Shown here: piece after piece, positions 1-64,000 of the stretch | Position numbering within the stretch: the stretch's first letter is position 1 | Layout of the letters: every line of letters starts with the position of its first letter | NCBI GenBank assembly: GCA_017893485.1 | Contig: CM030363.1 | Span: 115,234,004-115,298,003 of the forward strand | Length of the DNA: 64,000 nt | Direction: 5' to 3' | Origin: Hemerocallis citrina | Taxonomy: Eukaryota > Streptophyta > Magnoliopsida > Asparagales > Asphodelaceae | Program-made: the position numbers and the translations under genes | The notes under the pieces: generated by a model | What the model was told of the DNA's origin: nothing | The model's database searches: none | What the model saw: the letters and a program-made list of their open reading frames with translations, nothing else

Positions 1-407
1 CACCCACTAAATCTAATTATATCCACTAAACCTACCCCTAATTTCACCCTGAATACTTGGACGGGACATGCCCCAAGCTTTTTTGCTTGAGATTAGACAA
101 CATGTCTCGTCTGAGCATTTTTTTTGTTTTTTTTTTTCCTTTCCAGACGAATCAGCCCGTCCGATCAAAAAAAAAAAATGTCAGACGAAACAAGTTGGCT
201 CGTCTGATCCCATTAAAAAATTCAAAAAAATTTTGGACAGAACATGTGTCGTCTCTTATAATTTGAGAATCGCAAAATTATTTCTCAAAAATGAGAAAGA
301 ACTGTAGCTATTTTGCCATAAAATGACAAAATAGCAAATGACTGCAGCAGCTCATTTCTCAAAAATGAGAAATTGACAAATATAGCAAACGATTATGGAT
401 GCTCTAA
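1..407. repeat. Partial MITE-like element, right portion
   Basis: Read in reverse complement, this begins TTTAGAGCATCCATAATCG followed by TTTGCTAT. That closely matches the left end of the element at 27376 (TTAGAGCATCGACTAAAG, then TTTGCTATT). Both contain short GACG/CGTC-bounded blocks separated by poly-A or poly-T. The left end lies outside the window, so size and target-site duplication cannot be read. The short ORFs here are low-complexity and not credible genes. Confidence 0.45.
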
Positions 408-738
408 AGAGACGTCTTTATTTGGAATAGAAAGACTGTCTACAGTAAAAGAAAATTTGGAGGAAAATATACGAAAAAAACGGAGTCTCTTCACACTGTC
501 CGCTTTGGAAAGGAAATCAGTGAAAGGGATAGATTTCAGGTATTAGTAATTTTGGAAGAATTAATGAGATTTCAAATTTTCAAATTTTCAAAATGAGAAA
601 TGCTTGGAGTCATTTCACTTGTACTAAATAAATATTGATGATGTGTTAATTTTTTACATGAAATCTAATTATCACATACATCAAATATATGAATAATCAA
701 ATAAAATAATTAATTTTAAAGATTTTTAAGCAGGTGAT
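408..738. other. AT-rich flank, nothing recognised
   Basis: No ORF, repeat or RNA gene could be recognised. The last five bases (734-738, GTGAT) are the left copy of the target-site duplication of the Tat element that starts at 739. The right copy is at 23901-23905. Confidence 0.6.
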
Positions 739-1320
739 TGTTGCTGCTGATTTTGGTGTGGGAGCAAACAGATAAATTTATGGATTCTTGGAGAAAACAA
801 TAAAGCAAACCTGTTGACCTGTTGAACTTCACCAATGTGTTGACTGGTTTCTTGCCACTGTCGTTGACCTGCAAAAAGTGCGAAATACCGGGATGGATCC
901 CGGCGACACACCCTCCGACGTTTTTGTCAGTAATCTGAATGATTATAAAAGAGCTTTAATTGGAAAAGTATTGATTACCTTCTTATGGTGGGGGGAGAGG
1001 GATTTTTATAGTCGCCTTTAGGGATCCGTTTCGCGATAAGAACATATCTCTACTTCCCGGTGTGAGTGGATAGAAGTGGTTAAGATCACTTCCTAGGGAT
1101 AATTATGAATCTGTTTCTTCTTTATCCTTCTGAACCGGTTTGTAACGGATTGAGACCCATACCCAGTAAGACAGATTCGTTTATGGGTTATTGGGCTTTG
1201 AAGAAAGACTCAGTTTCCATTTCAGACCCGTTTGTAGGTGAAATTACCATTTACCCCTGAGCTTTAAGATTCGTGTCCGATTCGAACGGTCCTGATTTAA
1301 TCCCATTTTTAGTAATATCA
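739..1320 (-). repeat. 3' LTR of element B (582 bp)
   Basis: It aligns over its whole length with 23317-23900. The inner end reads TAATATCA where the partner reads CCATATCA, one of many mismatches, so the two LTRs have diverged considerably and the insertion is older than element C. Confidence 0.9.
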
Positions 1321-1744
1321 CGAGCCCCCCACTCCTGGAGACTAAGTTCTACAGTCTTTGAGGAGTAGTTTTGTTATTCTAATAGCGTACGAGATTTTAT
1401 CGGTGTTCTTAAGGGAGTTCGGATCTTGCTCGAAGTGTAACGGTGTTATTCTGGGCTTGTAAAATGCCCAAAAATATCCTCGGAATTTTATGGATTTTTT
1501 GTGATTTTTCCAGATTTTTCTGAATTTTTCCTCATTTTCTTGAATTTTTTATTCATTTTCCGAATTAAATAATTAATTATTCTAATTTTATAATTATTAT
1601 TTTCAGAATTTTAAAATAATTTTCCGAATTAATAATTATTTTTAGAATTTTTTAATTAATTTTTTCTATTTTTAATTAATTTTTCAGATTTTTTTAATAT
1701 TTAATTCAAATAAATAATTAAATAAATAAATTAAATATTACCTG
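1321..1744 (-). other. Polypurine tract and AT-rich 3' noncoding region of B
   Basis: On the minus strand the bases next to the 3' LTR read GGAGTGGGGGGCTCG, a purine-rich tract that would prime plus-strand synthesis. The same tract abuts the 3' LTRs of elements A (22661-22675) and C (46307-46322). The rest is AT-rich, with ATTTTT/AATTATT runs shared with 46323-46745 in element C. No ORF is credible. Confidence 0.75.
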
Positions 1745-3110
1745 GACACGTGGCACATTTCTGGACGTCGATCATGATCAGATGACGCGCATCACAAAGA
1801 AGATCATTCTCTGAACACGTGGCGCGTTTCTTGACGTCGATCGTGTCGTGGCGCGAATTTTGAGACGATCTGACGGATCATGTGGCTTGGCAGTGTTTTT
1901 CTCCACATGTGCAGGTCGGTGCCCCGGTAGCTCGGCACCCGTCCTCGGATCTGGCCGAATGTTGGAGGTGACGCCATGTGGCATTTTTTTTTTCCTTTTT
2001 TTTTTCTTTTTCTTTTGCTATGTTCTTTCCTTCTCCTTCGTCTTCAACTCTTCTTCGCCTCTCCTCCCTTCTCCTTCGTCTCCTCCCTTCGGCGCCACCT
2101 CAACGAAGAGGGAAGCTCGACGTCGACATTGGAGAGGAGCTCAGCGGAGAGGAGTGGAGGTTGACGAGAGCTCTGTGGAGCTAGTGGAGGCTTGGCAAAT
2201 CTGAGCTCGACCGTGGAGCCTGGCTACGAGGAGTTTCGGAGCTCATCGAGGAGAGAAGGCCTCGGCGAGGAAGATGGAGCATGGTAGTTGGGTGTGGAGC
2301 CGGAGCTCGCGTCGTGGAAGGTGAGCTTGTTGACGAAGCTTCGACTGAAGTGGTGTAGAGCTCGGGGGAGCTCTTTCGAGGGTGCTCGTTGAGGAAGCTG
2401 AGCTCGATGAGTGGATGAGCTCGCGAAGGAGGCTGATGTTCGGCGACGTTTCAGAGCTCGACGAAGGGGACGTCGGCGTTCGAGCTCGGTTGCCGTGAGG
2501 GGTCGGCGAGGAAAGGAGGTGAGCTCGGCTGTGGGCGAGCTCGGTGAGATGGCGAGGGGAGCTCGAGCTTCGACGTTGGAGATGTGTGAGCTCGGGACTG
2601 GGTTCGGAGCTCAAGGTTTTGGAACAGGAGCCTTGTGGAGTTCGACGAAACCATGGAGCTCGTCGTCGGAGCTTCGAAGCTCGACGTTGATAGGGTGGTG
2701 CCGAGCTCGGGGATCGACGAAGAAGGAGCTCGAGACGCCCGAGCTCTTCATTGGAGCTGGCGATGGCGTTGGGTTCGGCCATGGCAGAGCTCGGAGCTCG
2801 TTGAAGAAGACTTCGACGAGGGGGGTTGGAGTTGTGACGGAGCTCGAAGAAGGAGATGATGGAGCTAGTCGGTGTGGAAACGAGAGGCTCGAGCTTAGAG
2901 AGGAGACGGGGTCGAAGCTTAGAATTGGGTTTTTGTTCCCTTGGTTTTTGGCGCCATAAGTCGAAGGAGAAGAAGGGGAGGAGAGAGGAGAGTTTTTTGC
3001 TCTGTTTTGGTTTTGGCGGGAACTCGGTTTCAGAAGGAAGAAGAGAGTGGGTTGCGGGTGTGGGTCACTAACGTGTTCAAACCCGACCCGTTAACCCCTT
3101 AATTCTTTTT
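1745..3110 (-). repeat. GAGCTCG-rich low-complexity module of B
   Basis: It opens with an ACACGTGGC motif, then a long pyrimidine tract near 1983-2060, then about 900 bp in which GAGCTC/GAGCTCG recurs every few tens of bases, and closes with a (T)GGCGCC...CCCGACCC segment. The same order of parts occurs twice in element C (46746-47770 and 47995-49340). The compositional bias leaves long open frames on both strands (Ser/Arg-rich on minus, Glu/Arg-rich on plus). They show no recognisable domain and I do not call them genes. Confidence 0.7.
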
Positions 3111-3799
3111 CCTCTTTATTTGTTGGCGAATCTGAGCCATTGATCTTGATTTGAGCACGGATTTTGAGGCATAATTTTTTGCCATCTTGCAGTTCGGTAG
3201 CTCAGTAGCTCGGATTTCAGATCCGAGCTACGTGGCTCAATCTGGACGGTTGATCACGATCATGGCGCGAATCACGAGGCACGGAGGCATGGATCACGAG
3301 AAAACGTGATTTTGTCGTTTAGTGGACACGTGGCGAAATCTAAGCCATCCATCAACCATTGGTGCGAACATCTGGACGATCTGATGGTCCAAGGAGCTCG
3401 GAGGGGTTTTTTCCCCAATACGGAGGTCGGTGCCCCCGGTAGCTCGGTGTTGTAGCTCGGTAGCTCTACGCTGTGGCTCGGGGGCATCTTTCTCCGAATG
3501 GGCACCTCGGTAGCTCGGCGCAGCTGTGTTGCGATCCACTTTTCCGGTGCTATGGAGGCCCGATCGGGGCGTGTGACCTCTCGTTTCGAAGCTAACTCGA
3601 AGATCTACAACTTCTCTTTAGGAGTGGGTTGAAGAATTACCCTTCTTCATGGTCAAAATATCCTCACAACATTCTTGTCTTCATAAAGTTGAGGAGTGTT
3701 TTGGTCTTCAGAATCTTCGAAGAGGAGCTCCACTCCTAGCGGCGAAGAAGATGGGCTAGGAAGATCCTCGTAAGAGCCATGAGAAGATCCATTCTTGGA
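3111..3799 (-). other. Conserved 3' noncoding segment of B
   Basis: It contains one degenerate unit of the 250-bp repeat seen in element A (20226-22230), with GTGGCGAAATCTAAGCC-type flanks, an ACACGTGG motif near 3328 and several 'AGCTCGGTAG' runs. The 3544-3790 part matches 50030-50300 of element C (TTTCGAAGCTAA, ACAACTTCTCTT). It is shared element sequence, not a gene. Confidence 0.6.
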
Positions 3800-4860
3800 G
3801 GTGAGTGCAAGGAGCAACTCTAGGGGAGAGTTTTGAGCTACGGACTCGTCAAGAAGAGGTCCGCTTTGGAGGCGAGCGGAGCGAAGAGCTTGGCTCTAGA
3901 AGAGAGCCATTTGGGAGACAAGTTTGAGGAGCAACTCTAGGAGAGAGTTGTGCTCCGAACTCGTCGAGAAGAGGTCCGCTTTGGAGGCGAGCGGAGCGAA
4001 GGGCTTGGCTCTAGGAGAGAGTCATTTGGGAGACGAGTTTGAGGAGCAACTCTAAGGGAGAGTTTTGAGCTCCGAACTCGCTTAGAAGAGGCCCACTCGG
4101 AAGGCGAGTGGGATGAAGGGCTTGGCGGTAGGAAAGAGCCATTTGGGAGACAAGTTTGAGGAGCAACTCTAGGAGAGTTGTGCTCCAAACTCGTTGAGAA
4201 GAGGTCCGCTTTGGAGGCGAGCGGAGCGAAGAGCTTGGCTCTAGGAGAGAGCCATTTGGGAGATGAGTTTGAGGAGCAACTCTAGGAGAGAGTTGTGCTT
4301 CGAACCCGTTGAGAAGAGGTCCGCTTTGGAGGCGAGCGGAGCGAAGAGCTTGGCTCTAGGAGAGAGTCATTTGGGAGACGAGTTTGAGGAGAAACTCTAG
4401 GAGAGAGTTGTGCTCCGAACTCGTTGAGAAGAGGTCCGCTTTGGAGGCGAGCGGAGCGAAGAGCTTGGCTCTAGGAGAGAGCCATTTGGGAGACAAGTTT
4501 GAGGAGCAACTCTAGGAGAGAGTTTTGAGCTCCGAACTTGTTGAGAAGATGTTCGCTTTGGAGGCGAGCGGAGCGAAGAGACGAGTTTGAGGAGCAACTC
4601 TAGGAGAGAGTTGTGCTCCGAACCCATTGAGAAGAGATCCGCTTTGGAGGCGAGCGGAGCGAAGAGCTTGGCTCTAGGAGAGAGCCATTTGGGAGACGAG
4701 TTTGAGGAGCAACTCTAGGAGAGAGTTGTGCTCCGAACTCGTTGAGAAGATGTCCGCTTTGGAGGCGAGCGGAGCGAAGAGTTTGGCTCTAGGAGAGAGC
4801 CATTTGGGAGACAAGTTTGAGGAGCAACTCTAGGGGAGAGTTTTGAGCTCCGAACTTGTT
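3800..4860 (-). repeat. 115-bp tandem array, type I (about 10 units)
   Basis: GGAGCAACTCTAGG recurs at 3811, 3926, 4043, 4160, 4273, 4388, 4503, 4591, 4706 and 4821. Spacings are 113-117 bp, with one shortened unit of 88 bp. Each unit carries TCCGAACTCGT and GGCGAGCGGAGCGAAG blocks. Two related units are present in element C at about 50300-50535. Confidence 0.92.
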
Positions 4861-5480
4861 GTCTAAGTGATATAATCAACGGTTGTGGGAGCAGTTCCGA
4901 ATGGCAAACCACTTCTTACTCGCTTATGAGCAAGTAGTCGAAGCGGAGTCGAGCCAAGTGTTGGACTCCGAACTCGTCGTTTAAAAGAGAGGATCAACGG
5001 TTGTGGGAGTAGTTCTGAATGGCGAACTACTTCTTACTCGCTTATGAGCAAGTAGTCGAAGCGGAGTCGAGCCAAGTGTTGACTCCGAACTCGTCGTTTA
5101 AAAGAGAGGATCAACGGTTGTGGAAGCAGTTCCGAATGACGAAGCACTCCTTACTCGCTTATGAGCAAGTAGTCGAAACGGAGTCGAGCCAAGTGTTGGA
5201 CTCCGAACTCGTCGTTTAAAGAGATTCAACAGTTGTGGGAGCAGTTCCGAATGACGAACCACTTCTTACTCGCTTATGAGCAAGTAGTTGAAGAGGAATC
5301 GAGCCAAGTTTTGGACTCCGAACTTGTTGTTAGAGGGGGTTATCGAGTTGTAGGAGCAATTCCAAATGGTGAGCTGTCCCGCCCTTACTTGTTTGCAAGC
5401 GGCTAAAGCAACGACGAACCAAGTGTTGGACTCCAAACTCGTTTTTTGAGCTTAGTAAGTTGTGGGAGCAGCCATGTAGG
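4861..5480 (-). repeat. 115-118-bp tandem array, type II (about 5 units)
   Basis: The motif GTTCCGAATGGC and its variants fall at 4894, 5012, 5129, 5244 and 5359. The unit shares TCCGAACTCGT with type I but is otherwise different. On the minus strand it is the same repeat as the array after pol in element A (15069-15800) and as 50535-51000 in element C, so it sits downstream of the coding region in all three elements. After it (5481-5599) comes the AATAAAA-containing segment that follows gag. Confidence 0.92.
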
Positions 5481-5599
5481 AGAAGTTGGACTCTGAGCTC
5501 ACCATTTAACGAATCGTAGATGTGACTCGAAGAGATAGAGATGAAGCAAGAGCAATAATTTTCAATAAAAAAATGCTAAGTTTTATTGAGATAAACTAA

Positions 5600-6555
5600 G
5601 GTACTGTTCTTTTTTTTACCTCTTATAAGAGGTAAGAGATTTACAGTAAGAGCCTCTTTTTGAGGTGTTCTTTTTATATAAAAATAACCTCTTAGAAGAA
5701 CCTCTTATAAGACATTTCTGTTCTTTTTTCACCTCTTACAAAGAGTCTATATTGCCCCAAAGTCTATATTACCCCAAAGTATAAAAATAGTGAGATGAAG
5801 AACAAGAAAAGAAGGAAATTTGAGATTGAATGTGGCGTTCCAATAAACTGTATATAAAAAAAAGAAAAAAAAAGTTAATTAATAAGGAATACATCACAAT
5901 CCTCAGAAGGTATGCAAAGGTTGGAGGCGACAATTTTATCAGTGCAATACAACCTCAAAAACACTATAGAGGGAAGTCAAATATACTGCATTAATATAAT
6001 ATAGATAGTAGCTGCTTTTAAACGTCTAAATCATTTACTTACGTATGATGCTGAAATGAATGTGTATCTACACTTCTAAATCAATTACTTATAATTGACA
6101 GGTCCCATCTAAAGTAAAATCAGCAACATTGAATTCAAAAATATTCGAGGCGAGCCAAGAAGTGGCAGTTAGATTGAAGAAGCCATGAATTACAAATAAT
6201 CAAAACATCTAGATGGAATCCTATGATAACAATTGTGATTCTAACAGCCACTGCTGTGCCCTTTGAAAAGAAAACAATGACATAAGTAAAGTATAAAAAT
6301 AGTGAGATGAAGGAAATTTGAGATTGAAATTAGTAACAATTATAATATAGACTTTGGGGTAATATAAACTTTTTAAGTGATAGAAGTCTTATAAGAATTT
6401 GAAAGAGGCTACTAGAAGTCTTTTAGGCTTAAAAGAGATTTTGGAAAAAATGTCTTATAAGAGGTAAAAAAAAGAACGCTTAAAAACTCTTATAAGAGGT
6501 GGACCACCTCTTACAAGAGGTAAATTGCTTATAAGAGGAGAAAAAGAACACTACC
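5600..6555. mobile_element. PIF/Harbinger (Tourist)-like MITE, 956 bp
   Basis: Ends are GGTACTGTTCTTTTT and, inverted, GGTAGTGTTCTTTTT. The flanking bases are TAA on both sides (5597-5599 and 6556-6558), and joining the flanks restores the sequence found uninterrupted in element C (AACTAAGTGGC). A 3-bp TAA duplication with GG-starting inverted repeats is typical of PIF/Harbinger. The subterminal regions repeat CCTCTTATAAGAGG palindromes. There is no transposase ORF, so it is non-autonomous. A short sequence (GTATAAAAATAGTGAGATG) occurs twice inside. Confidence 0.88.
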
Positions 6556-6586
6556 TAAGTGGCCGCTTCAATAGGGCGAGCCATTA

Positions 6587-8482
6587 TTACATGCTAGTGG
6601 CCGGATTACAAGCATCGGCCTTATTGAAAATCAAGATCCTACTTCTACGATAAGGTGAAGACCTCTTGGGAGGAGCTGGGTTCTCCCTCCATTGGACCTC
6701 CTTGGATGAGGTGGAAGACGGCCCCAGGTTCTGAGTCTTGAAGCTCGGCGGGCCTCTCTGTTCGTTTGTAGGCTCCTCAGGGGGGAAGCTCGGCCCCATC
6801 TTTTTGGACGAACTTGGTCAGGTGTTCCTGCTGTATGAGTTCTTCGATCTCCTTTTTGAGAGTCCGACAATCATCCGTATCGTGGCCGTGGTCCATGTGA
6901 AAGCGGCACCACTTATCCTTGTTCATCTTCTTGCCAAGGGTATTCATTCTAGGAGGAGCGCAGAGTAGTCCTTCCTTGTCCACCTCCATAAGAACTTCTG
7001 ATATATTAGCAATGAGGGGGGGGGGGGTGAATTTCTCAAAACGAGGAGTCGGGCGGCGCTGGCCATTGCCGTCCCTCTGGAGTTTTTGGGACCCCTCTTC
7101 GCTCATATTCTTCCGTTTGTTTCTAGAAGATGATTTCTCAAGAGTAGGGGGGTGAGAGCCTCTTCCACTCGTATGTACTTCTCCACCCTAAGTAGGAGTT
7201 CTGAGAAGTTCCGAGGAGGCTTCTTGGCAAGGGACGCCCTGAGGTTGGCATTAGTGACGTTGCGCTGGAATGCAGCAGAGGCTACTGATTGGTTGAGGGA
7301 GAAAATGGACTGGGCTTCGGCGGTGAAGCGTCGAACGTAATCCCTTAGGTGTTCACCCTTTCTTTGGTTGAGGGTCACCAGAGATACACTTGTTTTCTTG
7401 GCCCGGCGGCTACTCACGAAATGAGTAAGGAAGAGCCCTTCGAACTGATCGAATGAGAAGATGGAGGCCAGGGGCGAGTCGAGAGTACCATTCTCTCGCA
7501 GGCCCCTTCAGCGTAGCAGGGAAGATCTTGCAGAGGAGGGCGTCTGAAGCATGGTGGATCATCATGAGAGTTTTGAAACTCTCTATGTAATCCGCAGGGT
7601 CCGACTCCTCGGTATACGACTCGAAGTGAGGCGGCTTGAAGTTTTCTGGGACGGGGGCCTCCATGATAGTGCGGGAGAATGGAGGCTTGCTCGGACGGAG
7701 GTTTATCGCCCGTTGCTCTTCTTCCCTGTCAATTCGGCCGAGGCGCCTCTCCATCTCGTGGAGACGACGGTAGACTGAGTCTTCTCTTCGATCATATCTT
7801 GCCGAGCCCTGGGACTCATCTTCGTACGAGGGTGGACTGGGGCTGCGGTGATGGTAGCTTGGAGATGGACGAGGACTGGGAGTGTGAAGGCGGTGGCTCC
7901 TAGTTGGCTCAGGAGTAGGTGGCCTCTAGTCGTTATTTGGGGCGATATTGAGAGCCCGTAAGACTGCCGCTTGGAAGTCTTGAACAACTGCCCTTGTGAC
8001 TAGTGCCTCTCCAGCTTGGCGGGCCCTATGTGTGGCTCGGTTTACTGGAGAATGAGTTCTCCGCTGATGACGCTGAGGGGACTCTTTTCACCTCCTCCGG
8101 GGGACGGGATCTTCTGGTCCTCGGTCGGCGGGGGGTGCGGACTCTTGAGACCCCTGGGTGCTCAGGTTGATGGACTCCCTCAAGTGCTCGCCATCCATTC
8201 AGGCGAGTTCGGAGGTCGACCCCCTTTTGGTGATCGGTAATCACTTGACGGAGATCCCGCTCGAGAGGGCTTTGAGAAGCCATAGATTCAACCAGAGGAT
8301 TGTGGATCACGACATGGTCCTAAGGAGGACGTTGCTTTGGACGACTCCAACGGGAGCCCCCCTGGGCAGCCCCCCGAGACCCTGGAGGGGCCTGTTGAGG
8401 AGGGGCACCTTAAGCTGGAGGAGGGGGAGGAGGAAGAGAAGTGGTTCTTCGGCTGGAGACCGCTGCCTTTCCCTTTTCTTTT
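6587..8482 (-). pseudogene. gag: gag of element B (frameshifted)
   Basis: Successive minus-strand frames spell a Tat-type Gag: an Arg/Ser-rich N-terminal part (8310-7703), then the Retrotrans_gag core with PPHFESYTEESDP and PATLKGPAREWYSRLAP (7754-7410), then FTAEAQSIFSLNQ (7417-7103), then a zinc-knuckle-like tail WCRFHMDHGHDTDDC (7106-6777). Gag packages the RNA into virus-like particles in the cytoplasm. The reading frame changes several times, so no full-length protein can be made from this copy. No protease or RT follows. The order and residues match element C's gag closely. Element A interrupts the leader just upstream at 8487. Confidence 0.88.
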
Positions 8483-8487
8483 GGATG

Positions 8488-9053
8488 TGATATGGCTAAA
8501 AATGGGGTTAAATCGGAACCGTCCAAATCGCGTATGAATCTTAAAGCTCAGGGGTAAAAGGGTAATTTCACCTACAAACGGGTCTGAAATGGGTACTGGG
8601 TCTTTCTCCAAAAGCCCAATAACCCACGAACGGATCCATCTCAACTGGGTGCGGGTCCCAACCCGCAAGGAACCCGGTCCAGCAGGGTAGAATTAGGGTT
8701 TATGGTTATACATAATCAACGGCCCAGATTCGCTCTATCCTTTCACTGGGAATTAGGGATCTTATCCCGAAACTGGTCCCTATGGCGGCTATAAATACCC
8801 CCTAACCCCCTTCACCATTAACAGGTAATCAATCTTTTGCCAGTAAAAGCTCATTCATAATCTCTCTGATTACCGACTTGAGCGTCGAAAGGTGCATCGC
8901 CGGGATCAATCCCGGTGTTTTGCACTTTTTGCAGGTTAATGGCTGGAGATCACGGTCAAACTCCGGCGGAAAGGTTTCAGGTTTGACTATTCGATATCCC
9001 AAAGAATCCACAAATTCTATCTGTTTGCCCCCACACCAGATTTAGCGGTAACA
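8488..9053 (+). repeat. 5' LTR of element A (566 bp)
   Basis: It starts TGATATGGCTAAAAATGG and ends AGCGGTAACA. It holds a TATA box (TATAAATA, 8790-8797), and the transcript would start shortly after. A polyadenylation region is expected in the TTTTGCAC-TTTTTGCAG part near 8918. It aligns with 22676-23238 at high but not perfect identity (for example CGCGTATGAATC versus CGAGCACGAATC). Confidence 0.92.
8790..8797 (+). promoter_or_regulatory. TATA box in the 5' LTR of A
   Basis: TATAAATA in the context GGCGGCTATAAATACCCCC. The 3' LTR has the same box at 22979-22986. Equivalent minus-strand boxes occur in element B (TATAAAAA, 23588-23581) and element C (TATAAATA, 53413-53406), each at a similar place in its LTR. 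Confidence 0.7.
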
Positions 9054-9056
9054 GAT

Positions 9057-9074
9057 TGGCGCCGTCTATGGAAA
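9057..9074 (+). other. Primer-binding site of element A
   Basis: TGGCGCCGTCTATGGAAA starts three bases after the LTR. Elements B and C have TGGCGCCGTCTGTGGGAA at the same place, so A carries two substitutions. This is the site where a host tRNA 3' end would prime minus-strand DNA synthesis. Which tRNA is used was not determined. Confidence 0.8.
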
Positions 9075-9123
9075 ACACGAATAGCAATCCTTCCTCTTTC
9101 CTTAGTTAAGATCACCTCCTGCC

Positions 9124-11102
9124 ATGCCTCCCCGTAAGCTGAGATTCAAAGGGTCCAACCGTGGACCCACTCCTCCTCAACCACAACAGGAGGTCCCCTC
9201 CAAACCGTCCAGCCGCAGAGGCAACTCCCACCACAACCTGATCAGCCCCCGCAGCTAAACCAACCTCCTATTCAGAACCTTCAATCCCAAAGGGCTCCGC
9301 TCGGGCCCCAGAATGCCGGCACAGGGGCCTCTCGTCCCAACCCTCAGAAGCAACCTCCTCATCGAGACCACATCTCCGTACACAATCCTTCTACCGATTC
9401 AATGGCATCTCACAACCCCCGGCCTTCCGAAGACCTCCGCAATACCCTCCTCAACCGGTAGAAAGAAGAGGACCTTCACCACCGTTTGGATGAAAGGCGG
9501 GCCCGTGAGGGAGCCTCCCGCCCGGAACGTCCAAATGACCGATCTCCTCGTCGTCGCGACCACAGGAGGTCCCCTCCTCCCAGGGGGCGGAGAGAGTCCC
9601 CTGAGTACCATCGAAGAAGACATCGTTCTCCCGCTGGTTGGCAGCCCTCGAGGGATGATAACGGACCTATCACCCGAGCTGAATTCCAAGAGTTCCAGGC
9701 TACAATCCTGCAGGCCCTCAACCTCCGTCCGAACAACAACAATGCTCAGAGGATCCCCACTCCTCCTCCGGCCCAAAGTCCTCGCCATCGGTCCTTAACC
9801 CCTCCTCGAGCTTCGAGTCACCGCCATCACAGTCCTCGCCCTTCCCCTAGCAACCATCGCCGAACTACGCGCTCCCCTTCTTATGAAGACGAGTCCAGAG
9901 GCTCGCTTGGCTATCGTCGAAGGGACGATGCGGTCTACCGCCGTCTCCACGAGATGGAGAGGCGCCTCGCCCAACTGGATAAAGAGGAAGAGCTGAAAGG
10001 AAAGACCCTCCGCCCAAGCTAACCCCCCTTCTCTCGAACAATCATGGAGGCGCCCGTTCCAATAGGCTTCAAGGCCCCGCAGTTTGAGACTTACTCTGGG
10101 GAGTCAGACCCCGTGGACCACATCGAAAGCTTCAAGACCCTTATGTTGATCCACCAAGCTTCCGATGCTCTATTGTGCAAAACCTTCCCAGCTACTCTCA
10201 AGAGTCCGGTCCGAGAATGGTACTCTCGTCTTGCCCCATCCTCCATATTCTCCTTTGAACAATTTGAAACCCTCTTCGTCACCCACTTCGTGAGTAGCCG
10301 CCGTACCGAGAAGACTAGTATTTCGCTACTCTACTTCAGTCAGAAGAAGGGTGAGAAGCTGAGAGATTATGTGAAGCGGTTTACTGCGGAAGCTAGGTCC
10401 ATTGCCTCCCTCGACCAATTGGTCGTCGCTGCAGCCTTCTAGTCAAACATCCTTAACTCAAGCCTTCAGTCCTCCCTAGCTAAGAAACCCTCGCAAAACT
10501 TCTCCGACCTTCTTCTCAGAAGCGAGAAGTATATCCGGGCCGAGAAAGCTGAACATCGCCCAACTTTTGAGGGGTCTTCCTCTGGGACCAAGAGAAAGGC
10601 AGCTGAAGAAGAGGGAGCTAAGAAGCTCCAGAAGGACAACGGGGGCTAGCGTCGCCCCGCCTCCCAGATTTGAGAAGTTTACCCCTCTTAACGCCAACAT
10701 TTCTACCATTATCATGGAGGTTGAGAAGGAAGGAGTTCTATCTCCTGCCCCGAAGATGAATACCCCAGCAAGAAGAGGGACAAGGAAAAGTGGTGCCGAT
10801 ATCATCGAGACCACGACCACGACACCAACGACTGTCGGGCCCTGAAGAATGAAATTGAGGCCCTCATCCAGAGAGGGCAGCTATATAAGTTTGTGAGAAA
10901 GGACCGAATTGATCTTTCTCCACCTCCCAGGGGGGCTAACAAGCGTCCCGAAAGGCGCGACGAGACTCCCGAGTTTGAAGAGGAACGCATCTTGCATCTC
11001 ATTCATGGAGGTCCCATGGGAGGAACCTCCAACTCTTCCTGGAAGGCTTTCATACGAGAAGTCAATTCAGTTCATGGCATACCCCCTCCCAAAGGCCTCT
11101 GA
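9124..11102 (+). pseudogene. gag: gag of element A (stops and frameshifts)
   Basis: The first ATG (9124) gives MPPRKLRFKGSNRGP and then runs out of frame. An Arg/Ser/Pro-rich section follows (9486-10022, ending at a stop where element C reads on), then the Retrotrans_gag core with FETYSGESDPVDHIESFKTL and PATLKSPVREWYSRLAP (10044-10442, ending at a TAG). The C-terminal section follows in other frames (SEKYIRAEKA, PPRFEKFTP, and a degraded knuckle near 10790-10850). Gag would form the particle that packages element RNA. At least four breaks are visible. The closest intact comparison in the window is element C's gag. Confidence 0.88.
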
Positions 11103-11108
11103 GTCCCG

Positions 11109-12476
11109 ATCAGTTTCTTAGATGAAGACCTGGAAGGAGTCTGAACCCCCTATTGTGATGCACTAGTGATCAACCTCCATATGGCGAATTTTAAAGTGGA
11201 GAAGATTCTGGTGGACAATGGCAGCTCCGTTAACATCTTCTTCTTGGTGGCTTTCCGAAGGCTCAAGTTATCACGGGACAGGCTCAAGCCCGCCGGCTAC
11301 ACGCTCCATGGGTTCACGGGAGTGCCAATGACTATCGAAGGGGTGATCACCCTCGACGTAACCGCTGGTAAAACTCCTACTACCCAGACGGAGCCGATGG
11401 ATTTCATAGTTGTCGACATCCCAGCTGCTTACAATGTGATTCTAGGCCAATCCGACCTAGCTACTTTAGAGGCCGTCCCGTTGGCTTATCATCTTAAGAT
11501 GAAGTTCCCCACCAAGTTAGGTGTAGGGGAAGTAAGAGGTAGCCAAGAGATGGCCCGCAAGTGCTACATGACGTCCACTGGGGGTCCTGTCCTCTCCCTC
11601 GAGACCCTCGAGATTCCCCAGGTGAACGCCCAACCTATGTCCGAACCGGTGGATGAGCTGGAGGAAATGCTCTTTTCCGAGCAAGATCCGAACCGCAAGT
11701 TCTTTATCAGCAAGATCCTCCCATCTGCCCTATGTTCCGACATAGTCCAATGCATCAGGAAGAACCTTGACCTCTTCGCCTGGTCGGCTGCCGATATGCT
11801 AGGAATTTCTGAGGAACTCCTCGTCCACCACCTAAGCGTTGCTCCGGGGTCCAAACCGGTCCAACAGAAGAGGCACAAATTCGCCCCTGAGCGCCGGCAA
11901 GCTATAAAGGAAGAAGTGGACAAGCTCCTCAAGGCCCGATTCATGCAAAAAGTCAACTATCCCGAATGGCTCTCCAATATTGTTATGGTTAAGAAGGCCA
12001 ACAGGAGCTGGAGAATTTGCATCGACTTCACGGACCGAAACAAAGCATGCCCGAAGGATCCTTTCCCTCTTCCCAGTATTGACACCCTGATCGACGCTAC
12101 TTCGGGCCATGAGCTGCTGAGCTTTATGGATGTCTTCTCCGGATACAATCAAATTAGAATGTCCCCCCCGGATATCCTAAAGACCTCCTTCGTCACCGAT
12201 CAAGGGCTCTATTTCTACAGGGTAGTGCCCTTCGGGCTGAAAAATGCCGGTGCCACCTACCAGTGCCTAGTCAATAAAGTCTTCGAAAATCAGATCGGCC
12301 GCAACATGGAAGTATATGTTGATGATATGCTAGTTAAAAGTATCCGTGCGGCCGACCATGTTGCCGATCTCCAAGAAGCATTCGATGTGTTGAGGAAGCA
12401 TGATATGAGGCTCAACCCGAACAAGTGTGAGTTCGGAGTCTTGTCGGGAAAGTTCCTAGGCTTCATGGTCAGCTAA
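11109..12476 (+). pseudogene. pol: Protease and reverse transcriptase of element A
   Basis: The longest open piece starts at 11166 and has 436 codons. The protease comes first: VDNGSS (Asp17) matches the retropepsin active-site region, although the residue after Asp is Asn rather than the usual Thr or Ser, and NVILGQSDL is the C-terminal protease motif. Upstream, DEDLEGV is separated by a stop from TPYCDALVI, showing decay before the open piece. Reverse transcriptase follows: WRICIDFTDRNKACPKD, then FSGYNQI, then the catalytic YVDD (residues 384-387). The frame closes at a TAA inside FMVS-stop-RGIKVNP, where Tat elements normally read through into the RT connection. The enzyme would copy element RNA into DNA inside the particle. 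Confidence 0.9.
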
Positions 12477-13523
12477 AGAGGGATCAAAGTCAACCCCGAG
12501 AAGATCAAAGCCATACTGGACATGGCACCCCCTACAAGTGTGAAAGAGGTTCAGAAGCTCACGGGGCCATAAGGGCGCTTCCTGTCAAAGTCAGGAGAAA
12601 AATGTCTTCCTTTCTTTAAGGCCCTCAGTGGGGCTAAGGGCTTTGAGTGGGGCCAACAGCAGCAAGAATCGTTCGATCAGCTAATGACCTATCTGGTCAA
12701 TCCCCCTCTCCTCAGCATGCCTATCCCCGGGGAAACACTCTACCTCTACCCAGCTGCCTCCGAGCAAACCCTCAGCGCTGTACTAGTGAGGGAGAATGAC
12801 AAGGCTCAGAAGCCTATCTATTACGTGAGCAAGGTACTTCGGGATGCCAAGCTCCGCTATCTAAGATTGGAGAAGATAGCATACGCCTTGGTTATGGCAG
12901 CCAGGAAACTCCGCCCTTATTTTCAATCCCACTCGGTGGTCGTTCTAATCGACCAGCCGCTTAAGCAAGTTCTACACAAATCCGAGACCTCAGGCCGTCT
13001 GATGAAATGGTCGATCGAGCTGAGTCAGCATGACATATCTTACCAGCCTTGGACCGTAATCAAGGCTCAAGCCTTAGCTGAATTTATTGTTGAAAGCACA
13101 ATTCCAGAGGTTAGTCAAGCAGCGAACGGGCCTCCCATCTGGACAATATACGTAGACGGGTCCTCTTGCACCGAAGGGAGCAGAGCCGGGGTCATTCTGG
13201 CAGGCCCAGATGACTTCGTTCTCCAATACTCCCTCCGTATCAACTTTAAGGCCTCCAACGAAGCGGAGTATGAAGCCCTTATAGCCTGCCTTGGTATGGC
13301 TCGCAAGGTAGGGGTACAACGTCTCCGAATATTCAGTGATTCGCAACTGGTGGTGAATCAAGTCCTAGGGGAATACGAAGCACGAGACGGCCGAATGGCT
13401 AAGTACCTAGCCAAGGTCCAAAGTCTCATGGCTTCATTTCAAGATACGCTAATTCAGCGGATCCCTAGAGAAGAAAATTCCCAAGTAGATGCCCTCTCCA
13501 AATTGGCCTCCTCCTCCCTCTAA
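12477..13523 (+). pseudogene. pol: RNase H plus archaeal-type second RNase H of element A
   Basis: After the stop at 12474-12476 the frame continues through the RT tail (KVNPEKIKAIL). One further stop lies near 12570 (TGP-stop-GRFLSKSG), and an open piece runs 12684-13523. Its first half is the RT-linked RNase H (ETLYLYPAASEQTLSAVLV, KPIYYVSKVL). The second half is a distinct RNase H with a visible D-E-D-D set: YVDGSS Asp158, NEAEYEAL Glu195, SDSQLV Asp219 and VDALSKLA Asp269. A second, plant/archaeal-like RNase H is characteristic of the Tat lineage and places the element there. Its stop codon separates it from integrase. Confidence 0.9.
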
Positions 13524-14890
13524 GGTCTCGAGCAGACCGTCTTGATTGAAGTGCTCCTAAGACCAAGCATAGAAGAAGAAGCCCCCGACTCAATGGAGTC
13601 GCTGCCCGTCCAACTTCAGGATAATTGGATGAAACCTTTGATAGAATTCCTCAGGGATGGGCTCCTCCCCGGAGACCCTAAAAAAGCTGGTCGAGTCCAA
13701 ACGAGAGCGGAGCGGTACACCCTTGTTGAAGGAGTTTTGTACAAATACTCCTACACCCAAGTAGATGGCAGACCCTACTTGAGATGCCTATTCCCGGAAG
13801 AAGCCTCATTTGCCTTGCAAGAACTCCACGAAGGCGTAGGCAGAGCCCACTCAGGGTCGAGGTCCCTTGCCAGGAAAGTGTTGAACTATGGGTATTTTTG
13901 GCCTACCCTACTCCGAGACGCCGAGCAACACGTTCGTCGATGCAGCTCCTGTCAGCAATACTCCAACATTCGTCGCCTACCCCAATCACAACTCACATCT
14001 CTATCAAGTCCGATTCTCTTCGCAATGTGGGGGATGGACTTGCTAGGCCCGTTTCCACCAGCTCCCGGTTAGCTCAAGTTCCTAGTCGTGGCAATCGACT
14101 ATTTTTCTAGATGGGTCGAGGCCGAACTATTGGCTACAATTACAGAGAACAAAGTACTGCAGTTCTTTTGGAAAAACGTTATCTGTAGGTTCGGCGTGTC
14201 TCGGGTCCTAATAACAGATAATGGAACACAGTTTAGGGGGCCGCATTCCGATTTCTGCCTGAAGATCTCGCCATTCAGCAACGCTTCTGCGTTGTCTCCC
14301 ATCCTCAATCAAATGGCCAAGGGGAAAATGCCAACCGGCAGATCCTCTCTGGTATCAAGAAGAGGCTAGATAAGGCAGCCAAAGGCTTATGGGCGGAACA
14401 ACTTCCCAATGTACTGTGGAACTACCGCACTACGAAACGGACCCTTATAGGTGAGTCGCCATTTAATCTCACCTATGGATCCGAAGCTGTGATCCCCTTG
14501 GAAGTCGGTCTACCATCTCCTCGTCTTATGGCCTATGAAAAAGAGCAGAATGCCAGAGAGCTTTGGGCGAATTTGGACTTAGTTGATGAGCTCCGTGAAA
14601 GAGCTTCAATCCACCAGCAAAACTACTGAAGAAGAATTGAGCAGACCTACAACAAAAGGGTCCGTCCCACCAATCTCAAGGAAGGGGACTTGGTCCTCAG
14701 AAAACTAGCTATCTGCTTCTCCAGCAGAAAGAGTAAGCTAGCCCCCAATTGGGAAGGACCCTACAAGATCACCAAGGTAGTTCGGCCCGGGACGTACCGC
14801 CTTGAAGACCTTGAAGGCAGAGAGATACACAGGACTTGGAATGCTGACCACCTACTGAAGTACCAAGAGAGCGCCTTAACGCCTCTCTAA
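13524..14890 (+). pseudogene. pol: Integrase of element A
   Basis: The zinc-binding HHCC region is at 13790-13960 (HEGVGRAHSG...CSSCQQ). The first core aspartate lies in WGMDLLGPF, followed by an in-frame TAG near 14070. The core continues at 14088 (AIDYFSRWVEAE) with the second aspartate in ITDNGTQF. A frameshift lies near 14260-14300, and the glutamate-bearing region (SHPQSNGQGEN) resumes in another frame. The C-terminal part 14690-14890 has GPYKITKVV, a GPY/F-type module, and ends at a TAA. Integrase would join the cDNA to host DNA in the nucleus. With at least three interruptions it cannot be functional. Confidence 0.88.
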
Positions 14891-15068
14891 ATAACTTCAA
14901 GTGTTGAGCCATTCCCATCTTTTCACTTGTATTTTGCTTCTTTATTTTGTCATTGTAATAACGGCTTGTAACTTAGAAGCAGCCGATTAGCAGTTATCAA
15001 TAAAAATCTTTTTTTCCCTATATTTTCCGTGTGAATTATTTTTATCTTTCTGTTTAAGGCCTTTAATC
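14891..15068 (+). other. Post-pol noncoding segment with poly(A)-like signal
   Basis: It is T-rich and contains AATAAAAATC near 14999. Elements B and C have an AATAAAAC-type segment at the same place after gag (5570-5590 and 51110-51130, minus strand). That suggests the coding transcript may end here, before the tandem repeats. Confidence 0.45.
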
Positions 15069-15800
15069 ACTCTTACTCAAACGACAAGTTCGGGGTCCAA
15101 AACTTGGCTCGATTCCGCTCCGCAAGTTCGCTCTTAAGCGGGCTAGAAGTGGTTCGCCATTCGGAATTGCTCCCACAACCGTTGAAATTCACTCAAACGA
15201 CGAGTTCGGAGTCCAAAACTTGGCTCGATTCCGCTTCGCAAGCTCTCTTAAAGCGAGCTAGAAGTGGTTCGCCATTCGGAATTGCTCCCACAACCGTTAA
15301 GATCCACTCAAACGACGAGTTCGGAGTCCAAAACTTGGCTCGATTCCGCTCCACAAGTTCGCTCTTAAGCGGGCTAGAAGTTGTTCGCCATTCGGAATTG
15401 CTCCCACAACCATTGAAATTCACTCAAACGACGAGTTCGGAGTCCAAAACTTGGCTCGATTCCGCTTCGCAAGCTCTCTTAAAGCGAGCTAGAAGTGGTT
15501 CGCCATTCGGAATTGCTCCCACAACCGTTGAAATCCACTCAAATGATGAGTTCGGAGTCTAAAACTTGGCTCGATTCCGCTTCGCAAGTTCGCTCTTAAG
15601 CGAGCTAGAAGTGTTTCACCATTCGGAATTGCTCCCACAACCGTTGAAATCCACTCAAACGACGAGTTCAGAGTCCAAAACTTGGCTCGATTCCGCTTCG
15701 CAAGTTCGCTCTTAAGCGGGCTAGAAGTAGTTCGCCATTCGGAATTGCTCCCACAATTGTTGAGATCCACTCAAACGACGCGTTCGGAATCCAAATCACT
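15069..15800 (+). repeat. 115-bp tandem array (type II) of element A
   Basis: ACGACGAGTTCGGAGTCC and its variants start at 15081, 15197, 15312, 15428, 15543, 15659 and 15775, so units are 115 or 116 bp. Each unit contains GTTCGCCATTCGGAATTGC. This is the same repeat, in the same orientation relative to the element, as in B (4861-5480) and C (50535-51000). Apparent ORFs here are periodic translations of the repeat. Confidence 0.93.
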
Positions 15801-16280
15801 TGGCTGGATAACTGATCGTTTCTACAACTATACTAAACATGGGAGAAGAGTACTTGGAGGAACTAACCTTTGGTTCTTATGATTCGTTTAAAGATGAAGT
15901 AATTTTTTAAGAGGCTGCTCCCCACTGCAAGATACTGGCTTCTCTTACAATTCGCAGCGGTCATAACATTGGAGGCTGCAAAAACCATAGCACTGCTTAT
16001 CAATCTCAAGTTCACGAGGTTGACATTCCGAACCTAAAAGAATGCCCAGTTGCTTCTGATTTGCTTCTAATTCTGAGTAGTTGTCAAAAGTTGGAGGAGT
16101 TGTACTTGAATGAATGCCCCATTGCTTCTGATTTGCTTCTGATTCTGAGTAGTTGTCAAAAGTTGAAAGAGTTGTACTTGAATGAATGCCCCGTCGCTTC
16201 ACTTGACTGGATAACTGATGAAGATATTCAAGCATACATTCCTGAGCCACTCGCATTTCGAGCTGCATATTAGGGAGAAA
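15801..16280 (+). pseudogene. Leucine-rich-repeat gene fragment inside element A
   Basis: From about 16017 the frame reads two near-identical 24-residue LRR units (SSCQKLEELYLNECP and SSCQKLKELYLNECP), then a short tail and a stop after RAAY at about 16272. The DNA unit is 72 bp (16051 and 16123), matching the usual 24-residue LRR length. Upstream (15910-16015) is a diffuse LRR-like continuation in other frames (ITLEAAKTIALLINLKF). There is no start codon and no recognisable second domain. It looks like a host LRR or F-box/LRR fragment carried in the retrotransposon, but the source gene was not identified. Confidence 0.5.
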
Positions 16281-16655
16281 TGCCTTGATCAGACGGCCAT
16301 GACCACAAAACGACAAGATAGCGTTTTCTCGTGGTCCATACCGTCTTCTACATCGAGGGGGCTAAAAGTGGTTCGCCATTCGGAATTTTTCCCACATCCG
16401 GTGGGACCTGCTCTGGCAAAGAACGCGGAGCTCAAAGCTTGGTTCGGCTTTGCTTCTATCCCTTGCTCATAAGCGAGTTACAAGTGGTACCAAACAAATA
16501 ACAAAGTACTAACAAAACATGCAAACACACAAACGCTAGGGAGTAAAACAAGCCTTCACTTCTATTAAAGTTCAAAGGAACATAGGTTACAAGGCCAAAC
16601 TACTCTACTACAAGGGAATACAAAGTCTCAAAGAGGCATAATTACAACAACTTAT
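16281..16655 (+). other. Degenerate repeat unit and A-rich spacer
   Basis: 16360-16480 contains a decayed unit of the 115-bp repeat (AAAAGTGGTTCGCCATTCGG, GCGAGTTACAAGTGG). 16300-16335 resembles the ACAAAACGACAAGATAGCG segment of the 250-bp repeat. The remainder is A-rich and probably belongs to the 3' untranslated region of the antisense ORF that ends at 16656. Confidence 0.5.
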
Positions 16656-17600
16656 TCAGCATTTCTTCGGAACAGGAACGTTTCGGTTCAAAGACACCTG
16701 GGGACGGCGTCGCCTAACCTCGGAGCTCGTCTCTAGACCAACGAACCGAGACGCCTCTTCAGTACTGCCTTTGACCGTGGCTCCAACCGAAGTGCCACTA
16801 GACGAAGCGGCCACTCCACTTTGAGCGTCCGCCGGACTCTGCCTAACGGCAGGCGAACGAGTCGCGATCTTATAAAATGAGATTCCCCTCTCACACTCTT
16901 CGCGAGTACATGACGTGCTTCTGACGTTAATCCTTTCAGGCTGAGGTTTGAGTCGGGCCACTTCCTCCTCGAGCTTAACGATTCGATCCTTCAGAGTAGC
17001 GTCCTTCACCACTATTTTGAAACGAGGAAGTTGAGCGGATCCTGCGGCTCCCGAGCTGTCGGCTGTAATTCGACGAAGATGGGTCACTTCGATGCTTTTA
17101 TCGACTGTAACCCTCCTCAGCTCGTCAACCTTCGCTGTCAACTCGTCGCGCTTGACCATCAACTTACCCACCGCTGAAGCTAACTCCTCTTCCTCCGCCA
17201 AAAGTTCTTCTTCTGCTATCTTCAGGTGATGAGCCTCCACCAGTAGTTCGCCTTTCTCCTTCTCAGCGTCAAACAGCGTCTTCCTAAGCAACTCCACATC
17301 GCCTTCAAGACGAACCTCGTAAGATCGCTTCCGTAGTTGTTTCAGCTCGGAGAAATACTCCCTCGATGTTGCCTTGAAATTCTCTAGATCCAACTCGCTT
17401 TTGAGGAAACACTCTCGGCTACAGGAGAGGGCCAGCTTCGCTGCTTTCAAGTCGGCGCGAAGACGAGAGGTTTCGGCCACTGAACTCGACTGACAACCTG
17501 AAAAATGAAGGCATATCAACACGAAGAACAAGAGGCAGTTCCCAACACTTAGCCAAATCTCAAGACAACTATTTTCAAGGTTCAAAAAAGACTTCAACAC
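16656..17600 (-). CDS. Antisense coiled-coil ORF of element A (314 codons)
   Basis: This open frame is antisense to the retrotransposon. The first ~35 residues (a hydrophobic run FFVLICLHFSGCQ) are probably intron or leader, because TTCATTTTTCAG, a good acceptor site, precedes the codons for CQSSSVAETS. The rest is dominated by heptad-like, charged coiled coil (KLMVKRDELTAKVDELRR, DRIVKLEEEVARLKPQ), followed by a Ser/Thr-rich tail ending RNVPVPKKC. It lies downstream of, and on the same strand as, the broken antisense ORF at 17707-19891. It is either that gene's last exon or a second antisense gene. Function is not known, and I assign none. It is the longest unbroken frame in the antisense block. 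Confidence 0.5.
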   Translation of the reverse strand: MLKSFLNLENSCLEIWLSVGNCLLFFVLICLHFSGCQSSSVAETSRLRADLKAAKLALSCSRECFLKSELDLENFKATSREYFSELKQLRKRSYEVRLEGDVELLRKTLFDAEKEKGELLVEAHHLKIAEEELLAEEEELASAVGKLMVKRDELTAKVDELRRVTVDKSIEVTHLRRITADSSGAAGSAQLPRFKIVVKDATLKDRIVKLEEEVARLKPQPERINVRSTSCTREECERGISFYKIATRSPAVRQSPADAQSGVAASSSGTSVGATVKGSTEEASRFVGLETSSEVRRRRPQVSLNRNVPVPKKC

Positions 17601-17706
17601 TTAGCGAGTTTGCCAAAAACCAAATTTTCATTGATATCAAAAAGCGGTGGCCAGTCCGCTACAAGGCAGTACAAGATTTTTTTTTTTTACTACAAGAGCA
17701 AGAAGA

Positions 17707-19891
17707 TCAAGGGGCCACCTTGGACGGTAGTTCGGAAACAGGCACCTCGGCAGATGGCCCCTCGTCCTCCTCCGCTTCGCCTTGGGGGTCGGCCACAGCC
17801 TCGAGGTCGGCAGGAGCATCGTCGCCTTGTGGCTCGTCCCCTTCCTCTCCTTCGTCCTCCTCCTCTTCCCCTTCGACTTCTTCCTCGGCACCAGGCCACA
17901 GCCTATACCCCGACCTGTCGAAGTCGAGAACTCGAGCCTCGACGTGATCGAGTGCTCTGGCAAAAAACAGCTCCATGTTTGTCGCCATGTGCTTCTTAGC
18001 CTCGGCCTCGATCTCCGACCTCGCCTTCTCCACGGCCTCGGCTTGTTGCAGCTTCACTGCCTCCAAAGCCCTCGCCGCTGCGGCCCTCTCCTCGGCTGCC
18101 TTTGCGACCTCCGAAGCAAGCTTCTCCTTCGCTTGCGCCAAAGCCACCTCGAGGTCGGCGACCCGGGCCGCCAGAGCGTCCGAGCAACGCTGCTCTGCTT
18201 CGAGCTGCTTCACGGCCCTTGCCCTCTCCACTCGGTCTTTGTCGCTGAGGGCCTTCAGCTCCCTCTCCTACTCGACATGCTCCCCGAGAAGATGGCCGAA
18301 GTGGCAAGTAGCCTGCATGGAGAGGTGGTTAGAACACAACAAAAACCGAGCTAAAGACTTAGAAAATTTTCAAGAAAAATTTGAAACTTACCGACACAAG
18401 CGATCGAGCTACCTCGAGAGCGTTGTCGCCAGTCGTCCCCGCCTTCAGGGCGGCTCAGTCCTTCGGGGTCGGGAGGTGGCGAACAGCCTGCATGCTCATC
18501 CCCGAGTCCCCTAAGAAGTCGTTGTGGTTCTTCACCCGCCAATCAGGCACGAACTGCTTCTTGTGAGCCTCGGTCAGTATCGCCTCGGCCTGCTCGGTCA
18601 AGGGCGGGGCCTCAAGCACCAGTGCCGCCGCGATGGAGAAGCCCTCACCTACAGGGGCAGAAAGGGTCGGCTGGACAACAACCGCCGACGACGGCTCCCG
18701 AGGAGAAACGGTGACGACTACCGAAGGTGCCTTGGTGGGTCGGCCAGACGAGGGACTCGTGCTCGTCCTCTTCTTCTTCTTGCCGTCGGCGGCTTTGCTT
18801 CGTTCAACCATCATACCCTTGAAGTCTATGTTCGGAGCCTCTATCCAAGTGAAAGGGAAAACTTGTTAGAAAAAAAAATGTATACAAGGCATCAAAGAAA
18901 GTAAAGCAAAAAGATACAGATGTCAGGAGCGTACTCGGGTCGATCGGATTAAGGCCCGACCCGTGCAACACCTCCTCGGTCATCTCCCTCCAACTCAACA
19001 TCGGAAGACCGATCAGCTTCGCTGCCACCTCTGCCTCGGCCGGGGTCAACACTGGCTCGGACTTCGCATGCTTTGGCACATCTTCCTTCCACCGGGTCGG
19101 GAAGTCCCACGCCGAAGGGCTCTTGATCAGAAAAAACTTCCCCTTCCACGACTTTATCGAGTCGGGATTCTCTATCAGCTTAACTCCTTTCCGTGGCGAC
19201 AGATAGTAGCGAGACTCGAGCTTGCTCATCCTGTTGATTCGATATAAACTTCGGTGGATGACGAGCTCCGGCTCCACTTTGGCTGTTCGGCATTGCAGCA
19301 GAAAACCGAGCACGTGGCACCACGTGTTCGGCATGAACTGTATGGGGCACAGTCCATACCACCGAAGGACTACCGTCACGAAGGGATGGAGGGGAAACAC
19401 AGGCCGGCATTCAACGCGTCATAGGCGAAGACGCAGGTGTCCGGCGAGAAGACTGTGTTCGCTCGCACTCCGGGGCCGGGGAGAATCAATGTATATTCCG
19501 GGGGAATGGCGAAACCCTTCTGAGTCCGGAGTAGGTACCGCTCTGTTAGAACAGAGGGGATATCGTCCACCTTGGTAACGTCCCTCGGGTCGTTCTCCTC
19601 ATAGGTCTCCGAGCAACCAATGACAGTCTTAGTCAGCAGCTCGCCGCTGTACTGCCTTATCCCTCCATGGCCGGATAGCACGGTCGGCATCCGACCCATC
19701 TCGCCCGCTCGTCTCTCGACCTCCACCACCGACTCGACGACCGGAGACCGAACCACTCCCTTCTCCTTCCCTTCGGTCGCAGACGACCCCACTATCTCCT
19801 TCCCCTTCCTTCGGCTCACCACTCCTCTCCCTTCCTCGGCACTCCGACCTCCCGAGGATGATGCCTCACTACCCGAAGACACTCGTGACAT
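17707..19891 (-). pseudogene. Antisense ORF, 'putative gypsy-type transposon' family (Transposase_28-like)
   Basis: The likely start is the ATG at 19891-19889 (MSRVSSGSEASSSGG). The conserved family core follows: YLLRTQKGFAIPPEY, FAYDALNAGL, then, after a one-base frameshift near 19390, FPLHPFVTVVLRWYGLCPIQ and MPNTWCHVLGF. A GT-AG intron is plausible at 18934-18841. The next exon is Lys/Ser/Pro-rich and is broken by an in-frame TGA near 18453. Another GT-AG intron spans about 18391-18313. The last part is an Ala/Glu-rich coiled coil (VADLEVALAQAKEKL) with one stop near 18270 and an acidic tail ending at 17707. This family is known as extra ORFs in Tat-type elements, but its biochemical role is unknown. 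Here it is defective. Confidence 0.75.
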
Positions 19892-20225
19892 CTCGTAGAA
19901 TAAATATCTAGGGCTAAATAAACTGACCTTTGATTTGATGCCTACGGTCGGAAAAAACTTCGCCGAAAATAGCCTGGCCTTCGCGACAGCTAGCGCAATC
20001 ACCCTTGAGCTCAAATCTTCGCTAGCAGAGCAACTCGAGAGCAAAGGTAAAATTTGAGAGTAAAAGTGAAAGAATGAGCTAAGGGGTGGGGGGGTGAGAA
20101 CTTATAGCCAAAGAGACAACGGTTGGGCTTTTGTAACGCTTGGGGGCCCGTTAAGGGAGACAGAACGACAGAATGGGGAAAGCTGCAACGGTTCAGAGGA
20201 AGGTCGCGACGGTTTACTTAACATC
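19892..20225 (-). promoter_or_regulatory. Likely promoter/leader of the antisense ORF
   Basis: On the minus strand GGCTATAAGTTCTCACC (around 20107-20092) is a TATA-like sequence about 210 bp before the ATG of the antisense ORF. The 250-bp repeat array with its G-boxes begins immediately upstream (20226 onward). This is inferred from position and motif only. Confidence 0.35.
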
Positions 20226-22230
20226 GCAGTCCGACGACTCGTAACTTGCCGAGCCACCGAGACACTCTGCCGAGCTACCGGGGCACCGACCTCCACATAT
20301 GGAGAAAAAATGTCGCCGAGCCACTTTCACCGTCAGATTGTCACAAAATTCGTGGCCAAATCTGCTGAACGGCTCAGATCACGCCTTGCCCACAAAATGA
20401 CAAGATAACGTTTTTTCGTGATCTGAACCTCCAACTTTGAGATCTGCACCATGATGAACGCCCCAGATCCAACCACGTGGCTCGGCGACTTGTAACTTGC
20501 CGAGCCACCGAGACACTCTGCCGAGCTACCGGGGTACCGACCTCCACATATGGAGAAAAAATGCCGCCGAGCCACTTTCACCGTCAGATTGTCTCAAAAT
20601 TCGTGGCCAAATCTGCTGAACGGCTCAAATCATGCCATGCCCACAAAATGACAAAATAACGTTTTTTCGTGATCTGAACCTCCAACTTCGAGATCTGTGC
20701 CATGATGAACGCCCCAGATCCAACCACGTGGCTCGGCGACTCGTAACTTGCCGAGCCACCGAGACACTCTGCCGAGCTACTGGGGTACCGACCTCCACAT
20801 ATGGAGAAAAATGCCGCCGAGCCACTTTCACCGTCAGATTGTCTCAAAATTCGTGGCCAAATTTGCTGAACGGCTCAAATCACGCCATGCCCACAAAATG
20901 ACAAGATAACGTTTTTTCGTGATCTGAACCTCCAACTTCGAGATCTGTGCCATGATGAACGCCCCAGATCCAACCACGTGGCTCGGCGACTCATAACTTG
21001 CCGAGCCACCGAGACACTCTGCCGAGCTACCAGGGCACCGACCTCCACATACGGAGAAAAAATGCCCCCGAGCCACTTTCACCGTCAGATTGTCTTAAAA
21101 TTCGTGGCCAAATCTGCTGAACGGCTCAGATCACGCCATGCTCACAAAACGACAAAATAACATTTTCTCGTGATCTGAACCACCAACTTTGAGATCTGCA
21201 CCATGATGAATGCCCCAGATCCAACCACGTGGCTTGGCGACTTGTAACTTGCCGAGCCACCGAGACACTCTGCCGAGCTACCGGGGCACCGACCTCCATA
21301 TATGGAGAAAAATGTCGCCGAGCCACTTTCATCGTCAGATTGTCTCAAAATTTGTGTCCAAACATGATCAGCGGTTCAGATCACCCCACGCCCACAAAAC
21401 GACAAGATAACATTTTCTCGTGATCTGAACATTCAACTTCGAGATCCGCGCCATGATGAACGCCCCAGATCCAACCACGTGGCTCGGCGACTTGTAACTT
21501 GCCAAGCCACCGAGACACTCTGCCGAGCTACTGGGGCACCGACCTCCACGTATGGAGAAAAATGCCGCCGAGCACTTTCACTGTCAGATTGTCTCAAAAT
21601 TCGTGTCCAAACATGATCAGCGGCTCAGATCACACCACGCCCACAAAATGACAAGATAACGTTTTCTCGTGATCTGAACCCCGTCCTCGTGATTCGCACC
21701 ATGATGAACGCTCCAGATAAAGCCACGTGGCCCAACGGATCGACCCGAGCTGCCGAGCCACCGAAGTGCTCAGCCGAGCTACCGAACAGCTTAGCCGAGC
21801 CACCGAGCTACTAAGGAGCAGAGGCCGAGCTACCGAGCCACCAAAGCAATGTAGCCGAGCTACCGAGGTACCGACCCTCACATGTGAAGAAAAATGACGT
21901 CGAACCACTCTAGCCGTCGGATCATTCCAAAAATCGTGCCAGAATATGATGAGCGACTCAGATCACGCCACGTCTACAAAACGACAAGATAGCATTTTTT
22001 CGTGATCTGAACCCCGTCCTCAAGATTTGTGCCATGATGGACACTCCAGATCTTGCCACGTAGCTCGACAGCTCGCTACGTGCCGAGCTACCGAACTACC
22101 GAGGACGACCTGCCGAGCTACCGAGGCACCGACCTCCGCAAGCGGAGAAATACGCTGCCGAGCCGCTTCGGCCGTCCGATCCTCCAGAAATTCACGCCCA
22201 GCGCTGCTGAAGGGCCCAGATCGTGCCACG
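20226..22230. repeat. 250-bp tandem array with a G-box in most units (about 8 units)
   Basis: GTAACTTGCCGAGCCACC or near variants occur at 20241, 20492, 20743, 20993, 21244 and 21494, with diverged units around 21740 and 22070. The period is 250-251 bp. The palindromic G-box CCACGTGG occurs at 20473, 20724, 20974, 21225, 21475 and 21723. Each unit also has GATCTGAAC, TCTCGTGATC-type blocks and GCCGAGCTACC runs. Single decayed units are seen in element B (about 3180-3540 and 1745-1960). The array is confined to the element and is not a chromosome satellite in this window. Confidence 0.9.
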
Positions 22231-22660
22231 TCATAAATCGAATTAAAAAATTAATTTTTATTTATTAAAATCAAATTATTTTTCTAAAAATTGCTGAAAA
22301 ATGATTAAAAATTTAGGAATATTAATTAAAAATGCTAAAAAATAATTATAAATTCGGGAAAATATTTCTGAGCCCCTGGGTAAATAATTATTGCTTAGAA
22401 TAGTTAATTAAGACCCCCGGACAATGAATCACCTGCTTCGCAAAATTAAATAAATAGTCCGTAAAATAGATAAAAATTAAGAAAAAATCACCAGAAGTCC
22501 GGGAAAGCTCTAGAACAACCTTGAGTGCGCAACTAGCTATGAAAATCACCATAATACCTCATACGGAGACCCGACACCCCTCATTTGGACTCCGATACAA
22601 CTCCGCAAGCCATTAAAACAGTAAAACTACTCCTCACAGGCTGATCAAACTCAGCCTTCG
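22231..22660 (+). other. AT-rich 3' noncoding region of element A
   Basis: AAAAATTA/TTAATTTT-rich sequence, then a segment with CTTAAG...ACACC and ATAATACC motifs that matches, in element orientation, the regions next to the 3' LTRs of B and C. No coding potential was seen. Confidence 0.6.
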
Positions 22661-22675
22661 GGAGTGGGGGGCTCG
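22661..22675 (+). other. Polypurine tract of element A
   Basis: GGGAGTGGGGGGCTCG directly abuts the TGATATGG start of the 3' LTR. It is the plus-strand primer site and is conserved in B and C. Confidence 0.8.
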
Positions 22676-23238
22676 TGATATGGCTAAAAATGGGGTTAAA
22701 TCGGAACCGTCCAAATCGAGCACGAATCTTAAAGCTCAGGGGTAAAAGGGTAATTTCATCTACAAACCGGTCTGAAATGGGTATTGGGTCTTTTCTCTAA
22801 AAGCCCAATAATCCACGAACGGATCCATCTCAATTGGGTGCGGATCCCAACCCGCAAGGAACCCGGTCCAGCGGGGTAGAATTAGGGTTTATGGTTATAC
22901 ATAATCAACGGCCCAGATTTGCCCTATCCTTTCACTGGGAATTAGGGATCTTATCCCGAAACTGGTCCCTATAGCGACTATAAATACCTCCCAACCCCCA
23001 CCATTAACAGGTAATCAATCTTTTGCCAGTAAAAGCTCATTCATAATCTCTCTGATTACTAACTTGAGCGTCGGAGGGTGCGTCGCCGGATCAACCCTAA
23101 TGTTTTGCACTTTTTGCAGGTTAACGGCGGGAGATCACGGTCAAACTCCGGCAGAAAGGTTTCAGGTTTGACTATTCGGCATCCCAAAGAATCCACAAAT
23201 TCTATCTGTTTGCCCCCACACCAGATTTAGCGGTAACA
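22676..23238 (+). repeat. 3' LTR of element A (563 bp)
   Basis: Full-length partner of 8488-9053, with the same TGATATGG start and GGTAACA end, and TATA box at 22979-22986. AGATG follows (23239-23243), matching GGATG at the left end in four of five bases. Confidence 0.92.
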
Positions 23239-23243
23239 AGATG

Positions 23244-23316
23244 CATGGCTTGAAACTAGTCACACTGATGAAGTTAGGTCGGGTTGCTTTTTCGCTTCCC
23301 ACAGACGGCGCCAATC
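23244..23316 (-). other. Primer-binding site and leader of element B
   Basis: On the minus strand TGGCGCCGTCTGTGGGAA (23313-23296) follows the 5' LTR. About 50 bp of leader remain before the insertion of element A. The leader resumes at 8487. Confidence 0.82.
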
Positions 23317-23900
23317 TGTTGCTGCTGATTTTGGTGTGGGAGCAAACAGATGAATTTGTGGATTCTTGGAGAAAACAATAAAGCAAACCTGTTAACCTAT
23401 TGAACTTCACCAATGTGTTGACTGGTTTCTTGCCGCTGCCGTTGACCTACAAAAAGTGCAAAATACCGAGATGGATTCCGACGACGCCCTCTCCGATGCT
23501 CTTGTCAGTAATCTGAATGATTATAAAAGAGCCTTAATTGGAAAAGTATTGATTACCTTCTTATGGTGGGGGGAGAGGGATTTTTATAGTCGCCTTTAGG
23601 GATCCGTTTCGAGATAAGAACATATTTCTACTTCCCGGTGTGAGTGGATAGAAGTGGTTAAGATCACTTCCTAAGGATAATTATGAATCTGAATTCTTCT
23701 TTATCCTTCTGAACCGGTTTGTAACGAGTTGAGATCTGTACCCAGTAAGACAGATCCGTTTATGGGTTATTGGGCTTTGAAGAAAGACCCAGTTCCCATT
23801 TCAGACTCGTTTGTAGGTGAAATTACCGTTTTATCCCTGAGCTTTAAGATTCGTGTCCGATTCGAACGGTCCGGATTTAATCCCATTTTTAGCCATATCA
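23317..23900 (-). repeat. 5' LTR of element B (584 bp)
   Basis: On the minus strand it starts TGATATGGCTAAAAATGG and ends CAGCAACA. A TATA-like TATAAAAA lies at 23588-23581. GTGAT follows on the outside (23901-23905), equal to 734-738. Confidence 0.9.
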
Positions 23901-23968
23901 GTGATGATAGTCATGCTAATTAGATTTTATGTTGGAATTTAATACATCAATTACTATATTAATGGATA

Positions 23969-24465
23969 GGTTAAATTTAAAAAAAACCATACTAAACTTT
24001 GGGCCATTTAAAAAAACCGCACTATGTTTTTTTTTATATAAAAAAAATCACACAAAACTTCAGTTTAATAAAACACACATAGATGGAGTTTCAGTCTGTT
24101 ACTTTTTTGCACGTGCAATGCATGTGACCTATTTTTCTGACAAAAATACCCCTGTATAAATAACGGTTAAATTTTAAAAAACCACACTAAACTTTGGGTC
24201 ATTCTAAAAAAAACCGCACTAAGTTTTTTTAAAAAAAATTGCACAAAACTGCAGTTTAATAAAACACACACAGTCGGAGTTTCAATCCGTTAGTTTTTTT
24301 GCCCGTGCGATGCACGTGACCTATTTTTTTGACCAAAATACCCCTGTTTGCAATTCGAAAACCCCTCTCTCTCTGCCATCCTCTTCTTCATCAAAATTCC
24401 AAAATCAAACCCTAATCAAGTTTGCCACCCTACAGATCAACCCATATCTTCTTCCTCACTCGATC
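23969..24465 (+). repeat. Left terminal inverted repeat of the Mutator-like element
   Basis: It includes an internal direct duplication of about 196 bp: GGTTAAATTT...ACCGCACTA...CCCCTG starts at 23969 and again at 24165. Its mirror is 26430-26929, which shows the same duplication (around 26570-26750 and 26760-26929). Confidence 0.8.
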
Positions 24466-24982
24466 GGATCTTGATCTATCAGAACTTGATGTATCCTCAT
24501 TGCTAATACCAAATCTCAACTACACAAACAACCCAAACATTCATATCCATCGTGCAAACTTAATGCGTGTTTCATAATTCAAAATACTTAAATTACATTA
24601 TCATCAAAATACAGTCTTTGAACAATTCAATACTGCAATTTCAACACATATAGTATAAAAACAACTAATACAAACAAAGACACAGTAAACCCCTTCATTG
24701 TTCCCTCCTTTACCTTCAAATCCGCCACATTCTTCCGCAGTGAGTCGCACTCTACTTCTAATTTTTGTAACCTCTTACTTGTTTCCTCAGCTAGCAAACT
24801 CACCTTAACATTTTCCACCTTCAAATATGAGTATGTTTTCTTCCCCTTGTTATCTCCCACAAGTTCTACCCGCCTAAAAAATTGGCAATTATCAGTTTTC
24901 CAATTTGGGCATCTAGCGAAGTATCTTCCAACATTGGCAGATGTACTAGCTATCTTAATGACAACAGATTCCTTGTGATGAT

Positions 24983-26192
24983 TAGGGGTGGCCGATCATA
25001 TCGAGATGATCCAACCGATCGGTTTTCCAACCGAACCAATCGATTCGGTACCGAAAAATTCGGTTACCAAAAGTATGGTACAGTTGGTACGGTACAACCG
25101 TACCGAGTTCTAAAATCCAGTTCAGTTTCATTATGAATATGGTTCAGTCGGTATTTTACCGTACCGTACCAAATATGGTTCTAATTTGATTGTCTGATGA
25201 AGAATTCTTATGGTGGACATCACACAGTTTGAAGGCTTTCTTGGTGTTGCTCTGTACTGTTAACCTATGATTTCTAAACCCATAAAGTTCCAAGATTTTT
25301 GAAAATATTCAAAATTTCAACTAGCTCTGTCCCACTTGTTTAACTATTTGTATTGGTTTTTGTTTAACTTTTTTTTACCTGAACACAGATAATGTTGATC
25401 TTGGAACAGCTTGTGGCAAATACTACCGAGTGTGCTGCCTCAGCATTATCGATCCAGGTTTGTTCCCTGTTCCCATTGGTTTTCATCTGTCTTTACTGTT
25501 TCGTTTTCTGCCCTACCCTATATCCTCACATTCATGTCTCTTCTTTTGCAGGTGATTCGGACATCATCAAAACTCTCCCTGGTGACCAGTGAGAATAGAG
25601 CGAAAAGTTTCGATTTTACTTGTTTAGAAGTTTCACTATGTTCAATCGAATATTGGAGTCATTTTGATTGTTATTTGTTAATTTTGACCCGGATTTTACA
25701 AGTGAACTATAATTTAGATGGAATTGTGTTTCTTGGTGCATATATGCCTTAACTCTTTATTAGTAGGTGTTCTTATAGCAGAAATTGAATTCTAATTTTC
25801 AGTTGAAATTAGTTGCTTGGTTGTACTGCAAACAAAATTTGATGTACTGTGGATCCAGGAATCGAATTCCTTGGAAATTTTATGTAGGGTGCTCTTTTGG
25901 CTTATCACCGTTTGCACCAAAAAGTTAATAATTATACCCAGTTTTTTTACAGGCCTCACAATAAAAGACTTGTGTGATATTGTTAACTTGTTATTTTTAT
26001 TGATACTGATATTTGCTAAGGTATTTGTTGGATCATATTTGGTATAACACCAATACCGAACCGTACCAACCGAAGTAGTCGGTATACCGAACTTTTTGGT
26101 TGGTAACGGTTTGCATATTTTCATACCGAACTAGTTTGGTATGGTAATTGTACAATGTCAAAAAGTCTGGTACCGTATCGAGCCCACCCCTA
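24983..26192 (+). mobile_element. Non-autonomous hAT element carrying eL30 exons (1,210 bp)
   Basis: The ends are TAGGGGTGG and CCACCCCTA, and the flanks are the identical 8-mer GTGATGAT (24975-24982 and 26193-26200), as expected for hAT transposition. Subterminal regions are packed with CGGTACCG/ACCGTACC-type repeats (25010-25170 and 26040-26180). The middle holds a fragment of the ribosomal protein eL30 gene with intron and 3' untranslated sequence. No transposase is present. It is nested in the Mutator-like element. Confidence 0.88.
25389..25592 (+). pseudogene. RPL30: Captured 3' exons of ribosomal protein eL30 gene
   Basis: Two exons with clean splice borders are present. The first, 25389-25457 (acceptor CACAG, donor GTTTGT), encodes [20 protein letters not shown] followed by DPG. 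The second, 25552-25592 (acceptor TTGCAG), continues DSDIIKTLPGDQ and a [14 protein letters not shown] and the DPGDSDII segment are highly conserved in the C-terminal half of eukaryotic eL30, a 60S subunit protein. About 200 bp of likely 3' untranslated region and part of the upstream intron are also present. The N-terminal half is missing, so this is a fragment, not a functional gene. I chose the frame from the uninterrupted match across the intron. Confidence 0.88.
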
Positions 26193-26429
26193 GTGATGAT
26201 ACAACAGGGTTCCACCTCCATCGCAAATGTTAGAGGACCTCCTCCTTGTAGCTTTGGAAGTTGTGGAATCTGCAAGTAGTTGTATGCAAACATCAAAATT
26301 GTACATATGCAAATATATATGAGAGACTAAAATTGAATAGAGATTAAACCTGACATGAAGCTTTTAGACTGATTTTTCGCTTCCGATTGTAGCATAAGAT
26401 CCAGGTTGGCAAGTTAGGGTTTGGGAGAA

Positions 26430-26929
26430 TTTCAGATCGACTGATTGAGTAAGGAGGAAGAAGAGATGGGCCGATTTGTAGGGTAGGAAACTTGATTAGG
26501 GTTTGATTTAGGGATTTTGATGAAGAAGAAGAGGGCTGAGAGAGAGGGGTTTTCGTATTGCAAACATGGGTATTTTGGTCAGAAAAATATGTCACGTGCA
26601 TCGCATGTGATGGATTGAAACTCCAATTGTGTGTTTTTTTACTAAACTGAAGTTTTGTGCGTTTTTTTTATAAAAAAACTTAGTGCGGTTTTTTTTAAAA
26701 TGGCCCAAAGTTTAGTGTTGTTTTTTTAAATTTAGTCGTTGTTTATACAGAGGTATTTTGGTCAGAAAAATAGGTCACGTGCATAGCACATGCAAAAAAA
26801 GTAACGGATTGAAACTCCGTCTGTGTGTGTTTTATTAAACTGAAGTTTTGAGCGGTTTTTTTTAAAAACAGAATTAGTGCGGTTTTTTTAAAATGGCCAA
26901 AGTTTAGTGTGGTTTTTTTAAATTTAGCC
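26430..26929 (-). repeat. Right terminal inverted repeat of the Mutator-like element
   Basis: Reverse complement of the left repeat with scattered substitutions and indels in the A/T runs. It ends AAATTTAGCC against the TAATGGATA duplication. Confidence 0.8.
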
Positions 26930-26938
26930 TAATGGATA

Positions 26939-27375
26939 TATTAAGAAATATATATAAACATTGAGTCACTTTTTCTCATAATATAATATACAAGTTGTTA
27001 CAAATAATCCGTTTTGATCATTTTTAGTTAGTAATGCTACACCCACTACCAAATACACTATATTTCTCTTTACTATCTTAGCTGTCACATTACTATTAGA
27101 GGTTTCTACAACCTATTCTATACCTCATCTACAATAATTTTTACTAATAGTGTGTCACCTAAAATAGTGAAGAGATAAGTACTGAATTTGGCAGTAGGTT
27201 GGGTATTACTCTTAATTTAAATTGTAGATTATGAATTCTGGATCAAACAAATACTGATTAATGGACTAACTATATTTGGTGAAGTTATTGCCCCCACCCC
27301 CCCCTCCCCCCCCCCCCCCGCGTTCTCTCTCTATCTCTTTCTGTGTGTAGAGTTCCAAGTCCAATTCTAACTCCT
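26939..27375. other. AT-rich spacer with a small MITE and a poly-C tract
   Basis: 27030-27210 has imperfect inverted ends: AGTAATGCTACACCCACTACC on the left and, inverted, AGTAATACCCAACCTACTGCC on the right. This suggests a MITE of about 180 bp, but I could not settle its duplication. 27292-27330 is an almost pure C run followed by TCTCTC. Nothing coding was seen. Confidence 0.45.
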
Positions 27376-28240
27376 TAGAGCATCGACTAAAGTTTGCTAT
27401 TTACTTATTTTATCTATTTTTTAGAAAAATCGCATCCACTATCGTTTGCTAAAAACTTAGTTTTTAAAAAAGTCATGAATAAAGTACGCTGCTATATTCA
27501 TCGAAAATTGGCAATTGCTAAATATAGAAGACAGAATTTTTTTATATTAAAAGAGGACGGACCAATATTTAATTCATAAAAGTTGAAAGACGGAAGATGA
27601 TGATCTTCCGTCTTTTTTTATTATTATTAAAAATAATAAAAAAAGTGCGACTCACTTAATTTTATTATTAAAGTAACAATCAAAGAAGTCACTTAATTTT
27701 ATTACTTTTTTTGTTTACTTTTTTTAAAAAATATTTTGAAAATGTCATTTAAATAATAATAATAATAATTTTTATTAAAAAAAATCCCTGGAACGGAAGA
27801 TCATCTTAAGGCCCAACTTTTTAATTTCCAAATATTACAATATTGCCATCAAAATATTTACTAGTTTGCCATCAAATATTTACAAAAATGCCATTTTAAT
27901 TGTTTAAAAATTAAAAAAGGAAAAATTGTTCAGACGGAAGTTGATATTCCGTCTGGATTTTTTTTTTTTTTTTGTTTTCAAAATTATTACTCAGACGGAT
28001 CTCCCGTCTGGCATTTTTTTATAAAAAAGTTTTCAGTCAAACGGAAGATCATCTCACAATTTTAACAATTTCTTAATATTAAAAAATTGTTAAAATTGTG
28101 AGACGGAGGATGTTCTTCCGTCTGTATATTTTATTATTATTTTTGATCAAATTTTGCTATAAACGATAGTAGTGCAACTCTCTTATTTCTATTTCTCGAA
28201 TGCCAAATACCTATTTTTTTAACCGCACTTATAATGGATG
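27376..28240. repeat. MITE-like element built of short GACGGAAG hairpins
   Basis: The left end is TTAGAGCATCGACTAAAG; the right end inverted is GCAGCATCCATTATAAG. Inside are several short perfect palindromes: AAAGACGGAAGAT/ATCTTCCGTCTTT (about 27587-27616), CAGACGGAA/TTCCGTCTG (27933-27957), CAGACGG/CCGTCTG (near 27993), and a longer one around ACAATTTTAACAATTT (28054-28100). It belongs with the partial element at 1-407. No ORF was found. Confidence 0.5.
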
Positions 28241-28367
28241 CTGCATGTAAGTTTAGGATGCCTATTCATATCCCCAATCTATATAATAAAACACAAAGAA
28301 AGATATCAAGTGGCTCACCTTCAATCCTCTCAAAATCAAAAGCTCAGATTCAACCTCACAAAACGCA

Positions 28368-28406
<39 letters not shown>

Positions 28407-28866
28407 TCTGTCTCTCTCTTTCTCTCTCTCTCTCTCTCCCATTGTTTCTTTATTCACTTAGATTTTAAGATTTCAGGTTTGTAAAATTTTCAGAATTTTT
28501 TTTTTTAATTGCACATGTTATATTGAAAAAAAAAATCAAATATCTTTTCAACGGTTAAATTTCATCATTTTCCACTCTTAAAGTTCTAAGAAGTTGAATT
28601 TTACACCCCATTTATAATTATTTTTCAACATATACTAATAGAAACATGAACTTTTATTTACAACTAATTATTGTCATACTATTCAAACTTGAGCTACATA
28701 ATTATTGTTTTACTGTTTACAAGACTTTTTGTGTGTTGTATCATTTCGAAGATGTGCCGTAGGTACGTGCCCAAAAGCAAATCTAGTAAGTTTATAACTA
28801 AGTTTCCACAAATATGCATATATAGGTCAACTGCATTCCTAAGTGTAGGACGCCTATTCATATCCC
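28094..28866 (+). repeat. Left copy of a ~775-bp direct duplication
   Basis: AATTGTGAGACGGAGGATG through ATTCATATCCC is repeated almost exactly at 31996-32775. Both copies include the poly-C plus TC microsatellite, whose lengths differ. At the end of this copy the hAT element begins after CATATCCC; in the other copy the sequence runs on without insertion. Confidence 0.92.
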
Positions 28867-31800
28867 TAGGGATGGCGAACGGGTCACTCGGGCCGGGCCG
28901 GGCCCAACCCGGACGGGTTGGGACGAATTCATAACCGGGGCGGGCCGGGTTGGTCCCCTATACGGGCCGGGCCGGGCCGGGTTACATTCTCAAATGGGTG
29001 GCCCGCCCAACCCGCGAACCCTTTAGGGCTCAACCCGGGTTGGGCCGGGTCGACCCGCGGGTTGGCCCGTATAATAATTTTTTTTTTTTTTTTTAGTTTA
29101 AATTAAAATAATAATAATAATAATTTTTTGAATGTTGTATACTTGTATACAAACAATCATATCTTTGTTTGATGAATTATGAATACTACAATTCTTAAAA
29201 AATTATATTACTAAGTAAGTTACGTAGTATTAGTATCAAATTGAGGGATATTTCAAAAATTATGTTTGAATGTTACTAAGTAAGTAATTATATTAGTAAG
29301 TAATTTTGGGGAAATATCCCCAAGTAAGTAAAACTATCAAATATCAATAAGTATTTATAATACTACAATTCATTAAATTCAGTAATAATAATATTAAGTA
29401 ATAATACTACAATTCTTCAAATGTCCCCAAATGATGTTTAATTATAATACTAAGTAATTAATAATATTAATAAAGAAAAAAAATCGTTGAAGAGTGAAGA
29501 CTAATAATAAGATTGAAAGAGTGAAAATGACAACAAAATTTGGAATTTTATTCATATGAATTTAAGTTATACAATTTGAACAATTTATAACGAAATGAAG
29601 AATTCAATTCACAAATAAGTTTTATACAATAACATATTTGTTATATACAATTTTAATTGAGTACAAGCTTTCTAATTTGACATAACAAGAGAAAGCTATT
29701 GTAAGTGTTGTCATTGTTGTTGTTCTTGTTGTTGATCTTCGGGCGAGTTGCTCCCACTTGTTGAACTTGATAGTGCTTTTCCTTGCGTCCTATCTTCAGC
29801 CTTCAGCCAGTCTTCTGTGCAAACGAGCATCTCCAACGACTCCGGCTTCAACCTATTTCTGTAATCAGATAGAACCCTGCCACTTGTAGAAAATGCACTC
29901 TCAGAAGCAACTGTAGAGACAGGAGGAGTTAGCAAATCTTTAGCCATAATTGACAGAATACTAAAAGTGTGTTCATGTTCTTTCCACCACTGTAAAATAT
30001 CTAGTGGAGAAATAGTAGGCTCAGTATCCTGTTGGTTATACCAATTTAATTCATTTGGTTGATTAGTCCTAGGTTTTTTAGATTGAATTTGTTCAAGTAA
30101 ACTAAATGTTCTATCACCAATTCTACTTTTACCCTTATCTTTAGAACTACCAGACGAAGAACTAACTACAGAAGTTGTACCACTAGAAGCAAAACGTCTA
30201 TCATAATAATCATACAAGTTATTTAAGGTAGTTTCAAACTGAACTAAAAACTGATCGCAATCAATTGTTAATTCTACATTGTTCTCTAAAAATCCAAAAA
30301 ACATTTGTATCAAATTCTTCGTACCTTCTAATTTGATACGGGGATCCATAACAGTAGCAACACAAATCAACATCGGAGGAGGAAAATAATACTTCAAAAA
30401 TTTTTGAAATGCAGGTATTACAATGTTACTAATATAGACATCATTTAACATTTCGTTAAATATTTATACCATGTTAACTAATTCAATAAAAATGCTACTA
30501 GAAGTAGATTCATATGTTTTAGAAAACTTTAAAGTTGCGGTTTTAAAAGGTTCTAAAAATTTCAACAAAGCTTCAGCAAAAAACCAATCGGCGGGAGTCA
30601 TTTCAAAATTAGGCATATTTTGTGCGATACAAAAATCATTTACAACTGCTTTATATTCGGTGACAACATTAAGTAAATCAAAAGTAGAATTCCATCGGTG
30701 TCTAACATCCTTTGGAAATTTTCTAAAAGGAACTTTCCTAACTCTACACCAAGCTTTCCATTCTTGTAGAATGCTTGGTTTTAATGCAATGAAATGTACA
30801 CAATTTCTAATTTTATGTATATATGGATCAGCTATTTTTAATGCGTCTTGAACACATAAATTTATAATATGACATGCACATCTAACATGAAAAATTTTGT
30901 CAGATGGAGGGTTTAATACAGATTTTAAAGTAGTAATTGCTACATTGTTGTTAGATGCATTATCAAAACTAATAGCCATAATTTTATCGCGAATATGAAA
31001 AACATCACAAATTTCTATAATACGGTTTGCTATTTCGTCGCCACTATGGGGATACGGCAACGACGCAAGTGATATGATTCTTTTATTAAGAATCCAATCA
31101 TTGTCGATCCAATGACAGGTTATTCCCATCGTTGGAATATTGTTGACACCCGTCCAAACATCCGAAGTTAAACTAACCCTACAAGTTAAACTCCATAAAA
31201 TTGCAATCAACGCGTCCTTCATTTCAACATACACTTTAAAACAATCCGATTTGCAAGTGTTTCTCGGAATTCTCCTAAAATGAGGGTTTAAGGCGGTTTG
31301 ATTAAAGTTTTCCAAGTTCCTACTCTCGGGATAGGAAAATGGTAACTCTTCCTTAATTACTAATCGGGCCATTTCCCGACGAACAAGTTCGGGATCATAA
31401 GGGTGGCTATCTACTTGACCGGTCCTAGGGTTAATTTTTTGTTGGCCTTGTATTTGATCAAGGAGTTCTTTGTGATTATGTTGTATGTGTCTACTAATTG
31501 TACCGGTGCCGTCACCCCTCTTGAATTTGTATGTTTTGCTACATGTTTTACACACTTTCAAACCTACACCCGGAATATTTTCGTCCGGGATATACTCATA
31601 AAACTTGTGCCAATCGCTAGTTTCTCCTCTACTTTTCCTACTACTACGGGGTTGTGTGGTTTCGGGTTGTTGTTGTTGTTGTTCTTCTTCTATTTGAATG
31701 CCACCTACAACATCCATGTCGTGTGTACCCCATTGTTCCATAGTAGGATCAATGTAATCTTGGGCGGGCTCACTAATAGGGACAATTGGTGGCCTACGTG

Positions 31801-31995
31801 AAGAGGAGGAGGAATCTTGTCCGCTACGACCGCTACCGCGTGATCTAGACATAATGTAATAATGTGGTATGTAAAAAAAAATCTACTAAGTAGTGGCGGT
31901 GAATTATACAAAAAAAAACTAAAAAACAAGAGGGTTGAGAATCTTGAGATAGAGAAGTTCAAAAAACGAACAATAATTTTAACTACAACGCAAAA
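28867..31995 (-). mobile_element. hAT transposon, 5' end missing
   Basis: The minus-strand 3' terminus is at 28867 (plus-strand TAGGGATGGCGAACGGG), with GGGCCGGG/CCCAACCC subterminal repeats to about 29070. CATATCCC (28859-28866) would be one copy of the 8-bp duplication. The matching CCATCCCTA end and second duplication copy are absent: at 31996 the sequence passes directly from the transposase 5' untranslated region into a copy of the left flank. So the 5' terminus has been lost. The transposase ORF occupies 29711-31852. An AT-rich 3' untranslated region, 29080-29700, has no other content. Confidence 0.82.
29711..31852 (-). pseudogene. hAT transposase (BED finger, RICESLEEPER-like), one stop codon
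   Basis: This minus-strand frame is open from MSRSRGSGRS at 31852 to 29711 except for a single in-frame TAA at 30466-30464; the two parts (462 and 246 codons) are in the same frame. A BED-type zinc finger lies near residues 98-128 (Cys101, Cys104, then His122/His127). The first catalytic aspartate is probably Asp231 in SLTSDVWTG. A DUF4413-like part lies at the start of the second piece. The hAT dimerisation region (WWKEHEHTFSILSIMAKD, then VASESAFSTSGRVLSDYRNR) is near the C-terminus. Length and order fit plant Ac/RICESLEEPER-type transposases, which cut and paste hAT elements in the nucleus. The sequence is otherwise well preserved, so decay is recent. Confidence 0.92.
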
Positions 31996-32271
31996 AATTG
32001 TGAGACGGAGGATGTTCTTCCGTCTGTATATTTTATTATTATTTTTGATCAAATTTTGCTATAAACGATAGTAGTGCAACTCTCTTATTTCTATTTCTCG
32101 AATGCCAAATACCTATTTTTTTAACCGCACTTATAATGGATGCTGCATGTAAGTTTAGGATGCCTATTCATATCCCCAATCTATATAATAAAACACAAAG
32201 AAAGATATCAAGTGGCTCACCTTCAATCCTCTCAAAATCAAAAGCTCAGATTCAACCTCACAAAACGCATT

Positions 32272-32350
<79 letters not shown>

Positions 32351-32775
32351 ATTGTTTCTTTATTCACTTAGATTTTAAGATTTCAGGTTTGTAAAATTTT
32401 CAGATTTTTTTTTTTAATTGCACATGTTATATTGAAAAAAAAAATCAAATATCTTTTCAACGGTTAAATTTCATCATTTTCCACTCTTAAAGTTCTGAGA
32501 AGTTGAATTTTACACCCCATTTATAATTATTTTTCAACATATACTAATAGAAACATGAACTTTTATTTACAACTAATTATTGTCATACTATTCAAACTTG
32601 AGCTACATAATTATTATTTTACTGTTTACAAGACTTTTTGTGTGTTGTATCATTTCGAAGATGTGCCGTAGGTACGTGCCCAAAAGCAAATCTAGTAAGT
32701 TTATAACTAAGTTTCCACAAATATGCATATATAGGTCAACTGCATTCCTAAGTGTAGGACGCCTATTCATATCCC
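31996..32775 (+). repeat. Right copy of the ~775-bp direct duplication (empty site)
   Basis: Near-identical to 28094-28866, including the C-run and a longer TC microsatellite. CATATCCC (32768-32775) is followed by CAGTAATTAC, the presumed pre-insertion sequence for the hAT at 28867. Confidence 0.92.
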
Positions 32776-33031
32776 CAGTAATTACCACTCTAATTCAATC
32801 ATCAATTAATGGATGCGTTCATTACTTACTGACCACCTCTCTGCTCCCGCCATATTCAAAACCCCGTCTCAAATCTTTATCTCCTCAAATATCCCGCAAA
32901 ATATCCACCAATAGCACCCTAAACCTATCATTTCTACAAAGACAAAATTCAGTCACCTTAAGGGAACTTCATTTCTCGTCCATTAAACTGTTCATGCGGA
33001 ACGGCAGACGGGATGGTTCATCGTTCCTAAC
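32776..33031 (+). other. Unique flank with a possible exon remnant
   Basis: One plus-strand frame is open through 32790-33030 and reads Ser/Leu/Arg-rich sequence (KPRLKSLSPQISRKISTNS, FMRNGRRDGSSFL) resembling an organelle-targeting peptide. It has no start codon of its own and is cut by the hAT end at 33032. Identity unknown. Confidence 0.25.
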
Positions 33032-34025
33032 TAGGGATGGCAAACGGGCTGGGTCGGCCCGCGACCTGCCCGCCTAACCCTGCTCGTGAGTGACCGGTTC
33101 GGGTTCGGGTCGAACCCGTTAATCGAAACGGATCTTAAAAAGAACGAATTGAACCCGTTAAATCCGGCCCGATAACCTGCGCTACAGTACTCGACCCGCT
33201 CGCCTAACCCGCGGGTTGCAGACCGTTTGACCCATTTGACCAGTACGTTCGACCCGCGCGGGTTGAACGTTTGACCCGCGGGTCCAACGGGCCGAGAGCT
33301 CATTAACGGCTCTTTTAGCCGTTGATTTTTGTTTTGTTTTTTTTTTGTTTTTTATTTTTTCCCTATAAATACCTCAAAAACCCAAACTAAAAATTCACAT
33401 CTTACTCTCTTACTCTCTCTACTATTATTACTCAATTCATTTCAATTTTTGTGAACAATTGAACAAGGAAGGTAGCAACATATAAACGATCAAGCGACAA
33501 ATTCCGATCGTATCGAATTCAACATTCAACTACGTCTTCAAGTCTTCTACTCCTCCAAGTGTTCAAACAAAGAAGCTCTCTCTTTAAGTCTTCAGTTCCG
33601 GACTTCTACTTCTAATTCTATTTTTATTTTCTCTCTCATTTTATATACGACTATCCGTGGTGAACGGTATCAAAATTTCACAACCCTCTTCTTCTATTTT
33701 TATTTATTTTGTAGTTATAATTTTTTGTATCATATTTGTTTGTTGGTTTTTTGATCTTCTCTCTCACAACCCTCTTGTTTTCTAGATTCTTTTTTCTAAC
33801 TTATCACGCCTACATTGTATTTAATTTTTTCACATACACTACTATATATCAACATGTCTAGATCATGAAGTAGTGGCCATAGCCAAAGTGGACAAGATTC
33901 CACCGGCACTTCCCGTAGGCCTCTAATTGTCCCGCCGAAGAGTACCCTAACTTATGACCCAACACTTCGGTACACACGATGATTTTGTAGGAGACATAGA
34001 ATTAGAAGAAGAATTACAAAATACA
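33032..34025 (+). mobile_element. 5' part of a second hAT element
   Basis: It starts TAGGGATGGCAAACGGG with GGGTC/GACCCG subterminal repeats to about 33300. A promoter follows (TATAAATA at 33364-33371) and a 5' leader with CAACCCTCTTGTTTTCTAG, shared with the leader of the hAT at 28867-31995. At 33854 an ATG begins a frame homologous to the N-terminus of that transposase (SGHSQSGQDSTGTSRRP versus SGRSGQDSSSSSRRP), with an early TGA as codon 5. Homology stops near 34020, where CACTA-type repeats begin, so the rest of the element is gone. Confidence 0.7.
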
Positions 34026-34400
34026 CAGGCTGTAGCGGCGCTTTTATAAGGCTATAGCGGCATTTTTTGGCGCCGTTATAGCCCATAAAGGCGCTTCTGA
34101 AATCGCCGCTGAAAATGCCGTTACAGCGTGCGTCGTTATAGCTACATGAGCTATCGCGGCGTTTACCGACGCCGCCGCTGTAGAGTGCCCACCTATAATG
34201 GCGTTGCCAAACTGCCGTTACAGGAGCATTTCCGTGACAGAGTTTTTGAAAAAATTAGAGCTATAGCGGCATTTTTCCAAGTGCCGGGATTGCTCCCCCG
34301 AATAATAGCTAGCATTGGTACCCTGCAGCGGCACTTGTCTAGCGCCGTGATAGAGGGTACTCAAAAGCGGTAGTATCTATTGTTGCGTTTATTGGTAAAC

Positions 34401-37400
34401 ACCGCGATAAGTCGTTTTTTTTTTCGTTATAAAATTTTGAATTGAAAAACCCAGTAATTAATCGCATATTACAAATACATGTAATCATATTAAATTTAAA
34501 TACTTAAATCTTAAAATCAATAAAAACATCATAATCAAGAACCAAAAGTCACACATCACAAAAAACAACTTAATAGAAAACAAAAGAAGTAACACATATA
34601 AACTGTCATACAACGAGTGTCAAATGTATATATTGTACAACACTTAGTTATTACAAAACATTTTAAAAAAGTCAAAATTCGACAAACTACAGCAGGGGAG
34701 TCTCCTCGTGTGGCCCGCTGTTGCTTCCAATTTCATTGTTATTTTGTCCTAGTGTATGTGCGTGATTGGAAACCGATGGAATACGTTGGCCTTGTAGAAA
34801 AAACATGAATATTTCATCACCAATTTGTCAAACAAAAGAAGTAGTTTTTATTAGGGACTTGGATGGTGCAAAAGAGAGGCTTAATAAAGAAAATGGATGA
34901 TTAATAAAGCAATTCATAAAATTAATACAAAAAATCTGAAGTATATCAATAAGAAGCAAAGTTAATTATAAGATTGTAGTACACTAAACATTGAAACAAG
35001 AAAAGCACTTTCAGGCTTAAGTGAAATTCTGATAGTTGTCAAGTCGTTATACTACACTATTCACATAGAGATCATGGTGCATCCAACATCAAATATTCCA
35101 TAGTTAAACAAATCAAACAAGAATCCATGAATGCCTGCGATGAATCTTTGTCAGTTCATGTATGTCATAAAAATAAGAGCCATGTCAGCTCTTTGTAGGT
35201 TTGTCAAAGAAACTAAACATAGGTTTTCAATACCCAGATTTGAGAGAAAGGCAGCAGTGCATGGATCAGAAAAAGGAAAAATATAATAACTCGAGTGAAA
35301 GTAAGGCGAAATTACCTCTACGATGCTTTACCCTGATTTATGTGATTCTGTTCAATGGAATGATATGGCTCATACGAAGTATCCTTTCTAGCAGAGTCCG
35401 CAACTGAGGCATAGACATACCCCCAGAAACTATGATCTCTGCAGGTATCCATAACATCATGAGAAACAATAAATATCAAATCATTCCTAAAACAAATTAA
35501 GTGTACAGGAAAATAGTTGCCCATAGAAAGGACAACAGTTGCTTACTGGATATAGCTGCAGAGTAATTCTTATACTAAACATGTTCTATGATTACTCACA
35601 TACCTAATTGTGTTGTATTAGTATATATGAGTTTGTGCATATCATAAATCAACCCTCCTTGCTTCCACACTATTTGCTCATTCTATGCTCGTGCATAGTG
35701 AGTTTATGAGGCAAATTTAGTGCACATACCCACTAAACATTTTACCATGTGTTTCTAATTTTGTATCCATTCGCTTGTTGTAAAGTGTTAAAATTTAGGT
35801 TTGACAGCCGTCTCTAGATTTTCTAATGACTTCCTAAAGTGTTGTCCAAATCATTTTAAATCTGTTTAGATTGAATAAATTGATCTCCTAAGAACATCTA
35901 TGCCTCAAACAAATATGAAAAACATGATCTCAAGGGCTTGCTTGTATAAAATTTACATAGAGGTTTCCCTAATTTTCGAAATCTTTTCAGTGTACGTACA
36001 TGACAAAAATTTAATAATACACTATTCTGCTATAGGTTTCATATAGTTCTAAACATCAAGTTTAATCTCTCAAGATACCACAATACCCCTAATACACCTG
36101 CTTTACAGTTTCTCTTCTTATACTCTAAACATAAGTTCACTAAGAGTACTAATTATTCTTTACAGGTTGCTAATTACTTCTGCTGCTCTAGGTAAAGAAC
36201 TTTGAAAGCATATTTATGATGTATCTTCTTAATTAGAAAAGCATAACTTAAAAATCTGTTGTATATATCCCACAAATTTGTCTTTCATCTCATAGAATCT
36301 CAACACGACTTTCCGAAGCTAGAACCAGTAATTAAATACCTTAATAACAGAGAACGCTTCCTCCTTGGTGGTTTTTGAAATTTTTGACCAAGTCTCGTAG
36401 CATAAGGGAAGCAGCCGAGAATATGTTTATTACCCCGCATAATAAACATATCCAGTTCACGTTCCAGATAAAGGTAAAGGCCTGACAACTAAGTTTAGTG
36501 CGAAGTAATTAAATTGACCAATCATGACCTCCATGAGATGAAAAATACAGGAACTCTTAACATTATCCAACTTGATTTGAACATAAAGCTAATGCCCTGC
36601 TAATTAATGTCTTTGAATATATGAAGTTAGAAGCTTCAATGAGGTAGTTTGTGACACATGCATTGTAAGACAAAAATTACAAGGTAAAAAATATCATATC
36701 AAAATTCTTAAAAGAAAGTGAACTACCAAATAAAACCATATAGAAGTTGTCATCAGTTACTTCATTTACGTGGTAGAGTTTAAATTGATGAAAAAGTTAA
36801 GAATGTTTACTGTTTAGTACTAGTGTACTACATCAAAAAATTTGTTCTCGACTCTAATTAAATTTACGATCTTCACTATATATGTTAAAATAAAACTTCT
36901 GAAACAAATAAACTTTTATGATAAATCACATTATGTTTGTGACATCTAGAATGATATGTTTTGCACAAGTAATTAACTAAATATATATAGTGTTAATTAT
37001 AGCTCTTAGTTTACCTTTCTATCGGTTACAAAGATTCTAAACTATGATTAGAATTTGGTTCATGTGATAATAATAAAAAAGGACCCTAACATGCACATAT
37101 CAATGGCAGTGTAGTGTCAGCTCATTGTATAATGGAAGAAAAAAGGCTCAGCTAAATTTAGGTTCCTGCATTAGTTTTCTTTGCGTGAAATGAACTTATA
37201 TGATGGTAGCCTAATATTAGGCATAGTTCTCTAAAAGGAAAAATTGTATAGAATGTGATTGATGGTATTCTATTTTTCTTCTTTCCATCTTCCCTTTAGT
37301 ATTTGGCCATATATTTATGGGGGATAAGATCTGATTTTGGAAGCCTCCTTTCTAACAAATGTTAAATGATTGTACATTTGGTATTGTTAAAAATGTATCC

Positions 37401-37860
37401 TTTGCATATTGTTTCCCTAGAAACTAAATCTTCATAAAAATATGTTGATATGCAAGGTTTGAACATGTAATATAAAATGTATCCTAGTAGGGAGCTGTAA
37501 ACAGGATAATTTGCGCGTGAACTTACCTGCTTTTCACTATGATTTGCCAACTTCAGTATTGACTCCTTGAAACTGCATTCAGAAACCAAATTTCTTTTTT
37601 ACAAACTCATGTATTATTATGACATGATATAAAATACCAAATCTAACGATAGTACAATACAAGAAATATAAATTAAACAACATCAATACATGAGACCGAT
37701 ACGACTTATAATATCCCAAGAAGATAGGAAAATTCAACCAACCCGAAGCATAAAAGAAAAGGATCAATTACAATGCTCACTTAGCTCAATCTTATTAATT
37801 AGATGAAGTTTGATAAAGAATTAATGACTTTATTCAAAAATAATAATATACTATGATCAT
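34401..37860. other. Unassigned AT-rich region with exon-like islands
   Basis: Mostly AT-rich and intron-like. Three minus-strand islands have good splice consensus. About 35444-35345 follows TACCTGCAG and reads EIIVSGGMSMPQLRTLLERI. About 36490-36345 reads LYLYLERELDMFIMRGNK and ends at GTATTT. About 37577-37528 follows GAATGCAG, reads FKESILKLANHSEKQ and ends at GTAAGT. They share the strand of the SPB1 exons. I do not recognise the source genes. Confidence 0.35.
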
Positions 37861-37861
37861 T

Positions 37862-38166
37862 TGCAGACTATTCTCATTATAATATTAGTGTCATTGGATT
37901 CAAAAATCTTCACCACACTCATGTTATCATTGTTAATCTTATCAGGGGCCTTATATCTCATACCAATTACATAAATTTCAGTTGAGGTCGACCTACTAGC
38001 AGCAGGTTTAGTCACCTCGACTTTCTCAAAAAGCTGTCATATACATAAACATGAAGATTTTATCCACAGTTGCAAAGACATTACACAGCTTCGGGAAATG
38101 ATTATCAAGTAGTTTTACCTGTCTGAGGCAATAGACGATTGCATTATAGTCTTCAGACCTAAAAAC
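37862..38166 (-). pseudogene. Captured exons of an SPB1/FtsJ-type rRNA methyltransferase
   Basis: The first exon, 38166-38119 (acceptor GTGTAG, donor GTAAAA), encodes VFRSEDYNAIVYCLRQ. After an intron, the second starts at 38033 (acceptor ATGACAG) with LFEKVEVTKPAASRSTSTE and IYVIGMRYKAPDKI. The KVFRS-x-DY, LFEKVE-x-x-KPAASR and EIYV-x-x-x-x-YKAP segments are characteristic of the catalytic-domain end of SPB1, the nucleolar AdoMet-dependent 2'-O-methyltransferase of large-subunit rRNA. After KI the frame continues about 27 codons with no resemblance and stops. Only this short stretch is present, so it is a fragment carried by the surrounding element. Confidence 0.82.
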
Positions 38167-38935
38167 CTACACACACACAACAAAAAAGCGCAACATCAGA
38201 GTACCATCAAAAGTATACAAATAACATGAAATATAGTTTTTTTACTTTGCTGTTTTACAAATGATACTTAGATGAAGTGCTTGGGAATATTAGAGGAGAA
38301 CACCTCCTAGGAGAGGTCCGAATAGAGGCCGTGGTCAGACCTATAACCTGACTGCAGAAGAAGTAGAGACGGCCATTGACGTTGTAACATCCCCAAAAAT
38401 AATAAAATTTATTTTTCATATTTTACTCATGCATTGCACGTGCAATTTTAAAAAATGGCAATTTAATCCAAAAAGAATTTCCTAAGAATGATATCAATTC
38501 TCATTTTTATCTATGCTATTATTTTGATTTTTATTCCATAGGCCTAAAGTCTCTTTAAAAGACCAATAGAAAATTTATTAATTAAAAGATAAGCCACTAA
38601 TTAAAATAAAAGTCCATAGGAAACTAATTTCAAAATAAAAGCCCTTGATAAAATTTGATGTTAAAAATACTTTTAAATGTGTCATAGCACTTGTCATGTA
38701 ACAAACATATACAAATGGACTAATAACAAAAAAAATAAAAGAATGAGAAGAGTGTGCACATGTGGGAAATCCAAGAGTTGGCATATTCCAGAAGGAGATG
38801 AAGGGTTAGAGGTTTGTGTAGTAAATGGTGAGTGGGTGATTAATTTTGTTAATGAGTATTTAATTTTGGGTAATGGGTTTTTTAATTTTGGGTAATGGGT
38901 TTATTTTCATTCACCCAAATGATCCTATAAATAGC

Positions 38936-38943
38936 CCCTCCTA
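38936..38943 (+). promoter_or_regulatory. TATA box in the Del/Tekay-like LTR (first copy)
   Basis: TATAAATA in the context GATCCTATAAATAGCCCC. It is duplicated at 40611-40618 (GACTCTATAAATAGCCCC), so the LTR has two core promoters in tandem. Confidence 0.6.
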
Positions 38944-40610
38944 TCTCATGAAGAATTCACAAGAAATAAAAGAAAGAAACAACAGAGAAGAAAGAAAGAA
39001 AGAGAGAAAAGAAATAGAGTGCTTGGATTTCTTCAAGGAGGGCTTGAGCTTTACTTTGCTAGAAGGAGAAGGCTAGCATCTTGTTGGAGTTAGGAGCAAT
39101 ATTCAAGGAGTTCTTCCACTTTTCTTTCTTCAAATAAGGTGGGTGACTTCTTGAACTTTCTAAAATTTAGTATCATGCATGTGTAGGAAATTTGACATTT
39201 AGAATTGTTTATACATATGAGTGGTGGTTAATTTGTGATGATGATATTTAATTGAAATACGTGCTAATTAAAAGATTGTTATGTATATACGTTGAAATGA
39301 TATTGTTTGGGTGCATGGTAATACATTATATGAATTGGACATAAGTTTATACACAAAGTTACTAATTTATGCCAAAAAAAGTTACTGTTTTGAATTCTGT
39401 TTACACATCAGAAAATCGTATTTAATAAAATAGTCAGAATCTAGAACTAAACTTTTTGGGAGTATATTGTATGTGTCAGGAACATCCCTTTAAAATTCTA
39501 TAAGATTTGGAGACTTTTTACTATTTTAATAAAATCTAAACACAGAACTTGTTAGTAGTTTGACTGGTTGCTGGAAATCTGTACACATTTCGGTTTTTGA
39601 TCAATTCAACATTGCAAATGAAATCATTTGACAAAAGTCAGAACTAAGAAATTGTAGTAGACTCGTTAAATTTTTTGAAAATTCTAAGAAATCAAAATTT
39701 TCATAAAGAATTGAATTTATAATGAATTTTTCAAGAATGTACAATTGATAGTATTTCGGTATTTCGACCCTACTGTATATTTCGAAGAATTCAGAGTTAT
39801 AGATTCAGTATTTTGAGGAAACTTATAAGTAAGAAATTGTAGTAGACTTGTATACCTTTATTTTGATATAAAAAACAAAAAGTTTCGTGAAGTATTTTAT
39901 TTTCTATGATTTTTACAAATAGGATGAAATTTAGTTTTTTGACTTTGAATTTACTATTTTACAAATGATAATTAGATGAAGTGATTGAGAATATTATAGG
40001 AGAACAACTCCTAGGAGAGGTCAGACTGGAAGCCGTGGTCAGACCTATAACCTGACTGCAGAAGAAGAAGAGACGGCCATTGACGTTGTAATATCCTCAA
40101 AAATAATAAAATTTATTTTTCATATTTTACTCATGCATTGCACGTGCAATTTTTTTTAAAAAAAAGCAATTTAATCCAAAATGATTTTCCTAAGAATGAA
40201 ATCTATTCTTATTTTTATCTAAGCTATTATTTTGATTTTTAATCCATAGGCCTAAAGTCTCTTTAAAAGCCCAATGGAAAATTTATTAATTAAAAGAGAA
40301 GCCACTAATTAAAATAAAAGCCCATAAAAAACTAATTTCTAAATAAAAGCCCTTGATAAAATTTGATGTTAAAAATACTTTTAAATGTGTCATCGCACTT
40401 GTCATGTAACAAACATATACAAATGGGCTAATAACAAAAAAATAAAAGAATGAGAAGAGTGTGCACATGTGGGAAATCCAAGAGTTGTCATATTCAGGAA
40501 GGAGATGAAGGGTTAGGGGTTTGTGTAGTAAATGGTGAGTGGGCGATTAATTTTGTTAATGGGTATTTAATTTTGGGTAATGGGTGTCTCTTCATTCACC
40601 CAAATGACTC

Positions 40611-40618
40611 TATAAATA
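40611..40618 (+). promoter_or_regulatory. TATA box in the Del/Tekay-like LTR (second copy)
   Basis: Equivalent of 38936-38943 in the second unit of the tandem duplication, with the same downstream AG-rich leader (AAGAAATAAAAGAAAG). Confidence 0.6.
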
Positions 40619-41999
40619 GCCCCTCCTATCTCATAAACAATTCACAAGAAATAAAAGAAAGAAACAAAAGAGAAGAAAGAAAGTGAGAAAAGAAATAGAG
40701 TGCCTGGATTTCTTCAAGGAGGAGGGCTTGAGCTTTGTTTTGCTAGGAGCTGAAGGCTAGCATCTTGTTGGAGCTAGGAGCAACATCCAAGGAGTTCTTC
40801 CACATTTCTTTCTTCAAATAAGGTGGGTGACTTCTTGAACTTTCTAAAATTTAGTATCATGCATGTGTAGGAAAATTGACATTTAGAATTGTTTATACAT
40901 ATGAGTAGTGGTTAATTTGTGACGATGATATTTAAATAAAATAAATGCTAATTAAAAGATTGTTATGTATATACGTTGAAATAATATTGTTTGGGTGTAT
41001 GGTAATACATTATATGAATTGGACATAAGTTTGTACACAAAGTTACTAATGCATGCCAAGAAAAATTACTGTTTTGAATTCTGTTTGCACATCAGAAAAT
41101 CATATTTAATAAAATAGTCAGAATCTAGAACTAAACTTTTTGGAAGCATCTTGTATATGTCAGGAACATCCCTTTAAAATTTCATAAGAGTTGGAGTTCC
41201 TTTACTATTTTAATAAAATCTAAACCCAGAACTGGTTAGTAGTTGACTGGTTGTTGGAAATCTGTACACATTTTAGTTTTTGATCAATTCAGCATTGCAA
41301 ATGAAATAATTTGAGAAAAGTCAGAACTAAGAAATTGTAGTAGACTTGTCAAACTTTATGAAAAGTCCACGAAATCAAATTTTCACAAAGAATTGGATTT
41401 ATAATGAATTTTTCAAGACTGTACAATTGACAATATTTCAGTATTTTGACCCTACTGTTTATTTCGAAGAATTCATGGTTATAGATTTAGTATTTTGAGG
41501 AAACTTATAACTAAGAAATTGTAGTAGACTTGTATAACTTTATTTTGATATAAAGAATGCAAAGTTTCGTGAAGTATATAACTTTCTATGATTTTTACAA
41601 ATAGCATGAAATGTAGTTTTCTGACTTTGAATTTATTGTTTTGCTAATGATACTTAGATGAAGTGATTGAGAATATTTCTCACTATTTTAAGTTATATTT
41701 TTGGAAAAATAAAGATCATATTCATGCTTAGATGAGATGTGAACTTAAGATATATATATAAAATTAAAGATGTTAAGATTGATTCAAAATAAATTAAAGA
41801 AAAATGATGAGATCACTACAAGAAATTTGCCATATACCAACGGACACCTATAGTGACGGATCACTAAAACCGTGGGTATAGACATTGTATACCTACAGAC
41901 GTATAATAAGCTGTGTGTATAGGTATCCTATAGCTTTAGAGTTTTTAATCCGTAGGTATAGATTTAGGCTTTAGGTTTTTAATCCGTAGATGGAGATCT

Positions 42000-43114
42000 C
42001 TCTCTCTCTCCATCTCTCTCCTATCTCAAAACTACAGATCAAAACCCCCTCAAATCTCTTCGAAACCCTAAATCCCCAAAATAAAAATTTTCTCCCTGAA
42101 ATCTAGACCCGTCTCTCCCCAAAATCGAAACCCTAAATCCCCTGACAGATTGAAACCCTAAATCCCCAACAGATCGAAACCCATCTCTCCCCAAAATCGA
42201 TCGACGTCCTCTCTTTTTTTTTCACTCGTAGTCCCCCCACTACCATCCCACACTTCTTCTCCACCGACACTGGCTCCTCCAACAGTCGGTCTCTGCCTTG
42301 CTCCACTCCATCGACGAGCCCCCACCACAGCACCAGAGCCAACCTCGAACACCCACCTTTGCTGTGTTGTCTCCATCTTCACCTTTGCTGCATCCCGATC
42401 TGCCACCCCCTCTCCATTGCAGCCACCGTGCAATGCTGTCCCGTGCTGTTGTTGTTGTTGTTCTATGATGTGTTGCCGCTGTCGTGCCAGTCAGCTAATA
42501 TCTCTCCTTCCTTTCTTCAATCTCAAATTCCCTCTGTTTTATCTATTAAGGATTAGACAAACAAAGTTCCCACCTTTTTCAATCCAAAGAGAATTCTTTC
42601 AATGGAGGGGATACGCATTAGACCTCCACCTCCTAGGATTAGGGTTCCAATCTCAAAATCCAAATATTTTGAATGCAGGAACACCCTACCCTCCAAAGAA
42701 TGGGCCCCACCCATTTCAATGGATAACCAAAGGAATCTCCCAATTCTCCGCTGCATTACAGCTGAAGAGGTCTGCAATTTTTACGCTTATATGTTTTTTC
42801 ACGACTAGTTTGGTTGATGGGTTATAATCTGAATTTCTTAACTGTCTAGTTTGGATACACATTCCTCCCTTTATGCATAATAATTGGCCACAACTATTCC
42901 TGTCTTCATGTCTAACCGAGGTCGCCAGGTAATTTTGTGATAGATTTTCAGATATTTCATCACTCATATTATAGATGTCTCTTCTGTTTCCTCAAAATAT
43001 AGATGGCTCTAATGTATCTTCCATGACAGAAGGTTTCATTTGAATTTTGTTTAAATGTGTGTAGAATATTTGTATTTGACATGGTTGGTGCTTACAACAG
43101 AGTATTTTGTACAG
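42000..43114 (+). other. 5' interior of the CACTA element, unassigned
   Basis: 42000-42480 is a C/T-rich, leader-like sequence with repeats of AAACCCTAAATCCCC. 42550-42830 has an open frame (NAGTPYPPKNGPHPFQWITK) that could be another captured exon, but I do not recognise it. 42780-42865 is related, partly inverted, to 44380-44520. The rest is intron-like and leads into the first cryptochrome-DASH exon. Confidence 0.35.
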
Positions 43115-44401
43115 ATTGTTTGCTCATTTCTAGTTCGAGATATGGGTCTAGACTGGCGAATGGGGGCTGAATGGTTCGAGACCTGTCTCCTTGATTACGA
43201 TCCATGCTCAAATTATGGCAATTGGACCTATGGGGCAGGTAAGTGTTAGAAAATTTGCGGGGTTTCTCAAATGAAATTAGTATCAAAATGTAGAGAATGA
43301 GAGATGTAGAGATGTAGGCACAACACAAGAAAAAGTGAGTACACAAGATTTAATGTGATTCGGTCTAAATCAGCCTACATCCACGAGCGAAAACAACAAA
43401 TGATTTACTAATATCAAGTGAAGAATACATTACATTGATTACAAGACACCCACACTACCCCCTTAACAAGAGAGCTAGTCTTTCTCACTTCTTTTTATTA
43501 AAAAAAAGAGCTAATTTTCTCACTTCTTTTATTTTCTCATAAAGAAAATAATTTCACAATTCTCACAATAACTCTCTAACTCATGAAGTTCACTACTACT
43601 ACTACAACCAAGGACATCCTATGGGTATTCCACCAACAACATATGTTATTCACATGCTTAAAACCATGGTCAAGCATATGTGAATTATATGTTTAATAGT
43701 CATGGTAAAAGAACGCTAATGTGTTTCTTCCTTTCTTTCTTACCTCCGTTTTGGCCTTCTGTCATGTTAGATGAGCATGTTCTTCCAGACTGGAATTCTA
43801 AACATAATACTAATCCTAACCACTCGTAGGATAACAGAAACCAACTAGAAGAAGTTCTTCCAGACTGTAGTTCTGAACATAAATACTAATCTTAACAACT
43901 CGTAGAATGAGAGAAATCAACAAGAAGTTTACTTCTTAAAGGTTATATTTTGGAAATAATATATGCATAAGTAAGCATACATTTTTCTTTACATATCTCA
44001 GCTCAGTAAGAAAAACTACGAATTTGTAACTGTGTAGGTGTTGGCAACGACCCAAGAGAAGACCGGTATTTCAGTATACCAAAGCAAGTGAGTGCATCTG
44101 AAATCAAGAAAATCGCCTATAATCATTGTAGAACATCCAATTATTAATTGACCTCTATTTAGAGAAACTAAGCTCTCTGACATCGTACTACTTCATTTTC
44201 CAGGCGAGAACTTATGATCCTGAAGGTGAGTATGTTTGTTACTGGTTGCGGCAGCTAAAATCTCTTCCAAAAGAGAGAAGGAACTTCCCTGGGAGTTCGT
44301 ATATCAAGCAAGTTGTACCTTTGAAGTTTGGGAACACAAATCAAAGGCCTGATTACGGTAGAAATGCAAGAAGAGGAGGGAGGAATGTGTATCCAAACTA
44401 G
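43115..44401 (+). pseudogene. CRY3: Captured 3' end of a cryptochrome-DASH gene
   Basis: Three exons with intact GT-AG borders. 43115-43238 reads [17 protein letters not shown] and [18 protein letters not shown]. 44038-44087 reads VGNDPREDRYFSIPKQ. 44214-44401 reads ARTYDPEGEYVCYWLRQL, then KQVVPLKFGN, and ends RNVYPN and a TAG. Phases agree across both introns. This is the FAD-domain C-terminal end of plant CRY-DASH (Arabidopsis CRY3 type), an organelle-targeted photolyase-like flavoprotein. The N-terminal photolyase domain and most of the FAD domain are absent, so it cannot be a working photoreceptor. The last codons coincide with sequence repeated at 42842 and 44466, so the stop may come from filler DNA rather than the donor gene. 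Confidence 0.92.
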
Positions 44402-45237
44402 ACAATGCATAATAATGCATAATGTGTAATCTGACTAGTTAAGAAATTCAGATTATAAGCGTAAACTGTATCCAAACTAGACAATGTATAATAATGCATA
44501 AGTTTGGATACACATTTCCTTTTTTTGCTTAGGTAAACTGAATTTCTTAACTGTGGATTTGATGATTTTATTATTGTTCTGAATGATCATTTTTCAGAAA
44601 GCTAAACTTTCACCTTGTAGAAGTGACTCTTCCTTTGACGGTAACTGGTGCTAGTCCTTTTTATTGTGCTATTCATACTTGAGTTTATATTACCATTTAC
44701 TTATTGGTTATTACCATTTACTTTTATTATCTAACTGTTCTTTTGCGATGATGCAGGATCTTCGAAGCTTGAGTCACCATCATCTTGCATTTTTTCTTTT
44801 ACTAAACAAAACGACAAATGGAATACCTTCTTTGAAGATTTTTTGCTGAAAAAACTAAATGATAAAAAAAACATAATGAAAGAACATAATTAAGTGACCC
44901 CCAAGAAAAGGAATAATGAAGATTCAGATGTACATTTCTGTAGTATAATTACTAAACTGAAGGATCCATGCGTATGCCCTGTCTTCATTATCATTCCTGG
45001 TGAACTTACAGCTTGAACTGTGATGAAGTTTTCATTTACAAGTGCATTCTGACTTCCAATTCTTAACTTTGATGCTCTTGCCTGTTTTTGAATCTCCACA
45101 CAGTCCATAAATTATGTAAAATTGAGGAATTCATTTGTCCATTCGTATTAGATTAGAATTTGGTGTGGCTGGGACCACATTGTTTTCTTTGTCGTGCGCT
45201 TAATTCCTGACATGCTACTAATTCTCATCTATTGCAG
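44402..45237 (+). other. Filler and intron-like DNA between captured exons
   Basis: 44402-44560 repeats TATCCAAACTAGACAATG twice and carries an inverted copy of 42780-42850 (AAGAAATTCAGATTATAAGC). 44758-44850 follows GATGCAG and could be an exon (SSKLESPSSCIFSFTKQNDK), unidentified. On the minus strand 45108-45015 reads VEIQKQARASKLRIGSQNAL and ends at GTAAGT, also unidentified. 45110-45237 is intron-like and ends in the LKR/SDH acceptor. Confidence 0.4.
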
Positions 45238-45313
45238 GCTGACTACTATGAACATCCAGAACACTATGTCCCTATTTTTCATGAGAAGATTGCTCCCTAT
45301 GCATCTGTAATTG
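45238..45313 (+). pseudogene. Captured exon of LKR/SDH
   Basis: The exon has acceptor CTATTGCAG and donor GTGAGG and reads ADYYEHPEHYVPIFHEKIAP followed by YASVI. This matches a conserved internal exon of the plant bifunctional lysine-ketoglutarate reductase/saccharopine dehydrogenase, the first enzyme of lysine breakdown, from the LKR half. The phase (ends after the first base of a codon) fits the VNCMYW sequence that normally follows in the family. Only this exon and flanking intron sequence were captured. Confidence 0.82.
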
Positions 45314-45688
45314 GTGAGGCTGTTGTCTATTGTCATCCTTTCTATTGATATCTTTGTTTCTTTATTCCTCAATTGTTTAAAATCAATTGTTGAAGCAGCT
45401 TCACAAACTGCATGTTAATGTCATATCCATGCCCCCCTCCCTCTCTTTCATTTTCACTTCTACAGGAAGTAACTTTGCTTTTTTAATGTCGTGGAAATGT
45501 GCTTGAGCAAGACGGTAAACTATCATCCTATATTGGTGATGTAGACATCAATGAAAAACTTGATTGTGTTTTATTTATTGCAGGTTAACTAATGTTAATG
45601 AAGAAGGGCATCTTTATGGGGTTTCTGGAAGCTCGGGAGGTTATGCTGAAACGGTTTTTCGCCACGTTGCTAAAACCATCTTTAATAC

Positions 45689-46306
45689 TGTTACCGCTAA
45701 ATCTGGTGTGGGGGTAAACAGATAGTATTTGTGGATTCGTGAAAATCCTGAATAGCAAACCTCTAACCTGTTCCGCCAGAGATTGACCGTTGACTCCCGC
45801 CGTTAACCTGCAAAAAGTGCGAGACACCGGGGTTGATCCCGGCGACGCACCCTCCGACGCTCAAGTCAATAATCAGAAATGATTAAGAAAGAGCGTAAAT
45901 TGAGAAAATACTCATTACCTCTCAATGGAGATGGATGGGGGGTATTTATAGGCATCTTTGGGACTGGATTAGGAATGTAATCCCCGTGATTAGATAAGGA
46001 ATATTCTCCTAGTCATCAGATAAGGAATTGAATCCCTAATTCCCAGTGAAAAGATAGATGTAAATCAGGGCCGTTGATTAAGATCTAATCAGGGACCTTG
46101 ATTGTATCTTGCTGGATCGGGTGTGCAGCGGATTGGAACCCATACCCAGTTGACGTGGATCCGTTCATGGGTTATTGGGCTTTGAATAAAGACCCTAGTT
46201 CCCATTTTAGACCCGTTTGTAGGTGAAATTACCGTTTTACCCCTGAGCTTTAAGATTCGTGTCCGATGTGAACGGTCCCGATTTAATCCCATTTTTAGCC
46301 ATATCA
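45689..46306 (-). repeat. 3' LTR of element C (618 bp)
   Basis: On the minus strand it starts TGATATGGCTAAAAATGG and ends AGCGGTAACA. It matches 53152-53768 with about eight differences, including one single-base indel (GACCCTAGTT versus GACCCAGTT). Confidence 0.93.
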
Positions 46307-46745
46307 CGAGCCCCCCGACTCCTAGAGACTGAGTTTTTTCAGTCTTTGAGGAGTAGTTTTACTGTTCTAATGGCGTACGGGATTTTATCGGTGTTCTTAA
46401 GGGAGTTTGGATCTTGCTCGGGGGTGTAATGGTGTTATTCTGGGCTTGTAAAATACCCAAAAATGTCCTCAGAATTTTCTGGATTTTTGGTGATTTTTCC
46501 AGATTTTTCTGAATTTTTCCTCATTTTTTGAATTTTTTATTCATTTTCCGAATTAAATAATTAATTATCGAAAAATATTAAATAATTATTCTAATTAAAT
46601 AATTATATTTCTTAGAATTTAAAATAATTTTTCTGAATTTATAATTATTTTTAGAATTTTTATTTAATTTTTTCCGATTTTTTAAATATTTTTTCGGATT
46701 TTTTAAATAAAAAAACAATTAAATAATTAAATAAATAAATTAAAG
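46307..46745 (-). other. Polypurine tract and AT-rich 3' noncoding region of C
   Basis: On the minus strand GGAGTCGGGGGGCTCG abuts the LTR. 46323-46745 matches 1335-1744 of element B (CAGTCTTTGAGGAGTAG, GATTTTATCGGTGTTC) and is otherwise AT-rich. Confidence 0.75.
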
Positions 46746-49340
46746 AATACCTGGACACGTGGCGCGATCGTGTGCGTTGATCACGATCAAGCGAGGGCGC
46801 ATCGGGAGGAGAAAGAGGAGGCCATTTTTTGGTGTAATAGGATCGGTGCCATGAATGCTCGGCAAAAGGTGGCCGAAGTCTACGAGGGCGACACGTGTCA
46901 AGTCAACGTTTGACCTTTTTTTTTTTCTTTTCGCTGCAGTTGCTGTCGTATTCTCTCTCTTCTCCTTCGTCTGGTCCCTTTCTCACGCTCTCGCCCCTCC
47001 TCCCTTCTTCTTCGTTTTCTCCGTTCGCGAGGTGCGAGATGTCCACGAAGTGGAGCTCGATGGAAGAGCTCGGAGAGAGGGAGAGCTCGGAGAGTGGGAG
47101 AGCTCGGCAGCTTCGGTAAGCGAGCTCAGTACTGGGTTCGGCGTCGGAATGGAGCTCGACCATTGATTCTAAGGACGGAGCTTGCATAGTTCGGAGCTCG
47201 TCGAGGCGGTGACGGAGCTCGACTGTGGGAGAGCTCGACGTGGTGGTGAGCTCGATGTTGGTGAGCTTCACGACTTCGATAGCGGGGGACCTCGACTGCT
47301 GTGGCGAAGAGGTCGACGGAGCTCGGCGGCGACGGTGTGGAGCTCAAGCTTCAGCCATGGGAGAGCTCGGCGAGGAGATGAGTAGAGTTTGGCTGTCGAG
47401 GGAGATAGCTTGATGGTGGCTCGAGCTTGACGATGGAGCTGTTCGGTTGAAGATGACGAGCTGGTCGACGACACGGTGGTGTCGAGGTTGAGGAGAGCTC
47501 GGTTGCCGACGGGGCTTGGCTGCGAACAGAGGTCGCGTCGTGGAGGAGCTCGTGGTTCGAGCGCGGGTGGAGCTCGAAGTTGAAGGTGTTGACGATGTTG
47601 GGTTTGAAGCTTGCGAGAAGGTGACGAACTGTATTGTGTTATTCGGTTTTTACTTGGGTTTGGCGCCAAAGTGGCTTGAAGAAGAAGGGGGTGACGTGGC
47701 GGTTTGGTTTGGGTTCGGGTCCTCTTGATGGGTCCGAACCCGACCCCTTGTGTTCCCCTCGTCATTTTTTTTTTGGGGTCTGTGCTGGTGCCGAACTCAA
47801 CTGGTGCAGAACTCAAGCCCGTAAAACGGTCGGTGTCAGGAACGCTCGGCAGATGGTGCCGAACTCAACTGGTGTCGAACTCAAGCCCGTAAAACGGTCG
47901 GTGTCAAGAATGCTCGGCAGCTGGTGCCGAACTTAACTGGTGCCGAACTCAAGCCCGTAAAACGGTCGGTGTCAAGAACGCTCGGCAGCTGGCCGAAGTC
48001 CACGTGGGCGACACGTGGCGAAGTCAACGGTATGCGTTGACCCCCCCCCCCCTTTTTTTTTCTTTTTTTGTTTTTTTCTCGCCAGGTCTGTTTCTTCTTC
48101 TCCTTCGTTGGTCTTCTTCGTCTTCTCTTTCGTTTCTCTTCTTCGTCCTTCGCCAGCTCTCGAGAGCGTGCTCGAGCTCGGAGCTTCTGGACCTCGGCAG
48201 CGGAGCTGAATGGAGGGGACTCGACGTCGGAGCTCGCGGGGGAGGTCGACGGGGAAGCTCAGAGCTCGGACTTTTGGAGTCGAGGTCGGGAGCTCGCGGA
48301 GCTTGATGAGGCGATGACGGCTTCGACGAAGGAGAGGGAGTGATATGGGGTTCTTGGCACACTGAAGGAGAGAGGAGTCCGGAGCTGTGTTCGAGCTCGT
48401 CGGAGGTAGAGCTCGATGGAGGTGAGCTCGGCGTCTTGGTCGGCATTGGTCCGGCGAGGCCTGAGGTTGAAGATGAACTCGGAGATAACGAAGCTCGACG
48501 AGGGAGACGCCGAAGGCAGCCGGCAATGGAGGGGAGAGCTCGGTATTGGAGATGGAGCTCGGTTGTGGGAGAGTTCGACGCAGAGTTTTGTGATGACGGA
48601 GCTCGACGACTGAATGAGCTCGTCGGAAGTGGAGCTCGACGTGTTGGAGCTCGGCGACGACGATGATGGAGCTCGTGGTTCGGCCATGGCGGTTGGTGTG
48701 TTGCTCTTGGCGAACGCCGTCGAGCTCGAAGGTGACGAGCTGTTTTGTGAAGCTCGGAACATGGCCATGGAGGTGGTCGAAGCTTGAGGCTTTGTTGATG
48801 AGGTCGACGAGTGGGTTCGGCGTCGGAGGCAGGAGACGACGGAGGGGGGAGCTCGAAGGTGACGAGCTGTCTTTGATGGAGACGGAGATGTTCAGTGTCG
48901 TGGGTTTCTCGGAGGTGAGCTCGGCGGCGGAGGCATTCGGCCATGGTGATGGAGCTCACGAACGACTGCGTTCGACGACGACGTGGAAGGTGTGTTCAGC
49001 GGAGCCCAAGGTCGAAGGAGGTGGCTTCGTTGGAAGTTGGCGACTGCGTGAGCTCGGTGACTGCGTGAGCTCGTGGCATGGAGGTGGCGAGCTCGTCGGA
49101 CATGGAGCTTCGGGGGGAGACGACGTAGAGCTCGTCGAGGCGGTGTTGGGTTTTGGAGAAGAAGGAAGAGCTCTGTTTTTCTTTGTTCCTCGGTTATTGT
49201 TTTGTTCCTTGGTTTTTGCTTTGTTTGCTTGGGATTTGCGCCAAGGTGGCTGAAGAGGAAGGGGAGGAGAGAGAACGGGTTTTGGGTTCGGATCTTTAAT
49301 GGGTCTGAACCCGACCCTATAGCCCCCCTTTTCTTTTCTG
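46746..49340 (-). repeat. Two GAGCTCG-rich modules of element C
   Basis: Module 1 (46746-47770) and module 2 (47995-49340) have the same order: ACACGTGG motif, T/C tract (46915-46990 and 48039-48150), GAGCTCG-rich body, GGCGCCAA or TTGCGCCAAG, then GGGTCCGAACCCGACCC-type end. The 47780-47995 join consists of three 67-bp units. Element B has one module. Long open frames on both strands reflect composition only. Confidence 0.72.
47780..47995 (-). repeat. 67-bp tandem units, first block (3 copies)
   Basis: GCCGAACTCAACTGGTG...CCCGTAAAACGGTCGGTGTC recurs three times between the two GAGCTCG modules. Confidence 0.8.
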
Positions 49341-49569
49341 TGTCATTTGTATATGAGCCGTCGATCGCATTTGAGCACGGATTCCGAGGTAGAGACTTCC
49401 CTTTTCATTTTGAGCTCCGATGGCAAGTTGCTTCGGCAACGTTGCCGACCCTCTTCAAATATGTGTTAAGAAGGAGGCCGAAGCCCAGGGGGGTTCGGGG
49501 TTTCCTACCGAGGTGTAGAGATACTTCGGTGTGACGACATATGTAGAGAGGAAGTTCGGCGAGTCTTTG

Positions 49570-50010
49570 CCGGGGTCGGTGTCAAGATCGCTCGGCAGCG
49601 GGTGCCGAACTCAAATGTGCCGAACTCAAGCCCGTAAAACGGTCGGTGGCAAGAACGCTCGGCAGCGGGTGCCGAACTCAAATGTGCCGAACTCAAGCCC
49701 GTAAAACGGTCGGTGGCAAGAACGCTCGGCAGCGGGTGCCGAACTCAAATGTGCCGAACTCAAGCCCGTAATATGGTCGGTGGCAAGAACCTCGGAGCGG
49801 GTGCCGAACTCACGCCCGTAATACGGTCGGTGTCAAGAACGCTCGGCAGCTAGTGCCGAGGCTCGAGACTTAGAAATTTTTTGGAGATCTTGACTGCCGA
49901 ACTCAAGCCCGTAATATGGTCGGTGGCAAGAACGCTCGGCAGCGGGTGCCGAACTCAAGCTCGTAAAACGGTCGGTGGCAAGAACGCTTGGCACGGGTGC
50001 CGAACTCCAA
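49570..50010 (-). repeat. 67-bp tandem units, second block (about 6 copies)
   Basis: ACTCAAGCCCGTAAAACGG starts at 49624, 49691 and 49758, then in shortened forms to about 50010. It is the same repeat as 47780-47995. The segment 50030-50300 that follows matches 3544-3790 of element B. Confidence 0.8.
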
Positions 50011-50299
50011 TTTTCCCTGCAGAGTTCTTCTTGATATTCCCGGTGCTACGGAGGTCGGCTCGGGGCGTACGACCCCTTGTTTCGAAGCTAATCCGAAGAT
50101 CTACAACTTCTCTTCAGGAGTGAGATGAAGATTCACCCTCTTTCATGGTCAAAATAGCCCCGCAACATCCTTGTCTTCATGAAGTTGAGGAGTGTTTTGG
50201 TCGTGGGGATTTTGGAAGAGGAGCTCCACTCCTAGGGGCGGAGAAGCTGTGCTGGGAAAAACCCTTGTGCCCAGAAGACCCTTGTAAGAGCCGTGGGAA

Positions 50300-51000
50300 G
50301 ACCCACTCTTTGAGGTTAGCAGAGCGAAGAGCTTGACTCTGGGAGAGAGCCCTTTGTGAGACGAGCTTGAGGAGCGACCCAAGGAGAGAGTGGTGAGCTC
50401 CGAACTCATTGAGAAGAGGTCCGCTTTTGGAGGCGAGCGGAGCGAAGAGCTTGACTCTGGGAGAGAGCCGTTTGGGAGACGAGTTTGAGGAGCAACCCTA
50501 GGAGAAAGTTGTGGGCTCCGAACTCGTTATTTAAGTGAGGGAACCAACGGTTGTGGGAGCAATTCCGAATGGCGAACCACTTCTAGCTCGCTTAACAGCG
50601 AACTTGCGAAGTAGAATCGAGCCAAGTGTTGGACTCCGGAACCATCGTTAGAAAAGTTCAACGGCTGTGGGAGCAATTCCGAATGGCGAACCACTTCTAA
50701 CCTGCTTAAGAGCAAGTTATTCGAAGCAGAATCGAACCAAGTGTTGGACTCCGGAACCATCGGTAGAGTTGTTCAACGGTTGTGGGAGCAATTCCGAATG
50801 GCGAACCACTTCTAACCCGCTTAAGAGCAAGTTATTCGAAGCAGAATCGAACCAAGTGTTGGACTCCGGAACTATCGGTAGAGTTGTTCAATGGTTGTGG
50901 GAGCAATTCCGAATGGCGAACCACTTCTAACCCGCTTAAGAGCAAGTTATTCGAAGCAGAATCGAACCAAGTGTTGGACTCCGGAACCATCGTTAGAGTT
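50300..51000 (-). repeat. 115-bp tandem arrays, types I and II, of element C
   Basis: About two type I units (GAGGAGCGACCCAAGG, GAGGAGCAACCCTAGG) are followed by four type II units with ATTCCGAATGGCG at 50562, 50676, 50791 and 50906 (114-115-bp spacing). The order and orientation are as in element B, but with fewer units. Confidence 0.92.
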
Positions 51001-51219
51001 TAGTGAGTTGCGGGAGGAGCCATGTAGAAGAAGCTGGACTCCGAAATCACCATTTAACGAGTCGTGACTCGGAGAGATTGAGATGACGCAAGAGCAACAA
51101 TTTCCAATGAAAAAACGTAAAGTTTTATTGAAATAAACTAAGTGGCTGCTTCAATAGGGCGAGCCATTATTACATGCTATTGGCCGGGTTACAAGCATCG
51201 GTCTTATTGAAAATCAAAA

Positions 51220-53080
51220 TCCTACTTCTACGATAAGGTGAAGACCTCTTGGGAGGAGCTGGGAGGTTCTGAGTCTTGGAGCTCGCCGGTCCCTTCGGTT
51301 TGTTTGTTGGCTTCTCAGAGAGGAAGCTCGGCCCCCTCTTTTTGGATGAACTTGGTCAGGTGTCCCCGCTGTACGAGTTCTTCGATCTCCTCCTTGAGAG
51401 CCCGACAATCATCCGTATCGTGGCCGTGGTCCCTGTGAAAGCGGCACCACTTATCTTTGTCCCTCTTCTTACCAGGGGTATTCATTCTAGGGGGAGCGCG
51501 GAGTAGTCCTTCCTTGTCCACCTCCATAAGGACTTCTGATATATTAGCAATGAGGGGGGTGAACTTCTCAAAACGTGGAGTCGAACGGCGCTGGCCATTA
51601 CTGTCCTTCTGGGATTTTTGGGACCCCTCTTTGCTTGTGCTCTTCCGTTTGTTCCCGGAAGATGTCTCCTCAAGAGTAGGGGGGTTGAGAGCCTCTTCGG
51701 CTCGAATGTACTTTTCACACCTGAGAAGGAGGTCGGCAAAGCTCTGTGGAGGCTTCTTAGCAAGAGAGGAACGAAGGCTGGAATTGAAGACATTCGATTG
51801 GAAGGCGGCCGTTGCGACGGATTGGTCGAGGGAGGCCATGGACCTGACCTCCGCAGTGAACCTCTTCACATAGTCTCTTAACTTCTCACCTTTCTCTTGC
51901 CTGAGCTGGAGGAGTGAGATGCTGGTCTTCTCCGTGCGCCTGCTACTCACGAAGTGGGTGATGAATAGTGTTTCGAACTGCTCGAAGGAGAATATGGAAG
52001 ACGGGGCGAGGCGGGAGTACCATTCCCGAGCCGAGCCCTTGAGAGTAGCAGGGAATGTCTTGCACAGCAAGGGCATCGGAGGCTTGGTGGATGAGCATGA
52101 GAGTCTTGAAGCTCTCAATGTGGTCAACGGGGTCAGTCTCCCCGGTGTAAGTCTCAAATTGGGGAGGTTTGAAGCCGAACGGCACAGGTGCATCCACAAT
52201 GGTTCGGGAGAAAGGGGGTCGAGTAGGACGTAGGGTCCTCCCCCTAAGCTCTTCTTCTCGACCTATCTGACCCAGGCGCCTCTCTACCTCATGAAGACGG
52301 CGATACATGGCGTCGTCCCTCCGACGGTAATCAGCCGAGCCTCTAGACTCGTCTTCGTAGGAGGGAGAGCGAGGGCTGCGGCGATGGTAACTTCGGGAGC
52401 GACGAGGACTTGGGGTACGCCGGGAGTTGGTAGGAGCGGGACGAGGAGATGGGGACCGTCGGCGAGGGCTTCGGACTGGAGGAGGGGACGGGGCCTTCGG
52501 CTCATTAGGGTTTTGACGGAGGTTGAGTGCCTGTTGTACCATTGCTTGGAACTGCTGGAACTCGGCACGGGTGATTGGTGCCTCATTGTTCCTGGGCTGT
52601 TGCCGATCTGCGAGGGAGTGCCTCCTTCTGTAATGCTCGGGGGACTCCCTCCTTCCCCTTCGGACAGGGGATCTTCTGTAGTCTCGGCGGTGAGGGGATC
52701 GCTCACCCGGACGTTGTTGGCGGGAGGCTCCCTCTCGGGCCCGCTTCTCGTCCAGACGGTGGCGTAAGTCCTCCACCTTCTGCCGGTTTTGAGGATTATG
52801 AGAGGCCATGGAATCCATAGAGGCTTTGTGTATGGAGACGCGGTCTTGATGGAGAGGTTGCTTCATGCGGGAGCCCCCCGCACCGGCATTCTGAGGACCG
52901 GTGGGACCCTTGGGGGGTTCCTGATTCTGAAGAGGAGGCTGATCTTGTTGAAGAGGGTCCTCCACTTGAGGCGGGGGTTGTCCCTGCTGCGGAGCGGGTT
53001 GGACGGGGACTACCTCTTGCTGATCGGCGGGGTTAGGGCCCGCGGTTGGACCCTCTGGACCTGACTTTTCTCGGAGGCAT
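51220..53080 (-). pseudogene. gag: gag of element C (nearly intact)
   Basis: The first ATG (53080-53078) gives MPPRKVRSRGSNRGP and a stop. The main frame opens at 52965 and runs 340 codons: an Arg/Ser/Pro-rich N-terminal part with EDESRGSADYRRRDDAMYRR, then PPFSRTIVDAPVPFGFKPP. A single extra base near 52065 shifts the frame; the rest (PATLKGSAREWYSRLAP, FTAEVRSMASLDQ, the knuckle-like WCRFHRDHGHDTDDC) is in the second frame to 51315, ending in a Pro/Ser tail near 51220. Retrotrans_gag core and knuckle are both present. It is the best-preserved Gag in the window. No protease or RT follows, so any movement would have needed pol from a relative such as element A. Confidence 0.9.
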
Positions 53081-53130
53081 GGCTGGAGAAGATCGGACCA
53101 ACGGGAGGAGGGGCTACTATTCGTTTGGTG

Positions 53131-53148
53131 TTCCCACAGACGGCGCCA
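53131..53148 (-). other. Primer-binding site of element C
   Basis: On the minus strand TGGCGCCGTCTGTGGGAA begins three bases after the 5' LTR. Identical to element B's site. Confidence 0.85.
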
Positions 53149-53151
53149 ATC

Positions 53152-53768
53152 TGTTACCGCTAAATTTGGTGTGGGGGTAAACAGATAGTATTTGTGGATT
53201 CGTGAAAATCCTGAATAGCAAACCTCTAACCTGTTCCGCCGGAGATTGACCGTTGACTCCCGCCGTTAACCTGCAAAAAGTGCGAGACACCGGGGTTGAT
53301 CCCGGCGATGCACCCTCCGACGCTCAAGTCAATAATCAGAAATGATTAAGAAAGAGCGTAAATTGAGAAAATACTCATTACCTCTCAATGGAGATGGATG
53401 GGGGGTATTTATAGGCATCTTTGGGACTGGATTAGGAATGTAATCCCCGTGATTAGATAAGGAATATTCTCCTAGTCATCAGATAAGGAATTGAATCCCT
53501 AATTCCCAGTGAAAAGATAGATGTAAATCAGGGCCGTTGATTAAGATCTAATCAGGAACCTTGATTGTATCTTGCTGGATCAGGTGTGCAGCGGATTGGA
53601 ACTCATACCCAGTTGACGTGGATCCGTTCATGGGTTATTGGGCTTTGAATAAAGACCCAGTTCCCATTTCAGACCCGTTTGTAGGTGAAATTACCGTTTT
53701 ACCCCTGAGCTTTAAGATTCGTGTCCGATGTGAACGGTCCCGATTTAATCCCATTTTTAGCCATATCA
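53152..53768 (-). repeat. 5' LTR of element C (617 bp)
   Basis: TATA box TATAAATA at 53413-53406 on the minus strand. The outer end TGATATGG abuts AATAC (53769-53773), the target-site duplication. Confidence 0.93.
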
Positions 53769-55139
53769 AATACATTAGAAGTAAGTTTATTTTTAAGAGT
53801 TTATACTTACTTTCATTAGTGATTTATTTCCTGATATGTTACATGGTTTTCTTTTTTCGTAGATTGATGGTAAAATGGTTTTGAGATTTGTTCTGTGCCG
53901 AACAAGTTTTCTTTATTACCCTTCGCTGAATGTGCCTAATAACTATTCCTTTAATTTTTTGATGGTACAGGAACTTGCTGAGATGATTTCAACATTGTAG
54001 ATCAGAGTTATTTATTGGCGAGTTGTAGATGTACACTATTTATTGGCAATGGAAGCTAATTTTCTGTTGATGGAGCAAACCTCGAAATTAAGTGGATGAG
54101 ATTGTTATAAGACTTTATATGCTTATTATATGTCAGTATGGTACTCTTAGGTTGACATTTTAACTATTTTGTAATTTGAATTTGACATGCTTGTAATACT
54201 TCATTAATTTTTAATATGATTGAAGTTTAATTTTATTTAATTTTATTTCATAAACACATGTATTTATTTCATTGTGTATTTGGTTTATAATTGAATTAAT
54301 ATTATAAAAGAAAATATTAAATTATCATAAGCGTAATTAATAAGAAAAAATTGTGTATAGAGCGATGGGTATATATTCAAATAATTAGATGCGAAAACCA
54401 TCCCTAAAACCTATAGCAATGGAGCTTCAACCGTGGGTATAGGAAAACAAAATGTGTCTTTAAAACCTATACCAACGGATACGAAACCGTGGGTATAACC
54501 CCAAGGTTTTGTCCAACGGGTGAAAAAACCGTCGCTACAGGCTATAGTGACGGCATTTTGCCGTGGGTATAGCTAATTAAAAACGACGGAAAAAAATGCC
54601 CGTTGGTATAGGTTTTACGGGCTATACCTACGGTTTTTCGCCTTTTACCCACAGATTTTTGCTGTCACTATATGTCAAATTCCTTGTAGTGGATGAATTT
54701 TCAATGATGAATTCTTAAGAGATTATGTTTTAATCTTAATTAACTTGTATTGAGAAAGTTTTGATGAATATGATAAGTGTATTGTGAAAATGAATAGTTT
54801 GAGATTGTACTTATTGATGAATAAATAAGATGAATGAAAGAATTTGAATAAAATATGAATACATGAAAATGGAGAACATGAGTAATATAGGGTAGAGTAT
54901 CCCAAGTTGTTGAACATGAAAGATGTTGATTCTAGAGGCTTAGTGAGACCTAGGTTCCGGCAAAGAAATGAGAATGAATAATTGATTTTGAGAAAGGGTC
55001 AGTATGGGATATCGTTCTTGGTGTATGGTTTAAGACTGGTAGTAGGGTAAGCTAGCTCTAGGTAGTATTATTCAATCATGTTTCAAACATAAGGACATGC
55101 ACTAGTTGGTGACATGATGAAACTAAAGCAAACATGAGT

Positions 55140-55400
55140 TATGGACTCCAGAATGGTCCTTGGAGAGAGACAGTCCCCAGTATTCTAGGACGATGGACGT
55201 AAGGGCCACAAAATGATCCACGGAGCGAGAATGATCTCCAGTATTTTGGAACGAGAGCGACACTCATGGGATACTTGTGCAATGAGGGCTCTAGGATGAC
55301 CTGCAGAGTGAGACGATCCCCAGTATTCCGAAACGATGGACGTAAGGGCCACAGAATGATCCACAGTGTGGGATTGGACTCCAGTATTCCAAGGGACAAG
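55140..55400 (+). repeat. Imperfect ~60-bp repeats in the Del/Tekay-like LTR
   Basis: CCCCAGTATTC-type blocks with GATGGACGTAAGGGCCAC occur about four times (near 55165, 55225, 55320 and 55380). They are noncoding. Confidence 0.6.
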
Positions 55401-55984
55401 AGCCAATACTTGCAAAGTGTCTGAATTTTGTAGTAATCATAGTAGTAGGATGCATGGCGTGGGATCTAACCCTATAATGTGGAGTACGTAGGTGCTTGCC
55501 CTCAGACCTATGTAGGATGGGGTGCATAGAATCCGAACAAGTATGCATTAGTGTCATTGTAGTATAACATCTGCATTAGACATTAAGTCATATCATATAC
55601 TGACATGTTTAGGACAGTCACTCTTTACACTTTTATATGCTTTCAAGTTTGTGTTTGCTTAAGTAAGAGATTTCATTATAATAAAGCATAGAGAATATCA
55701 CTATTTATAACATTGCGTCGGTTGTAAGCAACTGACTTGCCCACATATTTTCAGTGCAGGGCTGGATTGGATTGAGGACTTAAAGATGGTTGATGATAAA
55801 GATTATATTCATGATTAAAGCTGCTGATATTAGAGTTATTTTTCATGCTGTATTTTATTTAACTTCCGCTGTGTAACTCTGTAATAAACCATGTGTATAA
55901 AGAAAAGTTTTAATTTCCTTATAAAATTGTACGAATTGAAGTAAAAGATCATGTTGTACTACGAATTACATTCGGGGTGTTACA

Positions 55985-57956
55985 AGCATGGTTGTAGGCA
56001 TATCTTAGTACACTCTTTCCCTGTTCAACATTCTGTTTTATTCTGGTGCTACCCACTCCTTCGTTTCTTTCTGCTTCGTTGATCGGCACTATTTGGCAAG
56101 CGACGTCATGTCAGCAGCCTGTAATATCACAACAGGTGGAGGCATCATTATTTATTCTAGGGTGTGCAAGCAGAGCCCTTTACTGATTAGTGACATGGAT
56201 TTTAAGGCCGATCTTATCGTGATCAACAATTCTGAATTTGATGTTATTCTCGAGATGGATTGGTTGAGAGTTACCCATGCCGTGATTGACTGCCGAGAGA
56301 AAAAAGTAGTGTTCAAGCTTCCAGGTCACCAAGAGTTTGAGTTTCATGCGGGTGAGACACCATTTGGGCGTCTCAAGAGCTCTATGAACTAGAAGGCTAG
56401 TGTACTAGAGTCGATGTGCACTGATGGTGAAGTTGCACCCATGGTTGTGCAGGATTTTCTTCATGCCTTTCCAGAAGAATTGCCCAGGTTTCCACCAGAC
56501 CGAGATTTATAATTCGGTATTGAAGTTCAACCGGGTACGACACCAATCTCGAAGAGTCCGTGCCGAATGGCACTAGTTGAGTAAGCCGAACTAAAGGTAC
56601 AAGTCCAAGAGTTGTTGGATAGGGGTTTTATCAGGCCAAGTGTTTCACCTTGGGGAGCCCTGATTTTGTTCGCCAATAAGAATGATGGTAGTCGCAGACT
56701 CTGCATTGATTATCGAGAACTGAATAATGTCACCCTGAAGAACTGATACCCACTATCGAGAATTGATGACCTGTTTGACCAGCTTGGAGGTGCTTCAGTT
56801 TTCTTGAAGTTGGATCTTCATTCAGGTTATCATCAGGTTAAAGTTAAGATCGAAGAAATCCAGAAGACAGCATTTTGCACGAGATATAGACATTACGAGT
56901 TCTTAGTAATGTCATTTGGAGTCACCAATGCACCAGCTGTGTTCATGAGCCTGATGAACAGGGTATTCTCGCCATTTTGGGACTAGTTTGTGGTGGTGTT
57001 CACATCCTGGTGTATTCTCAGAACAGGGAGAATCAGCTTTATGGGAAGCTCAGCAAGCATAAATTTTGGCTTGACCATGTCAAATTTCTGGGCCATATTA
57101 TCTCAGGTGATGGAATTTCAATTGATCCGTCGAAGATTACTGCAGTCAAGGATTGGCCGGTACCGAAGTCAGCATCAGAAGTGTGAAGTTTTCTCAGATT
57201 AACTGGTTATTATCAGAAGTTCGTTCAGGATTTCTCGAAGATTGCTAGACCCCTACCATATGACGAGGAAAGAACAAAAGTTTGTTTGGGATGGAGCTTG
57301 TGATGAAGCCTTCATTGAGTTGAAGAATCGGTTGACATCAGCACATGTGCTGACTATACTAGACACTTCATGAGGTTTAGTGATTCACTGTGATACTTCT
57401 GGCAGAGATTTAGGTGCAGTGCATATGCAACGAGGCAGAGTTGTCGCTTATGCATCCAGACAGTTGAGGCCACATGAGAAGAACTACCTTACACATGATC
57501 TTGAACTTACAGCCAGTCTCCACCTTGAAGTTATGGAGACATTATCTGCTTGGGGTTAGGATTGAGATTTTCACAGATTATAAGAGTCTCAAATATGTAT
57601 TCACACAAAAGGAGTTGAACATGAGGCAGATAACATGGTTGGAGCTAATGGCAGATTATGACATCAACTTACAATACCACCCGGGCAAAGTGAACATGAT
57701 ACCCGCTGCCATGTTCCTTACCGAGCAGAAAGAAATATTGAAGGATATGGAAAGACTGGATTTGGATGTGAATTTTTTCGGTACAACACATCAGTGTATG
57801 ATGTTGCAGTTGCAGTCTTCATTGGTAGAACAGATCAACGAAGCCCAAGTAGGTGATCAGCAGTTACAGAAATTCCGAAGCGAAGTGGAAGCAGGCTTAA
57901 TAACTGACTTGATCATTCATACAGACGGACCGCTGAGGCAGATTGTGTGTACCTAA
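55985..57956 (+). pseudogene. pol: Protease, reverse transcriptase and RNase H of the Del/Tekay-like element
   Basis: The protease begins with GATHSFV near 56050 and has FDVILEMDWLRVTHAVIDC (family usually ILGMDWL). RT spans about 56400-57250: [26 protein letters not shown], and then at the catalytic site the frame goes from FVVVF straight to ILVYS, so the aspartate pair is deleted. FLGHIISGDGISIDP and PVPKSASEV follow. RNase H is at 57250-57720 ([41 protein letters not shown]). At least six stops or frameshifts are present. Gag is missing upstream. Confidence 0.88.
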
Positions 57957-58029
57957 GGGGGAAATCAGGCAGAAGCTACTTGCAAAAGCCCATCGTTCAC
58001 CATATTCTATTCACCCTAGAGGCACAAAG

Positions 58030-59542
58030 TGTTAGGTTTTGATGGTAGTCTCAGATCAAATACACAATGGAAAAATTACAAAGAAATATCGAAACATAGC
58101 CATGGATCCATGCAAAAACCATAAATCGTGTTTAGGAGTTATACCTTGAAGATGGATCTGCTGTCTCCAATGAAGGTCGATCATAACACTGCAATATTGT
58201 TGTGCCTCTACGGTATCCACACGAACGGGTCAAATCAAGCTTTCCCTCACGCCACGGTGCTAGCTACGGAAAGGGGATATTCCTCATGATCTCTCTCTCA
58301 CAATTTCTGTGACTGCTAGGATTTTATCATGTAACTCTTTTTCACAGATACCTATCATATATATAGCTACAGAAAATCAACCCTAAGAGAGTAATGAGGC
58401 TGTTAGACTCATAATCTAACCTGGTTCAGATTCATGTGTGGGCCTTTGAACTTTAGTTAGTCCATTTAATCTAATTAAATGTCCAACCAATATCAGGAGT
58501 CCAAGTCTTACTTAGATCCCCAATTAAATTCATCTGTTGAATTTAAATTTAAATTTCGATCCATTCTAAGTGTGTGACCCTCTGGTTCTCGTTACGTTGA
58601 CAGTGATACTAAAATCATATTCTAGTATTACAAACAGTGAGCGGTATCTCGCAATACATCACTGCTACTCAAGTAACGGGAATGTCAGTGATTAGACATA
58701 ACCTATTCATGACCAATGTTTCCATGTAGTCTAATCCCTTCGTCCAGATATCTTAATTGACCACAAGGCGTAGAGCGTGTCACCCTTGTATAGTTCAATC
58801 TTTGGTTTCTTAATATCCAAGTACACTTACTAAAACAAATGAGCTCAATATCTCATATTGACTCATTTGAGCATGGCCATGCATTTTGCAGTCTCACTCA
58901 ATCAAGGGTCCCATAGATATCGCTCCTGTTATGTAAGACAGACAAATCATATCTAAGTCACTTACATCCCTCTGCATGATTTGTAGTATATCCAACAGTC
59001 GACTTTATAATCAGATTATTACAGGCAACATTTGAAGACATTGAAACATATAACTTCTCATGTAGGGAACCGTAGTGACTTCAAGTCAAAGGACTACATA
59101 CACTATGGTCACTGTGAGAACCGCTTATGACACTCATGTAACGATCCATGCAGTGTTCTTATGGTGGGTTAGTCCAGTACATTATTACTCTAATATGTAC
59201 CCAATTGAAGACTTAATGTCTAATATCCATGACCCATAAGATATGGTCATCAGTCTACACACATACTAGTCTCTATACATAATTGTTGTCCTAATTCATA
59301 ATAATACTTGACTAGGGACATTTAAGAATAGTGTTCTGATTACAACCAATGAGATCTCACAGTCAAGTCATGCACTTGATATCCCATGGTATTTAACCTA
59401 CTATTCTAAGGACTTTATTATGTTCATTTAATCACAATAAACAACATAATAAATGAAATGCCTCATATATGAAATAAATATCATGATACAATGTAAACTA
59501 GTAATATCTATACACAACAGGCCTCTAGGGCATACACCAACA
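58030..59542 (-). mobile_element. Copia-type solo LTR (1,513 bp)
   Basis: On the minus strand it starts TGTTGGTGTATGCCCTAG, a start seen in many plant Copia LTRs, and ends AAAACCTAACA. It is flanked by CAAAG on both sides (58025-58029 and 59543-59547). No internal region is present, so the element was reduced to one LTR by recombination. It interrupts the integrase HHCC domain. Confidence 0.87.
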
Positions 59543-60194
59543 CAAAGATGTATAAAGATCTGAAGCAGAAATTTTTTGGTGACACGGTATGAAGATAGCA
59601 GTGGCGAGATTTGTGTCTCATTGTTTGGTCTGTCAGCAAGTGAAAGTAGAGCATCAGAGGACCGCTGGACTCCTTCAGCCTCTTCCAATTCTGGAGTGGA
59701 AATAGGAGAAATTTACTATGGACTTTGTGATGGCATTGCCAAGGAGTCCCAAAGGTCACAATGCTATTTGGGTAATTGTAGATCGTTTAATGAAGAGTGC
59801 CAATTTCACCCCATTTAGAGCGGGTCAATCTACAGAGAGCCTGGCTAAGAAGTATATACAGGAAGTTGTGAGACTGCATGGAGTTCCTGTCAGCATCGTA
59901 TCGGACAGAGATACGAGGTTCAGGTCCCAGTTTTGGGAGATTCTTTAGAGGAGTTTGGGAAGTAGGTTGAACTATAACACTGCATTCCACCCACAGACAG
60001 ACGGGCAGTCTAAAAGGATGATTCAGACCCTGGAGGACATGTTGAGGTCTTGTGTTCTTCAGTTTGGAGGTTCTGGGGAAGATCATCTGCACTTGATTGA
60101 GTTCTCGTACAACAACAGCTATCAGGCGGGTCTTAAGACAGCACCGTACGAGTCACTCTATGGTTGCAAATGTAGATCTCCAGTCTGTTGGGAT

Positions 60195-60781
60195 TAGCAC
60201 TGGTATAAATACTCGATACCCGGACCTGGCATTAGACCGGAATCGACCCGGTCTATACGGGTCCGGGTCCGGGTCCGGTTCCGGGTCCTAAAATTGGACC
60301 CGTTGTGCTTCCGGGTCTGCTTATAATAGGCTCGACCCGGACCCGAACCCGTTAAAAAAACATAATAATACATAAAAATCGGGAAAGATATGGACTTTGA
60401 TACTAATATGATATGGACCCGGACCTGTTCAAATCTCTTTCTTCTTACTAATATGATACTAAGTTTCTCGAATCATGATATTGATGACTGATTGTTTGAT
60501 ATTTAGTGGTTTATGCATTCAAATTTACTGTATCTGTATTTCTATATGTAGATGTACATAAAGTTTAGGAGAAAATTTTTTGTCCCCAAGAAGAAATTGA
60601 ACTCGTCTGAGTTGGAAGTAACTAGTTTTGGACCCGTACGGGTAGGAAACTTTTAATAAGACCCAGACCGGAACCGGACCCGGTCCTCACGGGTCCGGGT
60701 CCGGGTCCAATTTTTTGACCTGTAAGGGACTGGGTCCGGGTAGTGAAGGACCCGACCCGACCCAACTCGATACCATTTCTA
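60195..60781. mobile_element. hAT-type MITE (587 bp)
   Basis: The ends are TAGCACTGGTAT and, inverted, TAGAAATGGTAT. The flanks are the identical 8-mer GTTGGGAT (60187-60194 and 60782-60789). Subterminal regions repeat GGGTCCGGGTCC. No ORF was seen. It interrupts the integrase of the chromovirus remnant. Confidence 0.87.
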
Positions 60782-61330
60782 GTTGGGATGACATTGGCAA
60801 AACAAAACTTCTGGGGACTAAGTTGATCGCGAAGATAGTTGATGCAGTACCTCAGATCAGGAAGCACTTGCAAGCACCTCAAAACAGGTAGAAGAAGTGG
60901 GCAGATTGTCATCGAAGGCCTTTCGAGTTTGATGCAGGCGATCATGTATTTCTCAAGGTATCACCATGTAGAGGCGTTATCCATTTTGGAAGTGGGGGCA
61001 AGCTAAGTCCCCGATTCATCGGTCGGTTAGATATTATGGAACGAGTAGGCAATGTAGCTTATAGGCTCGCACTGCCACCGGCATTATCTAAAATTCATGA
61101 TGTCTACACCAGGGATGACAGTCATGTGATCGACTACTCAAGAGTTGTCCATGAGACCAGACTTATCATGCGAGATCCCACCATCTCTATCTTGGACAGA
61201 TGTGAGAATGTACTGAAGAATAAAGTCATCAAGCTTGTTCGTATCTCATGGGATCCTCACTCGCACGGTGAGTCGACTTGGAAACTTAAGGAGGAAATCG
61301 AGAAGAAGTTCCTTCATATCTTCGAGTAGG

Positions 61331-61405
61331 CTTTACTCGGGGCTATCCAACGATCCACCTGAATGAATTTCGATGACAAATTTTTTTTATAAGGTGGGTA
61401 AGATT
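61331..61405 (+). other. Stop-proximal spacer and polypurine tract
   Basis: After the integrase stop, AATTTCGATGACAAATTTTTT is followed by AAGGTGGGTAAGATT (about 61390-61405), directly before TGTAACC. This layout is usual for Del/Tekay-type 3' ends. Confidence 0.6.
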
Positions 61406-63300
61406 TGTAACCTCTGTTTCCGGATATACGGGTTTCACTTGTATTTATGTTCTTTTTTTTTCAACTCTAGTATTCTTATTATCTAATAAAATCAAGTTAT
61501 TCTTATGAAATCGTCGGCTCTCGTTGACTAACTGATTATCTTGTGGAACACTGGAATTCCACTTATTCTTTTATACTTATTAATATTGGAGTATGAATTT
61601 TATGTATGCTATTTGATTTAATTCATTAATATGAACTTCTATATTGCTATTAATTTTTTTTAGCCACTTCTTTAACCCTATAGTTTAACCCATGCCCATC
61701 TTAAAGCCCATACTACTTAATCCCCTATATAATACACTATGAACCCTAACCCTAATTAATTAACCAAATATAATCCATCTCCTTCACCAGCTGCCCCCGA
61801 TCCCCTGCTCCTTCCTTCTTCTCCTACTGGTTGAACCCATCACCGAACCTCCCTCTTTCGTCTTCAACCACCGACTGCATCAACTCCGAAACCCTGACGC
61901 TGCCTCTGCACTGCTGCCGACCCGCCACCAACACCCGCAAGTCTCCTCTCCGCCCACCTCCTCACCCGCTCACACCACTATCAGCCACTTCAACAACCGA
62001 CACCGCCATCAAACTCTGTCCAACCCAACTCCACCTCAACCACCCGATACTGCAACGATCACCATCTTGTTGCGCTTGAGTCCCGACTCACCCTGACTGC
62101 CTTTCCTCGCCTCTTCGATGTCGTCGCTCACTGTGAGGCTGCTATTTCTCTCACTATTGGTGTTACCGTCCGTGCCAATCTTGGTGTCGTTCTTGTTGCT
62201 GCTGTATGTTGTCGTTGCACATGTTGTTGCTATCCCTATTACTGTTGCTCTTGCCATGAGCCGTCGCCGCTCTTTTCTTCGTCATTTCATCATAATCATC
62301 ACAAAAGGCAAGTTCTCTTGAATCGACTTATTGTTCTCGTTCAAGAAAATGTTTTTGATCTCCGTAAGTAGCTTTTTACTTCGTTTATCGTATCTCAATT
62401 GATTTACCTTTCCAATGAAGTTATTATGGATTCATCGACGAAACCAAGTAATAGCTTTCTTTTCATGCCACATCGTTGACTCGAACCCTAAACCAAGTTA
62501 TTTCATCCTCATATACCATCTTATTCATTTTTTCATATCCATAAGACTTATTTTATTGCATGCACTGCACAAACATATGTAGAGATATGTGCTAGTCTAT
62601 TTTTGATTGTATGAATTGTAACGGTATGATTATTAATAGTAAATTTTAAATCGTAGGAGTGATAATCTTCCATCATGTTAGCAGTAGGGATATACCCAAA
62701 ATACTGAATATAAATGCTTGACAAATCCTATTAGAAGAGTTCATGTTTTTGTATCTTGGTTGTTTCAAATAAAATAATATTGAGCCGATGCCCTGTTATT
62801 TATTCCATCTTGTAGTGACTTTATAATCCAGTTGCTGATAAAAATAAATTATACCTTTGCAAACAAAATTTGTAGCCCTCTGAATCTAGTTTTTGGAACT
62901 TCTGACAGATCTGAATTCCGATTTGTAGACTGCAAGTTATCATGTTTTTAGTACTGTTAGGTTTTAAATTCCAAATTTCTGTTTAGAAGTATATCAATAT
63001 GATTCACTAATTAAAACAATGTGTTATTAGTAGAATGAAGTCTTGAAATTAACCACGATGTTGCTAGACATGCTTAGGATTCATTTAATTTTTTTTATAA
63101 GATTAATTGATGAATTAATTTCCATTCTCGTTATGCATACAAGAACTTGACCATAGTTTACTGCCAGAACTCTAAATCTGTAAAGAGCAGACTAATAGAC
63201 CTAGATACTGGAATTGAAACACGTCGTGTGAATATGCTTTGGAACTGGCAGGGAGTCTAATTTCTGAAACCCCTGACAGAACCTAGTTTACTTTTCCATA
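61406..63300 (+). repeat. Probable 3' LTR of the Del/Tekay-like element, incomplete
   Basis: It begins TGTAACCTCTGTTTCC after the polypurine tract. A promoter-like CCCTATATAATACACTATG lies near 61722, and the Pro/Ser/Thr-rich frame at 61831-62080 lies in the leader position and is probably not coding. It is strongly diverged from 38383-41813, so pairing as LTRs of one element is by position, not by clear identity. The remainder to 63300 is AT-rich with no gene seen. Confidence 0.45.
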
Positions 63301-63796
63301 TGTAACACCCCTGCCCCAAACTCAGACAATTTATATAATTTATCAGACAAATTATTTATTATTTAGTACAACTGCCCACCACAGGCTACCTCTCAATATG
63401 TGGTTAACCGGATTGGTGACTCTTCATCATAGGCATTATTATTTATTATTATTTAATTCATTTGTATTCCCAATGTGGGAAAAGTCTCATTCACTCTTCT
63501 CCCATTCTCTCACTTGCGTGTACAACCAAAGCCCCCCCCCCCCAAGGTGGGCCCCATGCCACGTCATACAAGAAAGCAGCAGCAGCTCTCAAGGGGCGGG
63601 CCCCACTGGCCATGCCACGTCACCCTAGGTGATGTCAACACACTACCGAACAGCAGCAGCATGCTATTTCTTTCACGTGCCCCCCCTCCACCATATTAAT
63701 TCTATATACAATTCCCCATAGGTTATCCTATGGGGCCAACTCCAATCCCTTTATATATTTTATATATTATTATATATTTTAACACGGGGTGTTACA
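63301..63796. repeat. LTR-like unit with TGTAACACCCC inverted ends
   Basis: It starts TGTAACACCCCTGCCCC and ends GGGGTGTTACA. It contains CACGTCA and a C-rich run at 63532-63543. No matching duplication flanks it (CCATA versus GACCC), so it may be two abutting LTR ends rather than one element. Confidence 0.4.
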
Positions 63797-64000
63797 GACC
63801 CAGAACAATTTTTCAAGGAATTTTGAAACTTTTATTACATCAACAACACAGCGGAAAATAAATGAAGTACAACATGATTCAACTGTACAATTTAAACATC
63901 AATAACTCAAAGCGGGAAATGATCTTTAGCATTCAATCTTCTGTATATCTTCTTGCAAATAAAAAGTCTGCATTTGAAACTGTGGGCACGTCAGTTGCTT
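63797..64000 (-). repeat. Partial LTR of a related element, cut by the window edge
   Basis: In reverse complement, GCAACTGACGTGCCCACAG and TTTTCCGCTGTGT resemble the end of the LTR at 55730-55870 (GCAACTGACTTGCCCACAT, ACTTCCGCTGTGTAACTC). It continues beyond the window. Confidence 0.55.

Follow-up and report, generated by a model that had tools for sequence, protein, structure and literature searches.

A Pack-CACTA element of Hemerocallis citrina with DNA from three host genes, and relatives that seem to show the order of pick-up

Background

Accounts of gene pick-up by Pack-type transposons differ: fusion of neighbouring copies has been put forward for plants and repair of a broken element for animals. 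A locus of Hemerocallis citrina at which parts of three unrelated genes lie within one CACTA element raises a key question: by which route, and in which order, were these pieces acquired, and do they serve any function? We analysed a 64-kb stretch of DNA (hereafter, the window) together with the host genome (3.78 Gb). The features are presented in Table 1.

Table 1 Features of the CACTA element in the window (positions are those of the window)
Feature	Position	Strand	Basis
CACTA element (Pack-CACTA type)	41814-54691	+	Ends, 21/23 TIR, subterminal motifs
5' tip common to the family	41814-42211	+	At least 40 host-genome matches (window included); sharing stops at 42211 in 9/19 relatives
Older cargo	42583-42828	+	Common to the sister, L025 and partly L024; holds a 56-aa ORF (42602-42769)
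Left filler: copied CACTA piece, inverted CRY-DASH gene end, direct CRY-DASH gene end	42830-42884	+	53/55 templated
Captured CRY-DASH DNA	42885-44437	+	Native genes L042, L043; protein matches
Right filler: inverted CACTA pieces, direct and inverted CRY-DASH gene end	44438-44514	+	73/77 templated
Older cargo	44515-44867	+	Sharing begins at 44515 in L022, L023, L024, L025, L032
Captured LKR/SDH DNA	44868-45433	+	Native gene on contig C6, L055 and L057
Captured NAR1 DNA (interrupted)	45504-53898, minus the retrotransposon	+	Native NAR1 L052-L054; proteins
LTR retrotransposon with gag domain	45689-53768	-	LTRs 45689-46306 and 53152-53768; TSD AATAC
3' tip common to the family	53936-54691	+	End in 15/19 relatives from about 54100; 13/19 at 53958

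Results

Ends, extent and class of the element

A sequence-only reading of the window had proposed CACTA ends with a GAT duplication enclosing plus-strand exons of CRY-DASH (43115-44401), LKR/SDH (45238-45313) and NAR1 (from 45584), and all of this was borne out. The left terminus, CACTACAAG, and the right terminus, CTTGTAGTG, match at 21 of 23 terminal bases, and GAT stands at 41811-41813 and again at 54692-54694. The element measures 12,878 bp with its nested insertion and 4.8 kb without it. The subterminal motif CCGT.GGTAT occurs nine times in the window (both strands), each time within the terminal 187 and 342 bp of the element, against a mean of 0.24 copies and a maximum of two in 50 first-order Markov sequences built from the window. 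Searched in their exact forms, CACTACA and CCGT.GGTAT were absent from the element's interior away from the tips. A second CACTA end at 62809 was considered and rejected, with no copy of the subterminal motif there.

TIRs with subterminal repeats and a 3-bp TSD place the element in the CACTA superfamily. No transposase Pfam domain was detected in its scanned ORFs and joined exons (some small ORFs lay outside the scan), the donors of its host-gene DNA stand elsewhere in the genome, and a sister copy indicates that the cargo has moved. These data support a non-autonomous Pack-CACTA with DNA from three host genes. The common orientation of the three pieces carries no signal by itself, being expected by chance in one case out of four. 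We also rejected a fourth donor with putative exons at 42602, 44598 and 44757: no relatives were found, and the third of these exons overlaps the LKR copy. Likewise, no protein relative was found for the 56-aa ORF. In the flanks, transposon domains were matched by four of the six ORFs scanned, and two gave no match.

Captured gene pieces and their donors

The CRY-DASH piece is a 1.55-kb DNA copy, introns included. It comprises part-exon a (to 42928), which adds to the exons listed before and has a small change just inside the left border, exon b (43115-43238), exon c (44038-44087) and exon d (44204-44401), which ends in the native stop. Its protein matches are PDB 2j4d (E 6.2e-65), Pfam FAD_binding_7 (E 1.3e-28) and plant CRY-DASH proteins, and it differs from the two native genes by 17/1546 (L042) and 16/1529 (L043) substitutions, or 1.1%. 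The ORF at 42602 was rejected as CRY-DASH exon 1, as comparison with 120 CRY-DASH hits gave only three 6-residue chance matches. The 28-bp inverted repeats that flank the piece were rejected as ends of a small transposon because the right one belongs to the native end of the CRY-DASH gene and the left one is an inverted copy of it.

The LKR/SDH exon, with its AG and GT borders both intact, is so short that protein searches carry little statistical weight: PDB gave three matches up to E 10, all to alpha-aminoadipic semialdehyde synthase (E 0.079-0.096), and there was no Pfam match. Its identity was settled by comparison with the native host gene, which is 97.4% identical in 466 bp that take in exon and introns and differs by 11 substitutions in 465 positions over 44969-45433 (2.4%). 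Downstream, this donor has an exon reading VNCMYWEK, which we take to be the next LKR exon. In 701 bases around an LKR-like pattern on contig C11 (L056), nothing matched the CACTA element, and such a pattern also occurs at a place on C1.

The NAR1 piece consists of two exons, a (from 45584) and b (53863-53898), and the intron between them, with an in-frame loss of 60 bp. At E up to 1e-3, 21 of 22 protein candidates matched the fragment (best E 2.7e-15); Pfam PF02906 was found in 21/21 of the matching proteins, and many of them are named NAR1, while the fragment alone matched nothing in PDB or Pfam. Against native L052, 28/177 and 23/125 substitutions were counted, a difference of 16-18% that refers to the 88 of 197 host candidates scored; the real donor could be a closer copy among the others. 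The earlier statement that GT-AG borders are kept holds for CRY-DASH exons a-c and for LKR/SDH and fails for NAR1 exon b, which ends at the capture border inside the exon, without a donor splice site.

NAR1 exon a is interrupted by an 8.08-kb antisense retrotransposon that was absent from the sequence-only reading. Its TSD copies lie at 45684-45688 and 53769-53773, its borders were fixed by the unoccupied site in relatives, and a gag domain (PF03732, E 9.4e-15) was found on the minus strand among the three ORFs scanned within or touching it. The LTRs differ by 7 substitutions in 616 aligned bases and one gap.

Sister copy, relatives and the order of capture

Is this cargo unique to the window, or is it shared within a family? 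A total of 40 matches to the 5' tip, window included, were scored from 1938 candidates, and 19 relatives were picked by their likeness to this tip, so that the sharing described below refers to a non-random sample. One of them, the sister L021, lies on another contig, C9, and carries the same full cargo in 4814 bp, with its own TSD (TGC/TGC), without the retrotransposon and with a frameshift in CRY-DASH exon b; it differs from the window element at 45 of 4788 positions. Since this is about the same as the difference between the LTRs, divergence does not establish that the retrotransposon was inserted after the two copies split; its absence from the sister would place it there on condition that the sister does not predate the insertion.

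Paired CACTA ends were found in 15 of the 19 relatives (length 3.5-7.5 kb), with identical 3-bp duplications in 12 of these and unequal flanking triplets in three; in the other four, no 3' end was present within the 9.9 kb fetched. These recurring ends, the full-cargo sister and the host donors found elsewhere with the same introns for CRY-DASH, LKR/SDH and NAR1 uphold the proposal of a multi-donor Pack-CACTA.

Sharing declines from both tips toward the middle: the 5' tip is present in 19 relatives, CRY-DASH in one, LKR in 10 (8 whole), NAR1 exon a in 13 (10 whole) and the 3' tip in 15. Thus, the cargo was seemingly added from the outside inward, in the order NAR1, LKR/SDH, CRY-DASH. Divergence from the donors increases from CRY-DASH through LKR/SDH to NAR1; by Fisher tests, LKR/SDH and NAR1 are clearly separated (p 3.6e-9), and the difference in age between CRY-DASH and LKR/SDH is not significant from divergence alone (p 0.067). 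L022-L025 hold a different stretch of ~1.3 kb, ~99% alike among them, with the same right border as the CRY-DASH piece; L024 and L025 have its left border as well. In a tree of the 3' tips, the window groups with L021, L022, L024 and L032 (support 0.955), the order within the group not being resolved.

Fillers at the borders of the CRY-DASH piece

The templated-filler analysis was applied to the CRY-DASH borders. There, 126 of 132 filler bases fall in exact 12-mers or longer from the donor or the CACTA element, compared with a mean of 4 and a maximum of 63 in 1000 random pieces of the window and a maximum of 38 in 1000 shuffles. Five of the nine joins share 1-3 bases, overlaps so short that they are common by chance. 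To judge by their sequence, these patchworks would be a trace of template switching during the repair of a break.

Discussion

How could such an element arise? We propose, with a probability of roughly 0.8 for the explanation as a whole, a Pack-CACTA whose cargo was added outside-in, with CRY-DASH arriving by template-switching repair and the gene pieces being carried as passengers. A family with conserved tips would have taken in the NAR1 piece long ago, the LKR/SDH piece would then have been added nearer the inside, and finally ~1.3 kb of the middle would have been exchanged for the CRY-DASH piece. Donors, relatives and divergences are observed, and from them we infer this order. For the newest piece, the relatives in the same genome probably reveal the route of copying: as its borders suggest, an element that had broken or been excised would have been mended by a strand that copied the CRY-DASH gene, switched repeatedly between the gene's end and the CACTA element, and then returned. 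The finished element presumably transposed with transposase supplied in trans, giving at least one sister copy, and the retrotransposon would have entered the NAR1 exon afterwards.

The sharing among relatives, with common tips and the newest cargo inside, is also predicted by the plant model of tandem fusion that PMC8903248 and PMC13317346 attribute to Catoni et al., in which two neighbouring CACTAs flanking part of the CRY-DASH gene would have lost their inner ends and moved as one. We consider this unlikely for the CRY-DASH step, whose borders carry inverted and repeated copies of the donor end and of CACTA and both fit one older element with a replaced middle, no inner TIR or subterminal motif remaining in the exact forms searched; it may hold for the older steps. 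Alternatively, the full-cargo element could be ancestral, its relatives having arisen from it by deletion. This reading would account for the middle being less common among them, and is nevertheless extremely improbable: the relatives carry other DNA in the middle, ~1.3 kb of it common to four, and of the three pieces CRY-DASH has diverged least from its donor.

Another important question is whether the pieces are expressed together, for the sequence-only reading envisaged a read-through transcript joining light-signalling, lysine-catabolism and Fe-S assembly exons; a more far-reaching version would have it yield a product with a role. All three pieces lie on one strand, the splice borders of CRY-DASH a-c and LKR/SDH are intact in both copies, CRY-DASH exon c joins LKR/SDH in frame, and chimeric splicing is documented for soybean Tgm-Express1 (PMC1947982). 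However, this is the only open join; the other five of the six direct exon joins tested meet a stop within three codons, which makes a working protein fusion unlikely. In addition, exon d, the last of CRY-DASH, brings its native stop, NAR1 is broken by the 8-kb antisense insertion and has lost 60 bp, and the sister's exon b is frameshifted. An expressed chimeric gene with a role is therefore very improbable, while chimeric RNA splicing, by analogy with Tgm-Express1, could occur. The captured pieces are most likely functionless passengers.

With the donor gene, a pre-capture element and two post-capture copies in one genome, one step is legible at the level of single bases; other relatives carry other cargo, and the same reading can be attempted there. 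We suggest only tentatively, at somewhat less than even odds, that beyond CRY-DASH most cargo steps of the family arose when breaks in the middle of the element were repaired with successive switches of template, each element being a layered record. If true, the oldest gene pieces would lie near the ends and the youngest in the centre, and comparison with living donor genes would allow the record to be read and dated.

Of the claim that this element is undescribed, the part on the gene combination may stand, no earlier description having been found in the literature searched (NAR1 lay outside the search); the kind of element is well described, and what the relatives seem to add is the order of pick-up. 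The following comparisons draw on parts of the published accounts. Soybean Tgm-Express1 (Zabala and Vodkin, PMC1947982) is likewise a multi-donor CACTA, with pieces of several unrelated host genes that include introns and splice sites. It has five donor genes instead of three, lies in an expressed gene and has demonstrated, published chimeric transcripts, whereas the present element is known from DNA alone and, unlike Tgm-Express1, holds an inner retrotransposon. Maize Ds elements with filler DNA and gene pieces (PMC3260210) also hold intron-containing pieces in a cut-and-paste element with the donor found, although Ds belongs to the hAT superfamily and the donors described there are single. 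Animal Pack-TIRs, attributed to gap-filling and template switching (PMC8277862), share filled gaps within the element and few-base overlaps at joins; they are mainly single copies, whereas the present element is a plant CACTA that kept transposing. The Pack-CACTA and Pack-TYPE elements of Arabidopsis, maize and rice (PMC8903248) agree in TIR, TSD, host coding DNA, newer cargo inside and several loci per element, maize Pack-CACTAs holding the most. Compared with that account, the present genome offers in combination the donors, a sister copy and one slot in its pre-capture form, and the borders of the CRY-DASH slot consist of templated filler instead of a fusion.

Structure of the element and its surroundings

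The CACTA ends and GAT duplication proposed by the sequence-only reading were borne out at 41814 and 54691 (see table), and all copies of the subterminal motif in the window (9/9) fall in the terminal stretches of the element. The nested LTR retrotransposon, whose borders were set by relatives with an uninterrupted site, has an LTR pair differing by 7 substitutions over 616 aligned bases plus one gap. Its minus strand encodes a gag domain, seen in a scan of three ORFs within or touching the retrotransposon. Without the retrotransposon, the CACTA element measures 4793 bp.

Features of the window discussed in the text
Feature	Positions	Orientation	Characteristics
CACTA element	41814-54691	+	21/23 terminal bases matching; GAT duplication; subterminal motif copies
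Left filler	42830-42884		
CRY-DASH piece	42885-44437	+	
Right filler	44438-44514		
LKR/SDH piece	44868-45433	+	
NAR1 piece	45504-53898	+	retrotransposon excluded
Nested LTR retrotransposon	45689-53768	opposite to CACTA	LTR pair; gag domain; five-base AATAC target duplication
Dimer_Tnp_hAT match	29714-30463	-	hAT transposase sequence
Direct repeats enclosing hAT sequence	28092-28869, 31994-32778		~780 bp; 97.7% alike; whole 28092-32778
Tandem duplicate	38216-41677		1.8 kb; 90% alike
Ty3/gypsy-like pieces	56009-61329	+	protease, RNase H and Tf2-1-like SH3 domains
LTR-related stretches	739-1320, 8487-9053, 22675-23238, 23317-23900		mutual pairs 93-94%

Elsewhere in the window, the long ORF upstream of the hAT match, reaching 31882, has no Pfam match, the tandem duplicate ends ~136 bp short of the CACTA insertion, and the four LTR-related stretches are kin of the nested retrotransposon LTRs (~71-75% in listed pairs). 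Transposon domains were found in four of the six flank ORFs scanned, with no match in the other two.

Donor genes in the host genome

The search of the host genome (3.78 Gb, 701 contigs; a flowering plant, judging from the proteins related to the captured genes) for donors of the three exons found intron-matching genes elsewhere for CRY-DASH, LKR/SDH and NAR1, which the sequence-only reading had named as support. The CRY-DASH piece is a copy, introns included, of the end of the host gene and differs by 17/1546 substitutions from the native gene on contig C625 and by 16/1529 from that on C10; these two native genes, in which CRY-DASH-like coding matches extend upstream, show 15/1528 mutual differences. 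Among the 42 matches to the CRY-DASH query (40 scored of 170 candidates), near-whole coverage was seen in four, namely, the window, a sister copy and the two native genes. The long CRY-DASH intron contains a dispersed repeat (43244-43429) with 34 further host genome rows at ~74-81%, which the native genes also possess.

The LKR/SDH piece comprises one exon and flanking introns of a gene on C6, with 11/465 substitutions across 44969-45433; in this gene, an exon reading VNCMYWEK lies downstream of the matched part. The NAR1 piece matches native NAR1 genes with 28/177 and 23/125 substitutions. With 88 of 197 candidates scored, C3 carries three clusters of native NAR1 exon series and C228 a fourth, more copies than would be expected. 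Outside these series, NAR1-exon pieces occupy at least 60 places among the same 88 of 197 scored candidates, 39 of them extending to query residue 376-378 and the other 21 stopping at 340-341; some sit in the CACTA relatives, e.g., C1:423765651 in L022.

Relatives and order of capture

Relatives were the best 19 of 39 scored non-window matches, picked by likeness to the 5' tip, with 9901 bases taken from each. The CACTA ends do occur together elsewhere: both are present in 15/19 relatives, while 4/19 have no 3' end within the 9901 bases. Flanking triplets are identical in 12 of the 15 two-ended relatives and unequal in three. These 15 span 3.5 to 7.5 kb with other DNA in the middle; therefore, they are not simple deletions. 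A 139 aa open frame in L034 and L037, which we take to resemble a plant methylesterase, suggests that the family may have captured other donors. The full sister, L021 (4814 bp, TGC on each side), lacks the retrotransposon and differs from the window element at 45/4788 positions; its CRY exon b is one base short.

Among these 5'-tip-selected relatives, sharing declines towards the middle: all 19 have the 5' tip, one the CRY-DASH core and 15 the 3' tip. LKR is common to 10/19 (whole in eight) and NAR1 exon a to 13/19 (whole in 10); the captured NAR1 exon lacks 60 bp, a loss common to all 11 relatives covering that place. Because of position in the element and sharing among relatives, NAR1 would have been captured first, then LKR, then CRY-DASH. 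Donor divergence is consistent with this order (LKR vs NAR1, p 3.6e-9; CRY vs LKR, p 0.067, not significant).

The CRY-DASH slot before and after capture

In L022-L025, the CRY-DASH slot holds ~1.3 kb of other DNA, ~99% alike, with its right limit at window base 44515; it begins at 42829 in L024 and L025, and its final 124 bp are present in L032 too. In the window and L021, the left filler consists, in order, of a 17-base CACTA right-side copy, a 28-base inverted CRY-DASH gene-end copy and a 12-base direct gene-end copy; the right filler contains two inverted CACTA pieces (15 and 12 bases), a direct and then an inverted gene-end copy, beyond which the old element resumes. Exact words of at least 12 bases from donor or CACTA cover 126/132 filler bases, against a mean of 4 and a maximum of 63 in 1000 random window pieces of equal length and a maximum of 38 in shuffles. 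Overlaps of 1-3 bases, a length common by chance, occur at 5/9 joins. Such a pattern is the trace that break repair with repeated template switching would leave: a broken element would have been repaired by a strand switching repeatedly between the CRY-DASH gene end and CACTA.

Coding potential and comparison with known systems

Kept splice borders, as claimed from the sequence, stood for CRY exons a, b, c and LKR, undamaged in both the window element and L021, but not for NAR1 exon b, truncated at the capture border. A working protein from the suggested read-through fusion is unlikely: of six direct joins only that of CRY c to LKR is open, CRY d is the last exon and carries a stop, and NAR1 exon a is split. 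The cargo is thus most likely a passenger.

CACTAs with several donors are already known. In the literature searched, no report of CACTA together with cryptochrome DASH was found, and CACTA with saccharopine returned nothing but Tol2 work in frog. The combination itself looks like a chance product of little weight; of value is the joint availability of the donor, the before-form and two after-forms for one capture. The Rubin and Levy mechanism is reportedly abortive gap repair. These authors are cited for the CACTA capture mechanism in PMC8978399, and gap filling was tested in animals in PMC8277862. In the alternative model of Catoni et al., as described in PMC8903248 and PMC13317346, two neighbouring copies fuse. 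Chimeric RNA may arise from the CACTA element; for Tgm-Express1 it has been demonstrated, with 12 different transcripts isolated and captured exons in most (PMC1947982).
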